A DNA stretch of 64,000 nt, from the NCBI GenBank assembly GCA_902520335.1, contig CABYNS010000003.1, positions 1 through 64,000 of the forward strand, written 5' to 3'. Below, piece by piece: positions 1-64,000 of this stretch. The position numbers were made by a program, and so were the translations under genes. Numbering within the stretch: position 1 is the stretch's first letter; the number at the start of each line of letters is the position of its first letter. The notes under the pieces were generated by a model. It searched no databases. It was not told the origin of the DNA and worked only from the letters and a program-made list of their open reading frames with translations. The DNA comes from an uncultured Pelagibacteraceae bacterium. GTDB lineage: Bacteria > Pseudomonadota > Alphaproteobacteria > Pelagibacterales > Pelagibacteraceae.

Positions 1-880
1 GTTCAAAGGATCAAATGTTGCTTTAGTCACTCCATTTAAAAATGATAAACTTGATGATGAAACTTACATTAAGTTAATCCATTTTCATATTGAAAACGGG
101 ACAAATGGTTTGGTACCCGCTGGAACAACTGGTGAGTCCCCAACTTTAAGTCATGATGAGCATGAAAGAGTAATTGATTTATGTGTCAAGGAAAGTAACG
201 GAAAATTGCCTGTATTTGCTGGCACTGGTTCAAACTCTACTGAGGAAGCAATTTCATTGACAACTCATGCTGAAAAAATGGGAGCAGATGGAGCTTTAAT
301 CGTCACACCATATTATAACAAACCTACTCAAGAGGGACTTTATCAACATTATAAAGCTATAAATGATAAATGTGGAATTCCAATTATTATTTACAACATT
401 CCTGGAAGATCAGTAATCGACATGTCAGTTGAAACAATGGCAAGATTATTTGAATTAAAAAATATTATTGGTGTCAAGGATGCAACAGGGGATTTAACTA
501 GAGTAGATAAAACATTAAAAAAATTAGGCAAGGACTTTATACAATTAACAGGCAATGATGATAATGCGCTAGAGTTTAATAAAAAAGGTGGAGTAGGTGC
601 TATAAGTGTAACAGCCAACATTGCTCCAAAACTTTGTTCAGACTTTCAAAGATTTTCAAAGTCAAGTAATGATAATGAAATTAAAGAGGCTGAGAGATTA
701 AATGAAATATTACAGCCTGTTCATCATGCGATGTTTATTGAAAGTAATCCAAGTCCAGTTAAGTATGCTGCAAAATTATTAAATTTATGTGATGACAATG
801 TTAGATTACCACTGGTAAAAGTAACAGATCCTACTAAAGAAATTGTTAAAAAGGCTCTTCATACAGCTAAATTAATTTAA
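1..880 (+). CDS. dapA: 4-hydroxy-tetrahydrodipicolinate synthase (DapA), 5' edge of window
   Basis: Condenses pyruvate with aspartate semialdehyde in the lysine/diaminopimelate pathway. The frame is open from base 2 and reads [12 protein letters not shown], the usual DapA N-terminus; base 1 is the G of the presumed ATG, so only two bases are missing. The GTTGES motif (substrate threonines), the YNIPGRS motif (catalytic tyrosine and arginine) and GVKDATGD (Schiff-base lysine) are all present. About 293 aa, the normal family length. The stop overlaps the start of smpB (TAATG), so the two are probably cotranscribed. Confidence 0.96.
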
Positions 881-1350
881 TGAACAAAAAAACCAATTCT
901 GGTTCAAAAATAATATGTTTGAATAGAAAGGCTAGTTTTAATTATTTTTTTGAAGATTTATTAGAAGCTGGGATTGTCCTTAAAGGTTCTGAGATTAAAT
1001 CAATAAGAGAAGGAAAAGTAAATATTGCAGATTCATATGCTGTTGAAAAAGATGGTGAGTTGATTTTAATTAACTCTCATATAGCATCTTATAAACAAGC
1101 CAGTTATTCTAACCATAATCCTACAGATGAAAGAAAATTACTTTTAAATAAACGTGAAATTAATAAGTTAATAGGAAAAATGCAAAAAGATGGTCTTACA
1201 ATTGTTCCTACTAAGTTGTATTTTAAAAAAGGAAAAGCAAAAATTGAACTTGCTGTAGCGAAAGGAAAAAAACTACATGATAAAAGAGCAAGTAAAAAAG
1301 ATAGAGATTGGAATCGTGATAAATCAAGATATTTTAGAAAATCAAGCTAA
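880..1350 (+). CDS. smpB: SsrA-binding protein SmpB
   Basis: Binds tmRNA and delivers it to stalled ribosomes for trans-translation. The 156-aa protein has the beta-barrel core with the [14 protein letters not shown] segment, the conserved [14 protein letters not shown] stretch, and a basic C-terminal tail ([15 protein letters not shown]) that contacts the decoding centre. The ATG shares a base with the dapA stop. The partner tmRNA gene is not in this window. The dapA-smpB-folK neighbourhood is an ordinary housekeeping cluster. Confidence 0.96.
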
Positions 1351-1828
1351 TCGTATCTATTTAGGTATAGGTTCAAATTTAGGAAACAGAAGAAATAAAA
1401 TTGAACAAGCAAAATATGAATTATCATTAAGAAATATTAGACTTGTCAAATCATCAAATTTTTATGAGAGTTTATCATGGCCAGATGAAAGTAAACCTAA
1501 ATACTTAAATATAGTCTTGGAAGTTATTTCTGATCTAAAACCTTTGGAATTACTTAAAGTATCCAAAGATATTGAAATAAGTCTTGGTCGTAAAAAAAGG
1601 GATAAGAATGCTCCTCGTGAATGTGATATAGACATAATTGATTATAAAAGAAAAAAAATCACTAAAAAGATCATTTTACCTCATCCAAGAATGCATAATA
1701 GAAATTTTGTCCTTTTTCCATTATTTGAGTTGAATAAAAATTGGAAACACCCAATCTCTAAAGATCATATTAAAAAGCTTATAATATCATTACCAAATAG
1801 AGACATAAGATCTATTAAACAAATCTGA
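1316..1828 (+). CDS. folK: 2-amino-4-hydroxy-6-hydroxymethyldihydropteridine pyrophosphokinase (HPPK)
   Basis: Transfers pyrophosphate from ATP to hydroxymethyl-dihydropterin in folate synthesis. Family signatures seen are [13 protein letters not shown] near the N-terminus, [14 protein letters not shown], the PRECDIDII metal/ATP-binding motif and [13 protein letters not shown]. The start is uncertain: an in-frame ATG at 1277 would overlap smpB by 74 bp, while the GTG at 1316 overlaps by 35 bp and lies 13 codons before the conserved block, so I chose 1316. About 170 aa, typical length. Confidence 0.9.
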
Positions 1829-1849
1829 ATTAATGATATAGTAAAGAGT

Positions 1850-3595
1850 ATGCTTAATTCAGATGATTTAATAAATAAAGTAAAAGGATATAATAAGTTT
1901 TTAAATCCAGATAGATTAAATAAGGCTTATGATTTCGCTGTAAAGGCACATAGTAATCAAAAAAGAGCCTCAGGTGACCCATATTCTGTTCATCCAATTG
2001 AGGTGGCCAACATATTAACAGATTTAAAATTAGATAGTGCAACAATTACTACTGGTTTATTACATGACACTATTGAAGATACATATGCAACTTACGAAAC
2101 TATTAAAGGTGAGTTTGGAGATGAAGTTGCAGATTTAGTTGATGGAGTCACAAAAATATCTGCTCTTGAAAATAATGCATCATCTAATTCTAAAGCAGAA
2201 AATTTTAGAAAATTAATTTTAGCAACCTCAAAAGATATAAGAGTTTTATTAGTTAAAATAGCTGATCGTTTACATAACATGAGAACTATAAAAGCGATTT
2301 CAAAAGAAGAAAAAAGAAAAAGAATTTCTCAAGAAACAATGGAAATTTATGCCCCATTAGCAGATAGGATGGGAATGCATAGAATTAGGGATGAACTAGA
2401 AGATCTTTCTTTTGAAATTTTAAATAATGATGCAAGATTATTAATTCAAAAAAGACTTGATGAAATTAAATTAGATAAAAAAGATATTTTTGAGTCTTTA
2501 TCATCCGAAATAAGTAAATTACTAAACCAAAATAAAATTTCCTCTAAGATATATGGAAGAGAAAAAACACCTTTTTCAATTTGGCGAAAAGTTCAAAAAA
2601 AAAGAGTTTCTTTGGAACAAATCACAGATATCATTGGTTTTAGAATTATTTTAAATAACGTTGATGACTGTTATAAAACATTAGGCATAATCCACAAAGA
2701 GTACAATTGTATACCTGGAAAATTTAAAGATTATATATCCTCAGCAAAAATAAATGGTTATAAATCAATTCATACAGCTGTTATTGGATCTAATAGAAAA
2801 CCAATAGAAATTCAAATAAGAACTAAAGAAATGCACGATTTCGCTGAAAGAGGCATAGCATCTCATTGGCAATATAAGTCATCTGAGAAATTCAATTCAC
2901 TTACTTGGAAAGAGTATGATTGGTTAAAAGATTTAGTTGAAATTATAGAAAAGAATGAGAATCCAGAACATTCTTATGAATACACAAAACTTCAAATGTT
3001 TCAGGAAAATGTATTTTGTTTTACTCCTAAAGGTTCTGTAATTAAATTACCTAAAGATGCTACTGCAATTGATTTTGCTTATGCTGTTCATACAAAAATT
3101 GGTGATACAGCTATTGGATGTGAAATTAATGGAAATAAAAGTGAACTTCAGTCAATTTTAAGAAATGGTGATAGAATAAAAATAATTACGTCAAAAAAAC
3201 AGTCACCATCGTTACACTGGATTCCAACAACTAAAACTGGAAAAGCAAGGGCTGCTATAAGAAGATACTGGCACGACAGAGGTGAACAGAAGCAGGAAAA
3301 AATAAAGAAATATAATACTACTTTATGGATTTCATTACCTGATAAACCTGGTCAACTAGGAAATGTAAGTTCATTAATCGGTGAACACAAATTAAATATT
3401 TCTAATTTAGTAATGGCTGGAAAAAAACCTGACTATATTAATTTCAAATTTCAGCTGATAATAAGAGATTTGAAAAATTTTACTAATTTTATTGCAGAGC
3501 TTAAACAAAAAGGTATAAAATTTAAGATAATTAGACACGAAGATAAAAGAAATGCTTTCACACAAAAAATCCTTAGATATTTTAAAAAAGACTGA
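1850..3595 (+). CDS. RelA/SpoT-family (p)ppGpp synthetase/hydrolase, short form
   Basis: Bifunctional stringent-response enzyme that makes and degrades (p)ppGpp. In order: HD hydrolase domain (roughly residues 20-160, with YSVHPIEV and LLHDTIEDT), synthetase domain (roughly 230-340, with GFRII and NGYKSIHT), TGS domain (roughly 385-445, CFTPKGSVIKLP) and a C-terminal ACT domain (roughly 490-560). It is 581 aa against about 700-740 for usual alphaproteobacterial RSH proteins. The TGS is followed almost directly by the ACT domain, so the intervening helical and zinc-finger (RIS) region is nearly absent. Catalytic motifs of both domains look intact. Confidence 0.93.
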   Translation: MLNSDDLINKVKGYNKFLNPDRLNKAYDFAVKAHSNQKRASGDPYSVHPIEVANILTDLKLDSATITTGLLHDTIEDTYATYETIKGEFGDEVADLVDGVTKISALENNASSNSKAENFRKLILATSKDIRVLLVKIADRLHNMRTIKAISKEEKRKRISQETMEIYAPLADRMGMHRIRDELEDLSFEILNNDARLLIQKRLDEIKLDKKDIFESLSSEISKLLNQNKISSKIYGREKTPFSIWRKVQKKRVSLEQITDIIGFRIILNNVDDCYKTLGIIHKEYNCIPGKFKDYISSAKINGYKSIHTAVIGSNRKPIEIQIRTKEMHDFAERGIASHWQYKSSEKFNSLTWKEYDWLKDLVEIIEKNENPEHSYEYTKLQMFQENVFCFTPKGSVIKLPKDATAIDFAYAVHTKIGDTAIGCEINGNKSELQSILRNGDRIKIITSKKQSPSLHWIPTTKTGKARAAIRRYWHDRGEQKQEKIKKYNTTLWISLPDKPGQLGNVSSLIGEHKLNISNLVMAGKKPDYINFKFQLIIRDLKNFTNFIAELKQKGIKFKIIRHEDKRNAFTQKILRYFKKD

Positions 3596-4139
3596 TGCTC
3601 TATTAGAAGGACACTTCATTTTATCCTCTGGATTACATTCTTCGAAATATATTCAATGTGCCAAACTTTTAAGTTATCCTTCAAAAGCAGAAAAGATATG
3701 TAAATCATTAGCTTTTAAAATTAGAAAAAATTTTAAAAAATTTGATCTTATTTTAGCCCCTGCCATTGGTGGTATTGTGATAGGTTATGAAATTGGTCGA
3801 ATTTTAAAAAAAGAAACAATTTTTTGCGAGAGAGTTAAAGGAAAATTTACATTAAGAAGAGGTTTTAAAATTAAAAAAGGGTCCAAAGTTATTATTATTG
3901 AAGATGTAATAACAACAGGAAAATCTAGCATGGAGTGCGTAAAACTAATAAAAAAATCTAATGCAATATTAGTGGGTTTTGCAACAATTATTGACAGATC
4001 ATCAAAGAAAACATTGAAAATAAAAAAAAAAATAATTTCACATCTAAAAATTGAAGTGCCAATTTATAAATCAAACAAAATACCAAAAGAATTAGACTCA
4101 ATTCCCATTTCAACACCAGGAAGCAGATTTATTAAGTGA
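3552..4139 (+). CDS. pyrE: Orotate phosphoribosyltransferase
   Basis: Converts orotate and PRPP to orotidine 5'-phosphate in pyrimidine synthesis. The PRPP-binding loop IIIEDVITTGKS and the upstream LAPAIGGIVIGYEIGR segment are diagnostic, as is the N-terminal FILSSGLHSSKY (orotate contact region). 195 aa, normal for the bacterial enzyme. The ATG lies 44 bp inside the end of the RSH gene, and the gene runs into pdxJ with a 4-bp overlap, so this is part of one long operon. Confidence 0.94.
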   Translation: MLSHKKSLDILKKTDALLEGHFILSSGLHSSKYIQCAKLLSYPSKAEKICKSLAFKIRKNFKKFDLILAPAIGGIVIGYEIGRILKKETIFCERVKGKFTLRRGFKIKKGSKVIIIEDVITTGKSSMECVKLIKKSNAILVGFATIIDRSSKKTLKIKKKIISHLKIEVPIYKSNKIPKELDSIPISTPGSRFIK

Positions 4140-4855
4140 AACGATTAGGTGTAAATATTGATCATGTTGCGACAGTTCGAAATGCTAGAGGTGAAATTCA
4201 TCCTGACCCATATAAAGCTGCATTATTTGTTAAAAAAAAAGGTGCTGACTCAATCACTATACACCTTCGAGAAGACAGGAGACACATAAGAGATTTGGAC
4301 GCAAAAAAAATTTGTTCAATAAAAAAATTATTAGTAAATTTAGAAATTTCAACAAATAGTAATATTGTTAAGAATGCTTTGAGAATAAAACCAAAATTTA
4401 TATGTATTGTACCTGAAAATAGAAATGAAATAACTACTGAAGGTGGTTTAGATTTAAAGAAGAATAAAAATAAAATTAAAAAGATAATATCACAATTTAA
4501 AAAAAAAAAGATTAGAACAAGTTTATTTGTAAACCCAAATATTAAAGATATTTATTTGTCTAAAGAAATGGGTGCAGATTGTATTGAAATACATACAGGA
4601 CATTTTTCCAATCTGATAAAATCAAAAAAATCTTTCATCAAAGAATTTTTAAAGATTAAGAAATGTGCAATATTAGCATCAAAAATTGGGGTGGAGGTAC
4701 ATGCTGGACACGGCCTGGATTTCAAATCTACTAAGATACTAACCAAAATAAATGAAATAGTAGAATTTAATATTGGGCATTTTATTATTGGTGAGTCTAT
4801 TTTTTATGGTTTACCATTTGTCATAAAAAAGTTTAAAAGAATTATCAAAAATTAG
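4136..4855 (+). CDS. pdxJ: Pyridoxine 5'-phosphate synthase
   Basis: Forms pyridoxine 5'-phosphate from 1-deoxyxylulose 5-phosphate and 3-amino-2-oxopropyl phosphate. The signatures GVNIDHVATVRNARG at the N-terminus, HLREDRRHI, VPENRNEITTEGG, EIHTGHF and VHAGHGLDF are all present. The start is a GTG at 4136 that overlaps the pyrE stop (GTGA). 239 aa, normal length. The pdxJ-acpS pairing is conserved in proteobacteria. Confidence 0.96.
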   Translation: MKRLGVNIDHVATVRNARGEIHPDPYKAALFVKKKGADSITIHLREDRRHIRDLDAKKICSIKKLLVNLEISTNSNIVKNALRIKPKFICIVPENRNEITTEGGLDLKKNKNKIKKIISQFKKKKIRTSLFVNPNIKDIYLSKEMGADCIEIHTGHFSNLIKSKKSFIKEFLKIKKCAILASKIGVEVHAGHGLDFKSTKILTKINEIVEFNIGHFIIGESIFYGLPFVIKKFKRIIKN

Positions 4856-4856
4856 A

Positions 4857-5249
4857 ATGAAAATTTTAGGTATCGGTGTAGATATTGTTGAAAATAAAAG
4901 ACTAAAAAAATCCATTAAAAATAAAAATTTTATCTCAAGATTATTCACTTTGCTTGAAATAAAAAACTCTAAGTCGGTAAAAGATAAATCTATCTATTTT
5001 TCAAAAAAATTTGCAGCAAAAGAATCGTTCTCTAAAGCGCTTGGCACTGGTTTCAGAAAAGGTTTAAATTTTAAAGATGTTGAAATCTTAAATGACAATC
5101 TAGGTAAACCATATTTTAGACTAAATAACAAAACTAAAAAGATTATATTGAAAACATTAAAAGTGAAAAATTTTGATATATTTCTTTCAATATCTGATGA
5201 AAAAGAATATTCAATTGCATTTACCATAATTCAGGCAAAAAATGTTTAA
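4857..5249 (+). CDS. acpS: Holo-[acyl-carrier-protein] synthase
   Basis: Transfers the 4'-phosphopantetheine arm from CoA to acyl carrier protein. The N-terminal GIGVDIVENKRL (metal-binding aspartate) and FAAKESFSKALGTGF (metal-binding glutamate) motifs are clear. 130 aa, typical trimeric AcpS length. It starts one base after the pdxJ stop and overlaps lepB by 8 bp. Confidence 0.95.
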   Translation: MKILGIGVDIVENKRLKKSIKNKNFISRLFTLLEIKNSKSVKDKSIYFSKKFAAKESFSKALGTGFRKGLNFKDVEILNDNLGKPYFRLNNKTKKIILKTLKVKNFDIFLSISDEKEYSIAFTIIQAKNV

Positions 5250-5976
5250 TAAAAAATTTTTTATAGAAAACTTTAAGACACTTTTTTATGCTTTGATAAT
5301 AGCTATAGTAATTAGGTCCTTAATTATTCAACCATTTTATATTCCATCTTCATCTATGGAACCTGGGTTATTAGTTGGAGACAGACTCTTTGTTACAAAA
5401 TATTCGTATGGGTACAGCAAACACTCTTTCCCATTTAGTCCTCCTATTTTTGAGAATAGAATTTTTTCAAGCAAGCCAAGTAGGGGTGATGTAATAGTTT
5501 TTAAAACACCAGCAGATAATAGAACTGATTATATTAAAAGGCTTATTGGTCTTCCAGGAGATAGAATTCAATTTATAGACTCAAATTTATTTTTAAATAA
5601 TAGTGAAATCTTAAGATCTAAAATTTCAGAAAAAGATTCAATTTATTGCGGGGACAAGATTATTAATGTTTTTACATTTGAGGAAAAACTACCGAACGGA
5701 AAAATATATAAAACTGTCTATCTCAAAAATTTTACTTTTAAGAATTCAGATGTTTTCACAGTTCCAGATAATCACTATTTTTTTTTAGGTGACAATAGAG
5801 ATTGCTCGAAAGACAGTAGATATTTAACCAGCGTAGGTTATGTTCATGAAAATAATCTAGTTGGCAAAGCACGATTTATTTTTTTCTCATCTGATAAATC
5901 AATTGGAAGTATTTTAGCTTTTTGGAAATGGAATAAATCTATTCGATTTGACAGATTTTTTAAGAAAATTATTTGA
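5242..5976 (+). CDS. lepB: Signal peptidase I
   Basis: Membrane serine protease that removes signal peptides from exported preproteins. One N-terminal membrane segment (about residues 12-30) is followed by SSSMEPGLLVGD with catalytic Ser38 and DYIKRLIGLPGD with general-base Lys99; the GDNRDCSKDSR box closes the fold. 244 aa, typical of the alphaproteobacterial form with a single N-terminal membrane helix. Its stop shares bases with the rnc start. Confidence 0.95.
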   Translation: MFNKKFFIENFKTLFYALIIAIVIRSLIIQPFYIPSSSMEPGLLVGDRLFVTKYSYGYSKHSFPFSPPIFENRIFSSKPSRGDVIVFKTPADNRTDYIKRLIGLPGDRIQFIDSNLFLNNSEILRSKISEKDSIYCGDKIINVFTFEEKLPNGKIYKTVYLKNFTFKNSDVFTVPDNHYFFLGDNRDCSKDSRYLTSVGYVHENNLVGKARFIFFSSDKSIGSILAFWKWNKSIRFDRFFKKII

Positions 5977-6644
5977 TGAAAATTGATTACACTAAACTTG
6001 AAAAAAAAATAGACTATAAATTCAAAAATAGAAATTTACTCACTCAAAGTCTCACTCATAAAAGTTTTGATAAAATGAATAATAATGAAAAAATAGAATT
6101 TTTAGGAGACAGGGTTTTGGGTTTAGTTATTGCAAAAAAACTTTTAGAGATTTATCCAGAAGAAAAGGAAGGAATTCTAGATAAAAAGTACGCTTCACTA
6201 GTAAATAAAAAAACATGTTTGGAAATTGCCAAAAGTATTAATTTACAAAATTATATTTTAATTTTTAATCCAAAAAATAGATCAGTTACAATTGAGGATA
6301 AAGTGATATCGGATAGCTGTGAAGCATTGATTGGAGCGATTTATCTTGATAGAGGATATAATATAACAGAAAAAATTATATTAGACTTATGGAAGGAAAA
6401 AATAAAAGAAAGTGTGATTACCCAAATTGATGCTAAGACAAAACTCCAAGAATTTTCTTTAAAAAAGTTCAAAAAACTTCCTACTTATAAAATTATTTCT
6501 AATACCGGGCCTAGACATAAACCTATATTCAGAGTAGCTGTAAAATTACAAAACACAAAATTTTACAATGGTGAGGGGAAATCTAAAAAAGAGGCAGAAC
6601 AGAATGCTGCCTTACTATGTTTAAATGATAATTTGATTAAATGA
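5976..6644 (+). CDS. rnc: Ribonuclease III
   Basis: Cleaves double-stranded RNA, including rRNA precursors. The RNase III signature EKIEFLGDRVLGLVIA and the second acidic motif DSCEALIGAIYLD supply the metal ligands; a double-stranded-RNA-binding domain follows (about residues 150-220). The ATG at 5976 is preferred over the TTG three bases earlier because it forms the tight TGATG junction with lepB. 222 aa. The next gene is recO; the era GTPase gene often found between them is not here. Confidence 0.95.
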   Translation: MKIDYTKLEKKIDYKFKNRNLLTQSLTHKSFDKMNNNEKIEFLGDRVLGLVIAKKLLEIYPEEKEGILDKKYASLVNKKTCLEIAKSINLQNYILIFNPKNRSVTIEDKVISDSCEALIGAIYLDRGYNITEKIILDLWKEKIKESVITQIDAKTKLQEFSLKKFKKLPTYKIISNTGPRHKPIFRVAVKLQNTKFYNGEGKSKKEAEQNAALLCLNDNLIK

Positions 6645-7321
6645 ATTGGGACGATACAGGTTTTTTGATTTCTAAAAATAGATATAATGAAAATTCTCTT
6701 ATCTCAGAATTTTATACTAAAAACCATGGAAAAATATCAGGAATTATTTTTGGTGGTACTTCAAAAAAAATAAAAAATTATCTTCAAATTGGGAATCAAC
6801 TTTATTTGAATTATAATTCAAAGTCAGAAAATAAATTAGGATATTTTAGATTAGAGATCCAAAAAGTTTATTCTCCAATTTATTTTGAAAATCCTCAAAA
6901 ACTATCATGCATTAACTCTGTTATGAGTTTAATTCGTTTATTAACAGCGGAATTACAATCTAATATTAAGATATTTGATCTTATTGAAAAATTTTATTTG
7001 ATACTTTCAAATGATAAATGGTTAAAGGATTATATTTTTTGGGAATTAGAATTACTTAAAACTATAGGTTTTGATTTAGAATTAAATAATTTGGCAACAA
7101 AAGAGTTGTTCGATGATAAGATAGTATATGTAGTTAAATCTAAAACTGAAAAAAAGATAATACCGAATTTTTTAATTGATAAGAAAATTATAGTTGATGA
7201 TTTGAGTACTCTTTTAAATGGATTAAAATTAGTAAGTGATTTTCTAGAAAAAACTATATTAAAACCAAATAATCTTAACTACCCAATAAGCCGAACTCAA
7301 TTTATAAATTCATTTAAATAA
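6641..7321 (+). CDS. recO: DNA repair protein RecO
   Basis: Loads RecA onto SSB-coated single-stranded DNA in the RecFOR pathway. The N-terminal OB-fold pattern (DDTGFLISKNRYNENSLI, then KISGIIFGG) matches RecO. The C-terminal half is divergent and carries no cysteine zinc knuckle. 226 aa, a normal length. It overlaps rnc by 4 bp (ATGA) and its stop abuts the stop of hemB on the other strand with no gap. Confidence 0.9.
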   Translation: MNWDDTGFLISKNRYNENSLISEFYTKNHGKISGIIFGGTSKKIKNYLQIGNQLYLNYNSKSENKLGYFRLEIQKVYSPIYFENPQKLSCINSVMSLIRLLTAELQSNIKIFDLIEKFYLILSNDKWLKDYIFWELELLKTIGFDLELNNLATKELFDDKIVYVVKSKTEKKIIPNFLIDKKIIVDDLSTLLNGLKLVSDFLEKTILKPNNLNYPISRTQFINSFK

Positions 7322-8311
7322 TTAAGGTAAAATTTCGTTTAATCTATCTGCGTAATAGCTTACTATTGCATTGGCACCAGCTCTTTTAAAACTCATTAAA
7401 TTCTCAAAAATCGCATCCTTATTTATAATTTTTTTTTCTACAGCATTAGATAACATGCTATACTCACCCGAAACTTGATAGGCAAAAACTGGAATTTTAA
7501 ATTTATTTTTTATTGATCTTATAATATCAAGATAAGGCAAACCAGGCTTGACCATAATCATATCAGCACCTTCTTTTATATCTAAAGCTACTTCTCTAAT
7601 TGCCTCATCGTAATTTCTGAAGTCCATTTGATAAGTTTTTTTATCTCCTTTTAAGGCAACTCTTGATCCTACAGCATCTCTAAAGGGTCCATAAAAACTA
7701 GAAGCATATTTAACTGCGTATGAGAGAATTTGAGTATTTTTGAAATTTTCTTTTTCTAAAGCTTTTCTAATTCTACCAATTCGACCATCCATCATATCTG
7801 AAGGAGCTAAAACATCACACCCCATTTGAGCTTGTAGTAAAGATTGCTGAATTAAGATCTCTATAGTTTCGTCATTCAGTATTTTGTTTGATTTAAGAAT
7901 TCCGTCGTGACCATGTATTGTGTAAGGATCTAGGGCTACATCACACATTATTCCAATTTTGTTCTTATATCTTTTTTTAATATATTTTATAGCTCTACAA
8001 ACCAAATTATCTTCATTCAAAGCTTCACTCCCTAGGTCGTTTTTTAATTTTGATGATGTATATGGAAATAAAGCAACCATGGGTATATCATTCTTAATAG
8101 CTCGATTTAATATTATACCCAATCTATCAATAGTATATCTATATACACCAGGCATAGATTTTATTGTTTGGGTCTTGTTTTTACCCTCAATCAAGAATAT
8201 AGGAAGTATAAAGTCATTCGGTGATAAATTGTTTTCTGAAACAAGTCTTCTTGACCAGCTATTTTTTCTATTTCTTCTTAGTCTCAAACTAGGATATTTT
8301 CCTGTAATCAT
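7322..8311 (-). CDS. hemB: Delta-aminolevulinic acid dehydratase (porphobilinogen synthase)
   Basis: Condenses two aminolevulinate molecules to porphobilinogen in tetrapyrrole synthesis. The two Schiff-base lysine regions (KGDKKTYQMDFRN and DMIMVKPGLPYLD) are intact. The metal-site stretch reads DVALDPYTIHGHDG, with aspartates and no zinc-binding cysteines, so this is the magnesium-type enzyme usual in Alphaproteobacteria. 329 aa. It faces recO tail to tail and diverges from the hydroxylase gene to its right. Confidence 0.96.
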   Translation of the reverse strand: MITGKYPSLRLRRNRKNSWSRRLVSENNLSPNDFILPIFLIEGKNKTQTIKSMPGVYRYTIDRLGIILNRAIKNDIPMVALFPYTSSKLKNDLGSEALNEDNLVCRAIKYIKKRYKNKIGIMCDVALDPYTIHGHDGILKSNKILNDETIEILIQQSLLQAQMGCDVLAPSDMMDGRIGRIRKALEKENFKNTQILSYAVKYASSFYGPFRDAVGSRVALKGDKKTYQMDFRNYDEAIREVALDIKEGADMIMVKPGLPYLDIIRSIKNKFKIPVFAYQVSGEYSMLSNAVEKKIINKDAIFENLMSFKRAGANAIVSYYADRLNEILP

Positions 8312-8385
8312 ATTTAATTTTTATTTCAAAAATGCGACAAATGTAATATACACATATATAGTAAAAAGAGTACAAAGCAATCACG

Positions 8386-9024
8386 ATGACAGTTGAGAAT
8401 ACAAATATAATAAATTTAAATGTAAAAAAAGAAGAAAGAATTTCAGATTTTAGCGACTTCCAAAAACAAGAAATAAAATTTGACATCTCAAAACTTCAAG
8501 AAGCCTATAATCAAATTATTCAGACTAAAAAGTTTGAAGACGCAGGTGTTACACATTTTGGTGCCATTTCATTAACGCAAATTCCTGGTGATCCAGAGTC
8601 TATCAAAGGAAATAAAGCAAGAGGTCTTTATTGGACAAAACCTGACAGATCTGGCAAGGAAGTAATGAGGGAAGGAGCAATAAATGAATCTGCATATTCC
8701 GAATTTGTTAAAGAATATGATAATACTTACTTTAAACATGTGTATGATGTTTTGTCCTCAAAGTATAAATTAGGTAGGATGAGAGTTTTACTTAAGGAAC
8801 CACGATCAACTTTAAGTTGGCATAGAGATCCAGAGCCTAGATTACATATACCTATTATTACCAATCCGGGTTGTATTATGGTTATAGATAATGTTGCTAA
8901 ACATATGCCAGCAGACGGATCGGTTTGGATTACAAATAATACAAAATATCACAATGCGTTTAATGGTGGTGAAGAAAATAGAATACACCTAGTTGCGTGT
9001 GTTTTAGATTATAAGTTCAACTAA
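8386..9024 (+). CDS. Aspartyl/asparaginyl beta-hydroxylase-like 2-oxoglutarate/Fe(II) oxygenase
   Basis: A probable non-haem iron dioxygenase. The jelly-roll metal site is seen as SWHRDPEPRLHIPI (HxD ligands) and YHNAFNGGEENRIHLVA (distal His, with the Arg that binds 2-oxoglutarate). 212 aa, with about 50 leading residues lacking a recognisable motif. The substrate cannot be told from sequence; peptide Asp/Asn or small-molecule hydroxylation are both possible. It reads divergently from hemB and is followed after one base by rpiB. Confidence 0.75.
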   Translation: MTVENTNIINLNVKKEERISDFSDFQKQEIKFDISKLQEAYNQIIQTKKFEDAGVTHFGAISLTQIPGDPESIKGNKARGLYWTKPDRSGKEVMREGAINESAYSEFVKEYDNTYFKHVYDVLSSKYKLGRMRVLLKEPRSTLSWHRDPEPRLHIPIITNPGCIMVIDNVAKHMPADGSVWITNNTKYHNAFNGGEENRIHLVACVLDYKFN

Positions 9025-9025
9025 T

Positions 9026-9451
9026 TTGAAAAAAATATTTATTTCCTCAGATCATGCCGGATTTAGATTAAAAGAAGACATAAAAAAATATCTTAAAAGC
9101 AAGAAACTAAATTTTAAAGATCTTGGACCCGTAAATGATGATAGCGTTGACTATCCAGACTTTGCACACAAATTAGCAAAAAAGATTAAACTTAGTAAAA
9201 ATAATGTTGGTATTTTAGTATGTGGCTCAGGAACTGGAATGAATATTGCGGCAAATAAGCATAAAAATATACGTGCAGCACAGTGTTTTAATACAAAATC
9301 AACTAAATTATCCAGATTGCATAATGATGCAAACATCATTACATTAGGTTCTAGATTAATAAGTAAAAAAAATGCTTTCAAATTTATAGGAATTTTTTTA
9401 AATACTAAATTTGATGGAGGTAGACACTTAAGAAGGGTTAAAAAGATTTAA
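9026..9451 (+). CDS. rpiB: Ribose 5-phosphate isomerase B
   Basis: Interconverts ribose 5-phosphate and ribulose 5-phosphate. The N-terminal [11 protein letters not shown] and the [17 protein letters not shown] motif, containing the catalytic cysteine and the anion hole, identify the RpiB/LacAB family. 141 aa, the usual length. The start is TTG at 9026, because no in-frame ATG occurs before the conserved N-terminus. It is followed directly by glyA. Confidence 0.93.
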
Positions 9452-9453
9452 TT

Positions 9454-10761
9454 ATGTCTAGTGAAAAAAATTATTTGAATGATAGTTATAAAAGTTTCTT
9501 TGAGGATAGTTTATCTGTAAAAGATCCTGAATTATATAAAGCTATTAAAGATGAATTAACAAGACAACAACAACATATTGAATTAATTGCTTCTGAAAAT
9601 ATAGTTTCACAAGCTGTCTTAGAGGCTCAGGGTTCGGTTTTAACTAATAAATATGCAGAAGGTTATCCAGGTAAACGTTATTATAACGGATGTGAACATG
9701 TTGATGTTGCAGAAAACCTTGCAAATGAAAGATTAAAAAAATTATTTAACTGTAAATTTGCAAACGCTCAACCTCATTCAGGTGCACAGGCTAATGGTGC
9801 TATATTCTTAGCTTTATTAAGTCCAGGTGATACTTTTATGGGCATGAGTTTAAATTCTGGTGGTCACATAACTCATGGTCTTAAAATTTCTATGTCAGGT
9901 AAATGGTTCAATGCAATTGGATATGATGTTGATAAGAAATCTGAACTAATAGATTATGATAATGTTGAAAAACTTGCTCTTGAACATAAGCCAAAATTAA
10001 TTATTGCTGGTGGAAGTGCTTATTCAAGAGTCATAGATTTTAAAAGATTTAGAGAGATTGCTGATAAAGTTGGTGCTTATCTTATGGTAGATATGGCACA
10101 TTTTTCTGGCCTAGTAGCTGGAAAAGGATATCCTAACCCTTGTGATTATGCTCATGTTGTTACATCAACAACACATAAAGTTTTTAGAAGTGCAAGAGGT
10201 GGAATAATTTTAACTAATCATGAAGATCTTGCTAAAAAATTTAACACAGCAGTTTTTCCAGGTTATCAAGGTGGTCCATTAATGCACATCATAGCAGCTA
10301 AGGCCGCTGGTTTTCTTGAAGCGTTACATCCAGAATTTAAAGATTATATAAAGTCAGTTTTAGCAAATGCTAAAATGTTAGCTGAAACTTTAAAGAATAA
10401 TGGTTTTAAGATTTACTCTGATGGCACTGATACACATTTAATGTTGGTAGATTTAAGACCTTACAATGTTAAAGGTAATTTAGCAGCAGAAAGTCTTTCA
10501 AGAGCTAACATTACTTGCAATAAAAATGGAATTCCTTTTGATACTGAAAAACCCATGGTTACTTCTGGTATAAGATTAGGAACACAAGCAGCTACAACAC
10601 GTGGTTTTGGTTTAAATGAATTTAAAACTGTTGGTGAATTAATTACAAAAACTTTAAAAGGGTTATCAGAAAACCCAAATGATAACAGTAAAGTAGAAAA
10701 TGAGGTAAAAAACGAGGTTATTTCTTTAACTTCATCGTTTCCGATATATAAGAATTTGTAG
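9454..10761 (+). CDS. glyA: Serine hydroxymethyltransferase
   Basis: PLP enzyme that interconverts serine and glycine and feeds one-carbon units into folate. Conserved stretches include [47 protein letters not shown] and the PLP-lysine region. That last region reads [13 protein letters not shown], whereas most bacterial enzymes have TTTHKTLRGPRGG; the lysine and the final RGG are kept but the middle is divergent. 435 aa, normal length. It sits upstream of nrdR, a common alphaproteobacterial order. Confidence 0.95.
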
Positions 10762-10764
10762 TAA

Positions 10765-11223
10765 ATGATTTGTCCTTGTGCAAAAAAAGGTGAAACCTCA
10801 GTAGTGGACTCACGCCCAACTGAAGATGGTACTGCGATTCGTAGGAGACGATTGTGTGTGTGCGGTGAGAGATTTACTACTTTTGAAAGAATTCAACATA
10901 GAGAATTGATGGTGATTAAAAAAAGTGGTCGAAAGTCATCTTTTGATAGAGATAAGCTAGCAAAATCAATCTATATAGCTCTAAAAAAGAGACCAATAGA
11001 TACTGAAACAGTTGAAAAGTTTATTAGTAAAATCTCAAGATCTGTTGAGGATTTAGGACAGAATGAAATTTCATCTAATACAATTGGCACAATGGTTATG
11101 GACGGATTAAAAGAACTAGATCCTGTTGCTTATGTTAGATTTGCATCAGTTTACAGAAATTTTAGAGAAGAAAAAGATTTTGTACAATTCGTGGACAAGC
11201 TTGATGTCTACAAAAAAAGATAA
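10765..11223 (+). CDS. nrdR: Transcriptional repressor NrdR (atypical zinc ribbon)
   Basis: ATP/dATP-sensing repressor of ribonucleotide reductase genes. The body is canonical: [25 protein letters not shown], then the ATP-cone domain (about residues 48-138, [15 protein letters not shown]). The zinc ribbon is unusual. The first knuckle is CPCA instead of CPxC, and the second is LCVCGERF, one residue shorter than the usual CxxCG. Four cysteines remain. 152 aa. It starts three bases after the glyA stop and overlaps ribD. Confidence 0.93.
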
Positions 11224-12310
11224 ATTTTCATCAAAAGAAAAATTATACATGGAGATAGCCTTAAAACTGGCTAAATCTCGATATGGTCATACAGGATCAA
11301 ATCCCTCTGTTGGATGTGTGATTGTTAAAAACGATAAGATTATTTCTATTGGTCAAACATCAATTAATGGAAGACCTCATGCAGAGTCTAATGCAATTAA
11401 AAGTTCTATAGAAAATTTGAGTGGATCCAAAATGTACGTGACTTTGGAACCATGTTGCCATCATGGTGTGACTCCGCCATGTACAGATTTAATAGTAAAA
11501 TCTAAAATTTCAGAGGTTATTTATTCAGTTCCAGATATTGATGTTAGAGTTAGAAACAAGTGTTTTAAAATTTTAAGTTCAAAAAAAATTAAAGTAAAAA
11601 AAGGTCTTTTAGGAGAAAAAGTTAAAAATTTTTACTCAACATATTTTTTTAATAGAAAAAAAAAATTGCCATATGTTACTGGTAAAATTGCTCTTTCAAA
11701 AAATAATCTAATTTATAGCAAATTGGATAGAAAAATTACTAACGTCAAGGCTGATAAATTTACTCATCTATTAAGATATAAGAATGATTCATTAATGATT
11801 TCATATAAAACTTTAAATAATGATGATCCTAAATTAAATTGCAGGTTAAAGGGGTTAAAGAAATACTCTCCAAAAAGAATTATTTTAGATAATAAGCTTA
11901 ATACAAATATCAATAGCTATATAATAAATACAGCTAATAAATCTAATACTATTATTTTTTACAATAAGGCAAGTAAATCCCAAATTTTAAATTTTAAAAA
12001 AAGAGGAATAAATTTGATATATTCTAAAATTGATAATCAAGGAAGATTTGATACCAAAATTCTATTAAAAAAACTTTATAAAATGAATTGCAGAAATTTA
12101 TTAATAGAGGGTGGCGATGAATTAACTAACCATCTATTGAAAAATAAAATTTTTAATAGATTTTATTTATACAAAAGCAATAAAAGACTCTCAAAAAAAT
12201 CAGAATATCTATACTTTAATAGCTTAAATTTGTTAAAACAGAAATATAAAAAAAAGATTAACTTAAAACTTAATTTAGGAAATAATAAAATAACATTATA
12301 TAAAAATTAA
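11204..12310 (+). CDS. ribD: Bifunctional riboflavin deaminase/reductase RibD
   Basis: Carries out two successive steps of riboflavin synthesis: pyrimidine deamination and side-chain reduction. The N-terminal deaminase (about residues 15-150) has HAESNA and [13 protein letters not shown] zinc-site motifs; the C-terminal reductase starts near [11 protein letters not shown] and includes LLIEGGDEL. The ATG at 11204 overlaps nrdR by 20 bp; a longer frame extends upstream to 11126 but lies wholly inside nrdR. About 368 aa. First gene of the rib cluster. Confidence 0.93.
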
Positions 12311-12311
12311 T

Positions 12312-12905
12312 ATGTTTAATGGAATAATATATAATCAAGGTACAATTGAAAAAATTGCAAAAAGACCTAAAGGAATTAATATATTTATAAAAAGTAAACT
12401 GAAAGTATCAAAAAAAGATATTGGATTATCAGTTGCATGTGATGGTGTCTGTTTAACTTTGATTTCTTATAGATCTAAATTGATGGAATTTTATCTTTCA
12501 AAAGAGACAATAAACCGCTCTAAATTTAGATATATAAAGAAGAAAGATACAATTAACTTAGAGTTACCATTGAAATATGGAACTAAAATTTCAGGACATA
12601 TTTGTCAAGGTCATGTTGATACAGTCGCGAAAGTTTTAAATATTAAAAAAATTGATAAATCATTTATTTTTGACTTTGAGATACCAAAAAAAGAGAGAAA
12701 ACATCTTATTGAAAAGGCTTCAATCTGTGTAAATGGAATATCACTTACAATTTCAAAAGTAACCAAAAAAGGTTTTCAAATTTGGATTATCCCACACACC
12801 TATAAAGAAACTAATTTATCAAAACTCAATAAATATGATTTGGTAAATATTGAGATAGATATCTTGTCTAAATACGTTAGAAATTATTTTTATGAAAAAA
12901 AATAA
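12312..12905 (+). CDS. ribE: Riboflavin synthase, alpha chain
   Basis: Dismutates two 6,7-dimethyl-8-ribityllumazine molecules to riboflavin. It shows the two tandem lumazine-binding barrels: MFNGIIYNQGTIE with DGVCLTL in the first half, and GHICQGHVDTVAK with VNGISLTIS in the second. 197 aa, normal length. It overlaps ribB by 14 bp, so translation is likely coupled. Confidence 0.95.
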   Translation: MFNGIIYNQGTIEKIAKRPKGINIFIKSKLKVSKKDIGLSVACDGVCLTLISYRSKLMEFYLSKETINRSKFRYIKKKDTINLELPLKYGTKISGHICQGHVDTVAKVLNIKKIDKSFIFDFEIPKKERKHLIEKASICVNGISLTISKVTKKGFQIWIIPHTYKETNLSKLNKYDLVNIEIDILSKYVRNYFYEKK

Positions 12906-13992
12906 TTTTGCACCTATAGAAACTATAATTAATGTTGCTAAAAAGGGAGGCATGTTCATTCTGGTTGATGATGAAAAAAGGGAAAATGAGGGTGATCTAG
13001 TGATATCATCATCAGACTCAACAGCAAAAAATATTAATTTCATGGCAAAATATGGTCGTGGTTTGATTTGTCTAGCACTAGATAGCTTGCAGGCCAAGAA
13101 ATTGAATTTATCGTTGATGTCACCTGTTAATCAATCAAGAAATAAGACAGCTTTTACAATTTCTATAGAAGCAAAAAAGGGGATTACAACAGGTATATCA
13201 GCTAAGGATAGAGCCAAAACAATTAAGATTGCATCTAAAAAAAATGTTAATAAAAAAGAAATAGTATCACCCGGACATGTTTTTCCAATTATTGCTAAAG
13301 ATGGAGGTGTTCTTGTAAGAGCAGGTCATACAGAGGCCTCTGTTGATATATCGAAATTAGCAAAAAAAAATAATTCAGCAGTTATTTGTGAAATTATGAA
13401 TGAAAATGGTACAATGGCAAAAGGTCAAGATTTATTTAATTTTGCAGAAAAACATAAGCTTAAAATTGGAAAAATAGAAGATTTGATAGCTTATAGACTA
13501 AAGAAAGAGAAACTTATAAGGTTAAAAAAGCAGAGTCAAATCAAAGTAAAAAACCAAAAATATAATATTAGAATATATGAGAATTTATTAGATGGTGCGG
13601 AACATTTTGCTCTTATAAAAGGTAAAATCAAAAGAGGTATCACTCCAAGAGTAAGAGTAATTTCATCTAATATTGTTCAAAATTATTTAATAAATCAAAA
13701 GCTACCAAATTCATTTAATAAAACTTTAGATTATTTCAAAAAATACCATAATTGTGTTTTAGTGTTTATAAAAGATTCGAATCTAAGGTCAGTATCTCAG
13801 ACATTAAAAAAATATAAAAACAAAGAATTTATAAAAAAAGGAAATGACAAATCAATTAAAAATTATGGAATTGGAGCACAAATAATTAAGGATCTTAAGA
13901 TTAAAAATATGATATTAATTACTAGGTCTTTAAAAAAAGTTATTGGACTTGATGGTTACGGAATTAAGATTAAAAAACAGGAATTGATATAA
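12892..13992 (+). CDS. ribB: 3,4-dihydroxy-2-butanone 4-phosphate synthase with degenerate GTP cyclohydrolase II domain
   Basis: The N-terminal domain (about residues 1-205) makes dihydroxybutanone phosphate from ribulose 5-phosphate; VDDEKRENEGDLV, GITTGISAKDRAKTI and RAGHTEASVD are intact. The C-terminal part (about 215-366) aligns in position with GTP cyclohydrolase II, but the zinc-binding cysteine cluster (normally CLTGDVFGSxRCDC) is missing: the equivalent stretch contains no cysteine. It keeps the end motif ITRSLKKVIGLDGYGI. So only the RibB activity is likely. 366 aa. Confidence 0.92.
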   Translation: MKKNNFAPIETIINVAKKGGMFILVDDEKRENEGDLVISSSDSTAKNINFMAKYGRGLICLALDSLQAKKLNLSLMSPVNQSRNKTAFTISIEAKKGITTGISAKDRAKTIKIASKKNVNKKEIVSPGHVFPIIAKDGGVLVRAGHTEASVDISKLAKKNNSAVICEIMNENGTMAKGQDLFNFAEKHKLKIGKIEDLIAYRLKKEKLIRLKKQSQIKVKNQKYNIRIYENLLDGAEHFALIKGKIKRGITPRVRVISSNIVQNYLINQKLPNSFNKTLDYFKKYHNCVLVFIKDSNLRSVSQTLKKYKNKEFIKKGNDKSIKNYGIGAQIIKDLKIKNMILITRSLKKVIGLDGYGIKIKKQELI

Positions 13993-14381
13993 TGAATAAA
14001 AAAATTTTAATTGTTCTAGCTAATTATTATAAAGATATAAGTGATGGATTACTTAAAAGTGCTCTAACAAATTTACCAAGGTCAAATCGAGTAAAAATTA
14101 TTAGAGTACCTGGTGTGTTTGAAATTCCAGTTACTATCTCAAAAAATTTAAAAAAATTTGATGCATTTTTGGCTTTAGGTTGTGTTATCAAAGGTCAAAC
14201 ACCCCATTTTGATTTTATTTCACAAGCATCCACTAATGCAATAATGGATATATCTGTAAGCCAAAAAAAACCTATTGGTAATGGCGTTATCACTTGTCTT
14301 AATATGAAACAAGCTAAAGTCAGAAAAAATAAAGGTGCTGAGGCTGCAAATGCAGTAATTTCAATTTTATCACAGAAATGA
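13992..14381 (+). CDS. ribH: 6,7-dimethyl-8-ribityllumazine synthase
   Basis: Condenses the RibD product and dihydroxybutanone phosphate to form lumazine, the substrate of riboflavin synthase. The FEIPVTISK loop, LGCVIKGQTPHFDFI (catalytic His) and GNGVITCLN are family signatures. 129 aa, slightly shorter than the usual 150, with a trimmed N-terminus. It shares a base with the ribB stop (TAATG) and overlaps nusB by 4 bp. Confidence 0.95.
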   Translation: MNKKILIVLANYYKDISDGLLKSALTNLPRSNRVKIIRVPGVFEIPVTISKNLKKFDAFLALGCVIKGQTPHFDFISQASTNAIMDISVSQKKPIGNGVITCLNMKQAKVRKNKGAEAANAVISILSQK

Positions 14382-14782
14382 AAACACATTTTAAGCCAAA
14401 AAATAATCCTAGAGTAATCATAATTCAAAAACTTTATGGCAAGTTTTATAACGATGATAATCACTTAGATTTCCCAAAACACAGGTTTAAGAAATTTATC
14501 AAAGATATTGTTTTGGGGACTATTGAAAGAAATGATCTTATTTTAGATGAATTAAACAATAAACTTGGTGATCAGTTTATTTTTAAGAAATTAGATAAAA
14601 TTTTCCAAACTATTCTTAAAGCTGCAACTTATGAATTTATGTATAAACCTAATTTATCAATTAACATTATTATTAAAGAATATTTGAATTCCTCCAATTT
14701 TTTTCTTGAAGATTCTCAAACAAAATATCTAAATGCTTTATTAGATGATTTAGGTAAAAAATTGAGATCAAATAATGCATGA
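14378..14782 (+). CDS. nusB: Transcription antitermination factor NusB
   Basis: All-helical RNA-binding factor that acts with NusE at boxA in rRNA operons. 134 aa. The sequence is divergent, but the position between ribH and thiL, the length, and segments such as RVIIIQKLYGK and LKAATYEF match NusB. Overlaps of 4 bp with ribH and 8 bp with thiL place it in the rib operon, the standard proteobacterial arrangement. Confidence 0.85.
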   Translation: MKTHFKPKNNPRVIIIQKLYGKFYNDDNHLDFPKHRFKKFIKDIVLGTIERNDLILDELNNKLGDQFIFKKLDKIFQTILKAATYEFMYKPNLSINIIIKEYLNSSNFFLEDSQTKYLNALLDDLGKKLRSNNA

Positions 14783-15734
14783 ATTTGAATTAATTAATAA
14801 TTTTTTTTCTAAATTATCTACGCATAATGTATCTGCTCTTAATTTAAACGATGATGTTTTTTTTGATAAAAAGAAAAAATTGGTTATTTCAGTTGATACT
14901 TACAACATAAATACACATTTCATAGATTTTAAATCTCCTGATCTTGTAATTAAAAAAATTTTAAGATCATCAATATCTGATTTGATTTGTAAGGGAGTTA
15001 AACCAAAATTTTATTTTATTTCAGGATCTGGTAACAAAAAAAATTTTACAAAAAAAAATTTATCAAAAATTATGAAATCACTTAAAAATGAACAAAAAAA
15101 ATATGATATAAGTTTATGCGGAGGAGATACGACTTTTTCAAACAAGTTAAGTTTTACTATTACTTCATTAGGTTACTCAAATCATATAGTTTATAGGAAT
15201 AGATCTAAATTAGATGATGATATTTATGTAACTGGAAATTTAGGTGATAGTTTTATTGGTCTTCAAATACTTAAAGGCAAAATCAAAGTTGATAACAAGA
15301 TGTCTAAATTTTTTATTAAAAAATATTATGAACCTGATCTTCAAATCAAATTAATTAAAAATCTTTTAAATTTAGCAAATACTTCAATTGATATTTCAGA
15401 TGGCCTAATTGATGACTTAAAAAAAATGATTAATAGACAAAATTTCTCCTTTCATATTTTTGAAAAAAAAATTCCTGTATCAAAAACTTTAAATCTATTA
15501 ATGAAGATTAAAAATTTCAAAAAGATAGACATTACATCTAAAGGTGATGATTATCAGATACTTTTTACAGCCAGCCCCGTTAAATCGAGAATCATTAATA
15601 AAATATCAAAAAATACAGGTGTCAAAATTACTAAAATCGGTAAGATTATATCTGGTAAAAATAAATCTAAGATTATCAATTTAAAAAATAAGCAAATTGA
15701 GGCAAAAAATAAAGGTTATATTCATCAATTCTGA
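14775..15734 (+). CDS. thiL: Thiamine-monophosphate kinase
   Basis: Phosphorylates thiamine monophosphate to the active diphosphate. AIR-synthase-type ATP fold: [13 protein letters not shown], the [10 protein letters not shown] dimer motif, [19 protein letters not shown] and [12 protein letters not shown] are recognisable. 319 aa. The metal-site motifs keep their aspartates, although the protein is diverged and lysine-rich. Last gene of the nrdR-rib-nusB run; a 77-bp gap with a possible promoter precedes hppA. Confidence 0.9.
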
Positions 15735-15811
15735 AAGTTAATCATTGTCTTTTTCATCTTTTTTTGTATTGTCCGGGCTTAAAAATTAACAACCAACAAC
15801 TTAAGGTTTAT

Positions 15812-17917
15812 ATGAACTCAACAGCAGAAACTATTTTATTATATACAATTGTAGCAGGTTTATTATCTATTGTTTATGGATTTTTAACTGGAAAAAATAT
15901 TCTTAATTCAAGTGCAGGAAATTCAAAAATGCAAGACATTGCTTCAGCAATTCAAATTGGAGCAAAAGCATATCTTGCAAGACAATATAAAACTATAGCT
16001 ATTGTTGGTGTTGTAGTTTTAGTTATTGTTAGTATTGCTTTTAGTCCACTTGTTGGTCTAGGTTATTTAATTGGTGCTGCCTTATCTGGAATTGCTGGCT
16101 ATGTTGGTATGCTAGTTTCTGTAGAAGCAAATGTCAGAACTGCAGAAGCATCGAGAAAAGGTTTAGCAGAGGGACTTTCTGTTGCTTTCAAATCTGGTGC
16201 TGTTACAGGTATGTTAGTTGCAGGTTTAGCCCTATTAGCAATTGCAGTTTATTATTTTTTATTACTAAAATTTGAAGTTGATGAGAGAGAGATAGTTAAT
16301 GCGCTTGTTGCATTAGGGTTTGGTGCATCTTTAATTTCAATTTTTGCAAGATTAGGTGGTGGAATTTTTACAAAAGGTGCTGATGTTGGTGCCGATCTAG
16401 TTGGTAAAGTAGAAGCAGGTATACCTGAAGATGATCCAAGAAACCCTGCAGTAATTGCAGATAATGTTGGAGATAATGTTGGAGACTGTGCTGGTATGGC
16501 TGCAGATTTATTTGAAACTTATGCTGTTACTATTGTTGCAACAATGGTCCTTTCATCCATTTTTTTCATTGGCGATTTAAATATGATGGTTTATCCTTTA
16601 ACAATTGGTGCTGCATGTTTAATTACATCAATTATTGGAACTTTCTTTGTAAAACTTGGAAAAAATAACAATGTAATGAATGCTTTATATAAAGGTTTTA
16701 TAGTATCTGCAGTAGCTTCATTGTTAATTCTTTGGCCGGTTACTGATCATGTAATTGGTTTTTCAAATGAATATACTGTAAATGACAAAACTTTTAATGG
16801 TAAGGATTTATATTATTGTGGAGTAATTGGTCTTGTAATTACAGGCTTATTAATATGGATCACTGAATATTATACTGGAACTGGTTATAGACCAGTTAAA
16901 TCAGTTGCTTTATCATCCACAACAGGACATGGAACAAACGTAATTCAAGGATTAGCAGTATCTATGGAAGCAACTGCAATTCCAGCCATAATTATCGTTG
17001 CAGGTATTTTAATTACTAATTCTATTGCTGGACTTTTTGGAATTGCTATTGCTGTCACAACAATGTTGGCATTAGCTGGAATGGTTGTAGCACTAGATGC
17101 GTATGGACCAGTAACAGACAATGCAGGTGGTATTGCTGAAATGTCTAATCTTGATAAAAAAGTAAGAAAAACGACTGACACATTAGATGCTGTAGGAAAT
17201 ACAACTAAAGCTGTAACTAAAGGATATGCAATTGGTTCAGCTGGCTTAGGTGCATTAGTTTTATTTGCTGCTTATACAGAAGATATAAAACACTTCTCAA
17301 AAGAAGCAGGATCTGCATTAGAAGGAATTGTAGTAACTTTTGATTTATCAAATCCTTATGTTGTAGTTGGATTATTAATTGGTGGTATGTTGCCATATTT
17401 ATTTGGATCAATGGGAATGCAGGCTGTAGGTAGAGCAGGTGGTGCTGTAGTTGTCGAAGTAAGAAGACAATTTAAAAAATACCCTGGTATCATGAAAAGA
17501 AAACAAAAACCTGATTATGCTAAATTAGTCGATTTATTAACAGTTGCAGCTATCAAGGAAATGATCATTCCATCATTACTACCTGTACTTTCACCCGTGG
17601 TATTATATTTCATAATTCTTTCAATTGGTGGCCAGGTTGCTGCGCTTGCTTCTGTAGGAGCTATGCTTTTAGGTGTTATTATAACTGGACTTTTTGTTGC
17701 AGTATCAATGACTGCTGGTGGTGGCGCATGGGATAATGCAAAAAAATATATAGAAGATGGAAATCATGGAGGTAAAGGCTCAGAGGCTCATAAGGCAGCT
17801 GTAACAGGAGATACTGTTGGAGACCCTTATAAAGATACTGCTGGACCTGCTGTAAATCCTATGATTAAGATCACTAACATAGTAGCGTTGCTATTGTTAG
17901 CGGTTATAGCTGGATAA
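15812..17917 (+). CDS. hppA: Membrane-bound H+-translocating pyrophosphatase (K+-independent type)
   Basis: Couples hydrolysis of pyrophosphate to proton pumping across the inner membrane. About 16 membrane segments and the acidic substrate motifs [19 protein letters not shown] and the C-terminal [15 protein letters not shown] are present. At about 17194-17211 the sequence GNTTKA has the lysine that marks the K+-independent subfamily (alanine in the K+-dependent one). The ATG at 15812 precedes the first membrane segment; a TTG 48 bp earlier is less likely. 701 aa. Confidence 0.95.
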
Positions 17918-17918
17918 A

Positions 17919-18389
17919 TTAATTACCTGTTATCGTCCCTCTTTTTTTTCCTAGAGGGTCATTAATTTTTGCTCTTACTCCTGATAGAGTCTTATAAATA
18001 AATGATCTTTTTCCAACGTCTACATTTGTAATTTTTTTTGAGAATTCCATCTTATTAATATCCTCTTTATTGAAAAATTTTTTATCTACCAACATACCTC
18101 TATTATTAACTTCCAATAACAAAACATTATTAGAAATTAATTTTTTTTTCCCAAGTTTGTGTAGTTTTGAGTTGGATGTTTTTCTTTCTAAATAAACTAG
18201 TATTTTATTATTAAAATAACTTGTTGATGAAGGTGGTCCTAGTAATTTATTAATTTCGTTAATATTTGATTTATAAATAAATAATTCTTTACTTTTAATC
18301 TCAAGGTTGTGAATTCCATGGTGATTCACAATTTTATTCAATTTACAACTAGTTAAAAATATTGTTAGAATAATTAATAAAATTTTCAT
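17919..18389 (-). CDS. SmpA/OmlA (BamE)-family outer-membrane lipoprotein
   Basis: Probable outer-membrane assembly accessory lipoprotein. The N-terminus is a lipoprotein signal with lipobox LTSC (Cys15). A segment resembling the BamE fold follows, containing INEINKLLGPPSSTSYF and the ILVYLERK strand. 156 aa. In Alphaproteobacteria a gene of this family often lies divergent from the bc1 chaperone gene, as here, with a 3-bp gap between the two starts. The assignment rests on motif pattern plus context. Confidence 0.75.
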   Translation of the reverse strand: MKILLIILTIFLTSCKLNKIVNHHGIHNLEIKSKELFIYKSNINEINKLLGPPSSTSYFNNKILVYLERKTSNSKLHKLGKKKLISNNVLLLEVNNRGMLVDKKFFNKEDINKMEFSKKITNVDVGKRSFIYKTLSGVRAKINDPLGKKRGTITGN

Positions 18390-18392
18390 GAG

Positions 18393-18854
18393 ATGAATTA
18401 CATATATTTTTATAACAAATTGATCAAATTAACTACAAATAAAACATTATACAAAAGTCTTGATAAACAGGATAGTTTTAATGATAGATTGTTAGTTTTC
18501 TTATTCCATTTTGCTTTTTTTTTAAAAGTATTTAAATCTGAGGAAAATGAAAAAAAATTACAAGAAATATATGATTTTAATTTTAGACAGCTAGAATTAA
18601 GTATAAGAGAAATTGGATATGGTGATCAATCTATCAATAAAAAGATGAAAGATTATATTAATGTTTTTCATGCCATTGTTTCTGATATCCATTTTTGGGA
18701 TGATTTAGAGGATTCCAAGAAGATAAAAATTTTATCCAAATTTTTGGAAAACTTTAAAAATATTGAACATTTAGTAGATTATTTCAATAATTATTGTTTA
18801 AATTTATCAAAAAACACTTTGAATTCTTATTTAAAAAGTGTAATTAACTCATAA
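18393..18854 (+). CDS. Ubiquinol-cytochrome c chaperone (CBP3-like)
   Basis: Likely assists assembly of cytochrome b in the bc1 complex. 153 aa, matching the Ubiq_cyt_C_chap/UQCC1 family in length and pattern: [39 protein letters not shown] and the downstream aromatic [11 protein letters not shown] region. The divergent omlA-type neighbour and downstream rpmF fit the alphaproteobacterial order. The usual DUF177 (YceD) gene between it and rpmF is absent. Confidence 0.8.
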
Positions 18855-18856
18855 TT

Positions 18857-19039
18857 ATGGCAGTTCCAAAACGTAAACAAACTCCATCAAGGACTGGGAT
18901 GAGAAGAGCTAAGAATATGAAATTTTCAGCTAAAAATGTCGTTGAAGATAAAAAATCAGGTGAATACAGATTATCTCACCATTTAGATTTAAAAACTGGT
19001 ATGTATAAAGGCCGTCAAGTTATAGACCCTAAAGATTAA
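18857..19039 (+). CDS. rpmF: 50S ribosomal protein L32
   Basis: Structural protein of the large ribosomal subunit. The 60-aa sequence starts [17 protein letters not shown] and contains [18 protein letters not shown], typical of alphaproteobacterial L32. No zinc-binding cysteines are present, so it is the C-minus form. It starts two bases after the chaperone stop and is followed by plsX. Confidence 0.96.
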
Positions 19040-19057
19040 ATAATTTAATATTAAGTA

Positions 19058-20059
19058 ATGGCTGATTTAATTAAAATTGCAGTTGATGCAATGGGTGGAG
19101 ACAATTCACCTAATAAAGTTATCAATGGCATAATTCACAATCATAAAAAGAACAAAGGAAATTTTTTTAAAATTTTTGGCGATAAAAATAAGATTATTTC
19201 ATTGCTTAAAGATGAAATTGAAAGTCGATATTACGAGATAATTCATACAGAAAATCTTGTTTTGAGCACAGATAGTCCTTTGGAAGCAGCAAAAAAGGGT
19301 AAAGACACAAGTATGTGGCTAGCAATTGAAAGTGTCAAAAAAAAAGAGGCAGATATAGTTATTTCTGCAGGCAATACAGGAGCTTTGCTAGTAATTGCAA
19401 AATTAAATCTTAAGATGATACAAGATATTGATAAGCCTGCATTATCAGCATTATGGCCCAATAAAAATGGAATGAGTGTTGTGCTAGATTTAGGCGCTAA
19501 TATAGAGTGTAGCTCAAAAAATTTATTTGATTTTTCAATTATGGGTGCATCTCTTTACACATCTTTATATCCTGAAAAAAAACCGAATATAGGCTTATTA
19601 AATATAGGTTCTGAAGAACTTAAAGGAAATGAAACTATTAAAGAAACATTTAAGATATTGAGTAATAAAAAATCAGAAAATTATAATTTTGCAGGTTATA
19701 TTGAAGGTAATCAAATTATGGATGGTGAAATAAACGTAATTATTTCAGATGGATTTACTGGTAATATAGCCTTAAAAACTGCAGAGGGAACTGCAAATTT
19801 TATTGTTAAAGAATTAAAAAAAGCAATGACTGGTTCATTTATAGGAAAAATTTCTTCTATTTTAAATTATTATAATTTGAAAAAATTTAAAAACCGACTA
19901 GATCCAAGACTGTATAATGGTGCAATTTTTTTAGGCTTAGACTCCCCAGTTGTGAAAAGTCATGGTGGCACTGATTTTATTGGGTTTTCAAATTCTTTAG
20001 ATGTTTGTAATAAGATCGTTAATGGTAATTTGATAGAAAAAATAAAGCATAACATTTAA
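19058..20059 (+). CDS. plsX: Phosphate acyltransferase PlsX
   Basis: Makes acyl-phosphate from acyl-ACP for phospholipid synthesis. Signatures: IAVDAMGGDNSP at the N-terminus, ISAGNTGALLV, LDLGANIECSS, NIGSEELKGN and SDGFTGNIALKTAEG. 333 aa, normal length. The usual next gene in proteobacteria, fabH, is not here; ihfA follows after three bases. Confidence 0.95.
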   Translation: MADLIKIAVDAMGGDNSPNKVINGIIHNHKKNKGNFFKIFGDKNKIISLLKDEIESRYYEIIHTENLVLSTDSPLEAAKKGKDTSMWLAIESVKKKEADIVISAGNTGALLVIAKLNLKMIQDIDKPALSALWPNKNGMSVVLDLGANIECSSKNLFDFSIMGASLYTSLYPEKKPNIGLLNIGSEELKGNETIKETFKILSNKKSENYNFAGYIEGNQIMDGEINVIISDGFTGNIALKTAEGTANFIVKELKKAMTGSFIGKISSILNYYNLKKFKNRLDPRLYNGAIFLGLDSPVVKSHGGTDFIGFSNSLDVCNKIVNGNLIEKIKHNI

Positions 20060-20062
20060 AAG

Positions 20063-20356
20063 ATGAGAATAAATTTAACTAAAAAAGACTTAATCAATCA
20101 AATTTATATGCAATTAGGCTTTTCAAAACTAGTATCTGAAAATCTTATAAATGATTTTTTTTCAACAATAATTCTTAACTTAAAAGAGGAAAAAAAACTT
20201 AAATTATCAGGATTTGGAACTTTTTCCATAAGAAAAAAAAATTCCAGAGTTGGTAGAAATCCAAAAACTAAAGAATCTAAAGTTATTTCGAGTAGAAATG
20301 TGGTTTTATTTAAACCTTCAAAAGAATTTAAGGAATTTATAAATAAAAATGACTGA
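20063..20356 (+). CDS. ihfA: Integration host factor, alpha subunit-type HU/IHF protein
   Basis: DNA-bending architectural protein. 97 aa; the DNABII signature is seen as LKLSGFGTFSIRKKNSRVGRNPKTKE, with the beta-arm proline in the GRNPKT motif. The plsX-(fabH)-ihfA-merR position identifies it as the alpha-type subunit rather than HU. It overlaps the MerR gene by 8 bp. Confidence 0.9.
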   Translation: MRINLTKKDLINQIYMQLGFSKLVSENLINDFFSTIILNLKEEKKLKLSGFGTFSIRKKNSRVGRNPKTKESKVISSRNVVLFKPSKEFKEFINKND

Positions 20357-20732
20357 TAAATCTGAGAATGCTTATAAAACAATAGGGGAAGTAGCTGAAA
20401 TTTTAAAATTAAATTCAAAAAAAAAAGGAGTTTTTTCAACTCACACTATTCGATTTTGGGAAAAACAATTTAAACAAGTTAAGCCAAAATTACTAAATTC
20501 TAATAGAAGATATTATGATCAAAAAACTATCAATATCTTAAAAAAAATAAAATTTCTTCTTAAAGACCAAGGCATGACCATTAATGGAGTTAAAAAAATC
20601 TTAGATAATATAAATAATAAAGATACTTTAAACCTTGACGAAATTTCAAATAATTCTATAAGAGCGAATAATTTTAAAAATAAAGTTTTAAAAATTTCTA
20701 AAATTGTAAAAAATTTAAAAAATTATAAATAA
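20349..20732 (+). CDS. MerR-family transcriptional regulator
   Basis: 127-aa protein with an N-terminal MerR winged helix-turn-helix (about residues 9-80): YKTIGEVAEIL, STHTIRFWEKQF and NRRYYDQKTINILKKI are the usual MerR core positions. The C-terminal tail is short, lysine/asparagine-rich and lacks a metal-binding cysteine pair, so the effector is unknown. Members in this ihfA-adjacent position are widespread in Alphaproteobacteria. Confidence 0.88.
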   Translation: MTDKSENAYKTIGEVAEILKLNSKKKGVFSTHTIRFWEKQFKQVKPKLLNSNRRYYDQKTINILKKIKFLLKDQGMTINGVKKILDNINNKDTLNLDEISNNSIRANNFKNKVLKISKIVKNLKNYK

Positions 20733-20923
20733 TGGCAAAAAAAACACACATAAAAGTTAGATTGGTTCCTGAAAGCAAACCAGACAGTCCATTTTTTTAT
20801 TATGTAAAAAAACCAGCGGGTGGTGAAAAAGCTAAAGTTAAACTCTCAGCGCGTAAATATAATCCGAGTACTAGAAAACACGAAGTTTTTGTTGAAAAAA
20901 AACTTCCCCCGCACAGTAAATAA
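20732..20923 (+). CDS. rpmG: 50S ribosomal protein L33
   Basis: Large-subunit ribosomal protein, 63 aa. FFYYVKKP and the C-terminal KYNPSTRKHEVFVEKK match L33. There are no zinc-binding cysteines (C-minus type, usual in this class). The ATG shares a base with the MerR stop (TAATG). It ends exactly where the convergent chorismate mutase gene ends. Confidence 0.95.
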   Translation: MAKKTHIKVRLVPESKPDSPFFYYVKKPAGGEKAKVKLSARKYNPSTRKHEVFVEKKLPPHSK

Positions 20924-21214
20924 TTATTTTCTTTTAAAATTTCTTTTTTCGTAATCAATATAAGACCAAATCATATTTTTCCATATACGATTGGTAATTT
21001 TAGGGTCTATCTTATTTGCTAGAGATTTTTTTCTTATATTTTTCAAAATTATTTTAATTCTTTTATTGTCAATAATTTCTTTTTTTTTGTCTTTAAGTTT
21101 TAAAACTTGATTAACAAGATTAGTTCTTTGTTTAATTATTTTAATCAATGAATTATCTAATTTATCTAACTTCGATCTTATTTTATTAAGTTTTTTTCTT
21201 TTTAAAGGCGACAT
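20924..21214 (-). CDS. Chorismate mutase (AroQ class, monofunctional)
   Basis: Rearranges chorismate to prephenate for phenylalanine and tyrosine synthesis. 96 aa, all-helical pattern: KIRSKLDKLDNSLIKIIKQR (first active-site arginine and helix 1), VLKLKDKK (active-site lysine region) and DNKRIKIILKNI. No fused prephenate dehydratase domain. The two stop codons of rpmG and this gene are adjacent. Confidence 0.87.
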   Translation of the reverse strand: MSPLKRKKLNKIRSKLDKLDNSLIKIIKQRTNLVNQVLKLKDKKKEIIDNKRIKIILKNIRKKSLANKIDPKITNRIWKNMIWSYIDYEKRNFKRK

Positions 21215-21257
21215 TTATATATTTGGATAATATGAAAATTATTATATTTATTCCCAC

Positions 21258-22274
21258 ATGTATACAGCAAATACAAAAATAAATAATCAATTATCAATTT
21301 GGTTAATTGTAATGTTTTGGATTATATCTTTTATGATAATAGTTGGTGGCTTAACAAGACTTACAGACTCAGGTCTTTCAATAACCGAATGGGAATTATT
21401 CTCTGGTTTTTTTCCACCTATTAATCAAAATGATTGGATTGTTTATTTTAATCTTTACAAACAAATCCCTGAATTTCAGTTACAAAACTATAATATGACT
21501 TTAAGTGAGTTTAAAGTTATTTTTTGGTGGGAATGGGCCCACAGATTTCTTGGAAGACTGATTGGTCTTGCATATTTAATACCACTAATTTATTTTTCTT
21601 TTAAAATTAAGATTACTAAATTATTAAATCTATATTTAATTTTTTTTCTCATATGTTTTCAAGGTTTCATTGGCTGGCACATGGTTAGTAGTGGATTAGT
21701 TGATAGAGTAGATGTAAGTCACTTCAGGCTATCTTTACATTTAATTATTGCTTTTTTTATTTTATCTTTAATATATTGGAATTATCTAAAAATTAACGTA
21801 TCAAGAAACACAACAAGTAAACTGAATACACTTATTCCTTTATTATTTTTAATCCTAATTTTTTTACAAATTTCAATTGGTGCCTTTGTTTCTGGTATGG
21901 ATGCAGGAAAAATCTATAATTCATGGCCCTTAATGGGTAGTTCATATTTTCCTGATGATAATAATTTTAATAATCTATTTAAAGTTGCGGCTCTTAGTGA
22001 TCCCTCATTAGTACAATTTATTCATCGTAATCTAGCTTACTTAATAGGAATTTTTTATATTTTAATTTTCTATAAGATTTATAGAAACAAGATGCACGAT
22101 TTATATAAATCAATTAATTATTTGGGAATATTTATAATTCTTCAAATTATATTAGGTATTTTTACAATCTTATATGGTGCACAGATTTATGTTGCATCTC
22201 TACACCAAATAAGTTCAATTTTTTTAGTTAGCTCAAGTATCTATTTTTTTTATTTAAATACAAAATTTAACTAA
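21258..22274 (+). CDS. ctaA: Heme A synthase (COX15/CtaA)
   Basis: Oxidises the heme O methyl group to a formyl, giving heme A for cytochrome c oxidase. Eight predicted membrane segments; the conserved GGLTRLTDSGLSITEW loop, WEWAHRFLGR, the SHFRLSLHL histidine, FIHRNLAYLIG and the C-terminal LHQISS histidine match alphaproteobacterial Cox15. 338 aa. Its last 8 bp overlap the end of metY on the opposite strand. Confidence 0.95.
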   Translation: MYTANTKINNQLSIWLIVMFWIISFMIIVGGLTRLTDSGLSITEWELFSGFFPPINQNDWIVYFNLYKQIPEFQLQNYNMTLSEFKVIFWWEWAHRFLGRLIGLAYLIPLIYFSFKIKITKLLNLYLIFFLICFQGFIGWHMVSSGLVDRVDVSHFRLSLHLIIAFFILSLIYWNYLKINVSRNTTSKLNTLIPLLFLILIFLQISIGAFVSGMDAGKIYNSWPLMGSSYFPDDNNFNNLFKVAALSDPSLVQFIHRNLAYLIGIFYILIFYKIYRNKMHDLYKSINYLGIFIILQIILGIFTILYGAQIYVASLHQISSIFLVSSSIYFFYLNTKFN

Positions 22275-23595
22275 CAGCTTTTAAACTTCCTTTCGATGAC
22301 TTGTTCAAGGCTTGATCTAAATCATCAATAATATCATCAATGTGCTCAATACCTATACAAAGTCTAACATAACTCTGGGTCACGCCTGATGCTGCTAACT
22401 CTTTTTCGTTTAATTGACTATGAGTAGTACTAGCAGGGTGTATAGCTAAACTTCTTGCATCACCAATGTTTGCTACATGATAGAACATTTTTAAAGACTC
22501 AATAAATTTTTTTCCAGCTTCAATACCACCTTTGAGTTCAACACCAACCATTGGTCCATTTCCACCTTTAAGATATTGTTTAACTCTATCAGCAATTTTC
22601 TTTTCATGTTCAGTTGAATATATAACTTTAGTAACTTCTTTATGTTTTTTTAAGAAATTAACTACTTTTTCAGCATTCTCGCAATGTTGTTTCATTCTTA
22701 GAGCCACTGTTTCAAGACCTTGGATTATAGCAAAAGCATTATCTGGTGCTAAAGCTGAACCTAAATCTCTAAGCAAACAAACTCTTGCTCTGACTGCAAA
22801 AGGTACATTTGCTCCAGTTAATTCTGGTACAGCTTTTCCCCAAACTACACCTCCATAACTTGCATCGGGCTCATTAAATAGAGGTTGCCTTTTAGGATCT
22901 GCAGTCCAGTCAAAGTTACCACTATCAACTATGCTCCCAGCAACAGCAGTTCCATGTCCTCCAATATATTTTGTTAATGAATGTATAACAACAGCCGCTC
23001 CATGTTCTATTGGTTTACATATTACTGGCGCGGCAGTATTATCCATTATCAGTGGAATATTATATTTTCTTCCAATATCAGAAACTTCCTTGATAGGGAA
23101 TACTCTTAAATATGGATTAGGTAATGTTTCACCATAAAAAGCTCTGGTCTTATCATCTATTGCCTTTTCAAAGTTTTTAGGATCACTTGGATCGGCATAT
23201 CTTATTTCAATTCCAAGTTTACTCAACGTATGTGTAAATAATGAAACTGTTCCGCCGTAAAGATCTGTAGAACTTACAATATTATCACCTGATTGAGCAA
23301 CATTTAAAACTGCAAAACTTGATGCTGTTTGTCCAGATGAAACTGTTACACAAGATAATCCACCTTCTAATGCTGCAATTCTTTTTTCCAAAACATCATT
23401 AGTAGGATTCATTATTCTAGTGTATATATTTCCAAATTCTTTTAATGCGAATAAATTTGCTGCATGTTCAGTACTTTGAAATTGATATGATGTTGTTCTA
23501 TATATTGGAACAGCAACAGCATTAGTTGCTGGGTCACTTCTGTAATCACCACCATGTATGGCAATGGTTTCAGGATTATTTCTTTTTTTACTCAT
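22267..23595 (-). CDS. metY: O-acetylhomoserine sulfhydrylase (MetY)
   Basis: PLP enzyme that makes homocysteine from O-acetylhomoserine and sulfide (or a methylthio group). Cys/Met-metabolism family motifs: TTSYQFQSTEHA, YTRIMNPTNDVLE, ALEGGLSCVTVSSGQTAS, and IHSLTKYIGGHG with the PLP lysine. 442 aa, the MetY length (longer than MetB/MetZ). Its 5' leader contains two SAM-sensing aptamers, consistent with repression when S-adenosylmethionine is abundant. The RBS GGAG is inside the second aptamer. Confidence 0.95.
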   Translation of the reverse strand: MSKKRNNPETIAIHGGDYRSDPATNAVAVPIYRTTSYQFQSTEHAANLFALKEFGNIYTRIMNPTNDVLEKRIAALEGGLSCVTVSSGQTASSFAVLNVAQSGDNIVSSTDLYGGTVSLFTHTLSKLGIEIRYADPSDPKNFEKAIDDKTRAFYGETLPNPYLRVFPIKEVSDIGRKYNIPLIMDNTAAPVICKPIEHGAAVVIHSLTKYIGGHGTAVAGSIVDSGNFDWTADPKRQPLFNEPDASYGGVVWGKAVPELTGANVPFAVRARVCLLRDLGSALAPDNAFAIIQGLETVALRMKQHCENAEKVVNFLKKHKEVTKVIYSTEHEKKIADRVKQYLKGGNGPMVGVELKGGIEAGKKFIESLKMFYHVANIGDARSLAIHPASTTHSQLNEKELAASGVTQSYVRLCIGIEHIDDIIDDLDQALNKSSKGSLKAVS

Positions 23596-23599
23596 TTTA

Positions 23600-23657
23600 C
23601 TCCTTTTTTAGTGCTTTAGCTTTATGCAAGGCGCACAATATAGTTCAAATACCTACC
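23600..23657 (-). promoter_or_regulatory. SAM-V riboswitch aptamer of metY
   Basis: Read on the minus strand, the leader carries the conserved string TTGCATAAAGCTAAAGCAC preceded by ATTTGAAC and ATTGTGCGC; GUGC can pair with the downstream GCAC as the pseudoknot. The element runs straight into the AAAAAAGGAG ribosome-binding site, five bases before the metY ATG. This matches the SAM-V class known from marine SAR11-type bacteria, which acts by hiding the ribosome-binding site when SAM is bound. Confidence 0.85.
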
Positions 23658-23672
23658 GAGTTTGTATGATGA

Positions 23673-23715
23673 TTTCCTCTTTAGCTGTAAGCCCGCAATA
23701 GGAACAAATCGGCAT
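23673..23715 (-). promoter_or_regulatory. SAM-II riboswitch aptamer upstream of the SAM-V element
   Basis: Minus-strand sequence GCCGATTTGTTCC-TATTGCGGGC then AGCTAAAGAGGAA. It matches the SAM-II pattern GATTTxxxxCxTATTGC and AGCTAAA. P1 is GCC/GGC and the pseudoknot is UUCC with GGAA. It lies 15 bases upstream of the SAM-V aptamer, forming a tandem arrangement. The P1 5' strand (minus CCGATTTGT) can alternatively pair with minus ACAAACTCGG (23656-23665), a candidate expression-platform switch. Confidence 0.78.
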
Positions 23716-23760
23716 ACTTAATATAACAAAAAAAAGGCTTAAAACAATATAAATATCAAT

Positions 23761-23788
23761 TTGACTTTGATCTCATTAATAGTATTAA
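23761..23788 (+). promoter_or_regulatory. Candidate sigma-70 promoter of rplM-rpsI
   Basis: TTGACT (-35) and TATTAA (-10) are separated by 16 bases, and the rplM ATG begins 11 bases after the -10 box. That predicts a leader of only a few bases, with no Shine-Dalgarno sequence. The region is shared with the divergent metY leader. Confidence 0.55.
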
Positions 23789-23798
23789 TCCTGGCACA

Positions 23799-24257
23799 AT
23801 GACAAAATTCCTTAAAAAAGATCAATTATCTTCTAATTGGTATGAAATTGATGCCAAAAATGCAGTAGTTGGCAGACTAGCAACTGTTATATCGAAAATT
23901 ATTAGAGGTAAAAATAAAACGACTTTTACACCACATATGGATGATGGTGATTTTGTAGTTGTTAAAAATATAGAGCAAATCAAATTTACTGGAAATAAAT
24001 TTCAAAATAAAAAATATTATCGACACACAGGTCACCCTGGTGGAATAAAAGAGACTACACCTGAAAATCTTGCTAAAAAAAAACCAGGTGAAGCTCTAAA
24101 ACTTGCAGTAAAAAGAATGCTTCCAGGTGGAGTTTTGGGAAAAAAACAACTTACTAAATTGAAAATATATGTTGGAAATGACCATCCTCACTCAGCTCAA
24201 AATCCTCAAGTTATACAACTAAATAAATTGAATTCTAAAAATATAGCACGAAATTAA
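23799..24257 (+). CDS. rplM: 50S ribosomal protein L13
   Basis: Early-assembly protein of the large ribosomal subunit. WYEIDAKNAVVGRLATVISKI at the N-terminus, then YYRHTGHPGG, AVKRMLPGGVLGK and HPHSAQNPQV are L13 signatures. 152 aa, normal. No ribosome-binding site is visible ahead of the ATG, and a promoter lies immediately upstream. It is followed by rpsI after one base. Confidence 0.97.
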   Translation: MTKFLKKDQLSSNWYEIDAKNAVVGRLATVISKIIRGKNKTTFTPHMDDGDFVVVKNIEQIKFTGNKFQNKKYYRHTGHPGGIKETTPENLAKKKPGEALKLAVKRMLPGGVLGKKQLTKLKIYVGNDHPHSAQNPQVIQLNKLNSKNIARN

Positions 24258-24258
24258 A

Positions 24259-24696
24259 ATGGAAAATACTCAAACTTCAACTAAAGCCCCTAAGATAAAG
24301 CTCGACTTCAAAGATAGTAAGTACGCTACTGGAAGAAGAAAAACTTCAATAGCTAAAGTTTGGTTAAAAAAAGGTTCAGGTAAGATTTATGTAAATGGTA
24401 AACTTTTTAGCGATTATTTTTCGAGTGATAATCATAAAATGCAAATTGTAAGACCTTTTGAACTTATAAATCAAGCAACAGAATACGATGTAAAATGTAG
24501 TGTAAAAGGTGGAGGTCCAACAGGACAAGCAGGAGCAATGGTACACGGCATTTCTAAAGCCTTAGTTTTATTTGATGAAAAATTGAAATCAACACTTAAA
24601 ACCGAAAAATTAACCACTAGAGACTCCAGATCAGTTGAAAGAAAAAAACCTGGACGTAAAAAAGCTAGAAGAAGCTTTCAATTTTCTAAAAGATAA
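24259..24696 (+). CDS. rpsI: 30S ribosomal protein S9
   Basis: Small-subunit ribosomal protein whose C-terminal tail reaches the P-site tRNA. YATGRRKTSIAKVWLKKGSGK, GGGPTGQAGAMVHGISKAL, and the C-terminal TRDSRSVERKKPGRKKARRSFQFSKR are characteristic. 145 aa, with about 15 extra N-terminal residues. Standard rplM-rpsI operon. Confidence 0.97.
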   Translation: MENTQTSTKAPKIKLDFKDSKYATGRRKTSIAKVWLKKGSGKIYVNGKLFSDYFSSDNHKMQIVRPFELINQATEYDVKCSVKGGGPTGQAGAMVHGISKALVLFDEKLKSTLKTEKLTTRDSRSVERKKPGRKKARRSFQFSKR

Positions 24697-24729
24697 TTCT
24701 TTTTTAACTTTTAACTGTTATAGTATAAA

Positions 24730-25752
24730 ATGCCTAAGCTTAATGTACTGATTGTTGGATCAACTGGATATATTGGTGTTCAATTAATTAAACTATTAAA
24801 TAAACATAAGAATGTTAATATAAAGTATTTATGTGGAAATTCCTCAGTTGGAAAAAAAATTTCATCTTACGATGACTCGTTGAAGTCAAAAAAACTACCA
24901 AGAATTACAAAATACAATAAAAAATACTTAAGTTATGTTGATATTATATTTACCACTCTTCCGAATGGAGAAGCTCAAGAAATCTCAAAAGATTTATTAA
25001 AGAAAAATACTTTAATTGATTTAGCTGCAGATTTTAGATTAAAAAAAGGTTCTGAATATTTAAAGTGGTATAAACTAAAACATAAAGCGTTAAGTAACAT
25101 AAAAAATAGCATTTATGCTTTACCTGAAATAACAGGAAAATTAGTTAAAAAATTTAGCATTATTGGGTGTCCAGGTTGTTATCCCACATCAATACTTTTA
25201 CCACTTGTTCCATTAGTTAAAAAAAGATCGATCAACTTAAAGAACATCATTATAGACTCTAAATCTGGATATTCTGGAGCGGGAAGAGGTGTACATATAA
25301 AATTTAAAAACAAGAATTTATACGAATCTCTTAGTGCGTATGGTGTAGGGTTTCATAGACATAATTCTGAAATTCAACAAGAACTAAAAAATTATACTTC
25401 TTCAAAAATTAATTTTACATTTACACCCCATATTATTCCAATGTTTAGAGGAATTTTGAGTACTATCTATTTGGATTTAAAACCAGGCATTACTCTAAAT
25501 AAAGTACAAAATATTTTGAAAAAATTTCATAAAAAGAATAAATTTGTAAAAGTAAAAAGTGTTAACTCTTTTTTGAGCACAAATGACGTTATGAATACTA
25601 ATTATTGCTTTATTTCAGTCTGCAAAACTAAATTTAAAGATAAGATTATAATTTTATCAGCCATTGATAATCTTATTAAAGGAGGAGCAGGTCAAGCGGT
25701 TCAAAATATGAATTTGAAATTTGGTTATAAAATTAGTGAGGGATTATTATGA
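24730..25752 (+). CDS. argC: N-acetyl-gamma-glutamyl-phosphate reductase
   Basis: NADPH-dependent reduction in arginine synthesis. Rossmann motif VGSTGYIGVQLIKLL at the N-terminus, TLPNGEAQE, and the catalytic cysteine in IGCPGCYPTS; KSGYSGAGRG and the HRHNSEIQQ histidine follow. 340 aa. The rpsI-argC adjacency occurs in other Alphaproteobacteria. A TATAGT hexamer ends six bases before the ATG, so a leaderless transcript is possible. The stop overlaps the small lipoprotein gene. Confidence 0.94.
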   Translation: MPKLNVLIVGSTGYIGVQLIKLLNKHKNVNIKYLCGNSSVGKKISSYDDSLKSKKLPRITKYNKKYLSYVDIIFTTLPNGEAQEISKDLLKKNTLIDLAADFRLKKGSEYLKWYKLKHKALSNIKNSIYALPEITGKLVKKFSIIGCPGCYPTSILLPLVPLVKKRSINLKNIIIDSKSGYSGAGRGVHIKFKNKNLYESLSAYGVGFHRHNSEIQQELKNYTSSKINFTFTPHIIPMFRGILSTIYLDLKPGITLNKVQNILKKFHKKNKFVKVKSVNSFLSTNDVMNTNYCFISVCKTKFKDKIIILSAIDNLIKGGAGQAVQNMNLKFGYKISEGLL

Positions 25753-25910
25753 AAAAATTACCATTATTGATTTTATTACTAGTTATTTCTTGTGCCCCTG
25801 TTCAAACTGAGAAAGAAATAAAGTTTTCAAAAGATTTAACTTTTGAAGAATTTAAATCAAATTTAAAAATTTACGTAGATAACAGTGATTACCCAAATAT
25901 AGATGAATAA
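25749..25910 (+). CDS. Small predicted lipoprotein, 53 aa
   Basis: Short reading frame filling the gap between argC and hom. The ATG overlaps the argC stop (ATGA) and the stop overlaps the hom start by 8 bp, a pattern that supports translation. The N-terminus is a clear lipoprotein signal: KK, a leucine/isoleucine-rich stretch, then LVISC with the acylated cysteine at residue 15. About 38 residues follow, with acidic and aromatic positions (DLTFEEFKSNLKIYVDNSDYPNID). No known family recognised; function unknown. Confidence 0.72.
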   Translation: MKKLPLLILLLVISCAPVQTEKEIKFSKDLTFEEFKSNLKIYVDNSDYPNIDE

Positions 25911-27195
25911 AATAGTTAATATCGCAATTGTTGGTTTGGGTCAGGTAGGCATTTATCTTTACAATGAATTAAGACTAAAAAAAAAAGAAATAGAAATTAA
26001 AACAGGAAAAAAGATAAATATCGTTGCAATTTCTGCAAAAAATAGAAATAAAAAAAGAAAATATAGTATTAATAAAAAAATTTTTTACACCAACCCTTTT
26101 AAAATTTTAAAAGAAAAGAAGATAGACATTTTATTTGAGTCTATTGGTCAATCCGATGGAATTTCAAAAAAAATTGTTGTAATGGCTTTAAAAAACAAGG
26201 TTAATGTTATTACACCGAATAAAGCTTTAATTGCAAAACATGGAAATGAATTAGCTAAATTAGCTGAGAAGAATAACGTAAATTTAGAATTTGAAGCCTC
26301 TGTTGCTGGAGGAATTCCAATACTTAGAACGATTAAAGAGGGTTTAGCAACAAATAAGATAAAGAAAGTGTATGGAATTTTAAATGGAACAACCAATTAT
26401 ATTCTAACAGAGATGGAAAATTCAAATGAGACTTTTGATAAAGTCTTAAAAAAAGCGCAAAAACTTGGTTATGCTGAACCAGATAATCCTAAATTAGATT
26501 TGAATGGGTTTGATGCTTTTGCAAAAGTTAGGATTTTATCAGCTCTTGCATTCAATAATCAAATTTCACATCACAAATGTATTATGGAAGGTATAGAAAA
26601 TATTGATCTAAAAGATATTAAAATTGCAAATCAATTAAATCTTAGAATTAAGTTGCTTGGTATGTCTGAAATGATAAATGATCGATTATTTGAAACTGTT
26701 CATCCGTGTTTAGTTAGCAAAGACACATATATAGGGAATGTAAATGGTGTCATGAACGCTGTGATTACTGAAGGAAAACCCGTGGGAGAAAGTATACTTC
26801 AAGGGGAGGGAGCAGGACCAGGACCTACTTCATCCTCTTTATTATCAGATTTACTGCCTATTCTTAGAGGAAATATAAAATATCCCTTTGGAATTTCCTC
26901 AAATAAAAGAAAAATTGTAAAGAGTTTTAACAATGATGACTACTCAAATTCTTTATATTTAAGATTTGAAGTTAAAGATAAACAAGGTGTTTTATCTTCT
27001 ATAACTAATCGACTGGCTAAATATAAAATTTCTGTAAAAAGAATTATACAAACACCTGATAAAAAAAAAAATTCAGCTACTATTGTTATAATTACCCATA
27101 AAACATCTGAGAAAAATGCAAGAAATTGTTTATCGATGTTTAGAAAGAATAGAAATATTTTAAAATTTCCAACATTAATTAGATTATATAATTAA
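25903..27195 (+). CDS. hom: Homoserine dehydrogenase
   Basis: Reduces aspartate semialdehyde to homoserine for threonine and methionine. N-terminal NAD-binding IAIVGLGQVGIYL, VITPNKALIAKHG, EASVAGGIPILRTIKEGL, GILNGTTNYILTEM and GYAEPDNPKLDLNG are family motifs; a C-terminal ACT domain (about residues 350-425) gives likely feedback control. 430 aa, monofunctional (no aspartokinase). It supplies the homoserine that, once acetylated, feeds MetY. The following gene starts at the stop codon. Confidence 0.95.
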   Translation: MNKIVNIAIVGLGQVGIYLYNELRLKKKEIEIKTGKKINIVAISAKNRNKKRKYSINKKIFYTNPFKILKEKKIDILFESIGQSDGISKKIVVMALKNKVNVITPNKALIAKHGNELAKLAEKNNVNLEFEASVAGGIPILRTIKEGLATNKIKKVYGILNGTTNYILTEMENSNETFDKVLKKAQKLGYAEPDNPKLDLNGFDAFAKVRILSALAFNNQISHHKCIMEGIENIDLKDIKIANQLNLRIKLLGMSEMINDRLFETVHPCLVSKDTYIGNVNGVMNAVITEGKPVGESILQGEGAGPGPTSSSLLSDLLPILRGNIKYPFGISSNKRKIVKSFNNDDYSNSLYLRFEVKDKQGVLSSITNRLAKYKISVKRIIQTPDKKKNSATIVIITHKTSEKNARNCLSMFRKNRNILKFPTLIRLYN

Positions 27196-28091
27196 TGGAA
27201 ATTTATATTAAAATTTTTGAGGTTATTTTTCCTGTTTTTTTTGTTATTGGTGTTGGTTATTATCTTGGTAAGAAAAACCCTAAATTCGATACTAATTTTA
27301 TAACAAATTTTGCCGGAAACATTGGTACACCAGCAATGATTTTTTATACAGTAACAACAACAGGAATTACTTTAAGTATTTTTATTCATTATTTTATTTA
27401 TGCTATAATAATGATTGCTGGTTTTGCAATTGTTGGGCTTTTTCTTCTTTTTTTTCTTAAAAAGGATTTAAGTATGGAGCTTCCTCCTTTAATTCTACCA
27501 AATACAGGTAATATGGGTGTACCAATTTGTCTTTTTGCATATGGTACTCAGGGTCTTGGTGTTGCTTCTGCTATAGCATCGGTCATAATTTTGTTTCATT
27601 TTACGCTTGGTGTTTTTTTAGCAAAAAAAAGTTTTTCTTTTGATATTTTAATTAAAAGTCCACCTGTGTACGCTATTTTTGTATCTGTTTTCTTTTTATA
27701 TTTTGAAATTGACACCCCTTTATTTCTTGAAAACACAACATTCCTTTTAACATACGCAACAATTTTCTTAGTTTTAATGTCATTAGGTATTGCTCTTACT
27801 AAATTTAAATTTTCATTGAAAAACTCAATTATTTTATCCTTATGTAGGGTAATAATAGGACCCTTAATAGCATTTGCTTTAATTTATAATTTTGATTTAT
27901 CTGGACTGGCCGCGGGTGTTTTACTTATACAAAGTGCAATGCCCAGTGCTATATTGAACTATTTAGTTGGCAGCATCTATTCACCAAAAAAAATTGTTGA
28001 TAGTGTTGCTAGTACAATAGTTATTTCAACTTTAATGTCCTTTATAACTATTCCAATTGTTGTATTCTTTGCTTTAAAATACTTCAATTAA
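27195..28091 (+). CDS. AEC (auxin efflux carrier)-family transporter
   Basis: Inner-membrane transporter of 298 aa with about ten hydrophobic segments in two five-helix halves. GNIGTPAMIFYTV and PNTGNMGVPICLFAYG in the crossover region are typical of the AEC/BART superfamily, as is the C-terminal QSAMPSAILNYLVG. Substrate unknown; bacterial members are usually linked to organic acids. It begins at the last base of the hom stop (TAATG), so coexpression with amino-acid synthesis is likely. Confidence 0.85.
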   Translation: MEIYIKIFEVIFPVFFVIGVGYYLGKKNPKFDTNFITNFAGNIGTPAMIFYTVTTTGITLSIFIHYFIYAIIMIAGFAIVGLFLLFFLKKDLSMELPPLILPNTGNMGVPICLFAYGTQGLGVASAIASVIILFHFTLGVFLAKKSFSFDILIKSPPVYAIFVSVFFLYFEIDTPLFLENTTFLLTYATIFLVLMSLGIALTKFKFSLKNSIILSLCRVIIGPLIAFALIYNFDLSGLAAGVLLIQSAMPSAILNYLVGSIYSPKKIVDSVASTIVISTLMSFITIPIVVFFALKYFN

Positions 28092-28109
28092 TCTATATCC
28101 TTTAAGTTC

Positions 28110-28961
28110 ATGAAGGCTATAACTTTCAATCTTTTAGCGTGGGTAATGCTTCCTATTATGGATGGATTTGCAAAATATTTGAGTGCAGATCTTCCTGTTT
28201 TGCAAATTACATGGGCGAGGTATTTTTTTACAGTTGCATTTACTCTTCCGATTATGTTTTTCTTTTTTAGAAAAAATCTTGTTTGGACAGATAAACCAAA
28301 ATTACAATTTATAAGGGGTCTAATTCTTTTAACAGCTAATATCTGTTTTTTTTATTCAATTTCAGTAATTTCTTTAGCAAAAGCATTAACTTTAGCTTTT
28401 GTTGCACCTTTAATTGTTACAGCTTTCTCTCCAATTTTTTTGGGAGAAAAGGTCGGTTTTAGAAGATGGTCTGCTGTAATTATTGGATTTATAGGTTCAT
28501 TAGTAGTTATAAGACCCGGGATTTTAGAAATTAACTTTGCAAGTATAGCTGCTCTTGGTACTGGAATAATGTATGGATTTTATTTAATTATTACCCGTAA
28601 ATTAAGTACTTCAGACAACCCTTTATTAACTTTGTTATTAACTGGTATAGTAGGGGCCATAATAGTTTCCACAATAATGCCATTTGTTTGGGTTACGCCT
28701 ACTTTAAATCAGTGGTCTATGATGGCTGCGATTGGGATATTTGCCTGTATCGGTCATTTATTTTTAATATTATCACTTAAATATGCTGATGCCTCTAAAT
28801 TAGCCCCATTTAGCTATTTTGAGATTATTACCAACATTATCATAGGCTACTACTTCTTTAGTGATTTTCCAGATAATTGGACTTTCTTAGGATTATTTAT
28901 CATTGTATTAAGTGGCATCTATATTTCGAGAAGAGAGAACTTGATTAAAAAGATTAAATAA
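28110..28961 (+). CDS. EamA-family (DMT superfamily) permease
   Basis: Drug/metabolite transporter of 283 aa with ten predicted membrane segments and the two-repeat EamA layout. WARYFFTVAFTLPIMF, LAKALTLAFVAPLIVTAFSP and LGEKVGFRRWSAVIIGFIGSL are typical of the first repeat; LILSLKYADASKLAPFSYFEI of the second. Substrate cannot be told from sequence. Last gene before a 460-bp gene-free stretch. Confidence 0.88.
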   Translation: MKAITFNLLAWVMLPIMDGFAKYLSADLPVLQITWARYFFTVAFTLPIMFFFFRKNLVWTDKPKLQFIRGLILLTANICFFYSISVISLAKALTLAFVAPLIVTAFSPIFLGEKVGFRRWSAVIIGFIGSLVVIRPGILEINFASIAALGTGIMYGFYLIITRKLSTSDNPLLTLLLTGIVGAIIVSTIMPFVWVTPTLNQWSMMAAIGIFACIGHLFLILSLKYADASKLAPFSYFEIITNIIIGYYFFSDFPDNWTFLGLFIIVLSGIYISRRENLIKKIK

Positions 28962-29212
28962 TAGGTATTATTTATTTACTAATACTTAAAGTATTACATT
29001 AATTGTAATATGTAAACTATTGTAATTATTAGATATTTATTAAATATAAATTTTCTAAAAAACTTAATTGAAATTGATTTTATTTAATTAAAAGAAAATT
29101 GTTTTAGATTAATTAAGTAAAATTTTTAACAAAATTTGCAGATATCAAATTATCCTTTAAAATCAAGACTTTTTACACATCAGAATATATAAAATCATGA
29201 ATAAATAGGGTG

Positions 29213-29300
29213 GTCTAAAAGCGTTGATATAGTTGATTAGTAGAGCGATGCACTAACCGAATATACCATTTAAACGTCCATATAGGGGTCTATTTTAGGC
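29213..29300 (+). ncRNA. Candidate structured RNA (unidentified)
   Basis: A closing stem GTCTAAAA (29213-29220) pairs with TTTTAGGC (29293-29300) over 8 bp including one G-U. It encloses an imperfect 42-nt hairpin (29226-29267): GATATAGTT/GAATATACC stacked on GATTAGT/ACTAACC with a GC-GAT-GC tip. The two wobble pairs favour the plus strand as template sense. A -10-like TATAAA lies at 29188, and a hairpin at 29388 could end the transcript. No known RNA family was recognised. Folding by eye only. Confidence 0.35.
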
Positions 29301-29387
29301 ATAGGTTAATATTTAGTACAACTGAAGGGTGAATTATCCAATTTGATGGAAAAATTAGCAAAAACATCAAAAAACTTTGGTTTTATT

Positions 29388-29410
29388 AGCTTTTTTACAT
29401 TAAAAAAGCT
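29388..29410. terminator. A/T-rich hairpin, possible bidirectional terminator
   Basis: AGCTTTTTT (29388-29396) is perfectly complementary to AAAAAAGCT (29402-29410) with a five-base loop. It lies 12 bp past the stop of the minus-strand alkyltransferase gene and downstream of the candidate RNA, so it could serve both. The stem is weak (two G-C pairs), so termination is an inference. Confidence 0.4.
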
Positions 29411-29421
29411 TTAAAATAGGG

Positions 29422-29691
29422 CTAAATCACTACTTTTTCAGATCTAAGAAGTCTAAGCTTTTGCTTAATTCCACCTCTTCCTGAGTAGCCTCCAAGAGCT
29501 CCATCAGACCTGATTACCCTATGACAAGGTATTTTTGGAGCATATGGGTTTTTAGCACAAGCATTAGCCACAGCACGAGCTGATTTAGGACTTTTTATGC
29601 CAATAGCTACCTCTTTATAGGTTTTTACCTTACCTTTTGGTATTGTTTTAAGGTATTTCCAAACTTTTAATTGAAACTTTGTTCCTTTCAT
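29422..29691 (-). CDS. Methylated-DNA-[protein]-cysteine S-methyltransferase domain protein
   Basis: Small protein (89 aa) made only of the DNA-binding/active-site domain of O6-alkylguanine-DNA alkyltransferases. The acceptor cysteine is present in IPCHRVIRSDGALGGYSG, and FQLKVWKYLKTIPKGKVKTY matches the recognition helix region. The usual N-terminal ribonuclease-like domain is absent. With PCHR intact, direct repair is plausible, in contrast to alkyltransferase-like proteins that lack the cysteine. It follows a 58-aa membrane protein gene by six bases. Confidence 0.85.
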   Translation of the reverse strand: MKGTKFQLKVWKYLKTIPKGKVKTYKEVAIGIKSPKSARAVANACAKNPYAPKIPCHRVIRSDGALGGYSGRGGIKQKLRLLRSEKVVI

Positions 29692-29697
29692 CGATTT

Positions 29698-29874
29698 TTA
29701 GCGTGGTATCATTAAAATTACGTAACTAGCTAAGAATATAATAGCCATTATAAATAAAAATATTGTATTTAAACTCTTACCAGTGTTTCGATATTGGATA
29801 AAAGTTAATATACCGAAACCAATTGAGCTTATTAAAAACCATACCGCAGGAATTTCACCATCAATTGAACCCAT
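29698..29874 (-). CDS. Small membrane protein, 58 aa
   Basis: Short frame directly upstream of the alkyltransferase gene and ending six bases before its start, so the two are probably cotranscribed. The protein reads GSIDGEIPAVWFLISSIGFG and has two hydrophobic segments (about residues 10-26 and 37-55) joined by a polar loop QYRNTGKSLN. No ribosome-binding site is obvious, as is common here. No family recognised; function unknown. Confidence 0.6.
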   Translation of the reverse strand: MGSIDGEIPAVWFLISSIGFGILTFIQYRNTGKSLNTIFLFIMAIIFLASYVILMIPR

Positions 29875-29893
29875 AACTTATTAATTTAAACTA

Positions 29894-29922
29894 TTGACAT
29901 TAAAAATCACCTATTATATAAC
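29894..29922 (+). promoter_or_regulatory. Promoter of the tyrosine recombinase gene
   Basis: TTGACA (perfect -35) and TATAAC (-10) are separated by 17 bases. Transcription would begin inside the inverted repeat at 29923-29947, just before the recombinase ATG at 29954. It is among the closest matches to the sigma-70 consensus in the window. Confidence 0.65.
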
Positions 29923-29947
29923 TTCCGATAATTAATGGTTATCGGAA
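29923..29947. repeat. Perfect 9-bp inverted repeat at the recombinase start
   Basis: TTCCGATAA (29923-29931) and TTATCGGAA (29939-29947) are exact reverse complements around a 7-base spacer. It spans the predicted transcription start and ends six bases before the recombinase ATG. It could be an operator (autoregulation), a translation-blocking hairpin, or a recombinase binding site; sequence alone does not decide. Confidence 0.7.
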
Positions 29948-29953
29948 AAAAAT

Positions 29954-30868
29954 ATGAATGAACTAATAACAGACGTTAAAAGCCTTGAATTAGAGACTTT
30001 AAAGAATCTAAAAAATTCTAAAGCAAACAATACATTAAGAGCTTATAAATCTGATTTTAGAGATTTTTCAAGTTTCTGTACAAAAAATGGCTTTTCATCA
30101 ATGCCAAGTGATCCAAAAGTTTTAGCTTTATACCTAACTCATTTAAGCTCTTTTAGTAAATTTAGTACTTTAAAACGAAGATTAGCCTCAATAAAAGTTA
30201 TTCATAGATTAAGAGGGCACTATATTGATACAAAACATCCAATCATCGCTGAAAATTTGATGGGAATAAAGAGAAGAATGGGAGTTAAGCAAATAGCAAA
30301 AAAACCGTTATTAATCAATAATTTAAAATTAATTATTAATGTAATAAATGAAGAAAAAAATGATTATAAAAAATATCAAAATCGTGCTTTATTACTTATA
30401 GGATTTGCAGGTGGGTTCAGAAGGTCAGAATTAGTATCAATTGAATATGAGGATATTGATTTTGTTAATGAAGGAGTAAAAATATTGGTAAAAAGGTCAA
30501 AGACAGACCAAACTGGCCTTGGTATGACTAAGGCAATACCCTACTTCGAAAATAAAATCTATTGCCCTGTTGAATCTTTAAAAGAATGGATTGTACATGC
30601 AAATATTAAAAAAGGTAAAATATTCAATATATCTGACAAAACAGTAGCTTTAACAATACAAAAATATGCATCATTAGCTGGGTTGGACAAAACAAAATAC
30701 GCAGGTCATAGTTTAAGATCTGGATTTGCAACATCAACAGCTGAAATTGGTGCAGATGAAAGAAGTATTATGGCAATGACTGGTCATAAAACAACTCAAA
30801 TGGTAAGAAGATATATACAAGAAGCAAATCTATTTAAAAATAATGCACTAAATAAAATCAAAATTTAA
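29954..30868 (+). CDS. Tyrosine recombinase/site-specific integrase
   Basis: 304-aa integrase. An N-terminal SAM-like core-binding domain (about residues 8-105, TLRAYKSDFRDFSSFC) is followed by the catalytic domain with the full set: Arg in GGFRRSEL, Lys in KRSKTD, HSLR, the second His in GHKT and Tyr in RRYIQ. It does not match the XerC/XerD pattern closely, so chromosome-dimer resolution is less likely than an element-encoded or inversion function. It has its own promoter, and its last 11 bp overlap the end of the glycan operon on the other strand. Confidence 0.9.
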   Translation: MNELITDVKSLELETLKNLKNSKANNTLRAYKSDFRDFSSFCTKNGFSSMPSDPKVLALYLTHLSSFSKFSTLKRRLASIKVIHRLRGHYIDTKHPIIAENLMGIKRRMGVKQIAKKPLLINNLKLIINVINEEKNDYKKYQNRALLLIGFAGGFRRSELVSIEYEDIDFVNEGVKILVKRSKTDQTGLGMTKAIPYFENKIYCPVESLKEWIVHANIKKGKIFNISDKTVALTIQKYASLAGLDKTKYAGHSLRSGFATSTAEIGADERSIMAMTGHKTTQMVRRYIQEANLFKNNALNKIKI

Positions 30869-31607
30869 CATTTAAAAGATTAGAGTTATCTCTTAAAAAA
30901 ACACAATCAAATTGTAATAAATAGGAGTCCTTGTCACCTAGTCTTTTTAAATCATATATATCATATAAAACAAACCTTTTATTTTTCATGTAATGGATAA
31001 TATCGTAAAACAATGGTGCGTCTTTATTATATTTGTGAAGAGAAACTTCAAGAATAATAACTTCAAAATTATTTATTAACTCCCCAAGACCAGTAATAAT
31101 TTTTAATTCTGAACCTTGAACATCAAGTTTAATTAAATTAGATTTAGTATTCTTAATTTCGCTGGGTAATTCATTGTTAAGAAGAGATGATTTTATTTTC
31201 TTTATTTCTCTAGAATAATTAGTCTGCTCTTCAAAAATTGATGAGCCTGAAGCCATTGAGAAAAAATCATATTCTTTTTCGTCGTCAGAAAGTAATTTAA
31301 TTCTATAATCTACATTTTTGTAATTGAATTTAAGTTTATCTAAGTATTTAATATTTTTATTATCTGCATCGAAAAGAATATATTTAGAATTAGGAAAAAA
31401 TTTTAATAACTTATTTGTCCAAATACCCCTAAAGCAACCGACATCTACAACATATTCAGGTTCAAAATTTTTATTTTTTAAAGATGTAATAATAATATCT
31501 AAATTTGTAACTTGATTGTGATTTTGAAACTTATGATTTATTTTAAAAGAAATTGGTAATAATTTTTGTAAAACAATTATGAATTTAGATAATATTTTAC
31601 TAATCAT
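30858..31607 (-). CDS. FkbM-family methyltransferase (first of two)
   Basis: S-adenosylmethionine-dependent methyltransferase, 249 aa. The motif I region VVDVGCFRGIWTNKLL, the acidic strand end YILFDAD, and LIKLDVQGSELKII (typical FkbM motif) are clear. The likely role is O-methylation of a sugar, as expected from its place as last gene of a glycosyltransferase operon. It overlaps the upstream glycosyltransferase by 8 bp and the convergent recombinase by 11 bp. Confidence 0.85.
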   Translation of the reverse strand: MISKILSKFIIVLQKLLPISFKINHKFQNHNQVTNLDIIITSLKNKNFEPEYVVDVGCFRGIWTNKLLKFFPNSKYILFDADNKNIKYLDKLKFNYKNVDYRIKLLSDDEKEYDFFSMASGSSIFEEQTNYSREIKKIKSSLLNNELPSEIKNTKSNLIKLDVQGSELKIITGLGELINNFEVIILEVSLHKYNKDAPLFYDIIHYMKNKRFVLYDIYDLKRLGDKDSYLLQFDCVFLRDNSNLLNVKF

Positions 31608-32616
31608 TAGACTGTTTATTAATCAGTTTTAACCATTTACCAAATATTAAATTTAAATAATATTTACGTGAAAATTTGACACAATTATTAATTATATTCT
31701 TCCTAGATTTTAAATTTGTACTAGCAATTTGTATTATACGTTTTGGAATGTCATTATAGTTTAATAATTTAAAACTATTTTTCTTATTAGATATCTCAGC
31801 TACAGCAGTATGTCCAAAGGTGATGATCGGCATTCCACATGCATAAGACTCAATAGCATTCAGACAAAAAGTTTCATCATATCCTAAGCAGATCATAGCC
31901 ATTGATTTTTTGTAATAACTAATTAAAATTTTTTTTTTTACTCGACCTTTATAAAAAATATTAAATTTAGATAGTTTTTTTAAGTTATATCTTTTTATAA
32001 GTGATTTATTAACACCAAATATAAACAGTTTAAATTTCTTATATTTTGGATGTATTTCATTTATCCAAATATCAATCACTTCAGATAAGCCTTTATTTCT
32101 TTGAACAGACCAAATAAAATAAGGTTTTCTGTTAAACTCAGGTTTTAAATCATAAAAAATTGGATCTAAAAAATTTGGTATAACAATTTTTTTTTTAAAG
32201 TTATAAATATTAGTTGTTATTTTCATAAGGTAATCACTTACAAAAATCACAGAAACTTTGTTTTTAATGATTGGAAAGAATTTCTTTTTTCTAATAGCTT
32301 TTTCTATGGTTAGTTTATTGTGTAGCCATAAAAAATTTTTCGAGTATTTTGAATAGTTAAATATAGTTGGATCATTTGAACTAATTATTTTGTCAAATTT
32401 ATAATCTAATTTTTTGTTGTTTAATTTATTTATAGGTATGTTTATTAGATTTCCTTTTTTGATCTCTTTTTTGCATTTAGTTGCAAGATATATTTTATGT
32501 TTAGTATTTAATAAATATTTTGTTAGCTCTATGTTTAAACTTTCTATACCTCCTAATGATTTTATATTTTTTGATTTTAAACTAAATTCAAAAGGACAGT
32601 AGAATAAAATATTCAT
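31600..32616 (-). CDS. Glycosyltransferase, GT4-like (GT-B fold)
   Basis: 338 aa. The N-terminal half contains the acceptor domain start FYCPFEFSLKSKNIKSLGGIE; the C-terminal half has the donor-binding region with ETFCLNAIESYACGMPIITFG, the E-x7-E type motif of retaining GT4 enzymes. Very rich in lysine, asparagine and isoleucine. Sugar donor and acceptor unknown. Overlaps of 8 and 4 bp with its neighbours indicate a single operon. Confidence 0.82.
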   Translation of the reverse strand: MNILFYCPFEFSLKSKNIKSLGGIESLNIELTKYLLNTKHKIYLATKCKKEIKKGNLINIPINKLNNKKLDYKFDKIISSNDPTIFNYSKYSKNFLWLHNKLTIEKAIRKKKFFPIIKNKVSVIFVSDYLMKITTNIYNFKKKIVIPNFLDPIFYDLKPEFNRKPYFIWSVQRNKGLSEVIDIWINEIHPKYKKFKLFIFGVNKSLIKRYNLKKLSKFNIFYKGRVKKKILISYYKKSMAMICLGYDETFCLNAIESYACGMPIITFGHTAVAEISNKKNSFKLLNYNDIPKRIIQIASTNLKSRKNIINNCVKFSRKYYLNLIFGKWLKLINKQSND

Positions 32617-33494
32617 TTAGTAGCTTTTGAAATAATCTTATAATAAAATAAGGCTACTTTATCTTTAAATAAATCAAGATAAAAAGTAATTCCTTTTTCT
32701 GGTTCAGTCAGATTCTCATTATGAATATAATGCGATTTTAAATAATATTTCTTAAAAAATTTTATGGAAAATCCCCATTTTAATAAAAAAATTTTATTAG
32801 CTCTTGATCCTTGATTCTTTTTAAATTCTTTATTATTTTTTTTTCTTATTGTCACTGATCCAAAATGATAAACTCTTGATTGACTAAGGCATTTGAATAT
32901 TCTAACTCCCTCATTCCACAATTTTAGATTTAAATCTGGATCTGAACCTGCACCAGGTGAGAATTCTTCACTAAACCCCCCTACTTTAACCCATAAATCC
33001 TTATGAATTAGATGTGGAGCCCAAGTAGAACCCTCAAAGTCTGTGTGTTCAAGTTTTTTGTAATTATCTAAAAGATATTTCTCATCGAAATTATTAATTT
33101 TATCTCCAGCGTTTAAATTTAAATGACCTTTAAGCTTTGGGTCTCCATTAATCATTATACTGGATAAATAAAATTTTTTTGTTTTTAGTTCTTTAACTTT
33201 TTCTATTAGAATTTGGTCCCAGTTTGGTAAAAAATACATATCATCATGAGAATATAAAATTAGATCAAATCGACTTAATTTTGATATTCTATTACAAGCT
33301 GAACATAAACCTATATTTTGATTAGAGTGTGTATATTTTATATTTATATCTTCTAAATATTGTTTTGTACCATCTTTACCCTCATTTATATGTACTAAAA
33401 TTTCATTTTTATAAAAAGAATTCTTGTTAATACTTTCTATACATTTTTTTAAATATGATAAATTATTGTAAGTTGGTATTATAATTGAAATCAT
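32613..33494 (-). CDS. Glycosyltransferase family 2
   Basis: 293 aa, GT-A fold. N-terminal ISIIIPTYNNLSYLKKCIESI is the GT2 nucleotide-sugar-binding start, YSHDDMYFLPNWD supplies the DxD-type metal motif, and GGFSEEFSPGAGSDPDLNLKL is the acceptor/catalytic-base region. No membrane segments, so it is a cytoplasmic transferase building a glycan chain. Overlaps its neighbours by 4 bp on each side. Confidence 0.88.
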   Translation of the reverse strand: MISIIIPTYNNLSYLKKCIESINKNSFYKNEILVHINEGKDGTKQYLEDINIKYTHSNQNIGLCSACNRISKLSRFDLILYSHDDMYFLPNWDQILIEKVKELKTKKFYLSSIMINGDPKLKGHLNLNAGDKINNFDEKYLLDNYKKLEHTDFEGSTWAPHLIHKDLWVKVGGFSEEFSPGAGSDPDLNLKLWNEGVRIFKCLSQSRVYHFGSVTIRKKNNKEFKKNQGSRANKIFLLKWGFSIKFFKKYYLKSHYIHNENLTEPEKGITFYLDLFKDKVALFYYKIISKATK

Positions 33495-34240
33495 AACATG
33501 TCAGAAGTTTTAGAGACAAAAACTAAATCATCATGTATCCAATTGGCTAATTTATATTTTTTACTTATCATAAATTTGTAAATATCAGATTTTATAATAT
33601 CTTTAATATTATGTTGGTAAAATTCTTTAATATTGGGCTTGATAAATTCGATTGATATTATTTTAGGTCTATATTTTTTTAAATTAAGGCCCTTTAAAAC
33701 ATTCAATTCATTTCCCTCAACATCAATTGATAGAAAATCAATATGTTTAACTTTAAATTTTGAACTCTCAATGATATTTTCTAGAGTATCTATTTTTATT
33801 TTCTTAATTGATTTTGCTCCTTTTCCCCTTGATTTAACAATTGTGTTTTTTGCTGCTCTATTATGAAAAAAATAAAGGTTTGATTGACCTTTTTTGTTTG
33901 ATAAAGCAATTTCTATATTATTGTCATTTGGTCTGAAATAATTAAACATATCAATAGAATTAAAATCGAGGTCAACATTGATACCTCTCCACCCTTTTTT
34001 GTAAAGAACGTATGTATTATTATTTATAAATGGGTGATGACAACCTACATCTATATAAATTCCTTTTTCTTTACCCTTCTTTAAGATATCTTTAACTAAT
34101 AAATCAACACCCCAGTTTGAGTATAATAACCTTGGTTTAAATTTAAACTTAAGAAATTGGAAAAGAAAATATATTAATTTTGGTAAGTTTTTTTTTTCAG
34201 AATATAAATATTTCTTTTTAATTTTTTCTTCAATTTTCAT
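33491..34240 (-). CDS. FkbM-family methyltransferase (second of two)
   Basis: 249 aa. YIDVGCHHPFINNNTY is methyltransferase motif I, INVDLD the acidic end of the second strand, and FLSIDVEGNELNVLKGL the FkbM signature. The first ~40 residues are basic and lack recognised motifs. Its sequence differs clearly from the other FkbM gene of the operon, so the two probably methylate different positions rather than being a recent duplication. Its ATG shares a base with the stop of the large glycosyltransferase. Confidence 0.86.
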   Translation of the reverse strand: MKIEEKIKKKYLYSEKKNLPKLIYFLFQFLKFKFKPRLLYSNWGVDLLVKDILKKGKEKGIYIDVGCHHPFINNNTYVLYKKGWRGINVDLDFNSIDMFNYFRPNDNNIEIALSNKKGQSNLYFFHNRAAKNTIVKSRGKGAKSIKKIKIDTLENIIESSKFKVKHIDFLSIDVEGNELNVLKGLNLKKYRPKIISIEFIKPNIKEFYQHNIKDIIKSDIYKFMISKKYKLANWIHDDLVFVSKTSDML

Positions 34241-36363
34241 TAAAATAATTTTGAATATTTACCAAGTGATTTATCAACTATATATTTTGTTATTTTTAGC
34301 TCATTGAATAGTTTGAAATATTTTTTTTTACCGTTTTTAGCTATTTTTATTCTTGAGATTGAATTTTTTTTATAAAATTTAATTTTTTCAGAAAGATCAT
34401 TAATATTTTCATAGAGAATTACTTCATTATTATTAAAGAAATCACCAAGATGTGTTTTTTTATCAACAAACGTTAAAAGTCCATTTCCTATTAAGGAGGC
34501 TATTCTATTACTTGAATAGTACTTTGTAGGAAGTCCTCTACTTAGGTTTAAACCCATTTTTGAATTTACCAAAGCTTGGTAGAAATTATTCCCCCAAATA
34601 GGCTCTTTATTTTTAAAACCATAAAAATCACAATTTATACCTTTTAGTTTCTCAGTTAATTTATTTAAGAAAATTATTCTATTATCTATTTTGTCTGTCT
34701 TTAACGAAGCTCTATTTACACCGTGACTCATAGCATAAAACAAATCCATTGATGGATTCAATTTATATACATCGAAACATTCAATGTTTTTGTCAACTGG
34801 TATGAAAAAAAAATTAACATTTTTAATTTTGAATTTTTGTTTTTTAAGAATATCAGGGTCAGTTGTAATAAAATTATGATCAACTATATCACTATACATT
34901 GAAATATTTTGTAGATTTTTTTTTGAATAATCTAAAGATGGCATAATAGGATCCTCATTCCATTGAGAAATTATCAAATTTTTATTTTGTTCTCTAATTG
35001 TTTTAATAGTATTTTGTTCTATGTTTTTGGTGTGACCAAATAAAAATAAATCAGGATTATAATTTTTAAAAGTATCAATTAAATATTCTTGAAATTTTAG
35101 ATTTGAATTTAGTGTAAGAAATCTGTTTTGCCGTATAAAATCTCTATCACTTATTTCAAGAACGTCATGTCCATTTCTAATCAAGCCATTTGTAAATTTT
35201 TTACCAATAGAAATATTGTAAAGTCTATGATTCAGCTTTTGACCAGTATTATATAAATTAATTATTCTAAGCTTTTTTTTTATGTAATTAAGATTAAAAT
35301 TGTGTATTAACTTCGATCTAATTTCATCGATAATTTTAGTGTTTGATTTAATAGTATGTTTTACCTTTTTAAAACCATTAAATTGTAATCTTTTTCTAAA
35401 CTTTTGATTAATAATGAGTTTTTTAATCGATTTGTATAAAGTTTCTTCGTTTAAGTTTTTAAGTATTAATGAATAATTAGTAGTTTCAGGCAACCCTCCT
35501 CTATTAGAGATAATTGTAGCGCATGCTCTTGAGGAAGACTCCAGTGCAGTTCTTCCAAAAGGCTCTTCCCATCTAGAGGGAACAACTGCTATTTCTGACT
35601 TATCTAAAAATTTTAAAACATTTCGATGTTCTAAAAATCCTAACTCATAATGTCTTGGATGATTTATATAGGGTCTGTCTCTATCTTCATCACCTATGGA
35701 ATATGCTTTCCAATTTTTATGTTCATCAAGAATTCTAAGTATAGCACCCTTATAAATATCATAACCTTTTGATTTGTTAAGTTTACCAACAAAAACAATA
35801 TTTTTATTTTTCTTATGAATTTGCTTACTTTTGTGAATGCTTGGATAGATAACTTCAGTTTTGTCAATTAACTTTTTATCTAAATTACTAAAAAATCTTT
35901 TTTGCGTCCATTGACTTACAAAAATAATTTTATCAACGTTATTAAGTAAATTTAATCTTTCTGATACAGTTTTAGATCCTTTCATGCTTAATGGATCATT
36001 GTGAAAATATAGAATAAATTTTGTTTTAATTTCTTTATTAATAATGTTAAAAATTTGTGGTCTATTATGAATTTCAATAATTTCAAAATCTTTATTTTTA
36101 ATCTTTTTTATAAAATTTTGACAGTATTCTTTAGTTGTACTAATAAATTTTGATTTTTTGTGTTGTATTGAAATATTAATATAATTTCTAGTAAGATAGT
36201 CCTTGCTCTGAGTATTTCCAAATATAAAGTTTTCTCTATTGTATTTGGAGTATTTAAAAAAATCACAAACCCATATGGCGGCTGCTTGGGCGCTAGAATA
36301 TGTATAATTTTCTTTATACGGTAAAATAGTAGCTATCTTAATTTTTTGATTCAATGAAATCAT
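34240..36363 (-). CDS. Two-domain glycosyltransferase (GT4 fused to CgeB-like domain)
   Basis: 707 aa. The N-terminal half (about residues 10-345) is a GT4 glycosyltransferase with NIVFVGKLNKSKGYDI and VPSRWEEPFGRTALESSS. The second half (about 355-707) is another GT-B unit resembling CgeB/Glyco_trans_1_2 proteins, with FLFGHTKNIEQNT, LNLSRGLPTKYYSSNRIASL and ITF-like donor-site sequence (GNGLLTFVDKKT). The protein could add two sugars in sequence. It overlaps the GIY-YIG gene by 26 bp. Confidence 0.8.
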   Translation of the reverse strand: MISLNQKIKIATILPYKENYTYSSAQAAAIWVCDFFKYSKYNRENFIFGNTQSKDYLTRNYINISIQHKKSKFISTTKEYCQNFIKKIKNKDFEIIEIHNRPQIFNIINKEIKTKFILYFHNDPLSMKGSKTVSERLNLLNNVDKIIFVSQWTQKRFFSNLDKKLIDKTEVIYPSIHKSKQIHKKNKNIVFVGKLNKSKGYDIYKGAILRILDEHKNWKAYSIGDEDRDRPYINHPRHYELGFLEHRNVLKFLDKSEIAVVPSRWEEPFGRTALESSSRACATIISNRGGLPETTNYSLILKNLNEETLYKSIKKLIINQKFRKRLQFNGFKKVKHTIKSNTKIIDEIRSKLIHNFNLNYIKKKLRIINLYNTGQKLNHRLYNISIGKKFTNGLIRNGHDVLEISDRDFIRQNRFLTLNSNLKFQEYLIDTFKNYNPDLFLFGHTKNIEQNTIKTIREQNKNLIISQWNEDPIMPSLDYSKKNLQNISMYSDIVDHNFITTDPDILKKQKFKIKNVNFFFIPVDKNIECFDVYKLNPSMDLFYAMSHGVNRASLKTDKIDNRIIFLNKLTEKLKGINCDFYGFKNKEPIWGNNFYQALVNSKMGLNLSRGLPTKYYSSNRIASLIGNGLLTFVDKKTHLGDFFNNNEVILYENINDLSEKIKFYKKNSISRIKIAKNGKKKYFKLFNELKITKYIVDKSLGKYSKLF

Positions 36364-36601
36364 TTAATAGTTTTAATCTTTTTTTTTTGTCTTTTTTAAG
36401 ACTATATTCATAAGATAAAGCATCATTTTTACTTATAAATCTTTTCTTATAAATAACTATCCACTTGTATCCTTTGGTTGATTTTGCTCCTTTATTTGAG
36501 TTATGTTTCCTTAATCTTTCTGAAATATTTTTAGTAAATCCCACATATGTTTTTGAGGTTTTCCTATCTATGTTTTTTAACATATAAACAAAATAGGTCA
36601 T
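36338..36601 (-). CDS. Small GIY-YIG domain nuclease-like protein
   Basis: 87-aa single-domain protein. YFVYMLKN (GIY strand), KTYVGFTKNISERLRKHN (YIG strand and catalytic arginine) and YEYSLKKDKK (metal-binding glutamate helix) match the UPF0213/YhbQ-type GIY-YIG family. Function of these solo domains is not settled; DNA repair or element-associated cleavage are both possible. It lies between the 3' end of tRNA-Glu and the glycan operon and is translationally linked to the latter. Confidence 0.85.
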   Translation of the reverse strand: MTYFVYMLKNIDRKTSKTYVGFTKNISERLRKHNSNKGAKSTKGYKWIVIYKKRFISKNDALSYEYSLKKDKKKRLKLLNDFIESKN

Positions 36602-36607
36602 AATTAA

Positions 36608-36682
36608 TGGCGGTCCCTAGGGGAATCGAACCCCTCTTTCGAGGATGAAAACCACGTGTCCTAACCGATAGACGAAGGGACC
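36608..36682 (-). tRNA. tRNA-Glu (anticodon UUC)
   Basis: Cloverleaf on the minus strand: acceptor GGTCCCT/AGGGACC, T arm AGGGG-TTCGATT-CCCCT, encoded CCA, and anticodon loop TTTTCAT with TTC at 34-36. The anticodon stem CGTGG/CCTCG contains a U-U mismatch in its middle pair. The 3' end of the tRNA faces the glycan/recombinase region, the usual geometry for integration at a tRNA gene. Confidence 0.93.
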
Positions 36683-36717
36683 AAGTCTGGCTCTTTTATT
36701 GTAAAATATAATAATTT

Positions 36718-37668
36718 TCAAGTTTTTATAGTATCTTCACTTAATACAATTTTACACATATTCGAGCCTTTGTGTGTAACCAAAGTTTCTGTAATGTACT
36801 TATTATCTTTAATTTTTATACCTTCCACTAAGTCTCCATTTGTTATCCCAGTAGCACAAAATATTGAGTCGCCTTTCACAATTTCTTTTAAATTATATTT
36901 CTTTGTTAAATCAACAATACCCATTTGTTTAGCTCGATAGATATTTTTATCATTATCAAAAATAAACCTACCTTGAAATTTGCATCCATAGGCATCAATA
37001 GCAGATGCTGCCAAAACACCTTCAGGACCACCTCCAATACCTAGAAAAAAATCAACATTGTATTTTTTATTTGTTACCATTAAGGCGCCAGATACATCTC
37101 CATCAGAGATTAATTTCATTTTTACATTCATATTTTGAAGTTTATTAATCATTTTTTTATGTCTTGGTCGATCCAACAAACAAACTGTGACATCTTTAAT
37201 ATCCTTATTCAAAGCATCAGCAATATTCTTAACATTTCTTTCTAATGAAAAATCTAAATCTGTTGCATCATCAGGTACTTTATTTGAGACTGCAAGTTTT
37301 TCCATATAAGTTTCAGGAGCATTCAAAAGATTACCTTTTTCAGCAATAGATATCATAGACAAAGCACCTGGTAAATTTTTTGCAACAAAATTTGTTCCTT
37401 CAACTGGATCTACTGCAATATCAACTTCTAAATTTCCTCCTTTACCCAATTTTTCTCCAATATAAAGCATTGGCGCTTCATCTAGCTCTCCTTCCCCAAT
37501 AACAATTTTACCACTTATCTCAATTTTATTTATTTCATTCCTCATAGAATCTGTTGCAGCTTTATCAGCTTTTTCCTTATCATTTTTACCTACAAACTTA
37601 TGACAAGAAATAGCTGCAGTGGAGGTTACTTTTATAATCTTATCTATTAAATTTTTATCTAAGGGCAC
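36718..37668 (-). CDS. glpX: Fructose-1,6-bisphosphatase, class II (GlpX)
   Basis: Removes the C1 phosphate of fructose 1,6-bisphosphate in gluconeogenesis. IVIGEGELDEAPMLYIGEKLG and IAVDPVEGTNFVAKNLPGALS hold the metal and phosphate ligands; LLDRPRHKKMI and GIGGGPEGVLAASA are further class II motifs. 316 aa, normal. It shares a base pair junction with the SbmA-like gene upstream (start and stop coincide at 37668). Confidence 0.95.
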   Translation of the reverse strand: MPLDKNLIDKIIKVTSTAAISCHKFVGKNDKEKADKAATDSMRNEINKIEISGKIVIGEGELDEAPMLYIGEKLGKGGNLEVDIAVDPVEGTNFVAKNLPGALSMISIAEKGNLLNAPETYMEKLAVSNKVPDDATDLDFSLERNVKNIADALNKDIKDVTVCLLDRPRHKKMINKLQNMNVKMKLISDGDVSGALMVTNKKYNVDFFLGIGGGPEGVLAASAIDAYGCKFQGRFIFDNDKNIYRAKQMGIVDLTKKYNLKEIVKGDSIFCATGITNGDLVEGIKIKDNKYITETLVTHKGSNMCKIVLSEDTIKT

Positions 37669-38666
37669 TAAATTTTTTCTTTAGATATTTCTTCTGAATT
37701 TATTTTAAGTTGATTTTCAAATTCATTAAGTCTTTTCCAAACAGAAATCAGCTCTACTATTATCGGCCAACTTCTAACTAAATATTGTAATGAAGTTTCA
37801 ACTCTTCCAAAAGCTCTTATAATTTGTTGAACAAAACCTAATGTTATTGCTCCTGTAACTATTGTTGGTGCTAAAGCTAAGTAAGGAACTATTACCATTC
37901 CTTGCAGGTAGCTCCATTTAACTGCATTAAAATATAGATAATGAAAATACATTTTATAATGAATTTTTCTCACACCACCATAAAGGCTATCAATTCTAGC
38001 TGGTTGAGCACTTTCTTTAAAGTCTTCACCAAGAACCAATTCTTTTCTATAAGCGGCTTCTTCTTTTTGAATATCATACTCAATACCAGGCAATTTAATT
38101 CCTACAGATGCAAGTAGAAAAGTTCCTCCAAGTGCTGAAATAATAGCAACCCACACTAAAGCGTGATCAACCTCTCCTATCCAAGGTAGGACTGTAATAC
38201 TTTTTGAGAGACCCCATAAAATTGGAGTAAATGCGATTAGTGTCATAATGCTTCTTAAAAGTTCAGCACCTAAACTTTCCATTATTCTCGCAAATTTAAG
38301 AGTATCTTCTTGCACCCTTTGAGAAGCTCCTTCAATTGATGAAGCAAAATTCCACTTATCATGATAAAAATCAGCCATTGCTGTTCTCCACCTAAAAGTC
38401 CAATGACTTGTAAAATAATCACTAAATATTACAACCAAAATATAAACAGCAGCAATCTTTGCAAATGTAAACAAATAAACAATAAACTCTTTTTCTGTCA
38501 CTGCTCCTGGTTCAGCTAATGCTTTTTGTAAAGTGTCATAGAACTCTCCGAACCATTCATTAATTCTTACATCTAGTTGAACTTGATACCACGTAGCTGC
38601 TAAAATAAGTATTGTTCCTCCAATACTCCATAAATGCCATCTTTTGTTTGTAAAAAATTTAAACAT
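37668..38666 (-). CDS. SbmA/BacA-like inner-membrane peptide transporter
   Basis: 332 aa with several membrane segments. WYQVQLDVRINEWFGEFYDTLQKAL near the N-terminus, WRTAMADFYHDKW, NPRVQED-like ASQRVQEDTLKFARIMESLG and QYLVRSWPIIVELISVWKRL are typical of the SbmA/BacA family, whose known members import peptides using the proton gradient. It is about 70 residues shorter than E. coli SbmA. No ATPase domain is present. What it imports in a free-living marine cell is unknown. Confidence 0.87.
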   Translation of the reverse strand: MFKFFTNKRWHLWSIGGTILILAATWYQVQLDVRINEWFGEFYDTLQKALAEPGAVTEKEFIVYLFTFAKIAAVYILVVIFSDYFTSHWTFRWRTAMADFYHDKWNFASSIEGASQRVQEDTLKFARIMESLGAELLRSIMTLIAFTPILWGLSKSITVLPWIGEVDHALVWVAIISALGGTFLLASVGIKLPGIEYDIQKEEAAYRKELVLGEDFKESAQPARIDSLYGGVRKIHYKMYFHYLYFNAVKWSYLQGMVIVPYLALAPTIVTGAITLGFVQQIIRAFGRVETSLQYLVRSWPIIVELISVWKRLNEFENQLKINSEEISKEKI

Positions 38667-38669
38667 ATT

Positions 38670-38954
38670 CTAATTTAAAAAATTATCTGCGTATGATTTT
38701 TTAACAATTTTTCTTTTTTTTGGTTCAATTAATTCAAAATCAATTTTCTTTTTTTTTGCATAGTTAATTGCTAATTCTTTAGTGGAAAATTCCATCTTTA
38801 ATTCTGAATATGTATCAGATGAACTTTCCCAGCCCATCAAGGGATTTTTAGTAGGATCTTGAGTCTCAAATTCTAATATCCATTTATCAGTTTTTCCTAG
38901 ACCCGACTGCATAGCTGATTTGTTAGGTTTGTAGATTTTAGCTTTTTTAATCAT
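38670..38954 (-). CDS. NDUFS4-like accessory subunit of respiratory complex I
   Basis: 94-aa protein of the ETC complex I conserved-region family (mitochondrial 18-kDa/NDUFS4 type), found in Alphaproteobacteria. KIYKPNKSAMQSGLGKTDKWILEF, NPLMGWESSSDTYSELKMEFSTKELAINYAKK are typical. It is encoded away from the main nuo operon, as usual for this subunit, and three bases after... its end lies the SbmA-like gene. A tRNA-Pro gene sits immediately upstream. Confidence 0.88.
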   Translation of the reverse strand: MIKKAKIYKPNKSAMQSGLGKTDKWILEFETQDPTKNPLMGWESSSDTYSELKMEFSTKELAINYAKKKKIDFELIEPKKRKIVKKSYADNFLN

Positions 38955-38956
38955 AA

Positions 38957-39033
<77 letters not shown>

Positions 39034-39054
39034 AATGAAGTACTAATACAGGAG

Positions 39055-39077
39055 TTATTTATTTTTTCAATAAATAA
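39055..39077. repeat. Perfect 9-bp A/T inverted repeat
   Basis: TTATTTATT (39055-39063) and AATAAATAA (39069-39077) are exact reverse complements with a five-base spacer. It lies between tRNA-Pro and the zinc-ribbon gene, about 50 bp ahead of that gene's start. It may be an operator or a weak hairpin; chance is also possible in such A/T-rich DNA. Confidence 0.35.
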
Positions 39078-39126
39078 AGATGTGTAAAAAAAGGGATTTT
39101 TAATTAGAATCTGTTATATAAAGTCT

Positions 39127-39573
39127 ATGATAATTGCTTGTCCATGTGGTGAAAAAAAATTCGAAGTAGATGAAAACTTAATTCCAGATAAAGGCAGATT
39201 ATTGAAATGCGGATCATGTGATCAAACGTGGTTCTTTAATAAAAATGTTAGTGGACAAACAGAGCAATTAATTGATAAGCCCGCTAATCAAAAAAAGATT
39301 TTATATAGAGATCATAATACTGATAAATCAGTATCCAAAATGCCAATTAAACCAGGATCAGAATTAGTTAAATATAATCCAAAGTATAATTTTACATTTG
39401 GAAAATTTTTAAGCTATATAATTGTCTTTATAATAACTTTTATAGCAATTATAATTGTATTAGATACATTTAAGAACCCATTAAGTAGTGTTTTCCCGAA
39501 TTTAGAACTTATATTATATAATTTGTTTGAGACCTTGAGAGATTTAATACTTTTTGCTAAAGATCTAAATTAG
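39127..39573 (+). CDS. Zinc-ribbon (MJ0042-type) membrane protein
   Basis: 148 aa. N-terminal zinc ribbon (residues 5-32): ACPCGEKKFEV, then LLKCGSCDQTWFF. The first knuckle is CPC rather than the usual CPxC. A single membrane segment (about residues 95-117, YIIVFIITFIAIIIVLD) follows, with the C-terminus outside or short. Function unknown. A TATATA box ends only six bases before the ATG, so the transcript may be leaderless. nhaA starts one base after its stop. Confidence 0.75.
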   Translation: MIIACPCGEKKFEVDENLIPDKGRLLKCGSCDQTWFFNKNVSGQTEQLIDKPANQKKILYRDHNTDKSVSKMPIKPGSELVKYNPKYNFTFGKFLSYIIVFIITFIAIIIVLDTFKNPLSSVFPNLELILYNLFETLRDLILFAKDLN

Positions 39574-39574
39574 A

Positions 39575-40747
39575 ATGATTAATTATTTATCGAAACCTTT
39601 TGTTTGGTTTTTTAAACTTGAGGCTGCTAGTGGATTAGTTTTATTATTTGCAGCTATTATTGCATTAATAATAAGTAACTCTGGTTTATCAGAATTATAT
39701 TTTTCAACTTTAGATCAATATTTATTCATTGGTATAAATGATCTTGGTCTGAAATTATCAGTTCTCCATTGGATAAATGATGCTTTAATGGCGATATTCT
39801 TTTTTTTCGTCACCTTAGAAATAAAAAGAGAATTTTTACAAGGTGAACTCTCTAATATCAAACAAGCACTACTCCCAATAATCGCTGCAGTTGGTGGAAT
39901 GTTAGTCCCTGCATTATTTTATGTGTTTATTAATTTTGGAGATAACGAAACAATGAATGGATGGGCGATACCCTCTGCTACAGATATTGCTTTTTCACTT
40001 GGAGTATTATCTTTATTAGGAAAAAGAGTACCTTTATCGTTAAAAGTATTTTTAACTGCTCTTGCAATCATTGATGATTTGGGTGCTATCGTAATTATAG
40101 CGCTATTTTATTCTGGAGACTTGAGTATTAAATATTTAAGTCTTATGTTGCTAGCATTTTTAATATTGCTAGTTATAAATAAATTTAACATTAAAAAATT
40201 CCTACCTTATTTGATTATTGGTATTTTCCTTTGGGATTTTACTCATAATTCTGGAATACATGCAACAATTGCAGGTGTTTTGTTAGCAATGACAATCCCT
40301 CATCGTAAAAGAGAAAAAGATTTTTCTCTATTAATCAAAATTGAACATGCAATAAGCCCCTATGTTGCTTTTGGTATCATGCCTTTATTTGCATTTGCAA
40401 ATGCCGGTGTTTCATTAGAGGGTTTATCTCTTGGCTCTTTGCTAGATAAAGTACCATTAGGAATAGTTTTAGGGTTATTTTTAGGCAAGCAATTAGGTGT
40501 ATTTGCTTTTTCGTATGTTGCTATAAAAACAAAAATAGCTCAGATGCCAAATAACACGAGTTGGTATAATTTTTATGGTGTAGGTGTATTGACTGGTATT
40601 GGTTTCACAATGAGTCTTTTTGTTGGAAACTTAGCTTTTGTTGATAATATGCAATATATGGATGGTGTAAAAATTGGAGTATTAACTGGGTCATTATTAT
40701 CAACTTTATTTGGCTACTTTTTGATATTACTCACCCCAAACAAGTAA
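39575..40747 (+). CDS. nhaA: Na+/H+ antiporter NhaA
   Basis: Exchanges sodium for protons at the inner membrane, relevant to pH and salt balance in seawater. ALMAIFFFFVTLEIKREFLQGEL, WAIPSATDIAFSLGVLSLL, LTALAIIDDLGAIVIIALFY (the paired aspartates of the ion site), and GIMPLFAFANAGVSL are NhaA hallmarks. 390 aa with about 12 membrane segments. Confidence 0.96.
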   Translation: MINYLSKPFVWFFKLEAASGLVLLFAAIIALIISNSGLSELYFSTLDQYLFIGINDLGLKLSVLHWINDALMAIFFFFVTLEIKREFLQGELSNIKQALLPIIAAVGGMLVPALFYVFINFGDNETMNGWAIPSATDIAFSLGVLSLLGKRVPLSLKVFLTALAIIDDLGAIVIIALFYSGDLSIKYLSLMLLAFLILLVINKFNIKKFLPYLIIGIFLWDFTHNSGIHATIAGVLLAMTIPHRKREKDFSLLIKIEHAISPYVAFGIMPLFAFANAGVSLEGLSLGSLLDKVPLGIVLGLFLGKQLGVFAFSYVAIKTKIAQMPNNTSWYNFYGVGVLTGIGFTMSLFVGNLAFVDNMQYMDGVKIGVLTGSLLSTLFGYFLILLTPNK

Positions 40748-40753
40748 TTTATA

Positions 40754-41302
40754 ATGATGAAAAAAATTACAATCATAGGATTAACTATATTCATGTTTTT
40801 TTTTAAAAATTCAGCAACTGCAAATTATGACAAGATTTTTTTTGACTTTAAGGTAAATAGTATTTCGGGAGAAATTATTGATTTGAATGACTATAAAAAT
40901 AAAGTTGTTTTGATTGTAAATACTGCCAGTTATTGTGGTTTTACAAAACAATATGCTGAGTTGCAAACACTTTGGGAAAAATACAAATCCAAGGGTTTAA
41001 TTGTTTTAGGTATTCCATCTAATTCTTTTAACCAAGAAAAAAATTCAAATTCCGAAGTTAAAGAATTTTGTGAAGTAAATTTTGAAATAGATTTTCCATT
41101 AACATCAATTACCGATGTAAAAGGTGAAAATGCTCATGAAATATATCAGTGGGCAAAAGAAAATTATGGAAAATCAGCAATTCCAAAATGGAATTTTTAT
41201 AAAATTCTAATTAATCGACAAGGAAAAATTGAAAATACCTTTTCATCATTTACAAATCCAATGTCTAAGAAAATAACAAATATAATTGAAAAAATTTTAT
41301 AA
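40754..41302 (+). CDS. Exported glutathione peroxidase-family protein
   Basis: Thiol peroxidase of the glutathione peroxidase fold. An N-terminal signal peptide (about residues 1-23) indicates export. The peroxidatic cysteine is in VNTASYCGFTKQYAELQ (Cys instead of selenocysteine); FNQEKNSNSEVKEF carries the Gln of the active site and IPKWNFYKILI the Trp-Asn pair. 182 aa. Its reductant could be thioredoxin-like or glutathione. Two ATGs in tandem; the first is used here. It converges with the MBL-fold gene (6-bp overlap). Confidence 0.87.
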   Translation: MMKKITIIGLTIFMFFFKNSATANYDKIFFDFKVNSISGEIIDLNDYKNKVVLIVNTASYCGFTKQYAELQTLWEKYKSKGLIVLGIPSNSFNQEKNSNSEVKEFCEVNFEIDFPLTSITDVKGENAHEIYQWAKENYGKSAIPKWNFYKILINRQGKIENTFSSFTNPMSKKITNIIEKIL

Positions 41303-42067
41303 TTTAATTGTTAATCCATCATGAGCAGGAATAACATTCTTTGGCAGAACCCTCTTAAGCTCATTATAATCTAACACTGGGGATAAATTCGTCAAGATTG
41401 CTTTTTTGGGTTTAAATTTTTTTATCATCGATAAAGATGCTTCTAAATTGAAATGAGATGGGTGTGGTTTGTACCATAAACAATCAATTATTAAAAATTT
41501 AAGATTTTTAAAATATTTATAATCTTTTTTATAAATTTTATTTACATCACTTATATATGCAATCTTTTTATCTATTATAAAACAATTTGATTTGACTTTA
41601 CCGTGATCAACTTTAATTGATCTTATCTTTATAATTTTGTTGTAATTTTTAACTGATAAAATTTTTTTTAGTATATGTAATTTTAAAGTTGCTGGATATT
41701 CTCTTGAGTAACTTTTAAAAATATATGAAAAAGTTTTTTTTAAATAATTTGAAGTGTTTTTATCAGCATATACATTAACTTGTTTTTTTGAATTTATATA
41801 AAATGCCCTTAAATCATTTATACCATGTGTTTGATCTCCATGCATATGTGAATATAAAACTTTATCTATTTTTTTAATTTTGTGTCTTAATAATTGATGT
41901 CTTAAATCTGGCGATGTATCGATAAGAATATTTTCATAAGAGGTCTTTATTAAACCAGAGCACCTTGAACGATAATTTTTTTTGTTTTTTGGATCACAAT
42001 TTCCAAAGAAACCATCTGGCCTTGGTACACCCATGGAACTACCACATCCTAGAATGATAAATTTCAT
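41297..42067 (-). CDS. Metallo-beta-lactamase-fold hydrolase (PhnP-like family)
   Basis: 256 aa. ILGCGSSMGVPRPDGFFGNCDP is typical of the PhnP/cyclic phosphodiesterase branch, and YSHMHGDQTHGINDLRAF is the metal motif, with Gln after Asp as is common in the tatD-linked alphaproteobacterial members. LLIDTSPDLR and the C-terminal HDGLTIKL fit. Substrate unproven (cyclic phosphodiester suspected from family). It follows tatD closely, so it belongs to the metG-tatD group. Confidence 0.85.
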   Translation of the reverse strand: MKFIILGCGSSMGVPRPDGFFGNCDPKNKKNYRSRCSGLIKTSYENILIDTSPDLRHQLLRHKIKKIDKVLYSHMHGDQTHGINDLRAFYINSKKQVNVYADKNTSNYLKKTFSYIFKSYSREYPATLKLHILKKILSVKNYNKIIKIRSIKVDHGKVKSNCFIIDKKIAYISDVNKIYKKDYKYFKNLKFLIIDCLWYKPHPSHFNLEASLSMIKKFKPKKAILTNLSPVLDYNELKRVLPKNVIPAHDGLTIKL

Positions 42068-42073
42068 AATATT

Positions 42074-42835
42074 TTAATTAAAGAATAATTTATTAAAGTT
42101 ATTTGAAGTTAATTCTATAAGATCTGATTTGGATACATCTTTAATTTGTGCTAATTTTTCTGCTGTAAAATCAATAAAGGATGGTTCATTTTTTTTTCCT
42201 CGATTAGGCACAGGTGCCAAATATGGACTATCAGTTTCTATTAAAAGTTTATCTAATGGTAGAGATCTAAAGGTTTCTTGAAGATCAACTGAATTTTTAA
42301 AAGTTATAATTCCACTTGCTGAAAAATAAGAATTTAATGTAAGAAGTTTTTCTGAAAATTTTTTTGATCCAGTGAAACAGTGCATCAAAATTCTTGTGTT
42401 ATGTCCTTTATACTCATTGAGTATATTAAAGGTATCATCTTCCGCATCTCTTGAATGTATGATAATAGGAACGTTACACTCTATTGCTGCTTCAATATGT
42501 GTTTTAAAACTGGTTATTTGTTTCTCTTTATCACTGTTATTATAGTAATAATCTAATCCCGTTTCTCCTATTCCAATTATTTTAGGGTTTTCTTTAAGAC
42601 TTTTAACTATTTCATTCTTAGTTATTGTATTAGTGTCACTTTCATGTGGATGTATGCCTACTGTTCCATATATGATTTCATCTTTGTTGACTATATCTTT
42701 AATTCTAGAAAAACTCTCAAAAGATGTAGATATAGTTAATAACTTTTTAATACCTACATTTTTGGATCTTTTAAGCACATTTGAAAGATCACTAAATAGC
42801 GGTTCATGATCTAGATGGCAATGTGAGTCAATCAT
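42074..42835 (-). CDS. tatD: TatD-family metal-dependent DNase
   Basis: TIM-barrel hydrolase: DSHCHLDHEPLF (metal His pair), GIGETGLDYYY, IIHSRDAEDDTF, LMHCFTGSK and LIETDSPYLAP (metal Asp) are all present. 253 aa, normal. Members act as 3'-5' DNases or in tRNA quality control. It overlaps metG by 8 bp. Confidence 0.94.
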   Translation of the reverse strand: MIDSHCHLDHEPLFSDLSNVLKRSKNVGIKKLLTISTSFESFSRIKDIVNKDEIIYGTVGIHPHESDTNTITKNEIVKSLKENPKIIGIGETGLDYYYNNSDKEKQITSFKTHIEAAIECNVPIIIHSRDAEDDTFNILNEYKGHNTRILMHCFTGSKKFSEKLLTLNSYFSASGIITFKNSVDLQETFRSLPLDKLLIETDSPYLAPVPNRGKKNEPSFIDFTAEKLAQIKDVSKSDLIELTSNNFNKLFFN

Positions 42836-44369
42836 TTTCTTTTTCTATTTTCTTAATTAATATATCTATCTTATTTATCATATTACCTTTAATAATAAAT
42901 TCATTATTAGAAATTGTGTCTAATTTGATATCTTTTTCTGATAAATTAAAAATTTTTAATGCTTTCAACGATGTTTCGGGAATAATTGGATAAAGTAAAA
43001 AGCTAATTTTCCTGACTATTTCTAACGTTGTATAAACTATAGTATTTAACCTAATTAAATTATCCTTTTTTTTCCATGGCTCTTGATCATTAAAGTATTT
43101 GTTTGCGTCAAACAGAGAATTAACAATGAAATCAATATAAAAATTTATATTTTGTTCATTTATTTTAGACCTTATAGTATCTAAATTTTCTTGAAATTTA
43201 TTTAATATCTTTAAATCATCTGGTTGAAAATCAATTTTTGCAGGAATTTTTCCATCACAATTTTTCATCGCAAAAGCAGTAACTCTTTGACATAAATTAC
43301 CATAATTATTTGCTAAATCGCTATTTATACAATCTTCAAGTCTTTCTTGAGAAATATTACCATCGTTTCCAAATGAAACTTCCTTAACCAAATAATATCT
43401 CAAAGGATCTAAACCGTATTTTTCAATAATTTTTAATGGATCTAAAATGTTTCCCTTAGATTTTGACATTTTTTCTTCACCAGATAATATCCAACCGTGG
43501 CCATAAACTCTTTTTGGTAATTCAATTTTAGCAGCCAAAAGGAAAGCAGGCCAATAAACTGCATGAAATCTTAGGATATCTTTACCAATCAAATGGATAG
43601 ATGCTGGCCAAAATTTTTTAAAAAGTTCATCATTTGTATCTGGATAATTTAAAGCACTTAAATAATTTGTTAATGCATCGAGCCATACATAAATAATATG
43701 TTTATCATTACTAGGAACTGGAATTCCCCATGTAAAAGTTTTACGACTTACAGAAAGATCTTTAAGACCACTTTTTACAAAACTAATTACCTCGTTTTTT
43801 CTAGACTCAGGTAATATAAAATCAGGATTATTTTCATAAAATTCTAATAAAGGTTTTTGCCATTTAGAAAGTCGAAAAAAATAAGACTCCTCCTCTATCC
43901 ATTCAACATTAGATTTTGACGATTTTGCAATTTTTTTTCCATTTATTTCCTCTATTTCATCTTCATTGTAAAAAGCCTCATCTGAGACTGAATACCATCC
44001 AGAATAATTTGATAAATAAATGTCATCATTTTTTTTAAGAAGAGACCAGAGATGCTGAACTGTTTTTTTATGTCTATCCTCAGTAGTTCTTATAAAATCC
44101 GTATTAGATAAATTTAAAGTTTTTGAGAGATCTTTAAATGTTTGACTAATTTGATCGCAGAATTCCTTGGGCTTCTTACCCGCTTTTTCAGCTGATCTTT
44201 GTATCTTCAAACCATGTTCATCTGTACCAGTTAAAAAATGAACTTTATAATCATCAATTGTTTTAAATCGCGCAAAAAAATCAGCTATAATACTTGAATA
44301 TGCATGCCCCATATGAGGTTTTCCAGATGGGTAATATATCGGAGTAGTAATATAAAAATTTTTATCCAT
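42828..44369 (-). CDS. metG: Methionyl-tRNA synthetase
   Basis: Charges tRNA-Met. Class I motifs: PIYYPSGKPHMGHAYSSIIADF (HIGH equivalent PHMGH) and EKMSKSKGN (KMSKS). The connective region (WYSVSDEAFYNEDEI) lacks the cysteine knuckles, i.e. the zinc-free type 2 enzyme. 513 aa, without the C-terminal tRNA-binding extension. It overlaps both neighbours by 8 bp. Confidence 0.96.
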   Translation of the reverse strand: MDKNFYITTPIYYPSGKPHMGHAYSSIIADFFARFKTIDDYKVHFLTGTDEHGLKIQRSAEKAGKKPKEFCDQISQTFKDLSKTLNLSNTDFIRTTEDRHKKTVQHLWSLLKKNDDIYLSNYSGWYSVSDEAFYNEDEIEEINGKKIAKSSKSNVEWIEEESYFFRLSKWQKPLLEFYENNPDFILPESRKNEVISFVKSGLKDLSVSRKTFTWGIPVPSNDKHIIYVWLDALTNYLSALNYPDTNDELFKKFWPASIHLIGKDILRFHAVYWPAFLLAAKIELPKRVYGHGWILSGEEKMSKSKGNILDPLKIIEKYGLDPLRYYLVKEVSFGNDGNISQERLEDCINSDLANNYGNLCQRVTAFAMKNCDGKIPAKIDFQPDDLKILNKFQENLDTIRSKINEQNINFYIDFIVNSLFDANKYFNDQEPWKKKDNLIRLNTIVYTTLEIVRKISFLLYPIIPETSLKALKIFNLSEKDIKLDTISNNEFIIKGNMINKIDILIKKIEKEND

Positions 44370-45291
44370 TTAAAATTTTATATTCAAATTCCATAAATAA
44401 AGACTCTTCATCTAAATTAAATTTTTTAGTGTCATTTATTCTCTTTAAAAAATAATCATAATATTCAAAAGTTTTTGATTTTGCTAATTTTACTTTAGTT
44501 AAAAAATAAAACTCAAAATATTGAAATATTATATATTTAATTAAAGCATCTTTTTTATACAAATTATCTTTTATAACAAGTTTTAGAAAACTTTTTAAAT
44601 CATAATCCTTTAAATCATGTTTCTGTATTTTAAAAAATTCTATTAAATGATATATTTGTCCAGGTGTTAAATAGTGGTTTATCAAATCTTTATTAATAAA
44701 TTTCATAACATCATTATCTAAAATCTTATTAATAACTGAAATCGAAGTTTTGTGGTCTAAAGATATTTTAAAATTGATACATCTAGATTTTAAAGTAGGT
44801 AAAATAAATCTATGATTATTTATCAATATAAAATAAGTGTTTAATGGTGGTTCCTCTAAAACTTTTAAAAGTGCATTAATAGAGGAAATATTTAATGTTT
44901 CGATATTATCTATAATTATAAATCTTTCCTTGTTATTAAAAGATGATTTATTCAAATTATTAATTAATTCTCTAATTTGATTAATATCAATATTTTTTTT
45001 TTCACTTAAAGTATCAACTAATAATAAGTTGGGATTTGATCCATTTATTACAAGCTTATAAGATTTATTGTCAGGATTAATTTTAGATTCTTTAATAATA
45101 TAGGGATATTCTTCGTTAATTGACAATATATAATTTACTAAATGAAATGCTAAAGTTGACTTACCCAAACCTTTGTCACCACTAAGTAAAATTTTTGTAG
45201 GTAATCTTTTTTTCTTATAAAGCTCTACAAATTCTAACAAATAGTTATCAAGTGAAAACAAATTAGTTTGATTTATTGGACTTGGGCTCAT
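44362..45291 (-). CDS. holB: DNA polymerase III, delta' subunit
   Basis: Clamp-loader subunit. AAA+ features: P-loop GDKGLGKSTLAFHLV, FIIIDNIETLNISSINALLKVLEEPP and the sensor stretch INNHRFILPTLKSRC. No zinc module cysteines between P-loop and Walker B. 309 aa. Position between tmk and metG-tatD is the typical bacterial order. Confidence 0.92.
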   Translation of the reverse strand: MSPSPINQTNLFSLDNYLLEFVELYKKKRLPTKILLSGDKGLGKSTLAFHLVNYILSINEEYPYIIKESKINPDNKSYKLVINGSNPNLLLVDTLSEKKNIDINQIRELINNLNKSSFNNKERFIIIDNIETLNISSINALLKVLEEPPLNTYFILINNHRFILPTLKSRCINFKISLDHKTSISVINKILDNDVMKFINKDLINHYLTPGQIYHLIEFFKIQKHDLKDYDLKSFLKLVIKDNLYKKDALIKYIIFQYFEFYFLTKVKLAKSKTFEYYDYFLKRINDTKKFNLDEESLFMEFEYKILNG

Positions 45292-45902
45292 TTTATCAAT
45301 TTTTCAATTTTTTTTAAAACGTATTTTTCATTCAATTTAATATCTAAATTTGAGTCTATTATATGGTATTTTCTTTTATTCTTATTTGATAGTTTTACAA
45401 AACCTTTTTGAACTTTATTGTAAAAATTTTTTTTGAAATTATCATACCTGTTAGTAGATTTTCTTAATCTAAGTCGCTTTACCATATTTTTATGATTTAC
45501 TAGGTTTAAAAAAGTAAAAGAGACTTTAAAATTTGATAAAATATGTTTGTTAATGCTATTTATTAAATTTAAATTTAGACCCATACCATAGTGTTGATAC
45601 GCAATAGTTGAATCAACAAATCTATCTATTAATATAATTTTTTTTTTGTAATATTTTCTTAGCAGATTCATATTTTCACTTCTAGAAGCTAAATAAAGCA
45701 GCAAATCTGTGTTTTTATTAAAATTGGATTTTTTATTAAGTATCAATTTTCTTATTTTTTCTGAATTTAAACTTCCTCCTGGTTCTCTGATCTTGATAAA
45801 AGAAAGTTTTCTTCTCTTCAGGTATTTTGAAATTTTATTTAAATGATGAGTCTTACCACTTCCCTCTATACCCTCGAAAACAATGACGGGCTTTTTAGAC
45901 AT
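45288..45902 (-). CDS. tmk: Thymidylate kinase
   Basis: Phosphorylates dTMP. P-loop FEGIEGSGKTHH, KIREPGGSLNSEKIR (substrate phosphate region), LLIYLASRSE-like LLLYLASRSENM and LIDRFVDSTIAYQHYG are the TMK signatures. 204 aa, normal. It overlaps holB by 4 bp and the carboxypeptidase gene by 8 bp. Confidence 0.95.
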   Translation of the reverse strand: MSKKPVIVFEGIEGSGKTHHLNKISKYLKRRKLSFIKIREPGGSLNSEKIRKLILNKKSNFNKNTDLLLYLASRSENMNLLRKYYKKKIILIDRFVDSTIAYQHYGMGLNLNLINSINKHILSNFKVSFTFLNLVNHKNMVKRLRLRKSTNRYDNFKKNFYNKVQKGFVKLSNKNKRKYHIIDSNLDIKLNEKYVLKKIEKLIK

Positions 45903-47046
45903 CGCCCCAAATTAAATAATTCAATGATTTAATTAATCTAGTAAAAATATTTACTCTTTGAACATCGTTTGATGCTAACAGATCATATTCGGCTATTAAT
46001 TCTTGGTCATATACAATTCTGTAAGTTCCAATTTTTTGATTTTTTTTGATTGGTGCTTCTACTGGCCCATCATATTTTAAGGATATCTTTAATAATTTTT
46101 TTTTTGCTTTTTTAATTGTTTTATAAATATCCGTATCAACATGAACATCTACTTGATCTTGTTTACCAAGCCAAACATCTATCTTATCAATAGGTTTATT
46201 AGCTTTATTTATCTCAACAAGGTCAAAATTTGTTAATCCATAAGTTAATAATCTTGAACTTTCTCGTGATCTTGAACCTTTGGTTTCAAATCCACTACCA
46301 ACAGCTATTAATCTTCTCCCCTTTCTATTGATTGATGATGCTAATGAATATTTTTCAACAGCTAAATAACCTGTTTTAATACCATCAGCTCCAATATTTT
46401 TATAAAGAAGAGGATTTCTATTACCTTGTGTAATTGGATCACCTCCTGTTCTATTCCACGTAAATTCTTTTTCTGCAAACCACTCATAATATTTTGGATG
46501 TTCATTAATTAAATAATTAGACATGATCAAGATATCTCTAACCGTTGAATAATTGTCTGGATCATTAATACCAGACGAGTTCGCGAAGTTTGTATTTTCC
46601 ATTCCTAATTCTTTTGCTTTAGATGTCATTAAGATTGCAAATTCTTCCTCAGTACCAGCTATTCCTTCCGCAAGTGCAATACATGCGTCATTACCAGATG
46701 CAACAATTATACCTAATAGTAAATCCTCAACAGAAACTTCATCGCCAACCATTATAAACATTGATGAATACCCAGCAGTTGATAATCTCCATGCTTTCTC
46801 AGATATTATAAATTTGTCATCTAGTGACAGGTCACCCGATTTTATTAAATCAAAAGCAATAATTGCTGTCATTATTTTAGTCATTGACGCTGGGTAAATT
46901 GATCTATCTGGATCTTTTTCATATAAAATTTCTCCAGATAAGAAATCTTGCAAAATTGCAGTTCTCGCTTTGATATCAATATTTGCACTCACAGAAAAAA
47001 TTAATGATAAATATAATGAGGTAATGATAAAAATTTTTTTAAACAT
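45895..47046 (-). CDS. D-alanyl-D-alanine carboxypeptidase (PBP5/6-like)
   Basis: Trims pentapeptide side chains of peptidoglycan. N-terminal signal peptide (about residues 1-22); active-site motifs YPASMTKIMTAI (SxxK), ASGNDACIAL (SxN) and GIKTGYLAVEKY (KTG). A C-terminal beta domain and an amphipathic terminal helix region (about 355-383) fit the DacA/DacC membrane anchor. 383 aa. First of three consecutive envelope genes. Confidence 0.94.
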   Translation of the reverse strand: MFKKIFIITSLYLSLIFSVSANIDIKARTAILQDFLSGEILYEKDPDRSIYPASMTKIMTAIIAFDLIKSGDLSLDDKFIISEKAWRLSTAGYSSMFIMVGDEVSVEDLLLGIIVASGNDACIALAEGIAGTEEEFAILMTSKAKELGMENTNFANSSGINDPDNYSTVRDILIMSNYLINEHPKYYEWFAEKEFTWNRTGGDPITQGNRNPLLYKNIGADGIKTGYLAVEKYSLASSINRKGRRLIAVGSGFETKGSRSRESSRLLTYGLTNFDLVEINKANKPIDKIDVWLGKQDQVDVHVDTDIYKTIKKAKKKLLKISLKYDGPVEAPIKKNQKIGTYRIVYDQELIAEYDLLASNDVQRVNIFTRLIKSLNYLIWGDV

Positions 47047-47791
47047 CTTTTATTATTTCTAGATTTTCAAAATACAAAGAGTTCATTTTTTCAAATGAGT
47101 CCTTAAGTGATTGTATATCATTAAACGGTCCCAATAATAACCTATAATTTGTTTTAGTAAGTTCAATGATTTGAATATTTTTCAATTTAACTTCATCTTT
47201 AATTCTATTACTCATATTTTTAGCAGATTTTTTATAATAAAAATCAGCTACCTTAATATAATAAGAAAATTTATTATTTTTTTGTAATTTTTTTTTAGTT
47301 TTATTGGATGAGTTTAAATCACTAATTTTAATACCATCTATAGGTGCTTTTTCTGCAACTTTTTTTTCTTCCTCAAAAGTTTTAGTCTTTTTGGCGATAT
47401 ATGTAGAACTTTTTGAAATCAAGACAATATCTATATAAGGCTCTTTTAAATCGAGTTCTAACTCCTCAGCAATTCTTTTGGTGATAATTGAATTGTAAAA
47501 TGGTGAAAATTTTACTCTGTTTGATTTTACTTCTGCAATAAGTGATTTTCCATTTAAAGGATTAGTAATTTTCACATTTGATTTTCTTTTTAGATTTTTA
47601 TGAAATATTGTTAATGATCTTTGATCAATTGTTTTAATTTTTAAATCGTCATTATAAATAAGGGAAAATCCACTATTTTTATATTTTTTGTCAAATGTAA
47701 TATCTAATTTCTTACTTTGATTAATAGTTGTTTGATCACAACTTAATAACAAAAATAAGGTACTTAAAATAATAAAAATATTAAATTTCAT
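47039..47791 (-). CDS. RlpA-like lipoprotein with SPOR domain (degenerate barrel)
   Basis: 250 aa. Lipoprotein signal with LLSC (Cys18). The region about residues 60-120 resembles the RlpA double-psi barrel: VKITNPLNGKSLIAEVKSNRVKF and KRIAEELELDL align with the usual VTNLxNGRxVxVRVNDRGPF and AAxELGL, but the catalytic NDRGPF aspartate is not kept. A SPOR peptidoglycan-binding domain (about 172-250, YYIKVADFYYKKSAKNM and YRLLLGPF) ends the protein. Probably septal wall-binding, perhaps without lytic activity. Confidence 0.7.
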   Translation of the reverse strand: MKFNIFIILSTLFLLLSCDQTTINQSKKLDITFDKKYKNSGFSLIYNDDLKIKTIDQRSLTIFHKNLKRKSNVKITNPLNGKSLIAEVKSNRVKFSPFYNSIITKRIAEELELDLKEPYIDIVLISKSSTYIAKKTKTFEEEKKVAEKAPIDGIKISDLNSSNKTKKKLQKNNKFSYYIKVADFYYKKSAKNMSNRIKDEVKLKNIQIIELTKTNYRLLLGPFNDIQSLKDSFEKMNSLYFENLEIIKDV

Positions 47792-48782
47792 TTTTAAATT
47801 TGTCCTTTAAAGTACACACAGCGAGTGCAAATCTTAAAGATCTATTCCATTGTAAAATTATTTCGTAATTTTCAAAAACTATATAAGCAGGATTTAAAGT
47901 TTGTGCATCCGGTATAATATCTTTGTCTGGTGTTATAATTGCTATTTTCTGGTTTTCGTTTTTTATGTTTAATTCAGAATAATTTTTAATATATTTTTTA
48001 AAAGATTTAATTTTCTTTTTACTGTGCAATTTTCTAGCTGATATGTTCAAAAATTTAATTGGAATATTTTCATCTAATTCAATTTTCTTAAAACAAAGAT
48101 CATTTTTTTTCCACCCAATCTTATTCAAATAATTAGCAGCAGATGCGTATGCATCTGCTGAATTTTTCAAATCAATAAAATCATCCTTATTGTAGTCAAA
48201 AGCATAATTCTTTATTGTTGATGGCATAAATTGAAAAAAACCAAATGCACCTGCCCATGAACCATACAATGTTTTATAATCTATTTGATTATTATCAATT
48301 AATTTCAATAAAGTTAAGAGTTCTTTTGAAAAAAACTCTGATCTTCTTTTATCATAACTTAATGTTGCTAATGATGATATTATATCCATTTTTCCAACAT
48401 AAGTGCCAAAGTTAGTCTCGATGCCCATTAAAGATAAAAGCAATTCCTTTTCTACTCCAAAATTTTTTTCAACTAAATTTATAAGATTTGAATTATTTTC
48501 ATAAAAATCTACACCCTTTTTTAATTTTTTAGTTGAAGTACGTTTGCCAATATATGTTTTTGTATCCTCATAAAACTCTGGTTGAAACCTATCGTATTCA
48601 ATAACTTTAGGTAAAAATCTTGCATTTTGCATTGCTCTATCAAAAGTCTGTTCTGAAATATCATTTGCTAATGCCACTTTTTTAAAATTTTTTTTCCATT
48701 CATTGAAATTAATATTTTCACTAGAAAAACAATTGAATATAGATATTAAAAATAAAAAAAATATTTGACTAATTAGTTTCAT
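47781..48782 (-). CDS. Lytic murein transglycosylase B-like protein
   Basis: Peptidoglycan lytic enzyme, 333 aa with a signal peptide (about residues 1-20). FQPEFYEDTKTYIGKRTS, SLMGIETNFGTYVGKMDIISSLATL (catalytic Glu in GIETNFG), and GSWAGAFGFFQFMPSTIKNYAFDYN are MltB signatures. The usual C-terminal peptidoglycan-binding domain is absent. It overlaps the RlpA-like gene by 11 bp and the rarD gene by 14 bp. Confidence 0.9.
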   Translation of the reverse strand: MKLISQIFFLFLISIFNCFSSENINFNEWKKNFKKVALANDISEQTFDRAMQNARFLPKVIEYDRFQPEFYEDTKTYIGKRTSTKKLKKGVDFYENNSNLINLVEKNFGVEKELLLSLMGIETNFGTYVGKMDIISSLATLSYDKRRSEFFSKELLTLLKLIDNNQIDYKTLYGSWAGAFGFFQFMPSTIKNYAFDYNKDDFIDLKNSADAYASAANYLNKIGWKKNDLCFKKIELDENIPIKFLNISARKLHSKKKIKSFKKYIKNYSELNIKNENQKIAIITPDKDIIPDAQTLNPAYIVFENYEIILQWNRSLRFALAVCTLKDKFKNEI

Positions 48783-49647
48783 ATAGATCTTTTAGATATA
48801 TAAGTACAGCAATCCAGATTATAATAAAACTCACTAATTTAATAAGTGAAAAATCCTCATTGTAATAAAAATAGCCTAAAATAAACTGTAACGTGGGTGT
48901 AATATAGAAAATCATCCCAGTAGCTCCGAGACCAATTAGTTCAACACCTCTAACATATAGGAACAAAGGAATCACGGTCATAGGTCCCGCTAATAATAGA
49001 AACATGCTAAGACCAATGTTAGCAAAACTGAAGTCATTTAATCCCTTGTCAAAGATAAGGTAAAAGGCAATAAGAGCAAAAGGGAAAATATATAAACTCT
49101 CTATTAAAAGTCCTATATCAGTCTCAATATTAATTTTTTTTCTAACAAGATTATAGAATGCCCAACTTAAAGCAACGATTATACCAACCCATGGAAGTGT
49201 TTTTATATTCAAAAAAATCATGATTAAAATTGAAATGATTACTAATAAAATAGAAAAGATTCTTTTTTTATTTAATTTTTCTTTGAAAAATATATATCCT
49301 AACAAGACACTAATAATTGGCATAATAAAATATCCAAAACTAGCATCTATAATTCTTTCTGTAGCTACGGCGTAAATCCAAATAGCCCAATTAACAAATA
49401 TCAAAGAACCTGATATAAAAAGAAAAAAAAGATTTCTTTTATTTGAAATACTTTTTAAGAATAGTTTCCATTTTTTTAAAAAAAGTGTTGACAGAACTAA
49501 CATGACAGCTGTCCATAAACATCTATGCACAACCAATTCAACATGTCCTATAAAAGCAACATATTCAAAATATATAACTCCAATAAAACCCCACCAAAAG
49601 GATCCTAAAGAAGTAAGTATTAATCCTTTATTAAAATGCTGGTTCAT
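48769..49647 (-). CDS. rarD: RarD-type EamA permease
   Basis: 292-aa member of the DMT superfamily, RarD branch. NKGLILTSLGSFWWGFIGVIYF, HRCLWTAVMLVLSTLFLKKW, INWAIWIYAV-like VNWAIWIYAVATERIIDASFGYFI and the C-terminal ATGMIFYITPTLQFILGYFYY are characteristic. Ten predicted membrane segments. Transport substrate not established. Confidence 0.88.
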   Translation of the reverse strand: MNQHFNKGLILTSLGSFWWGFIGVIYFEYVAFIGHVELVVHRCLWTAVMLVLSTLFLKKWKLFLKSISNKRNLFFLFISGSLIFVNWAIWIYAVATERIIDASFGYFIMPIISVLLGYIFFKEKLNKKRIFSILLVIISILIMIFLNIKTLPWVGIIVALSWAFYNLVRKKINIETDIGLLIESLYIFPFALIAFYLIFDKGLNDFSFANIGLSMFLLLAGPMTVIPLFLYVRGVELIGLGATGMIFYITPTLQFILGYFYYNEDFSLIKLVSFIIIWIAVLIYLKDLYETN

Positions 49648-49729
49648 AAAATGATGAAATAGATAATAAACGTTTAATAGACTATTTTATGGTTGAATTA
49701 AATGATTATAATTATAAAAGATTGCTCAC

Positions 49730-49819
49730 GGAGAGATGGCTGAGCGGTTGAAAGCACCGGTCTTGAAAACCGGCAAAGGGGCAACTCTTTCCTGGGTTCG
49801 AATCCCAGTCTCTCCGCCA
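49730..49819 (+). tRNA. tRNA-Ser (anticodon UGA)
   Basis: Class II tRNA, 90 nt with encoded CCA: acceptor GGAGAGA/TCTCTCC, anticodon stem CCGGT/ACCGG with loop CTTGAAA (TGA at 34-36), a long variable arm, and T arm CTGGG-TTCGAAT-CCCAG. All stems intact. Confidence 0.96.
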
Positions 49820-49828
49820 TAAAAGTTT

Positions 49829-50086
49829 TTAATATTTAAAATTTTTAAATAATTTATTAATCTTATTGTCTTCAAAATGTATATCTGTGTTTAAGCCATT
49901 ATAGAAATTGTAAAGATTATTATCATCAATCTCTAAAAGTTTAATTAATTGATTTAGGTCTTGCATATCTAATTGATCTAAATATTTTCTTGTAAATGCA
50001 CCTAAAAGTTTATCCATTTCTTTTGTGCCACGATAATTTGATCTGTAAATAATTTTTTTTTTAATTTGTTCTATATTGGCAGTCAT
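49829..50086 (-). CDS. sdhE: FAD assembly factor SdhE (DUF339)
   Basis: Promotes covalent flavin attachment to succinate dehydrogenase. 85 aa with the diagnostic RSNYRGTKEMD (RSxxRGxxExD) motif and LGAFTRKYL. Divergent from recG with a 28-bp gap, the same arrangement as in many Alphaproteobacteria. Confidence 0.92.
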   Translation of the reverse strand: MTANIEQIKKKIIYRSNYRGTKEMDKLLGAFTRKYLDQLDMQDLNQLIKLLEIDDNNLYNFYNGLNTDIHFEDNKINKLFKNFKY

Positions 50087-50114
50087 AATAAGAATATAAT
50101 ACCAGTTTATAGAT

Positions 50115-52160
50115 ATGAAAAGAAATTATGAATACTTATTGTCTGATCTCAGTTTGCTAAAAGGTGTAGGAACTAAAACTTCAAATTTATTAAAGAAAAA
50201 AAAGGTAAATACTATTTTTGATTTATTATTGAAATTACCGAAATCTTACACTGATAGAAGTCTATCATCTAAAATAAAAGATTTAAAAATAGATGAAATA
50301 CAGACCATAACCATAATACCTCTTAAATACTCATTCCCAAGAGTTAGAAACTTGCCAAATAGAGTTTTGTGTAAAGATGATACTGGTGAAATAGATTGTG
50401 TTTTTTTTAACAGTTATGAAAGCTATATAAAAAAAATATTACCCATTGGCAAAGAGGTTACTGTTAGTGGAAAAATTAAATATTTTAGGAATAAATATCA
50501 ATTAACAAATCCAAAATATATTTCAGAAGATTCTTCAATAATTAAACAAAAGCACAATAGTTATTCATTAACTGAGGGTATCAGTGAAAAAGTTTATAAT
50601 AAGATAATTTTACAAATAATAAATAATTTACCTGAAATTGAAGAGTGGCATTCAAAAGATATATTGAAAAAATTCAACAACATAGGTTGGAATGACTCTA
50701 TCAAAAAATTACATGAACCAGAAAATATTGGTAAATTTAAAGAAAATTTTTACCAAAGACTTGCTTATGACGAAATTTTTTCCACATTTTTGGTAAACTC
50801 AGAAATAAGAAAAAAAATAAAAAGGATAAAAAAAACAAAAAAAAATTTTAATATTAATAAACAAAATGAAATTATATCTAAGCTAAATTTTTCATTAACA
50901 AAAGACCAAAATAAAACATTAAGTGAAATAAATAAAGATTTATGTTCTGAAAATAAAATGTTTAGGTTACTTCAGGGTGATGTAGGAAGTGGAAAAACAA
51001 TAGTATCTTTGCTTTCTGCATTTAATACAATTAATTCAGGCTTTCAGGTAGCAGTAATGGCACCGACTGAAATACTAGCAAGACAGCATTTTTTTTTAGC
51101 TAAAAAACTATTTTCTAGAAATATTAAGATTGAATTAATTTCAGGAAAATCTTCTTATAAAGATAAGAGAGTAATCCTCAATAAATTATCCAGTAAACAA
51201 ATTGATATAATTTTTGGAACACATGCACTTTTTCAAAAAAAAGTGGAATTTAAAAAACTTGGATTAATAATAATAGATGAACAACATAAATTTGGAGTAA
51301 ATCAAAGGAAGAGGTTATCTGATAAAGCTGGAAAAGATTGTGATGTTCTTTTAATGACTGCTACACCAATTCCACGTACTTTAACAATGACAATTTATGG
51401 CGATATGGATCTTTCAATTATTCGTGAAAAACCGAATATTCGCAAACCCGTAAAAACCTATAGCAAACCTGAAAATAAAATTGATGATGTAATAAAATTT
51501 ATAAAAAAAGAAATCAAACTAGGTAATCAAATATTTTGGGTGTGCCCTTTAATTGAAGAGTCCAAAAAACTTGATCATTCTTCTGCAGTTAAAAAATCAG
51601 AATATTTAAATAAACTGTTCCCTAAACAAGTTTTTCTCCTTCACGGCAAAACCAAAACTGAGGAAAAAGAAATGATCTTAAACAAATTCTTAAAAAATGA
51701 GTTTAAGATTTTAGTTTCGACTACTATAATTGAGGTTGGCATAGATTTTCCAAACGCAAATGTAATAATTATTGAAAATGCAAATAAATTTGGTTTATCT
51801 CAACTACATCAGCTGAGAGGCAGAGTTGGAAGAGGCAGTAAAGAATCTTCATGCATTTTAATGTTTAAGTCAAATTTAAGTGATAATGCAAAAAAAAGAA
51901 TTAATATACTTAAAGGCTCTAATGATGGTTTTAGAATATCAGAGGAAGATATGAAATTGAGAGGATTTGGAGACATTTTAGGTTTTAAACAAAGTGGAAT
52001 AAAAAACTTTAAGTTAGCTGACCCAGTTCATAATCATGATCTTTTTATTTTAGCAGAAAAAGAAATTAAAAGAATTGAAAATAATAATGAAGATATAAGT
52101 AAATTTAAACCATTAATTAAATTATATGATAGAGCTGATATAATTAATGATATTGCTTAA
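50115..52160 (+). CDS. recG: ATP-dependent DNA helicase RecG
   Basis: Branch-migrates stalled forks and Holliday junctions. Wedge/OB domain about residues 1-170, then helicase motifs: LLQGDVGSGKT (Walker A), MAPTEILARQH, IIDEQHKFG (DExH), MTATPIPRTL, and VSTTIIEVGIDFPNA with QLRGRVGRG near the C-terminus. 681 aa, normal. A TATAAT box lies 14 bases ahead of the ATG. Confidence 0.96.
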   Translation: MKRNYEYLLSDLSLLKGVGTKTSNLLKKKKVNTIFDLLLKLPKSYTDRSLSSKIKDLKIDEIQTITIIPLKYSFPRVRNLPNRVLCKDDTGEIDCVFFNSYESYIKKILPIGKEVTVSGKIKYFRNKYQLTNPKYISEDSSIIKQKHNSYSLTEGISEKVYNKIILQIINNLPEIEEWHSKDILKKFNNIGWNDSIKKLHEPENIGKFKENFYQRLAYDEIFSTFLVNSEIRKKIKRIKKTKKNFNINKQNEIISKLNFSLTKDQNKTLSEINKDLCSENKMFRLLQGDVGSGKTIVSLLSAFNTINSGFQVAVMAPTEILARQHFFLAKKLFSRNIKIELISGKSSYKDKRVILNKLSSKQIDIIFGTHALFQKKVEFKKLGLIIIDEQHKFGVNQRKRLSDKAGKDCDVLLMTATPIPRTLTMTIYGDMDLSIIREKPNIRKPVKTYSKPENKIDDVIKFIKKEIKLGNQIFWVCPLIEESKKLDHSSAVKKSEYLNKLFPKQVFLLHGKTKTEEKEMILNKFLKNEFKILVSTTIIEVGIDFPNANVIIIENANKFGLSQLHQLRGRVGRGSKESSCILMFKSNLSDNAKKRINILKGSNDGFRISEEDMKLRGFGDILGFKQSGIKNFKLADPVHNHDLFILAEKEIKRIENNNEDISKFKPLIKLYDRADIINDIA

Positions 52161-52777
52161 TTCTTACCTGTTGATGTTCCAGCGGATACAATAAATTTGG
52201 AAGCCTCTTCAAAGGTCATATTAAGATATATTACCTCATCGATTGGGAACATAAGTAAGAAACCACTCGTGGGGTTTGGTGTTGTTGGAACAAAAACATT
52301 AATCAACTTTTTGTTAATTTTCTCAGCCATCTCACCTTTATTTTCTTTTGTTGCAAAACCAACTGCCCAGACACCTTTTCTAGGATACTCAACCAAAACA
52401 ACACTCTTTTTGTCATTTTGGTCTTTATTAGAAAATGTTTCTGTCATTTGAACTATTGCAGAATAAATGGTTCTTAAAACTGGAATTCTTTTAAATAAGT
52501 CGTCGATAAGTTTAAGTATTCGTTTTCCTAAAAATGATAGAGACAAACCTCCAACGATAGTAATAAAAATTACTGAAATTATAATTTCTAATCCAGGAAT
52601 TTCAAAGGGTAGATAACTATTTGGATTTATATTTTCAGGAATTACTTTGGATGAAATTCCAATCAATATTTTACTCAAATACAAAGTAAAACCAATAGGT
52701 ATCAAAACCACTACACCGGTAATAAAATAATTTCTAAGTATTAAACTAATTGATTTTTTTTTTTTCTGTTTTGCCAT
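52157..52777 (-). CDS. DUF502-family membrane protein
   Basis: 206 aa with two membrane segments (about residues 14-36 and 56-82). LRNYFITGVVVLIPIGFTLYL, RIPVLRTIYSAIVQMTETF, VLVEYPRKGVWAVGFATKE and FVPTTPNPTSGFLLMFP are typical of the DUF502/LIV (plant COV-like) family. Function unknown. It converges with recG (4-bp overlap), an arrangement seen in other Alphaproteobacteria. Confidence 0.9.
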   Translation of the reverse strand: MAKQKKKKSISLILRNYFITGVVVLIPIGFTLYLSKILIGISSKVIPENINPNSYLPFEIPGLEIIISVIFITIVGGLSLSFLGKRILKLIDDLFKRIPVLRTIYSAIVQMTETFSNKDQNDKKSVVLVEYPRKGVWAVGFATKENKGEMAEKINKKLINVFVPTTPNPTSGFLLMFPIDEVIYLNMTFEEASKFIVSAGTSTGKN

Positions 52778-52854
52778 TATCTAAAACTCGAAAATATCAC
52801 AAAAGCTATTGCTATTATGAATAATATTAATAATATTTTGTTATTTAGATTCAT
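52777..52854 (-). CDS. Possible 25-aa single-span microprotein
   Basis: Short frame immediately upstream of the DUF502 gene, joined by a TAATG stop/start overlap. It starts MNLNNK and has one hydrophobic stretch (about residues 7-21, ILLILFIIAIAFVIF), then SSFR. The coupled junction is the main support; a chance frame in A/T-rich spacer is quite possible. Confidence 0.3.
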   Translation of the reverse strand: MNLNNKILLILFIIAIAFVIFSSFR

Positions 52855-52869
52855 TATTATATAATATCA

Positions 52870-53703
52870 ATGTCTTACAAAATGAATAGAAGAAAATTTT
52901 TAACTTATGTGGGTTGTGGTTGTTGTGGTATTGTAATTAACTCTTGTACTACTGCTCCAATTACAGATCGAAAACAACTAAAGCTGATTCCTGAAGCAAA
53001 ATTAAATGTTCAGGCTGCCCAAATTTATGAAAAAGTAAAAGAAAAAGAAAAATTAATCAAAGATACAAAATCTATTAATGAAATAAAAGAGATAGGAAAA
53101 AAGATGGAAGATGCAATATCAACTTATTTTGATAGATCAAATCTTGCAGATCCAACTACAAACTTTAAGTGGGAATATATTTTAATCGATAATGATAAAG
53201 TCAAAAATGCTTGGTGTATGCCAGGAGGTAAAATTGCTGTTTATAGTGGCATTCTTAAAATTACAAAAAACACTAATGGATTAGCAGCTGTTATGGGTCA
53301 TGAGATTGCTCATGCTGTAGCAAAACATTCTGTTGAAAGAGCAAGTCGAGGAGTTCTAGTAAAAACAGGTACTACACTTATTGATATATTTAGTGGTGGA
53401 GCACTTAGTCAAATTAATAGGTCCACTGGTATGGACACTGTTGGTCTTATTTCCTCAATTGGTATAATGAATCCTTTCAATAGAAAACAGGAAAGTGAAG
53501 CTGATTATTTAGGTATGATTTTTTCCTCTTTATCTGGTTATGATATTAGAGAAACTGAAAAAATATGGGAGAGGATGAAAGAGGAAAACAAAGGTAAAGA
53601 AACTCCTCAATTTATGAGCACTCATCCTTCATCTGATAGTAGAATAAGAAATATACGAAATTGGTTGAACGAAATAATTATTAAATATCCACCAATCGCT
53701 TAA
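52870..53703 (+). CDS. M48-family zinc metalloprotease, exported
   Basis: 277 aa. The N-terminus has a twin-arginine-like signal (MNRRKFLTYVGCG) running to SCTTAP, a possible lipidation site at Cys26. Peptidase motif VMGHEIAHAVAKHS supplies the zinc histidines and Glu; NRKQESEADYLGM holds the third ligand, and STHPSSDSRIRN follows. Similar to periplasmic LoiP/YggG-type proteases. A second ATG at 52882 would give a shorter signal. Confidence 0.9.
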   Translation: MSYKMNRRKFLTYVGCGCCGIVINSCTTAPITDRKQLKLIPEAKLNVQAAQIYEKVKEKEKLIKDTKSINEIKEIGKKMEDAISTYFDRSNLADPTTNFKWEYILIDNDKVKNAWCMPGGKIAVYSGILKITKNTNGLAAVMGHEIAHAVAKHSVERASRGVLVKTGTTLIDIFSGGALSQINRSTGMDTVGLISSIGIMNPFNRKQESEADYLGMIFSSLSGYDIRETEKIWERMKEENKGKETPQFMSTHPSSDSRIRNIRNWLNEIIIKYPPIA

Positions 53704-53707
53704 AATA

Positions 53708-53783
<76 letters not shown>

Positions 53784-53863
53784 ATATTCACTTTAAGATT
53801 AAATGTATATATAGAATAATCTAAATATTTCAAACAGGAATTTAAAAAAAATAACTTCACAAT

Positions 53864-54970
53864 TTACAACTTACCAATGTATTTGTCATGAAAAGCATCA
53901 AATGTGTCATTTTGGATATTATCTCTAATGGCCTTCATTAATTCTTGATAGAAATTTATATTGTGTAACGTTAATAACATCGATCCAAGAATCTCATTAG
54001 TGTTAAATAAATGATTAAGATAATTTTTTGAATATCTATTCAAATTTAAATTTTTACATTCAGGATCTAGCGGAGTATTATCATTTTGGTATTTATTATT
54101 TTTAATATTTACCCTTCCCTGCCAAGTAAAAGCAAGTCCAGTTCTACCTGATCTTGTTGGAAGAACGCAATCGAACATATCAATACCTCTTTTAACAGCA
54201 CCTAAGATATCATTTGGAGTACCAACGCCCATTAAATAGTGAGGTTTATTATATGGCAAATGTTCTTTAATATCTTCCAAAACTGTAAACATTTCACCTT
54301 GTGTTTCTCCAACTGCTAAACCACCTAATGCATAACCATCAAATCCAATTTTTAAAAGTCCTTTTAAAGATTTTAGTCTCAAATCTTCAAATAACCCACC
54401 TTGCACTATACCAAATAGAGCTTTGTGAGGATTATTTCCAAAAGCCTTTTTGGATCTTTCAGCCCAATACAAAGACAAATTCATAGATTTATCTATAATT
54501 TGATAATCATTAATTTTTTTTGGACATTCATCCATTACCATTACAATATCTGAATTTAATCCTAATTGAATTCTTATACTTTCTTCAGGACTAAGATAAA
54601 ACTTTTTACCATCAATGTGTGAGTTAAAAATTGCACCTTTTTCTCTATCTATTTTATTTAATTTTGACAATGACATTACTTGAAAGCCACCCGAATCTGT
54701 AAGTATTGGAAGATCACAATTCATAAATTCATGGAGACCGCCAGCAAGTTTAATTCTTTCTACGCCTGGACGTATCATTAGATGATAGGTATTAGATAAA
54801 ATAATTTGTGATCCTGTTTTTTTTATATCATCAATTGTACAAGCTTTTACAGTAGCTTGTGTCCCAACAGGCATAAAAGCTGGTGTTTCAATGTTACCCC
54901 TATGAGTTTGAATTAAACCAAGTCTTGCAAATTTACTTTTTTTTAAAACTTTAAATTCAAATTTTTTCAA
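53864..54970 (-). CDS. tgt: Queuine tRNA-ribosyltransferase with altered zinc site
   Basis: Exchanges guanine 34 for preQ1 in tRNAs with GUN anticodons. LTDSGGFQVMSL, GIVQGGLFEDLR, GGLAVGE, and GIDMFDCVLPTR with the nucleophilic Asp are intact. The zinc motif, normally CxCxxC then a distant His, reads DPECKNLNLNRYS: Cys305 is kept, but the next two ligands are Asn307 and Leu310; His336 remains. 368 aa. Surrounding residues align without gaps, so a frameshift is not the cause. Confidence 0.93.
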   Translation of the reverse strand: MKKFEFKVLKKSKFARLGLIQTHRGNIETPAFMPVGTQATVKACTIDDIKKTGSQIILSNTYHLMIRPGVERIKLAGGLHEFMNCDLPILTDSGGFQVMSLSKLNKIDREKGAIFNSHIDGKKFYLSPEESIRIQLGLNSDIVMVMDECPKKINDYQIIDKSMNLSLYWAERSKKAFGNNPHKALFGIVQGGLFEDLRLKSLKGLLKIGFDGYALGGLAVGETQGEMFTVLEDIKEHLPYNKPHYLMGVGTPNDILGAVKRGIDMFDCVLPTRSGRTGLAFTWQGRVNIKNNKYQNDNTPLDPECKNLNLNRYSKNYLNHLFNTNEILGSMLLTLHNINFYQELMKAIRDNIQNDTFDAFHDKYIGKL

Positions 54971-54984
54971 TTGAAGTCAGAATT

Positions 54985-55545
54985 TTATAAAGATTTGAAA
55001 CTAATAATTTTGTCAGGGTCTGTTACTGCACCATTATTATTTTCATCACCTCTTTTTATCTTATCAACAAATTCCATTCCTTCGATAACCTTTCCAAAAA
55101 CAGTATATTGATTATCTAAAAATGGGGCTGGTTTAAAACATATAAAAAATTGACTATTAGCACTATTAGGATCTGATGATCGAGCCATAGACAAGGTACC
55201 TCGCTCATGAGGAAGATTACTGAATTCTTGTTTAAGATCAGGTAAATCTGATCCACCCATTCCAGCTCTTCTCAAATCAAAATCATCTAAATTTGAGTTA
55301 CCAAATTTGACATCTCCAGTTTGTGCCATGAAACCATCAATAACTCTATGAAATACTACATTGTCATACTTACCAGCATCAGCTAATTCTTTTATTCGTT
55401 TTACGTGATTGGGTGCTGTATCTGAAAATAATTCTATTTTCACTTCACCATCTTTTAATTTTAAAATCATCATATTCTCCTCTGTTAGCGATTGATTAAT
55501 TGTAAATAAAAAAATAATTAATATCTTGATTAAAAGTTTAATCAT
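54985..55545 (-). CDS. Exported peptidyl-prolyl cis-trans isomerase, cyclophilin type
   Basis: 186 aa with a signal peptide (about residues 1-20), so likely periplasmic. Cyclophilin core: VVFHRVIDGFMAQTGD (catalytic Arg-Val region), ERGTLSMARSSDPNSANSQFF-like region, and LDNQYTVFGKVIEGM. It sits between tgt and coaD and overlaps coaD by 8 bp. Confidence 0.92.
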   Translation of the reverse strand: MIKLLIKILIIFLFTINQSLTEENMMILKLKDGEVKIELFSDTAPNHVKRIKELADAGKYDNVVFHRVIDGFMAQTGDVKFGNSNLDDFDLRRAGMGGSDLPDLKQEFSNLPHERGTLSMARSSDPNSANSQFFICFKPAPFLDNQYTVFGKVIEGMEFVDKIKRGDENNNGAVTDPDKIISFKSL

Positions 55546-56032
55546 ATTTTACTTTCAAAGCTTTAATAGTGCTCTTTGTTGTAAATTTTTTAATATCTCC
55601 ATTAAGTTTGATAATTTCTTTAACAAATTTTGAAGAGATAATTTGATTTTCAACATCTGACATCAAAAATAAAGTTTCAACATTATTATTCAACTTTCTA
55701 TTCATACCAGCAAGTTGAAATTCGTATTCAAAATCGGATACTGCTCTTAAACCTCTCAATATAACAGATGATTTATATTTTTTACAAAGAGTGGTTGTTA
55801 ATGATTTAAATGAAATTAAAATTATTTTTTTTTTGTTCATTTTTAGATCTTTAAAAAGAGCATTTCTTACAATTTCTAACCTTTCCTCAGCATCAAAAAG
55901 ATAATCTTTATTTTCACCATCTGATACGGCTACAACAATCTTATCAAATAATTTTAAAGCCTTTTTTATCACATCTATATGACCAAAAGTAATTGGATCA
56001 AATGTTCCAGGATAGATAGCTGTCTTGGGCAT
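55538..56032 (-). CDS. coaD: Phosphopantetheine adenylyltransferase
   Basis: Penultimate step of coenzyme A synthesis. YPGTFDPITFGHIDVI contains the nucleotidyl-transferase TxGH-type motif, VILRGLRAVSDFEYEFQLAGMNRKL the substrate site, and ISSKFVKEI the ISSxxIR equivalent. 164 aa. Its start codon shares a base with the gyrA stop. Confidence 0.96.
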   Translation of the reverse strand: MPKTAIYPGTFDPITFGHIDVIKKALKLFDKIVVAVSDGENKDYLFDAEERLEIVRNALFKDLKMNKKKIILISFKSLTTTLCKKYKSSVILRGLRAVSDFEYEFQLAGMNRKLNNNVETLFLMSDVENQIISSKFVKEIIKLNGDIKKFTTKSTIKALKVKYD

Positions 56033-58611
56033 TATATTAAATTATCATCAATTTTAATTGCTGAAACAACTTTTTCATCACCAGATAACTTAATTATTCT
56101 TACTCCTTGAGTGTTTCTTCCAGCTGTTCTAATTTCTTTAACTGCTAATCTTATAACTCGACCTTTATTTGTTGAAATCATTATTTCGTCTCCCTCATAC
56201 ACAGGAAACGATGATGCAATATTTCCATTTCTGGGTGAATTAATTATTCCAATAATTCCTTTACCACCTCTATTTGTTGTTCTGTAGTCATAATGTGAGG
56301 TTTTCTTACCAAAACCATTTTCACTAATAGATAAAATAAACTTTTGTTTTGCTGTTAATTCAGACTTATCATCTTTTGTATTTTTTCCATTTTTCTTCAT
56401 CTTATTATTGTCAATAATTGATAAAGAAACTATTTCATCATTAGGAGCTAATTCTATTCCCTTTATACCTTTTGACGATCTTCCCTTAAATATTCTTAAT
56501 TTTTTAGACTCAAATCTGATACATTTTCCAAATTTTGTACTTAGGATTATATCTTGATCATCTTTACATATCTTTACTCCAATTATTCTATCATTAGTAT
56601 CTAGTTTCATTGCTATTTTTCCAGATGTATTAATTGAAGAGAAATCTTCTAAACTATTTTTTCTTACCTTGCCTTTTGAAGTTGCAAAAACTATATGATA
56701 TTTGCTTGAATCTTCCTCACTTTCAGGAAATGGCATAATTGAGCTTATTGATTGATGGTTTTTAAGCGGCAAAATATTAAATAAAGATTTACCTTTTGAT
56801 GATGCTGAACCTTCGGGAATTTTCCATGCTTTTATTTTATAAACGAGACCTTCGGTAGAAAAAAATAACACAGAAGTATGAGTATTAACTGATAGCGTTT
56901 GAACTACAGAGTCTTCATTTCTAGTTGTGATACCAGTTTTGCCTTTTCCTCCCCTTTTTTGAATTTTTACAGTTTTAAGTGATCCTCTTTTTATATATCC
57001 TTGTAAGGTAACGGTTATAAGAACAGTTTCTTTTTGTATTGTTTCCTCAATATCATAATTAAGTATTGCATCAATGATTTTCGTTCTTCTTGGTACAGCA
57101 TATTTATCCTTTATTTCTTTAAGCTCGTTACTTATTACTTTTAATAATTCTTTTTTTGAAGATATGATTTTTTTTAATGAAGAAATTAACTCAGATAATT
57201 TTTTTATTTCAACTTCTATTTCATTAATACCAAGTGCTGTTAATTTTTGTAATCTTAATTCCAATATAGCTTCAACTTGAACAGCTGATAAATTATAAAG
57301 ACCCTTAGAATTTTTACTTTCTATCAATGAAATCATTTTTTTTGATTTATTGATTTTCCACTTAGTGTTTAATAAAGCTTTTTTAGCATCATCTGGAGTT
57401 TTTGAACCTCTTATAATCTTTATAACTTTATCTAAATTCTCAACTGATACAGAAAGACCAATTAAGATATGTGCTCTGTCTTCTGCTTTGTTGAGATCAA
57501 ATTTTGTTTTCTTAAGTACGACATCTTCTCTAAATTCTAAAAAATTCTCTAAAAATTCTTTTAGATTGCAAGTCTTTGGCTTACCATCAACAATTGCAAG
57601 TGTATTAAATCCAAATGAGCTTTCTATTTGAGTGTTCTTGTATAGTTGTCTTTTTACAGTCTCTGGTTCAACTCCAGTTCTTAAATCTATTGAAACTCTA
57701 ATTCCTTCTCTATTGGATTCATCTCTTATATCTCTAATACCCTCTATCTTTTTTTCTCTGACTAATTGTGCTATTCTCTCATTTAATACAGATTTATTGA
57801 CTTGGTATGGAATTGAATTTATAACTAGTCTGTCTCTACCATTCTTAAGTGTTTCGTTTGATATTTCCCCTCTAATTTTAAAAGAACCTCTACCTTTATT
57901 GTATCCCTGTTTAATAATATCTTTACCAATAATTATACCACCTGTAGGAAAGTCAGGACCAGGAATGTGTTTCATAAGATCTTTAATCTTTATACCTTTG
58001 TTGTCAATTAAAGCTAATGTGCCATTGATTATCTCTCCTAAGTTATGAGGTGGAATACTTGTAGCCATACCTACAGCAATACCCCCTGCTCCATTTACTA
58101 AAAGATTTGGAAACTGAGCAGGTAACACAGTTGGTTCTTTTTCTGTTTCATCATAATTGCTTTTAAAATCAATTGTCTTTTTCTCAATATCATCTATTAA
58201 AAATTGTGAAACTTTTGATAATCTAGTTTCTGTGTATCTCATGGCTGCTGCTGGATCACCATCTATAGATCCAAAATTTCCTTGGCCATCTACTAGGGGT
58301 AGACTCATTGAAAAATCTTGAACCATACGAACAAGTGCGTCATAAACAGATTGATCACCATGTGGGTGATATTTACCAATTACATCTCCAACTATTCTTG
58401 CAGATTTTCTAAATTGTTTAGACCAATCATAACCACCTTTATACATCGCATATAATATTCTTCTATGAACAGGTTTTAGACCATCTCTAACATCTGGAAG
58501 CGCTCTGCTAACAATGACACTCATTGCATATGATAGATAAGATGAGCTCATCTCATCATGCATTGAGATTAATTTTATATTCTTATCTTTAGAAACTTCG
58601 TTTTTTTCCAT
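56032..58611 (-). CDS. gyrA: DNA gyrase subunit A
   Basis: Breaks and rejoins DNA to introduce negative supercoils. [14 protein letters not shown], catalytic Tyr126 in [10 protein letters not shown], and the GyrA box as QKRGGKG (which separates it from ParC) are present; six beta-pinwheel repeats make up the C-terminal part. 859 aa. The quinolone-determining region reads [11 protein letters not shown], with Gln87 where E. coli has Ser83. Confidence 0.97.
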
Positions 58612-58616
58612 AATAA

Positions 58617-59072
58617 TTAAAATGGAATATCGTCGTCCATATCATTTTGTACTTGAGATAAATCTTCAGTATTATTTGATATTTGTGAATTGTCATTAGC
58701 TATACCACCACTTGAATTTCCTCCACCAAGCATAGTTAAAGAAGAATTATAACCTTGTATAACTACTTCGGTTGAATATTTGTCTTGTCCGGATTGTTCA
58801 TCTTTCCATTTTCTTGTAGTAATTTGACCCTCCACATAAACTTGAGCACCTTTTTTTAGATATTGTTGAACAACATTTACCAAACCTTCGTTAAATACAA
58901 CTACACGGTGCCATTCAGTTTTTTCTTTTTTTTCACCTGTATTTTTATCTTTCCATGATTGACTTGTGGCGAGGCTTAATCTTGCAACGCTCTTTCCATT
59001 AACCATTTGCTTGATTTCGGGATCTGCGCCCAAACGACCAATTAAAAGTACTTTATTTAAACTTCCAGCCAT
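58617..59072 (-). CDS. ssb: Single-stranded DNA-binding protein
   Basis: OB-fold protein that coats single-stranded [41 protein letters not shown] and [12 protein letters not shown] are SSB core motifs; the acidic C-terminal tip DMDDDIPF recruits partner proteins. 151 aa. Divergent from uvrA, the common bacterial arrangement; no clear LexA box was seen in the 90-bp gap. Confidence 0.97.
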
Positions 59073-59162
59073 AATATTTTAATATTTATTTTAATAGTTA
59101 ATTAATTTATATCACAATTTTACTCTGAATATTAATTTTATTAGACCAAAGCAACAAAAATT

Positions 59163-62018
59163 ATGATTAAAAAGATAGTTATTAAGGGTGCAAAAGAACA
59201 TAATTTAAAAAATATATCTTTAGAAATTCCAAAGGATAAATTTATTGTAATTACTGGACTATCTGGATCAGGAAAATCTTCGTTAGCATTCGATACAATT
59301 TATGCTGAAGGTCAAAGAAGATATGTTGAAAGTTTATCAGCGTATGCAAGACAATTTTTAGATAAGATGAAAAAGCCAAATGTGGACCTTATAGAAGGTT
59401 TAAGTCCTGCAATTTCGATAGAGCAAAAAAATACATCAAAAAATCCTAGATCTACGGTTGCAACCGTTACTGAAATTTATGATTATATGAGAGTATTATA
59501 TGCTAGAGCCGGAATTCCATATTCACCATTTACTGGTAAACCGATTGAGTCACAAACTGTTAGCCAAATAGTAGATAAGATTAAAAAATTACCAAAAAAA
59601 TCGACTATTTATCTTTATGCTCCTGTAGTTAGGGGAAGAAAAGGTGAATACAGAAAAGAGATTTTAAATTATAAAAAAAGAGGTTTTAGAAAAATTAAAA
59701 TTGATGATGTTTTATATGACATTGAAAAAGTTCCAGAACTTAATAAAAAAATTAAACATGATATATCGATACTGGTCGATAGAATAGTCCTAAACTCAAC
59801 TTTAGGAAATCGACTTGCAGAAAGTATAGAGACTTCAATCCAGTTAGCTAATGGTCTTTTATTTGTTGAATATGAGGATGAAACTTTACCAAAAAAATTC
59901 AGAAAATTAGAAAAATTAATTTTTTCAACAAAATTTGCATGTCCTGAAAGTGGATTTACAATAGAGGAAATTGAACCAAGATTATTTTCTTTTAATAGTC
60001 CATTTGGTGCTTGTGAGGAATGCGAGGGGATTGGGGTAAAATTAAATGTTGATCCAAATTTAGTTATACCAAATGAGAAAAAAAGTATAGTTGATGGAGC
60101 TATCGAGCCATGGGCAAAAACAACAACGTTATATTATGCTCAAACTTTAAGCTCTTTAGCTAAACATTATGGATTTTCCCTAGAGGAAAAATGGTCAAAA
60201 TTATCCAAAAAGATAAAAGATATTATTCTTTATGGATCTGATGATGAAGAGATAAAATTTACATATGATGATGGGTATGAAAAATATTCGCATAAGAAAA
60301 CTTTTGAAGGTGTTATAAATAACTTAGAAAGAAGATATTTAGAGACAGATAGTGATTGGAAAAGAGAAGAAATTGCTCAATATCAATCCGATACTAAATG
60401 TGAAAGATGTAACGGTCATAGGCTAAAAGATGAAGCTTTATGTGTCAAAATAGATGGTCTTCATATCAGTGAGGTTACAGAAAAATCGATTTCAGATGCT
60501 GCTTTATGGTTCGAAAACTTAAAGAATAATTTGGACAAAAGACAGGTAAAAATTGCTGAACATATTTTAAAAGAAATTAATGAAAGATTAAATTTTTTAC
60601 TGAATGTTGGTCTTGATTATCTAACACTATCTAGAGAGTCAGGAACATTATCAGGTGGTGAGGCACAAAGGATAAGATTGGCATCACAAATTGGTTCTGG
60701 TTTAACTGGTGTTCTATATGTCTTAGACGAACCATCAATAGGTCTTCATCAAAAAGATAATGTCAAACTTATAAATGCTTTAAAAAGATTAAGAGATTTA
60801 GGCAATACAGTTATTGTAGTTGAACACGATACTGAAACAATGGAGAATGCAGATCATATAATTGATTTAGGACCAGAGGCTGGTAACAAAGGTGGTGAGG
60901 TTGTTGCGCAAGGTTCAATTAAAGAAATAAGTCAAAACCAAAATAGTATTACTGGAAAGTATTTATCGAACAAGTTTAAAATAAATGTACCACCGAAAAG
61001 AAGATTAGCCAAAAATGGAAGATTTTTGGAAATAACAGGCGCAACAGGTAATAATTTAGACAATGTAAATCTAAAAATTCCTTTAGGAAGTTTAACTTGC
61101 GTTACTGGAGTATCTGGGAGTGGCAAATCTACTCTTGTGTTACAAACTTTATATAATGCCTTAAATCTTACGTTGAATAATAATAAATCTAGAAAAATTC
61201 CAAAACCTTTTAAAGGTTTTAAAGGAACGGAGTTAGTTGATAAGATCATCGATATTGATCAATCACCTATTGGGAGAACTCCAAGATCTAATCCTGCAAC
61301 TTATACAGGTGCTTTTGGTCCTATCAGAGACTGGTTCACTGGTTTACCCGAGTCAAAGTCTAGAGGCTATAAGCCGGGAAGATTTTCATTTAATGTTAAA
61401 GGTGGTAGATGTGAGGCCTGCGAAGGTGATGGTGTTATTACTTATGAAATGCACTTTCTACCAGATGTGTATATTCAATGTGATGAGTGTAAAGGAACTA
61501 GATACAATAGGGAAACTCTAGAAATAAAATTTAAAGATAATAGTATTGCTGATGTCTTGAATATGACTGTTGATGAAGGATGTGAATACTTTGAGAATAT
61601 ATCTAATATTAAAACAAAGTTACTTACACTTAAGAAAGTTGGTTTAGGATATATCAAGATTGGTCAACAAGCTACAACGTTATCAGGTGGTGAAGCCCAA
61701 AGAATTAAATTAGCAAAAGAATTATCCAAAAGATCTACAGGAAGAACAATGTATATATTAGATGAACCAACCACTGGCTTACATCAACACGATATAAAAA
61801 AATTACTCGAAATTCTTCATACATTTGTAGCCCTTGGAAATACTGTTGTTGTGATTGAACATAATTTAGATGTAATAAAAACAGCAGATTATATTGTTGA
61901 TATGGGTCCTGAAGGTGGTGTCAAAGGTGGAAAAATTATCGCAGAAGGAAAGCCTGAGGAAATTTGTAAAATAACTGAGAGTTACACTGGAAAATTTTTG
62001 AAACCTCTTCTAAATTAA
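59163..62018 (+). CDS. uvrA: Excinuclease ABC subunit A
   Basis: Damage-recognition ATPase of nucleotide excision repair. Two ABC units: Walker [15 protein letters not shown] and [14 protein letters not shown], signatures [14 protein letters not shown] and [14 protein letters not shown]. The second zinc finger (CEACEGDG ... CDECKG) is complete; the first has CPES in place of CPxC, as usual in Alphaproteobacteria. 951 aa. Confidence 0.98.
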
Positions 62019-62060
62019 AATAAACGTTGTTAAATATAACCAAAATTAGTATATTTAAAT

Positions 62061-62663
62061 ATGGATAAATTGTTAGCCTCCCTACCAAGAACAATACATG
62101 CCTCATTAGCATTAGCTGTTGTAGTCTTCATTGGATTGTTTTATCAAAATGATGGATTTAGTTTCGATAGACTTTTCTGGTCTTGGTTGACAAGATTTTT
62201 TCACGTTGTTGTAGCAATAATGTGGATAGGACTTTTGTGGTATTTCAATTTCGTGCAGATCCCTAACATGATTAAAATTCCTGATGAGCAAAAACCAGCT
62301 ATAGGTAAAGTTATTGCTCCAGCTGCTCTTTTTTATTTTAGATGGGCAGCAGCGCTTACTATTCTATCAGGATTTATATTAGCATGGTTAAATGGATATC
62401 TTCACGACGCTATGACTTTAAGCATAGGCTCAGGAGTACCGAAACATACTGCCATCGGAATTGGTATGTGGTTAGGTGTTGTTATGGCTTTTAATGTATG
62501 GTTCGTAATTTGGCCAAATCAGAAAAAAGCTTTAGGTATAGTTGAATGTGAACCTGAGGTGAAAGCAAAATCCGCTAAGACTGCTATGCTGTTCTCAAGA
62601 ACTAATACTTTGTTATCTTTGCCAATGCTACTTTCAATGGTAGCTGCCCAAAATTTATATTAA
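62061..62663 (+). CDS. PuuD-like membrane protein (Urate_ox_N family), no cytochrome domain
   Basis: 200 aa with about five membrane segments. WSWLTRFFHVVVAIMWIGLLWYFNFVQIP, LFYFRWAAALTILSG and FNVWFVIWPNQKKALGI match the membrane part of PuuD-type urate oxidases. The C-terminal cytochrome c domain of true PuuD is absent (no CxxCH), and no purine genes are nearby, so urate oxidation is doubtful. The role may be a small haem or electron-transfer membrane protein. It converges with secF (4-bp overlap). Confidence 0.75.
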   Translation: MDKLLASLPRTIHASLALAVVVFIGLFYQNDGFSFDRLFWSWLTRFFHVVVAIMWIGLLWYFNFVQIPNMIKIPDEQKPAIGKVIAPAALFYFRWAAALTILSGFILAWLNGYLHDAMTLSIGSGVPKHTAIGIGMWLGVVMAFNVWFVIWPNQKKALGIVECEPEVKAKSAKTAMLFSRTNTLLSLPMLLSMVAAQNLY

Positions 62664-63544
62664 TTTTTATCTTCTCTAAGAACTGTTTTTTGAGATACAT
62701 TTAGTCTTACTAACACTGTGTTTGCAATGTAAATTGATGAATAAGTACCAAAAATTACACCGAATATCATTGCTAAAGAAAAACCCTTCAAAACTTCACC
62801 ACCAAAAAAGAATATTGAAAGTAAAGCTAAAAGTGTTGTAATAGAAGTTATCAAAGTTCTAGATAAAGTTTCATTTATAGAAATGTTTGTTAATTCAAAA
62901 ATTTTAATATCTGAATATTTTCTTAAATTCTCTCTAACTCTATCAAAAATAACGACTGTATCATTCATTGAATAACCTACTATTGTTAATACAGCAGCAA
63001 TTATTGAAAGATTGATCTCAAGACCCAACAATGAGAAAACACCAAGTGTAACAATTACATCATGAAATAAAGCAACTATAGCACCTAAGCTAAACTGCCA
63101 TTCAAATCTTATCCAAATGTAAACAAGCATTAAAAACAAAGCAACCGATATTGCAATTACACCTGATTTTAATAATTCAGCACTAACTTTAGGACCAACA
63201 TTTTCCACACGTCTAAAATTGAAGTTATTTCCAAATGATTTATCCAAATTCTTTTTAATTTCTTCAATTACGTTTTTATTTTCATTATTTTCAAACTTAA
63301 TCAAATAATCAGTCTCATTACCAAAATTTTTAACAGATACATCACCTAAATTCATTTGACTTAAATTATCTCTAAGCGAAGAAACATTAATTTTTGAATC
63401 TGAAGATCTTAATTCAATAAGAGTTCCACCTTTGAAATCTATTCCAAAATTTAAACCTTTAAATGTAAGTAATAATAAGGAAATTATTACTAAGGATACT
63501 GAAAGAATATTAAATTTATTGTAATATCTATTAAAAGCTATCAT
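62660..63544 (-). CDS. secF: Protein translocase subunit SecF
   Basis: Proton-driven partner of SecYEG export. First membrane segment then LNFGIDFKGGTLIELRSS in the periplasmic loop, VGPKVSAELLKSGVIAI, ALFHDVIVTLGVFSLLGLEI, VGYSMNDTVVIFDRVREN and SINETLSRTLITS are SecF/RND motifs. 294 aa with six membrane segments. It starts one base after the secD stop. Confidence 0.96.
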   Translation of the reverse strand: MIAFNRYYNKFNILSVSLVIISLLLLTFKGLNFGIDFKGGTLIELRSSDSKINVSSLRDNLSQMNLGDVSVKNFGNETDYLIKFENNENKNVIEEIKKNLDKSFGNNFNFRRVENVGPKVSAELLKSGVIAISVALFLMLVYIWIRFEWQFSLGAIVALFHDVIVTLGVFSLLGLEINLSIIAAVLTIVGYSMNDTVVIFDRVRENLRKYSDIKIFELTNISINETLSRTLITSITTLLALLSIFFFGGEVLKGFSLAMIFGVIFGTYSSIYIANTVLVRLNVSQKTVLREDKN

Positions 63545-64000
63545 TTAAATCAGTCCCTGTTTTTCTTTATTTTTTGATACATATAAAACAGTTAATAATC
63601 TTGCTATAAAGTAGACTGTAAATAGTGTTGTAAATATCCCAATTCCTAAAGTTAATGAAAATCCTTTAATTGGACCTGATCCCATGAAAAATAAAATTAT
63701 TGCTGCTAATAAAGTTGTTATATTAGCATCTAATATAGCAGTTCTTGATTTTGTATAGCCACTGTCAAATGCTATCAAATTATTTTTTTCATTCTTGAGT
63801 TCTTCTCTAATTCTTTCAAAAATAAGAACATTTGCATCAACAGCCATACCAACGGTAAGAATTATTCCTGCTATACCAGGTAAAGTTAGGGTTGCTTCAA
63901 ATAAAGTAAGTACACCAACCAATATAAAAAGGTTTAACACTAAAGCAATATTAGTGATAATCCCAAAAATTTTATATTTAACTAAAATAAAAAGGATAAC
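63545..64000 (-). CDS. secD: Protein translocase subunit SecD, C-terminal part (runs off window)
   Basis: Frame open to the right edge; about 151 codons of the 3' end are visible. KYKIFGIITNIALVLN, LPGIAGIILTVGMAVDANVLIFERIREEL, DANITTLLAAIILFFMGSGPIKGFSLTLGIGI are the conserved membrane segments of the SecD C-terminus. The remaining N-terminal part lies beyond base 64000. The secD-secF order is standard. Confidence 0.95.
   Translation of the reverse strand, partial: VILFILVKYKIFGIITNIALVLNLFILVGVLTLFEATLTLPGIAGIILTVGMAVDANVLIFERIREELKNEKNNLIAFDSGYTKSRTAILDANITTLLAAIILFFMGSGPIKGFSLTLGIGIFTTLFTVYFIARLLTVLYVSKNKEKQGLI

Follow-up and report, generated by a model that had tools for sequence, protein, structure and literature searches.

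A single Xer-like tyrosine recombinase gene (here REC) and a palindromic dif-like site directly upstream of it very probably form a single-recombinase Xer/dif module for chromosome dimer resolution, located at the terminus of replication in SAR11 (Pelagibacteraceae), organisms that are among the most abundant in the sea. REC lies at 29954..30868 on the plus strand of the window (the whole 64-kb stretch of DNA that was analysed) and encodes 304 aa. The site at 29923..29947 (plus strand) reads TTCCGATAA / TTAATGG / TTATCGGAA, with arms of the class termed A below and a 7-bp centre.

The preliminary description had reported a complete tyrosine recombinase, and REC is intact, with a Phage_integrase domain (PF00589, E 2.6e-20) and an N-terminal SAM-like domain (PF02899) detected in a domain search. 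In an alignment with XerD, the R/K/HxxR/H/Y positions, the catalytic residues of XerD, were matched in REC, and R156, K183, H252, R255, H278, and Y287 were invariant across an 18-row alignment. Other tyrosine recombinases were present in ten genomes of the genus. REC was scored against the NCBIfam models for XerD, XerC, XerS, and XerA, each with its own cut-off, and fell far below the cut-off each time (75.3 bits against 329.6, 71.2 against 335.15, 52.9 against 267, and 70.9 against 220, respectively). The AlphaFold model of REC was only moderate (mean pLDDT 73.5, pTM 0.50), and Foldseek searches of the PDB using this model returned Cre at the top, followed by XerA, XerH, IntI, and XerD, among the best 50 rows; the TM values were 0.3-0.4, so the search confirms the fold of REC and nothing beyond the fold.

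The palindrome at 29923-29947 is exact, and two matches at ≤3 mismatches were found where 0.06 were expected. It did not figure in the preliminary description. Near-palindromes at 2 mismatches occur at four places elsewhere in the same genome. The core GATAATTAATKGTTATC was found in exactly one copy in 84 of 121 genomes of the genus, always adjoining the REC match, and the reversed core, used as a control, gave 0 matches in the same genomes. REC was present and the exact core missing in two genomes (G028, and G081, in which REC is cut by a contig end). The site was upstream of REC in all 40 loci read and in 11/11 single-contig genomes from 4 genera, with one core base changed in G127. The centre, TTAATKG, was as well conserved as the inner arms in the genus genomes. 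The canonical dif pattern CATAA-N6-TTATGTTAAA was found in 0 of 26 genomes, the sister family among them, and since it is missing even there, the pattern search is uninformative.

A likely promoter of REC was read from the sequence at 29894..29922 on the plus strand (TTGACA, 17 bp, TATAAC) and abuts the palindrome. As the palindrome overlaps the promoter region, its role could be that of an operator only, used by REC itself or by a different regulator to repress the gene, with REC acting elsewhere; we consider this unlikely, given that the centre is conserved like the inner arms, that REC and the site lie at the terminus, that the arm class tracks the REC clade, and that the same site occurs in pelagiphage contigs where a REC/Xer-like recombinase was not found. 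In the proposed Xer/dif module, the two inverted arms would each be bound by REC monomers, and two copies of the site would be recombined by REC, resolving chromosome dimers at division; binding at the palindrome would also repress the promoter of REC itself.

REC was matched in 87 of 121 genomes of the genus, most of these incomplete, and every one of the 11 single-contig genomes studied had it at the terminus; across the loci its place was mostly the same. The distance from REC to ParB was 0.460-0.498 of the chromosome in 11/11 single-contig genomes, which are relatives of one another, so a chance figure computed for this position is not a strict probability. The cumulative GC skew of the window reaches its maximum in the 30-31 kb bin, a feature likewise missing from the preliminary description, and a skew turn near REC was also seen in G012 and G082, where sampling was coarse and in pieces. 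In a search of the order, no REC match at E ≤ 0.001 was obtained in 15 of 149 genomes of ≥90% completeness; the genomes without a match were in 7 to 70 contigs among the 20 listed of 31. Two further family members (G056 and G262) gave weak matches only.

No XerC/XerD-grade protein was found using TIGR02225 in 12/12 family genomes, of which 11 were single-contig; the searches returned only REC, at 65-82 bits, or weaker distant recombinases. FtsK_gamma was found in 12/12 family genomes, and FtsK, kept together with this domain, probably controls REC. The sister family, which keeps an XerD-grade protein and mostly a second one, provides the comparison for Xer replacement: a protein of 307-325 bits, slightly below the TIGR02225 cut-off of 329.6, was present in 14/14 of its genomes, and a second full one of 244-254 bits in 11/14. 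The evidence says that the XerC/XerD pair was replaced in SAR11 and not simply lost, and that a single-recombinase Xer system arose here independently. XerC/XerD/dif would have given way to the REC module once the family and its sister family had diverged. Among REC homologues outside the order, a similar palindrome adjoins the recombinase in 8 of 18 loci, and the module probably derived from a broader family of alphaproteobacterial recombinases whose genes have a palindrome linked to them. The neighbours of some of these homologues are transposase, resolvase, or Fic genes, so the recombinase family is also mobile. A survey of 2009, in the part of its text consulted, reported no dif/Xer system in Pelagibacter ubique and read this as genome fitting (PMC2731167), a statement that the REC/site module probably contradicts. 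The module was not found in print in the open-access literature, for which, besides PMC2731167 and PMC5357621, portions of PMC3861242, PMC9599517, PMC10504331, PMC11094077, PMC12753301, PMC7858055, PMC2217521, and PMC12416821 were used.

The preliminary description had inferred that REC belongs to a mobile surface-glycan island integrated at the 3' end of a tRNA-Glu. Its gene content holds. Six overlapping minus-strand genes run from 36601 to 30858, encoding a GIY-YIG domain protein (36338..36601, PF01541), the usual neighbour of tRNA-Glu; a fused double glycosyltransferase of 707 aa with two GT domains (34240..36363, PF00534 + PF13524), whose kin usually lie beside GIY-YIG; an FkbM-type methyltransferase (33491..34240, PF05050); a GT family 2 glycosyltransferase (32613..33494, PF00535); a GT group 1 (GT4-like) glycosyltransferase (31600..32616, PF00534); and a second FkbM-type methyltransferase (30858..31607, PF05050). 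Neighbours overlap by 1-26 bp, and REC overlaps the last gene by 11 bp, as had been stated. The right edge of the block is tRNA-Glu(ttc) at 36608..36682 (minus strand), the 3' end of which does face the block; in an Rfam search at a loose threshold it alone scored above its own cut-off. The core flanks are an EamA permease on the left (28110..28961, plus strand, PF00892) and glpX on the right (36718..37668, minus strand, PF03320), with an MGMT/Ogt-like protein (29422..29691, minus strand, PF01035) as the conserved left neighbour of REC.

Comparison of 40 loci upheld the view of the glycan genes as a variable region. The standard gene order was found in 29/40, with a REC-to-tRNA distance of 1.3-8.2 kb, and the 96 glycan block proteins fell into 37 clusters; adjoining tRNA-Glu across loci was the GIY-YIG gene, mostly with a related fused-GT gene. 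Flanked by core genes and lying beside the REC module, they make up a hypervariable block of their own. Integrase and cargo are not present or absent together: the cargo varies and REC stays in place. The loci in which REC stays and the cargo changes were chosen for holding REC, and presence or absence rests on genome-wide REC searches.

It is highly improbable that a glycan island inserted at the tRNA-Glu 3' end with REC as its integrase. A tyrosine recombinase, a tRNA with its 3' end towards the block, and variable glycan genes between them fit such an island; against it, REC is conserved, mostly in a fixed place, at the terminus, the linked palindrome is at the start of REC and not at the tRNA, and 13 phage-record matches to REC were 23-31% identical. 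The duplicate of the tRNA is missing as well: the preliminary description had noted no att repeat, and the last 20 bp of tRNA-Glu had no second copy, at the far side of the block or elsewhere, in the 64-kb window at ≤3 mismatches. The repeat families listed for 28.9-38 kb resemble AT-rich chance repeats. In SAR11, a mobile island need not be present wherever a recombinase gene adjoins a tRNA and variable genes.

REC might also be a DNA-inversion switch or a gene-capture enzyme that shuffles the adjacent glycan genes, and both the hypervariable neighbours and the changed order around REC in 7/40 loci would suit this role. We regard it as improbable: there is one exact core copy per genome, so among exact copies there was no second site with which REC could invert or capture DNA, and the end points of the rearranged loci differ between loci. 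These loci may have arisen by inversion centred on the terminus or as chimeras of single-cell amplification.

Returning to the Xer/dif module, REC and its site fall into two classes, A and B, which were perfectly coupled in 41 loci. In the REC tree, built from 41 rows, the arm classes are separated by a single split with support 100. A core tree of 5 genes and 35 rows instead requires 8 changes between A and B, at least 6 of them forced by starred branches; equally low counts were obtained in 92 and 74 of 500 shuffles. Since the classes are coupled between REC and site yet scattered on the core-gene tree, strains exchange the module, with recombinase and site passing together as a whole.

Similar sites were found in phages. 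Among 29 core-bearing viral contigs, 19 had complete arms of type A or B, and HTVC010P-type pelagiphages are among these 19; four cultured pelagiphages had related but weaker sites, and HTVC010P itself had no convincing site. Blast searches of phages using a 31-nt site query gave 66 records, mostly chance rows, of which the Pelagibacter rows were examined. An HMM search that recovered its controls detected no REC/Xer-like recombinase in the 29 viral loci, which are partial genomes, or in 5 cultured phages, and the annotation of the five cultured phage genomes lists no integrase; the REC search in viral contigs gave one partial match (61% over residues 252-292, L171). No prophage was found at the host site: the L185 terminase was matched in 1 of 399 genomes, at 46%, and in the loci compared, the ORFs between the MGMT-like gene and REC were no longer than 157 aa. 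Sites resembling dif are also carried by IMEX phages, for example CTXphi, which use the Xer proteins of the host. Some pelagiphages resemble them: they have a host-like site, or two, and the searches of the 29 viral loci and 5 cultured phages revealed no recombinase of the REC/Xer type; unlike in IMEX, an integrated pelagiphage copy at the host site was not found. Integration by phages of this group may already have been described by Du et al. (2021), reportedly a study of HTVC010P-type pelagiphages, or by Morris et al. (2020), said to concern SAR11 lysogens. Tentatively, integrase-less pelagiphages (HTVC010P-type and kin) might exploit the single Xer of SAR11 at dif, SAR11 might counter by switching the module as a whole from one specificity to the other, A and B being incompatible, and some phages might carry A-like and B-like sites side by side to use either host. 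If true, phages would exert pressure on a chromosome-maintenance system that behaves as a locus with two exchangeable alleles, adjoining variable glycan genes on which phage adsorption may depend.

Compared with XerC/XerD/dif, the REC module has the fold and catalytic residues in common, and the inner ATAA...TTAT of the arms is as in E. coli dif. It differs in having one recombinase, near-symmetric arms, and a linked site, and REC scores 71-75 bits against XerC/XerD cut-offs of 330-335; the centre is 7 bp, versus 6 in classical dif in the part of PMC2731167 consulted. XerA/dif of Archaea likewise combines a single recombinase with a terminus site, and XerA structures are among the fold matches, but REC is far from XerA at 70.9 bits (cut-off 220), and XerA is apparently FtsK-independent, according to the portion of PMC5357621 used, whereas SAR11 retains FtsK-gamma. 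Close parallels in organization, as far as the sections drawn on of PMC2731167 and PMC5357621 describe them, are XerH/difH (Helicobacter, Campylobacter) and XerS/difSL (Streptococcus, Lactococcus), which like REC have a single recombinase, no XerC/XerD partner, and a palindromic terminus site linked to the gene. REC is shorter (304 aa versus 354-362 aa for XerH/XerS in the same part of PMC5357621) and far under the XerS cut-off (52.9 of 267 bits), and its site differs in arms and centre from the difH sequences printed in that part of PMC2731167. Unlike both systems, the REC module comes in two allele classes that are exchanged between strains.

The complete tyrosine recombinase gene of the window (REC, 29954-30868, plus strand) adjoins a minus-strand run of six overlapping genes encoding GIY-YIG, a fused double glycosyltransferase (GT), FkbM, GT2, a GT4-like protein and FkbM. 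The last gene of the run overlaps REC by 11 bp, and a tRNA-Glu has its 3' end directed toward this glycan block. All of these elements, read in the preliminary description as an island integrated at the tRNA, were seen again, as was the lack of an att repeat, with no second copy of the last 20 bp of the tRNA-Glu found within the window. That description made no mention of a perfect inverted repeat at 29923-29947, TTCCGATAA-TTAATGG-TTATCGGAA, which ends six bases before the REC start codon and is immediately preceded by a promoter-like TTGACA-17-TATAAC sequence. Elsewhere in the window, G+C rises to 0.34-0.37 with strong GC skew at 16001-18000 (neighbouring bins, about 0.23-0.29), and about 0.4 kb between EamA and an MGMT-like gene (29000-29420) holds no long ORF and gave no Rfam match above the Rfam cut-off.

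The palindrome was present just upstream of REC in all 40 loci read. A single exact copy of its core, GATAATTAATKGTTATC, was found in 84 of the 121 genus genomes, the reversed control being absent from all 121, and every one of the 84 places adjoins REC when compared by eye with the REC match positions; the exact core is missing in two REC-bearing genomes, G028 and G081. Among named genome contigs, a scan for the core gave at least 119 stretches. A REC-like gene adjoins the site in 104 of the 119 listed, nine are truncated at the end of the locus, and six (L213, L222, L237, L239, L288 and L309) are something else. One of the named organisms is Candidatus Pelagibacter ubique HTCC9565, where REC lies 12 bp from the core (L216).

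REC itself was matched at E ≤ 0.001 in 87 of the 121 genus genomes (weakly only in G056, partially in G001, G081 and G083) and in 17 of the 20 that are ≥90% complete. In the order sample, 216/247 genomes had a match, with strong matches in all six genera of the family of the window and weak ones (E 1e-3 to 1e-13, 46 rows) in the sister family. A PF00589 search mostly gave one tyrosine recombinase per genome, REC, with additional ones in ten genomes. The order REC, variable genes, GIY-YIG and tRNA-Glu was found in the standard direction in 29 of 40 REC loci, including one (L038) with GIY-YIG and the tRNA exchanged; the remaining loci are on short contigs, rearranged or have a different right flank. 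Across the 29 loci the distance from REC to the tRNA is 1.3-8.2 kb, and their ORFs of ≥100 aa, pooled with those of the window, gave 96 proteins in 37 clusters at 40% identity. The glycan content is thus variable, whereas REC, GIY-YIG, tRNA-Glu and, in most loci, a related fused GT are constant. On this evidence REC is a conserved gene and not, as had been proposed, an island gene.

Several loci depart from this layout. REC-bearing segments are inverted or rearranged relative to the flanking core genes in L033, L034, L035, L056 and L064, and also in L037 and L066, with differing end points (the AEC/hom boundary, the AEC/EamA boundary or inside the glycan block) and a common arrangement in L034 and L035. 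Either inversion centred on the terminus or chimera formation during single-cell amplification could account for them. Three relatives, L046, L052 and L068, have an additional gene of about 560 aa between the tRNA-Glu and glpX, beyond the tRNA as seen from the block. L042, L044 and L053 lack the right flank of tRNA-Glu and glpX in the stretch read and have in its place a different set of genes, common to the three, that begins with ORFs of about 320 and 701 aa.

Eleven genomes assembled as single contigs, from four genera, place REC at 0.460-0.498 of the chromosome from the ParB gene, which served as origin marker. Cumulative GC skew over the window has its maximum in the 30-31 kb bin, and sampled skew, which is noisy, changes sign near REC in G012 and G082. 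In 12/12 family genomes, hits to the XerD model were limited to REC (65-82 bits) and, in G121, G125 and G082, to weaker distant recombinases. In the sister family, 14/14 genomes had a protein at 307-325 bits, just below the curated cut-off of 329.6 bits; a second full match (244-254 bits) was present in 11/14, and a twelfth genome had a fragment. FtsK_gamma was found in 12/12 family and 3/4 sister-family genomes. REC carries the R, K, HxxR, H and Y positions of XerD, all invariant in an 18-row alignment.

The sites fall into two classes by their arms. Class A (TTCC-GATAA...) was found in 14 of 40 loci, with REC 68-93% identical to that of the window, and class B (typically ACTAAT-GATAA...) in 26, with REC 60-65% identical. 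In a REC tree of the 40 loci and the window, each class lies on one side of a single branch with support of 100. A second tree, built from five core genes that flank the locus, covered the 35 of 41 rows in which at least three of these genes were present. On it the class changes eight times, with at least six changes forced by well-supported branches, a count that could be inflated since these genes may themselves recombine. The result was no better than with the labels shuffled, where 92 and 74 of 500 shufflings needed as few changes. By core genes the window is closest to L067 (96%) and L063; both of these are class B, although the window is class A. Recombinase and site have moved between strains as a unit, and have done so repeatedly.

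The core is also present in 29 viral stretches, of which 16 match the class A arms at 17-18 of 18 positions and three the class B arms at 22 of 22; the other ten look like chance or half sites. The 19 full-arm stretches fall into about nine sequence groups when read by eye, and the terminase-to-capsid block of L173 is 65-69% identical to pelagiphages, HTVC010P being first among the matches listed. HTVC010P itself has no convincing site. The sites of cultured phages are related to these but weaker: HTVC100P has one matching at 30 of 33 positions (E 2e-3), HTVC106P one (E 0.2), HTVC035P two (E 1 and 10) and HTVC024P two adjacent ones; these four have no annotated integrase, and A-like and B-like elements appear, by eye, to be adjacent in HTVC100P, HTVC035P and HTVC106P. 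Six-frame translations of the 29 viral stretches, which are partial genomes, and of five cultured phage genomes gave no REC/Xer-like recombinase, while the positive controls were recovered. Two results count against use of the site for phage integration: in a lysogen search the L185 terminase had a match in one of 399 SAR11 genomes (46% identity), and between MGMT and REC the loci read hold no ORF longer than 157 aa. The site may serve to resolve phage genome multimers or act as a decoy. On one SAR11 contig the same phage terminase occurs twice, inverted (L325 and L326; G389:C20 1083-2276 and 12182-13375), which looks like an amplification artefact.

In a class-wide sample, 19 of 289 genomes had REC matches at E ≤ 1e-20, three of them family members; the other 16 gave 18 loci at 29-41% identity to REC. 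Eight of the 18 have a similar palindrome, with 9-bp arms, inner ATAA/TTAT and no more than one mismatch; it lies just upstream of the recombinase in seven and just downstream in one, and is absent from the remaining ten. Together with L237, an Acetobacteraceae MAG stretch (1311-4859) in which the same core sequence lies about 20 bp from the start of a recombinase with 30% identity, this makes nine such palindromes, against none in 20 Markov controls. The L237 recombinase is flanked by the chromosome segregation genes scpB and scpA; near some other distant homologues there is a transposase, resolvase or Fic gene. Five of the distant homologues (L329, L332, L333, L334 and L345) have, immediately upstream of recombinase and palindrome, an ORF at about 236-1394 that encodes 361-384 aa and has no match in Pfam. 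It is plausible that the module had a mobile or plasmid origin and was recruited later.

REC and its site are most likely a single-recombinase Xer/dif system, because their features match those by which such systems were recognised in PMC2731167 and PMC5357621, namely a palindromic site near the terminus linked to a lone recombinase gene; we infer that REC resolves chromosome dimers. PMC2731167 describes P. ubique as having no dif/Xer system, giving XerC, XerD, XerH and XerS as missing. The hypervariable regions of HTCC1062 listed by Wilhelm et al. (PMC2217521) include a 'probable phage integrase' inside HVR2. In PMC12416821, the presence of tyrosine recombinases and tRNA genes close to a SAR11 operon is taken to indicate transfer; some interpretations of this kind may merit re-examination. 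Membership of REC in XerS, XerA, XerC or XerD was ruled out by score. REC scores as none of the modelled families, among which no XerH model was listed, but its module would work in the same way as XerS/difSL and XerH/difH.
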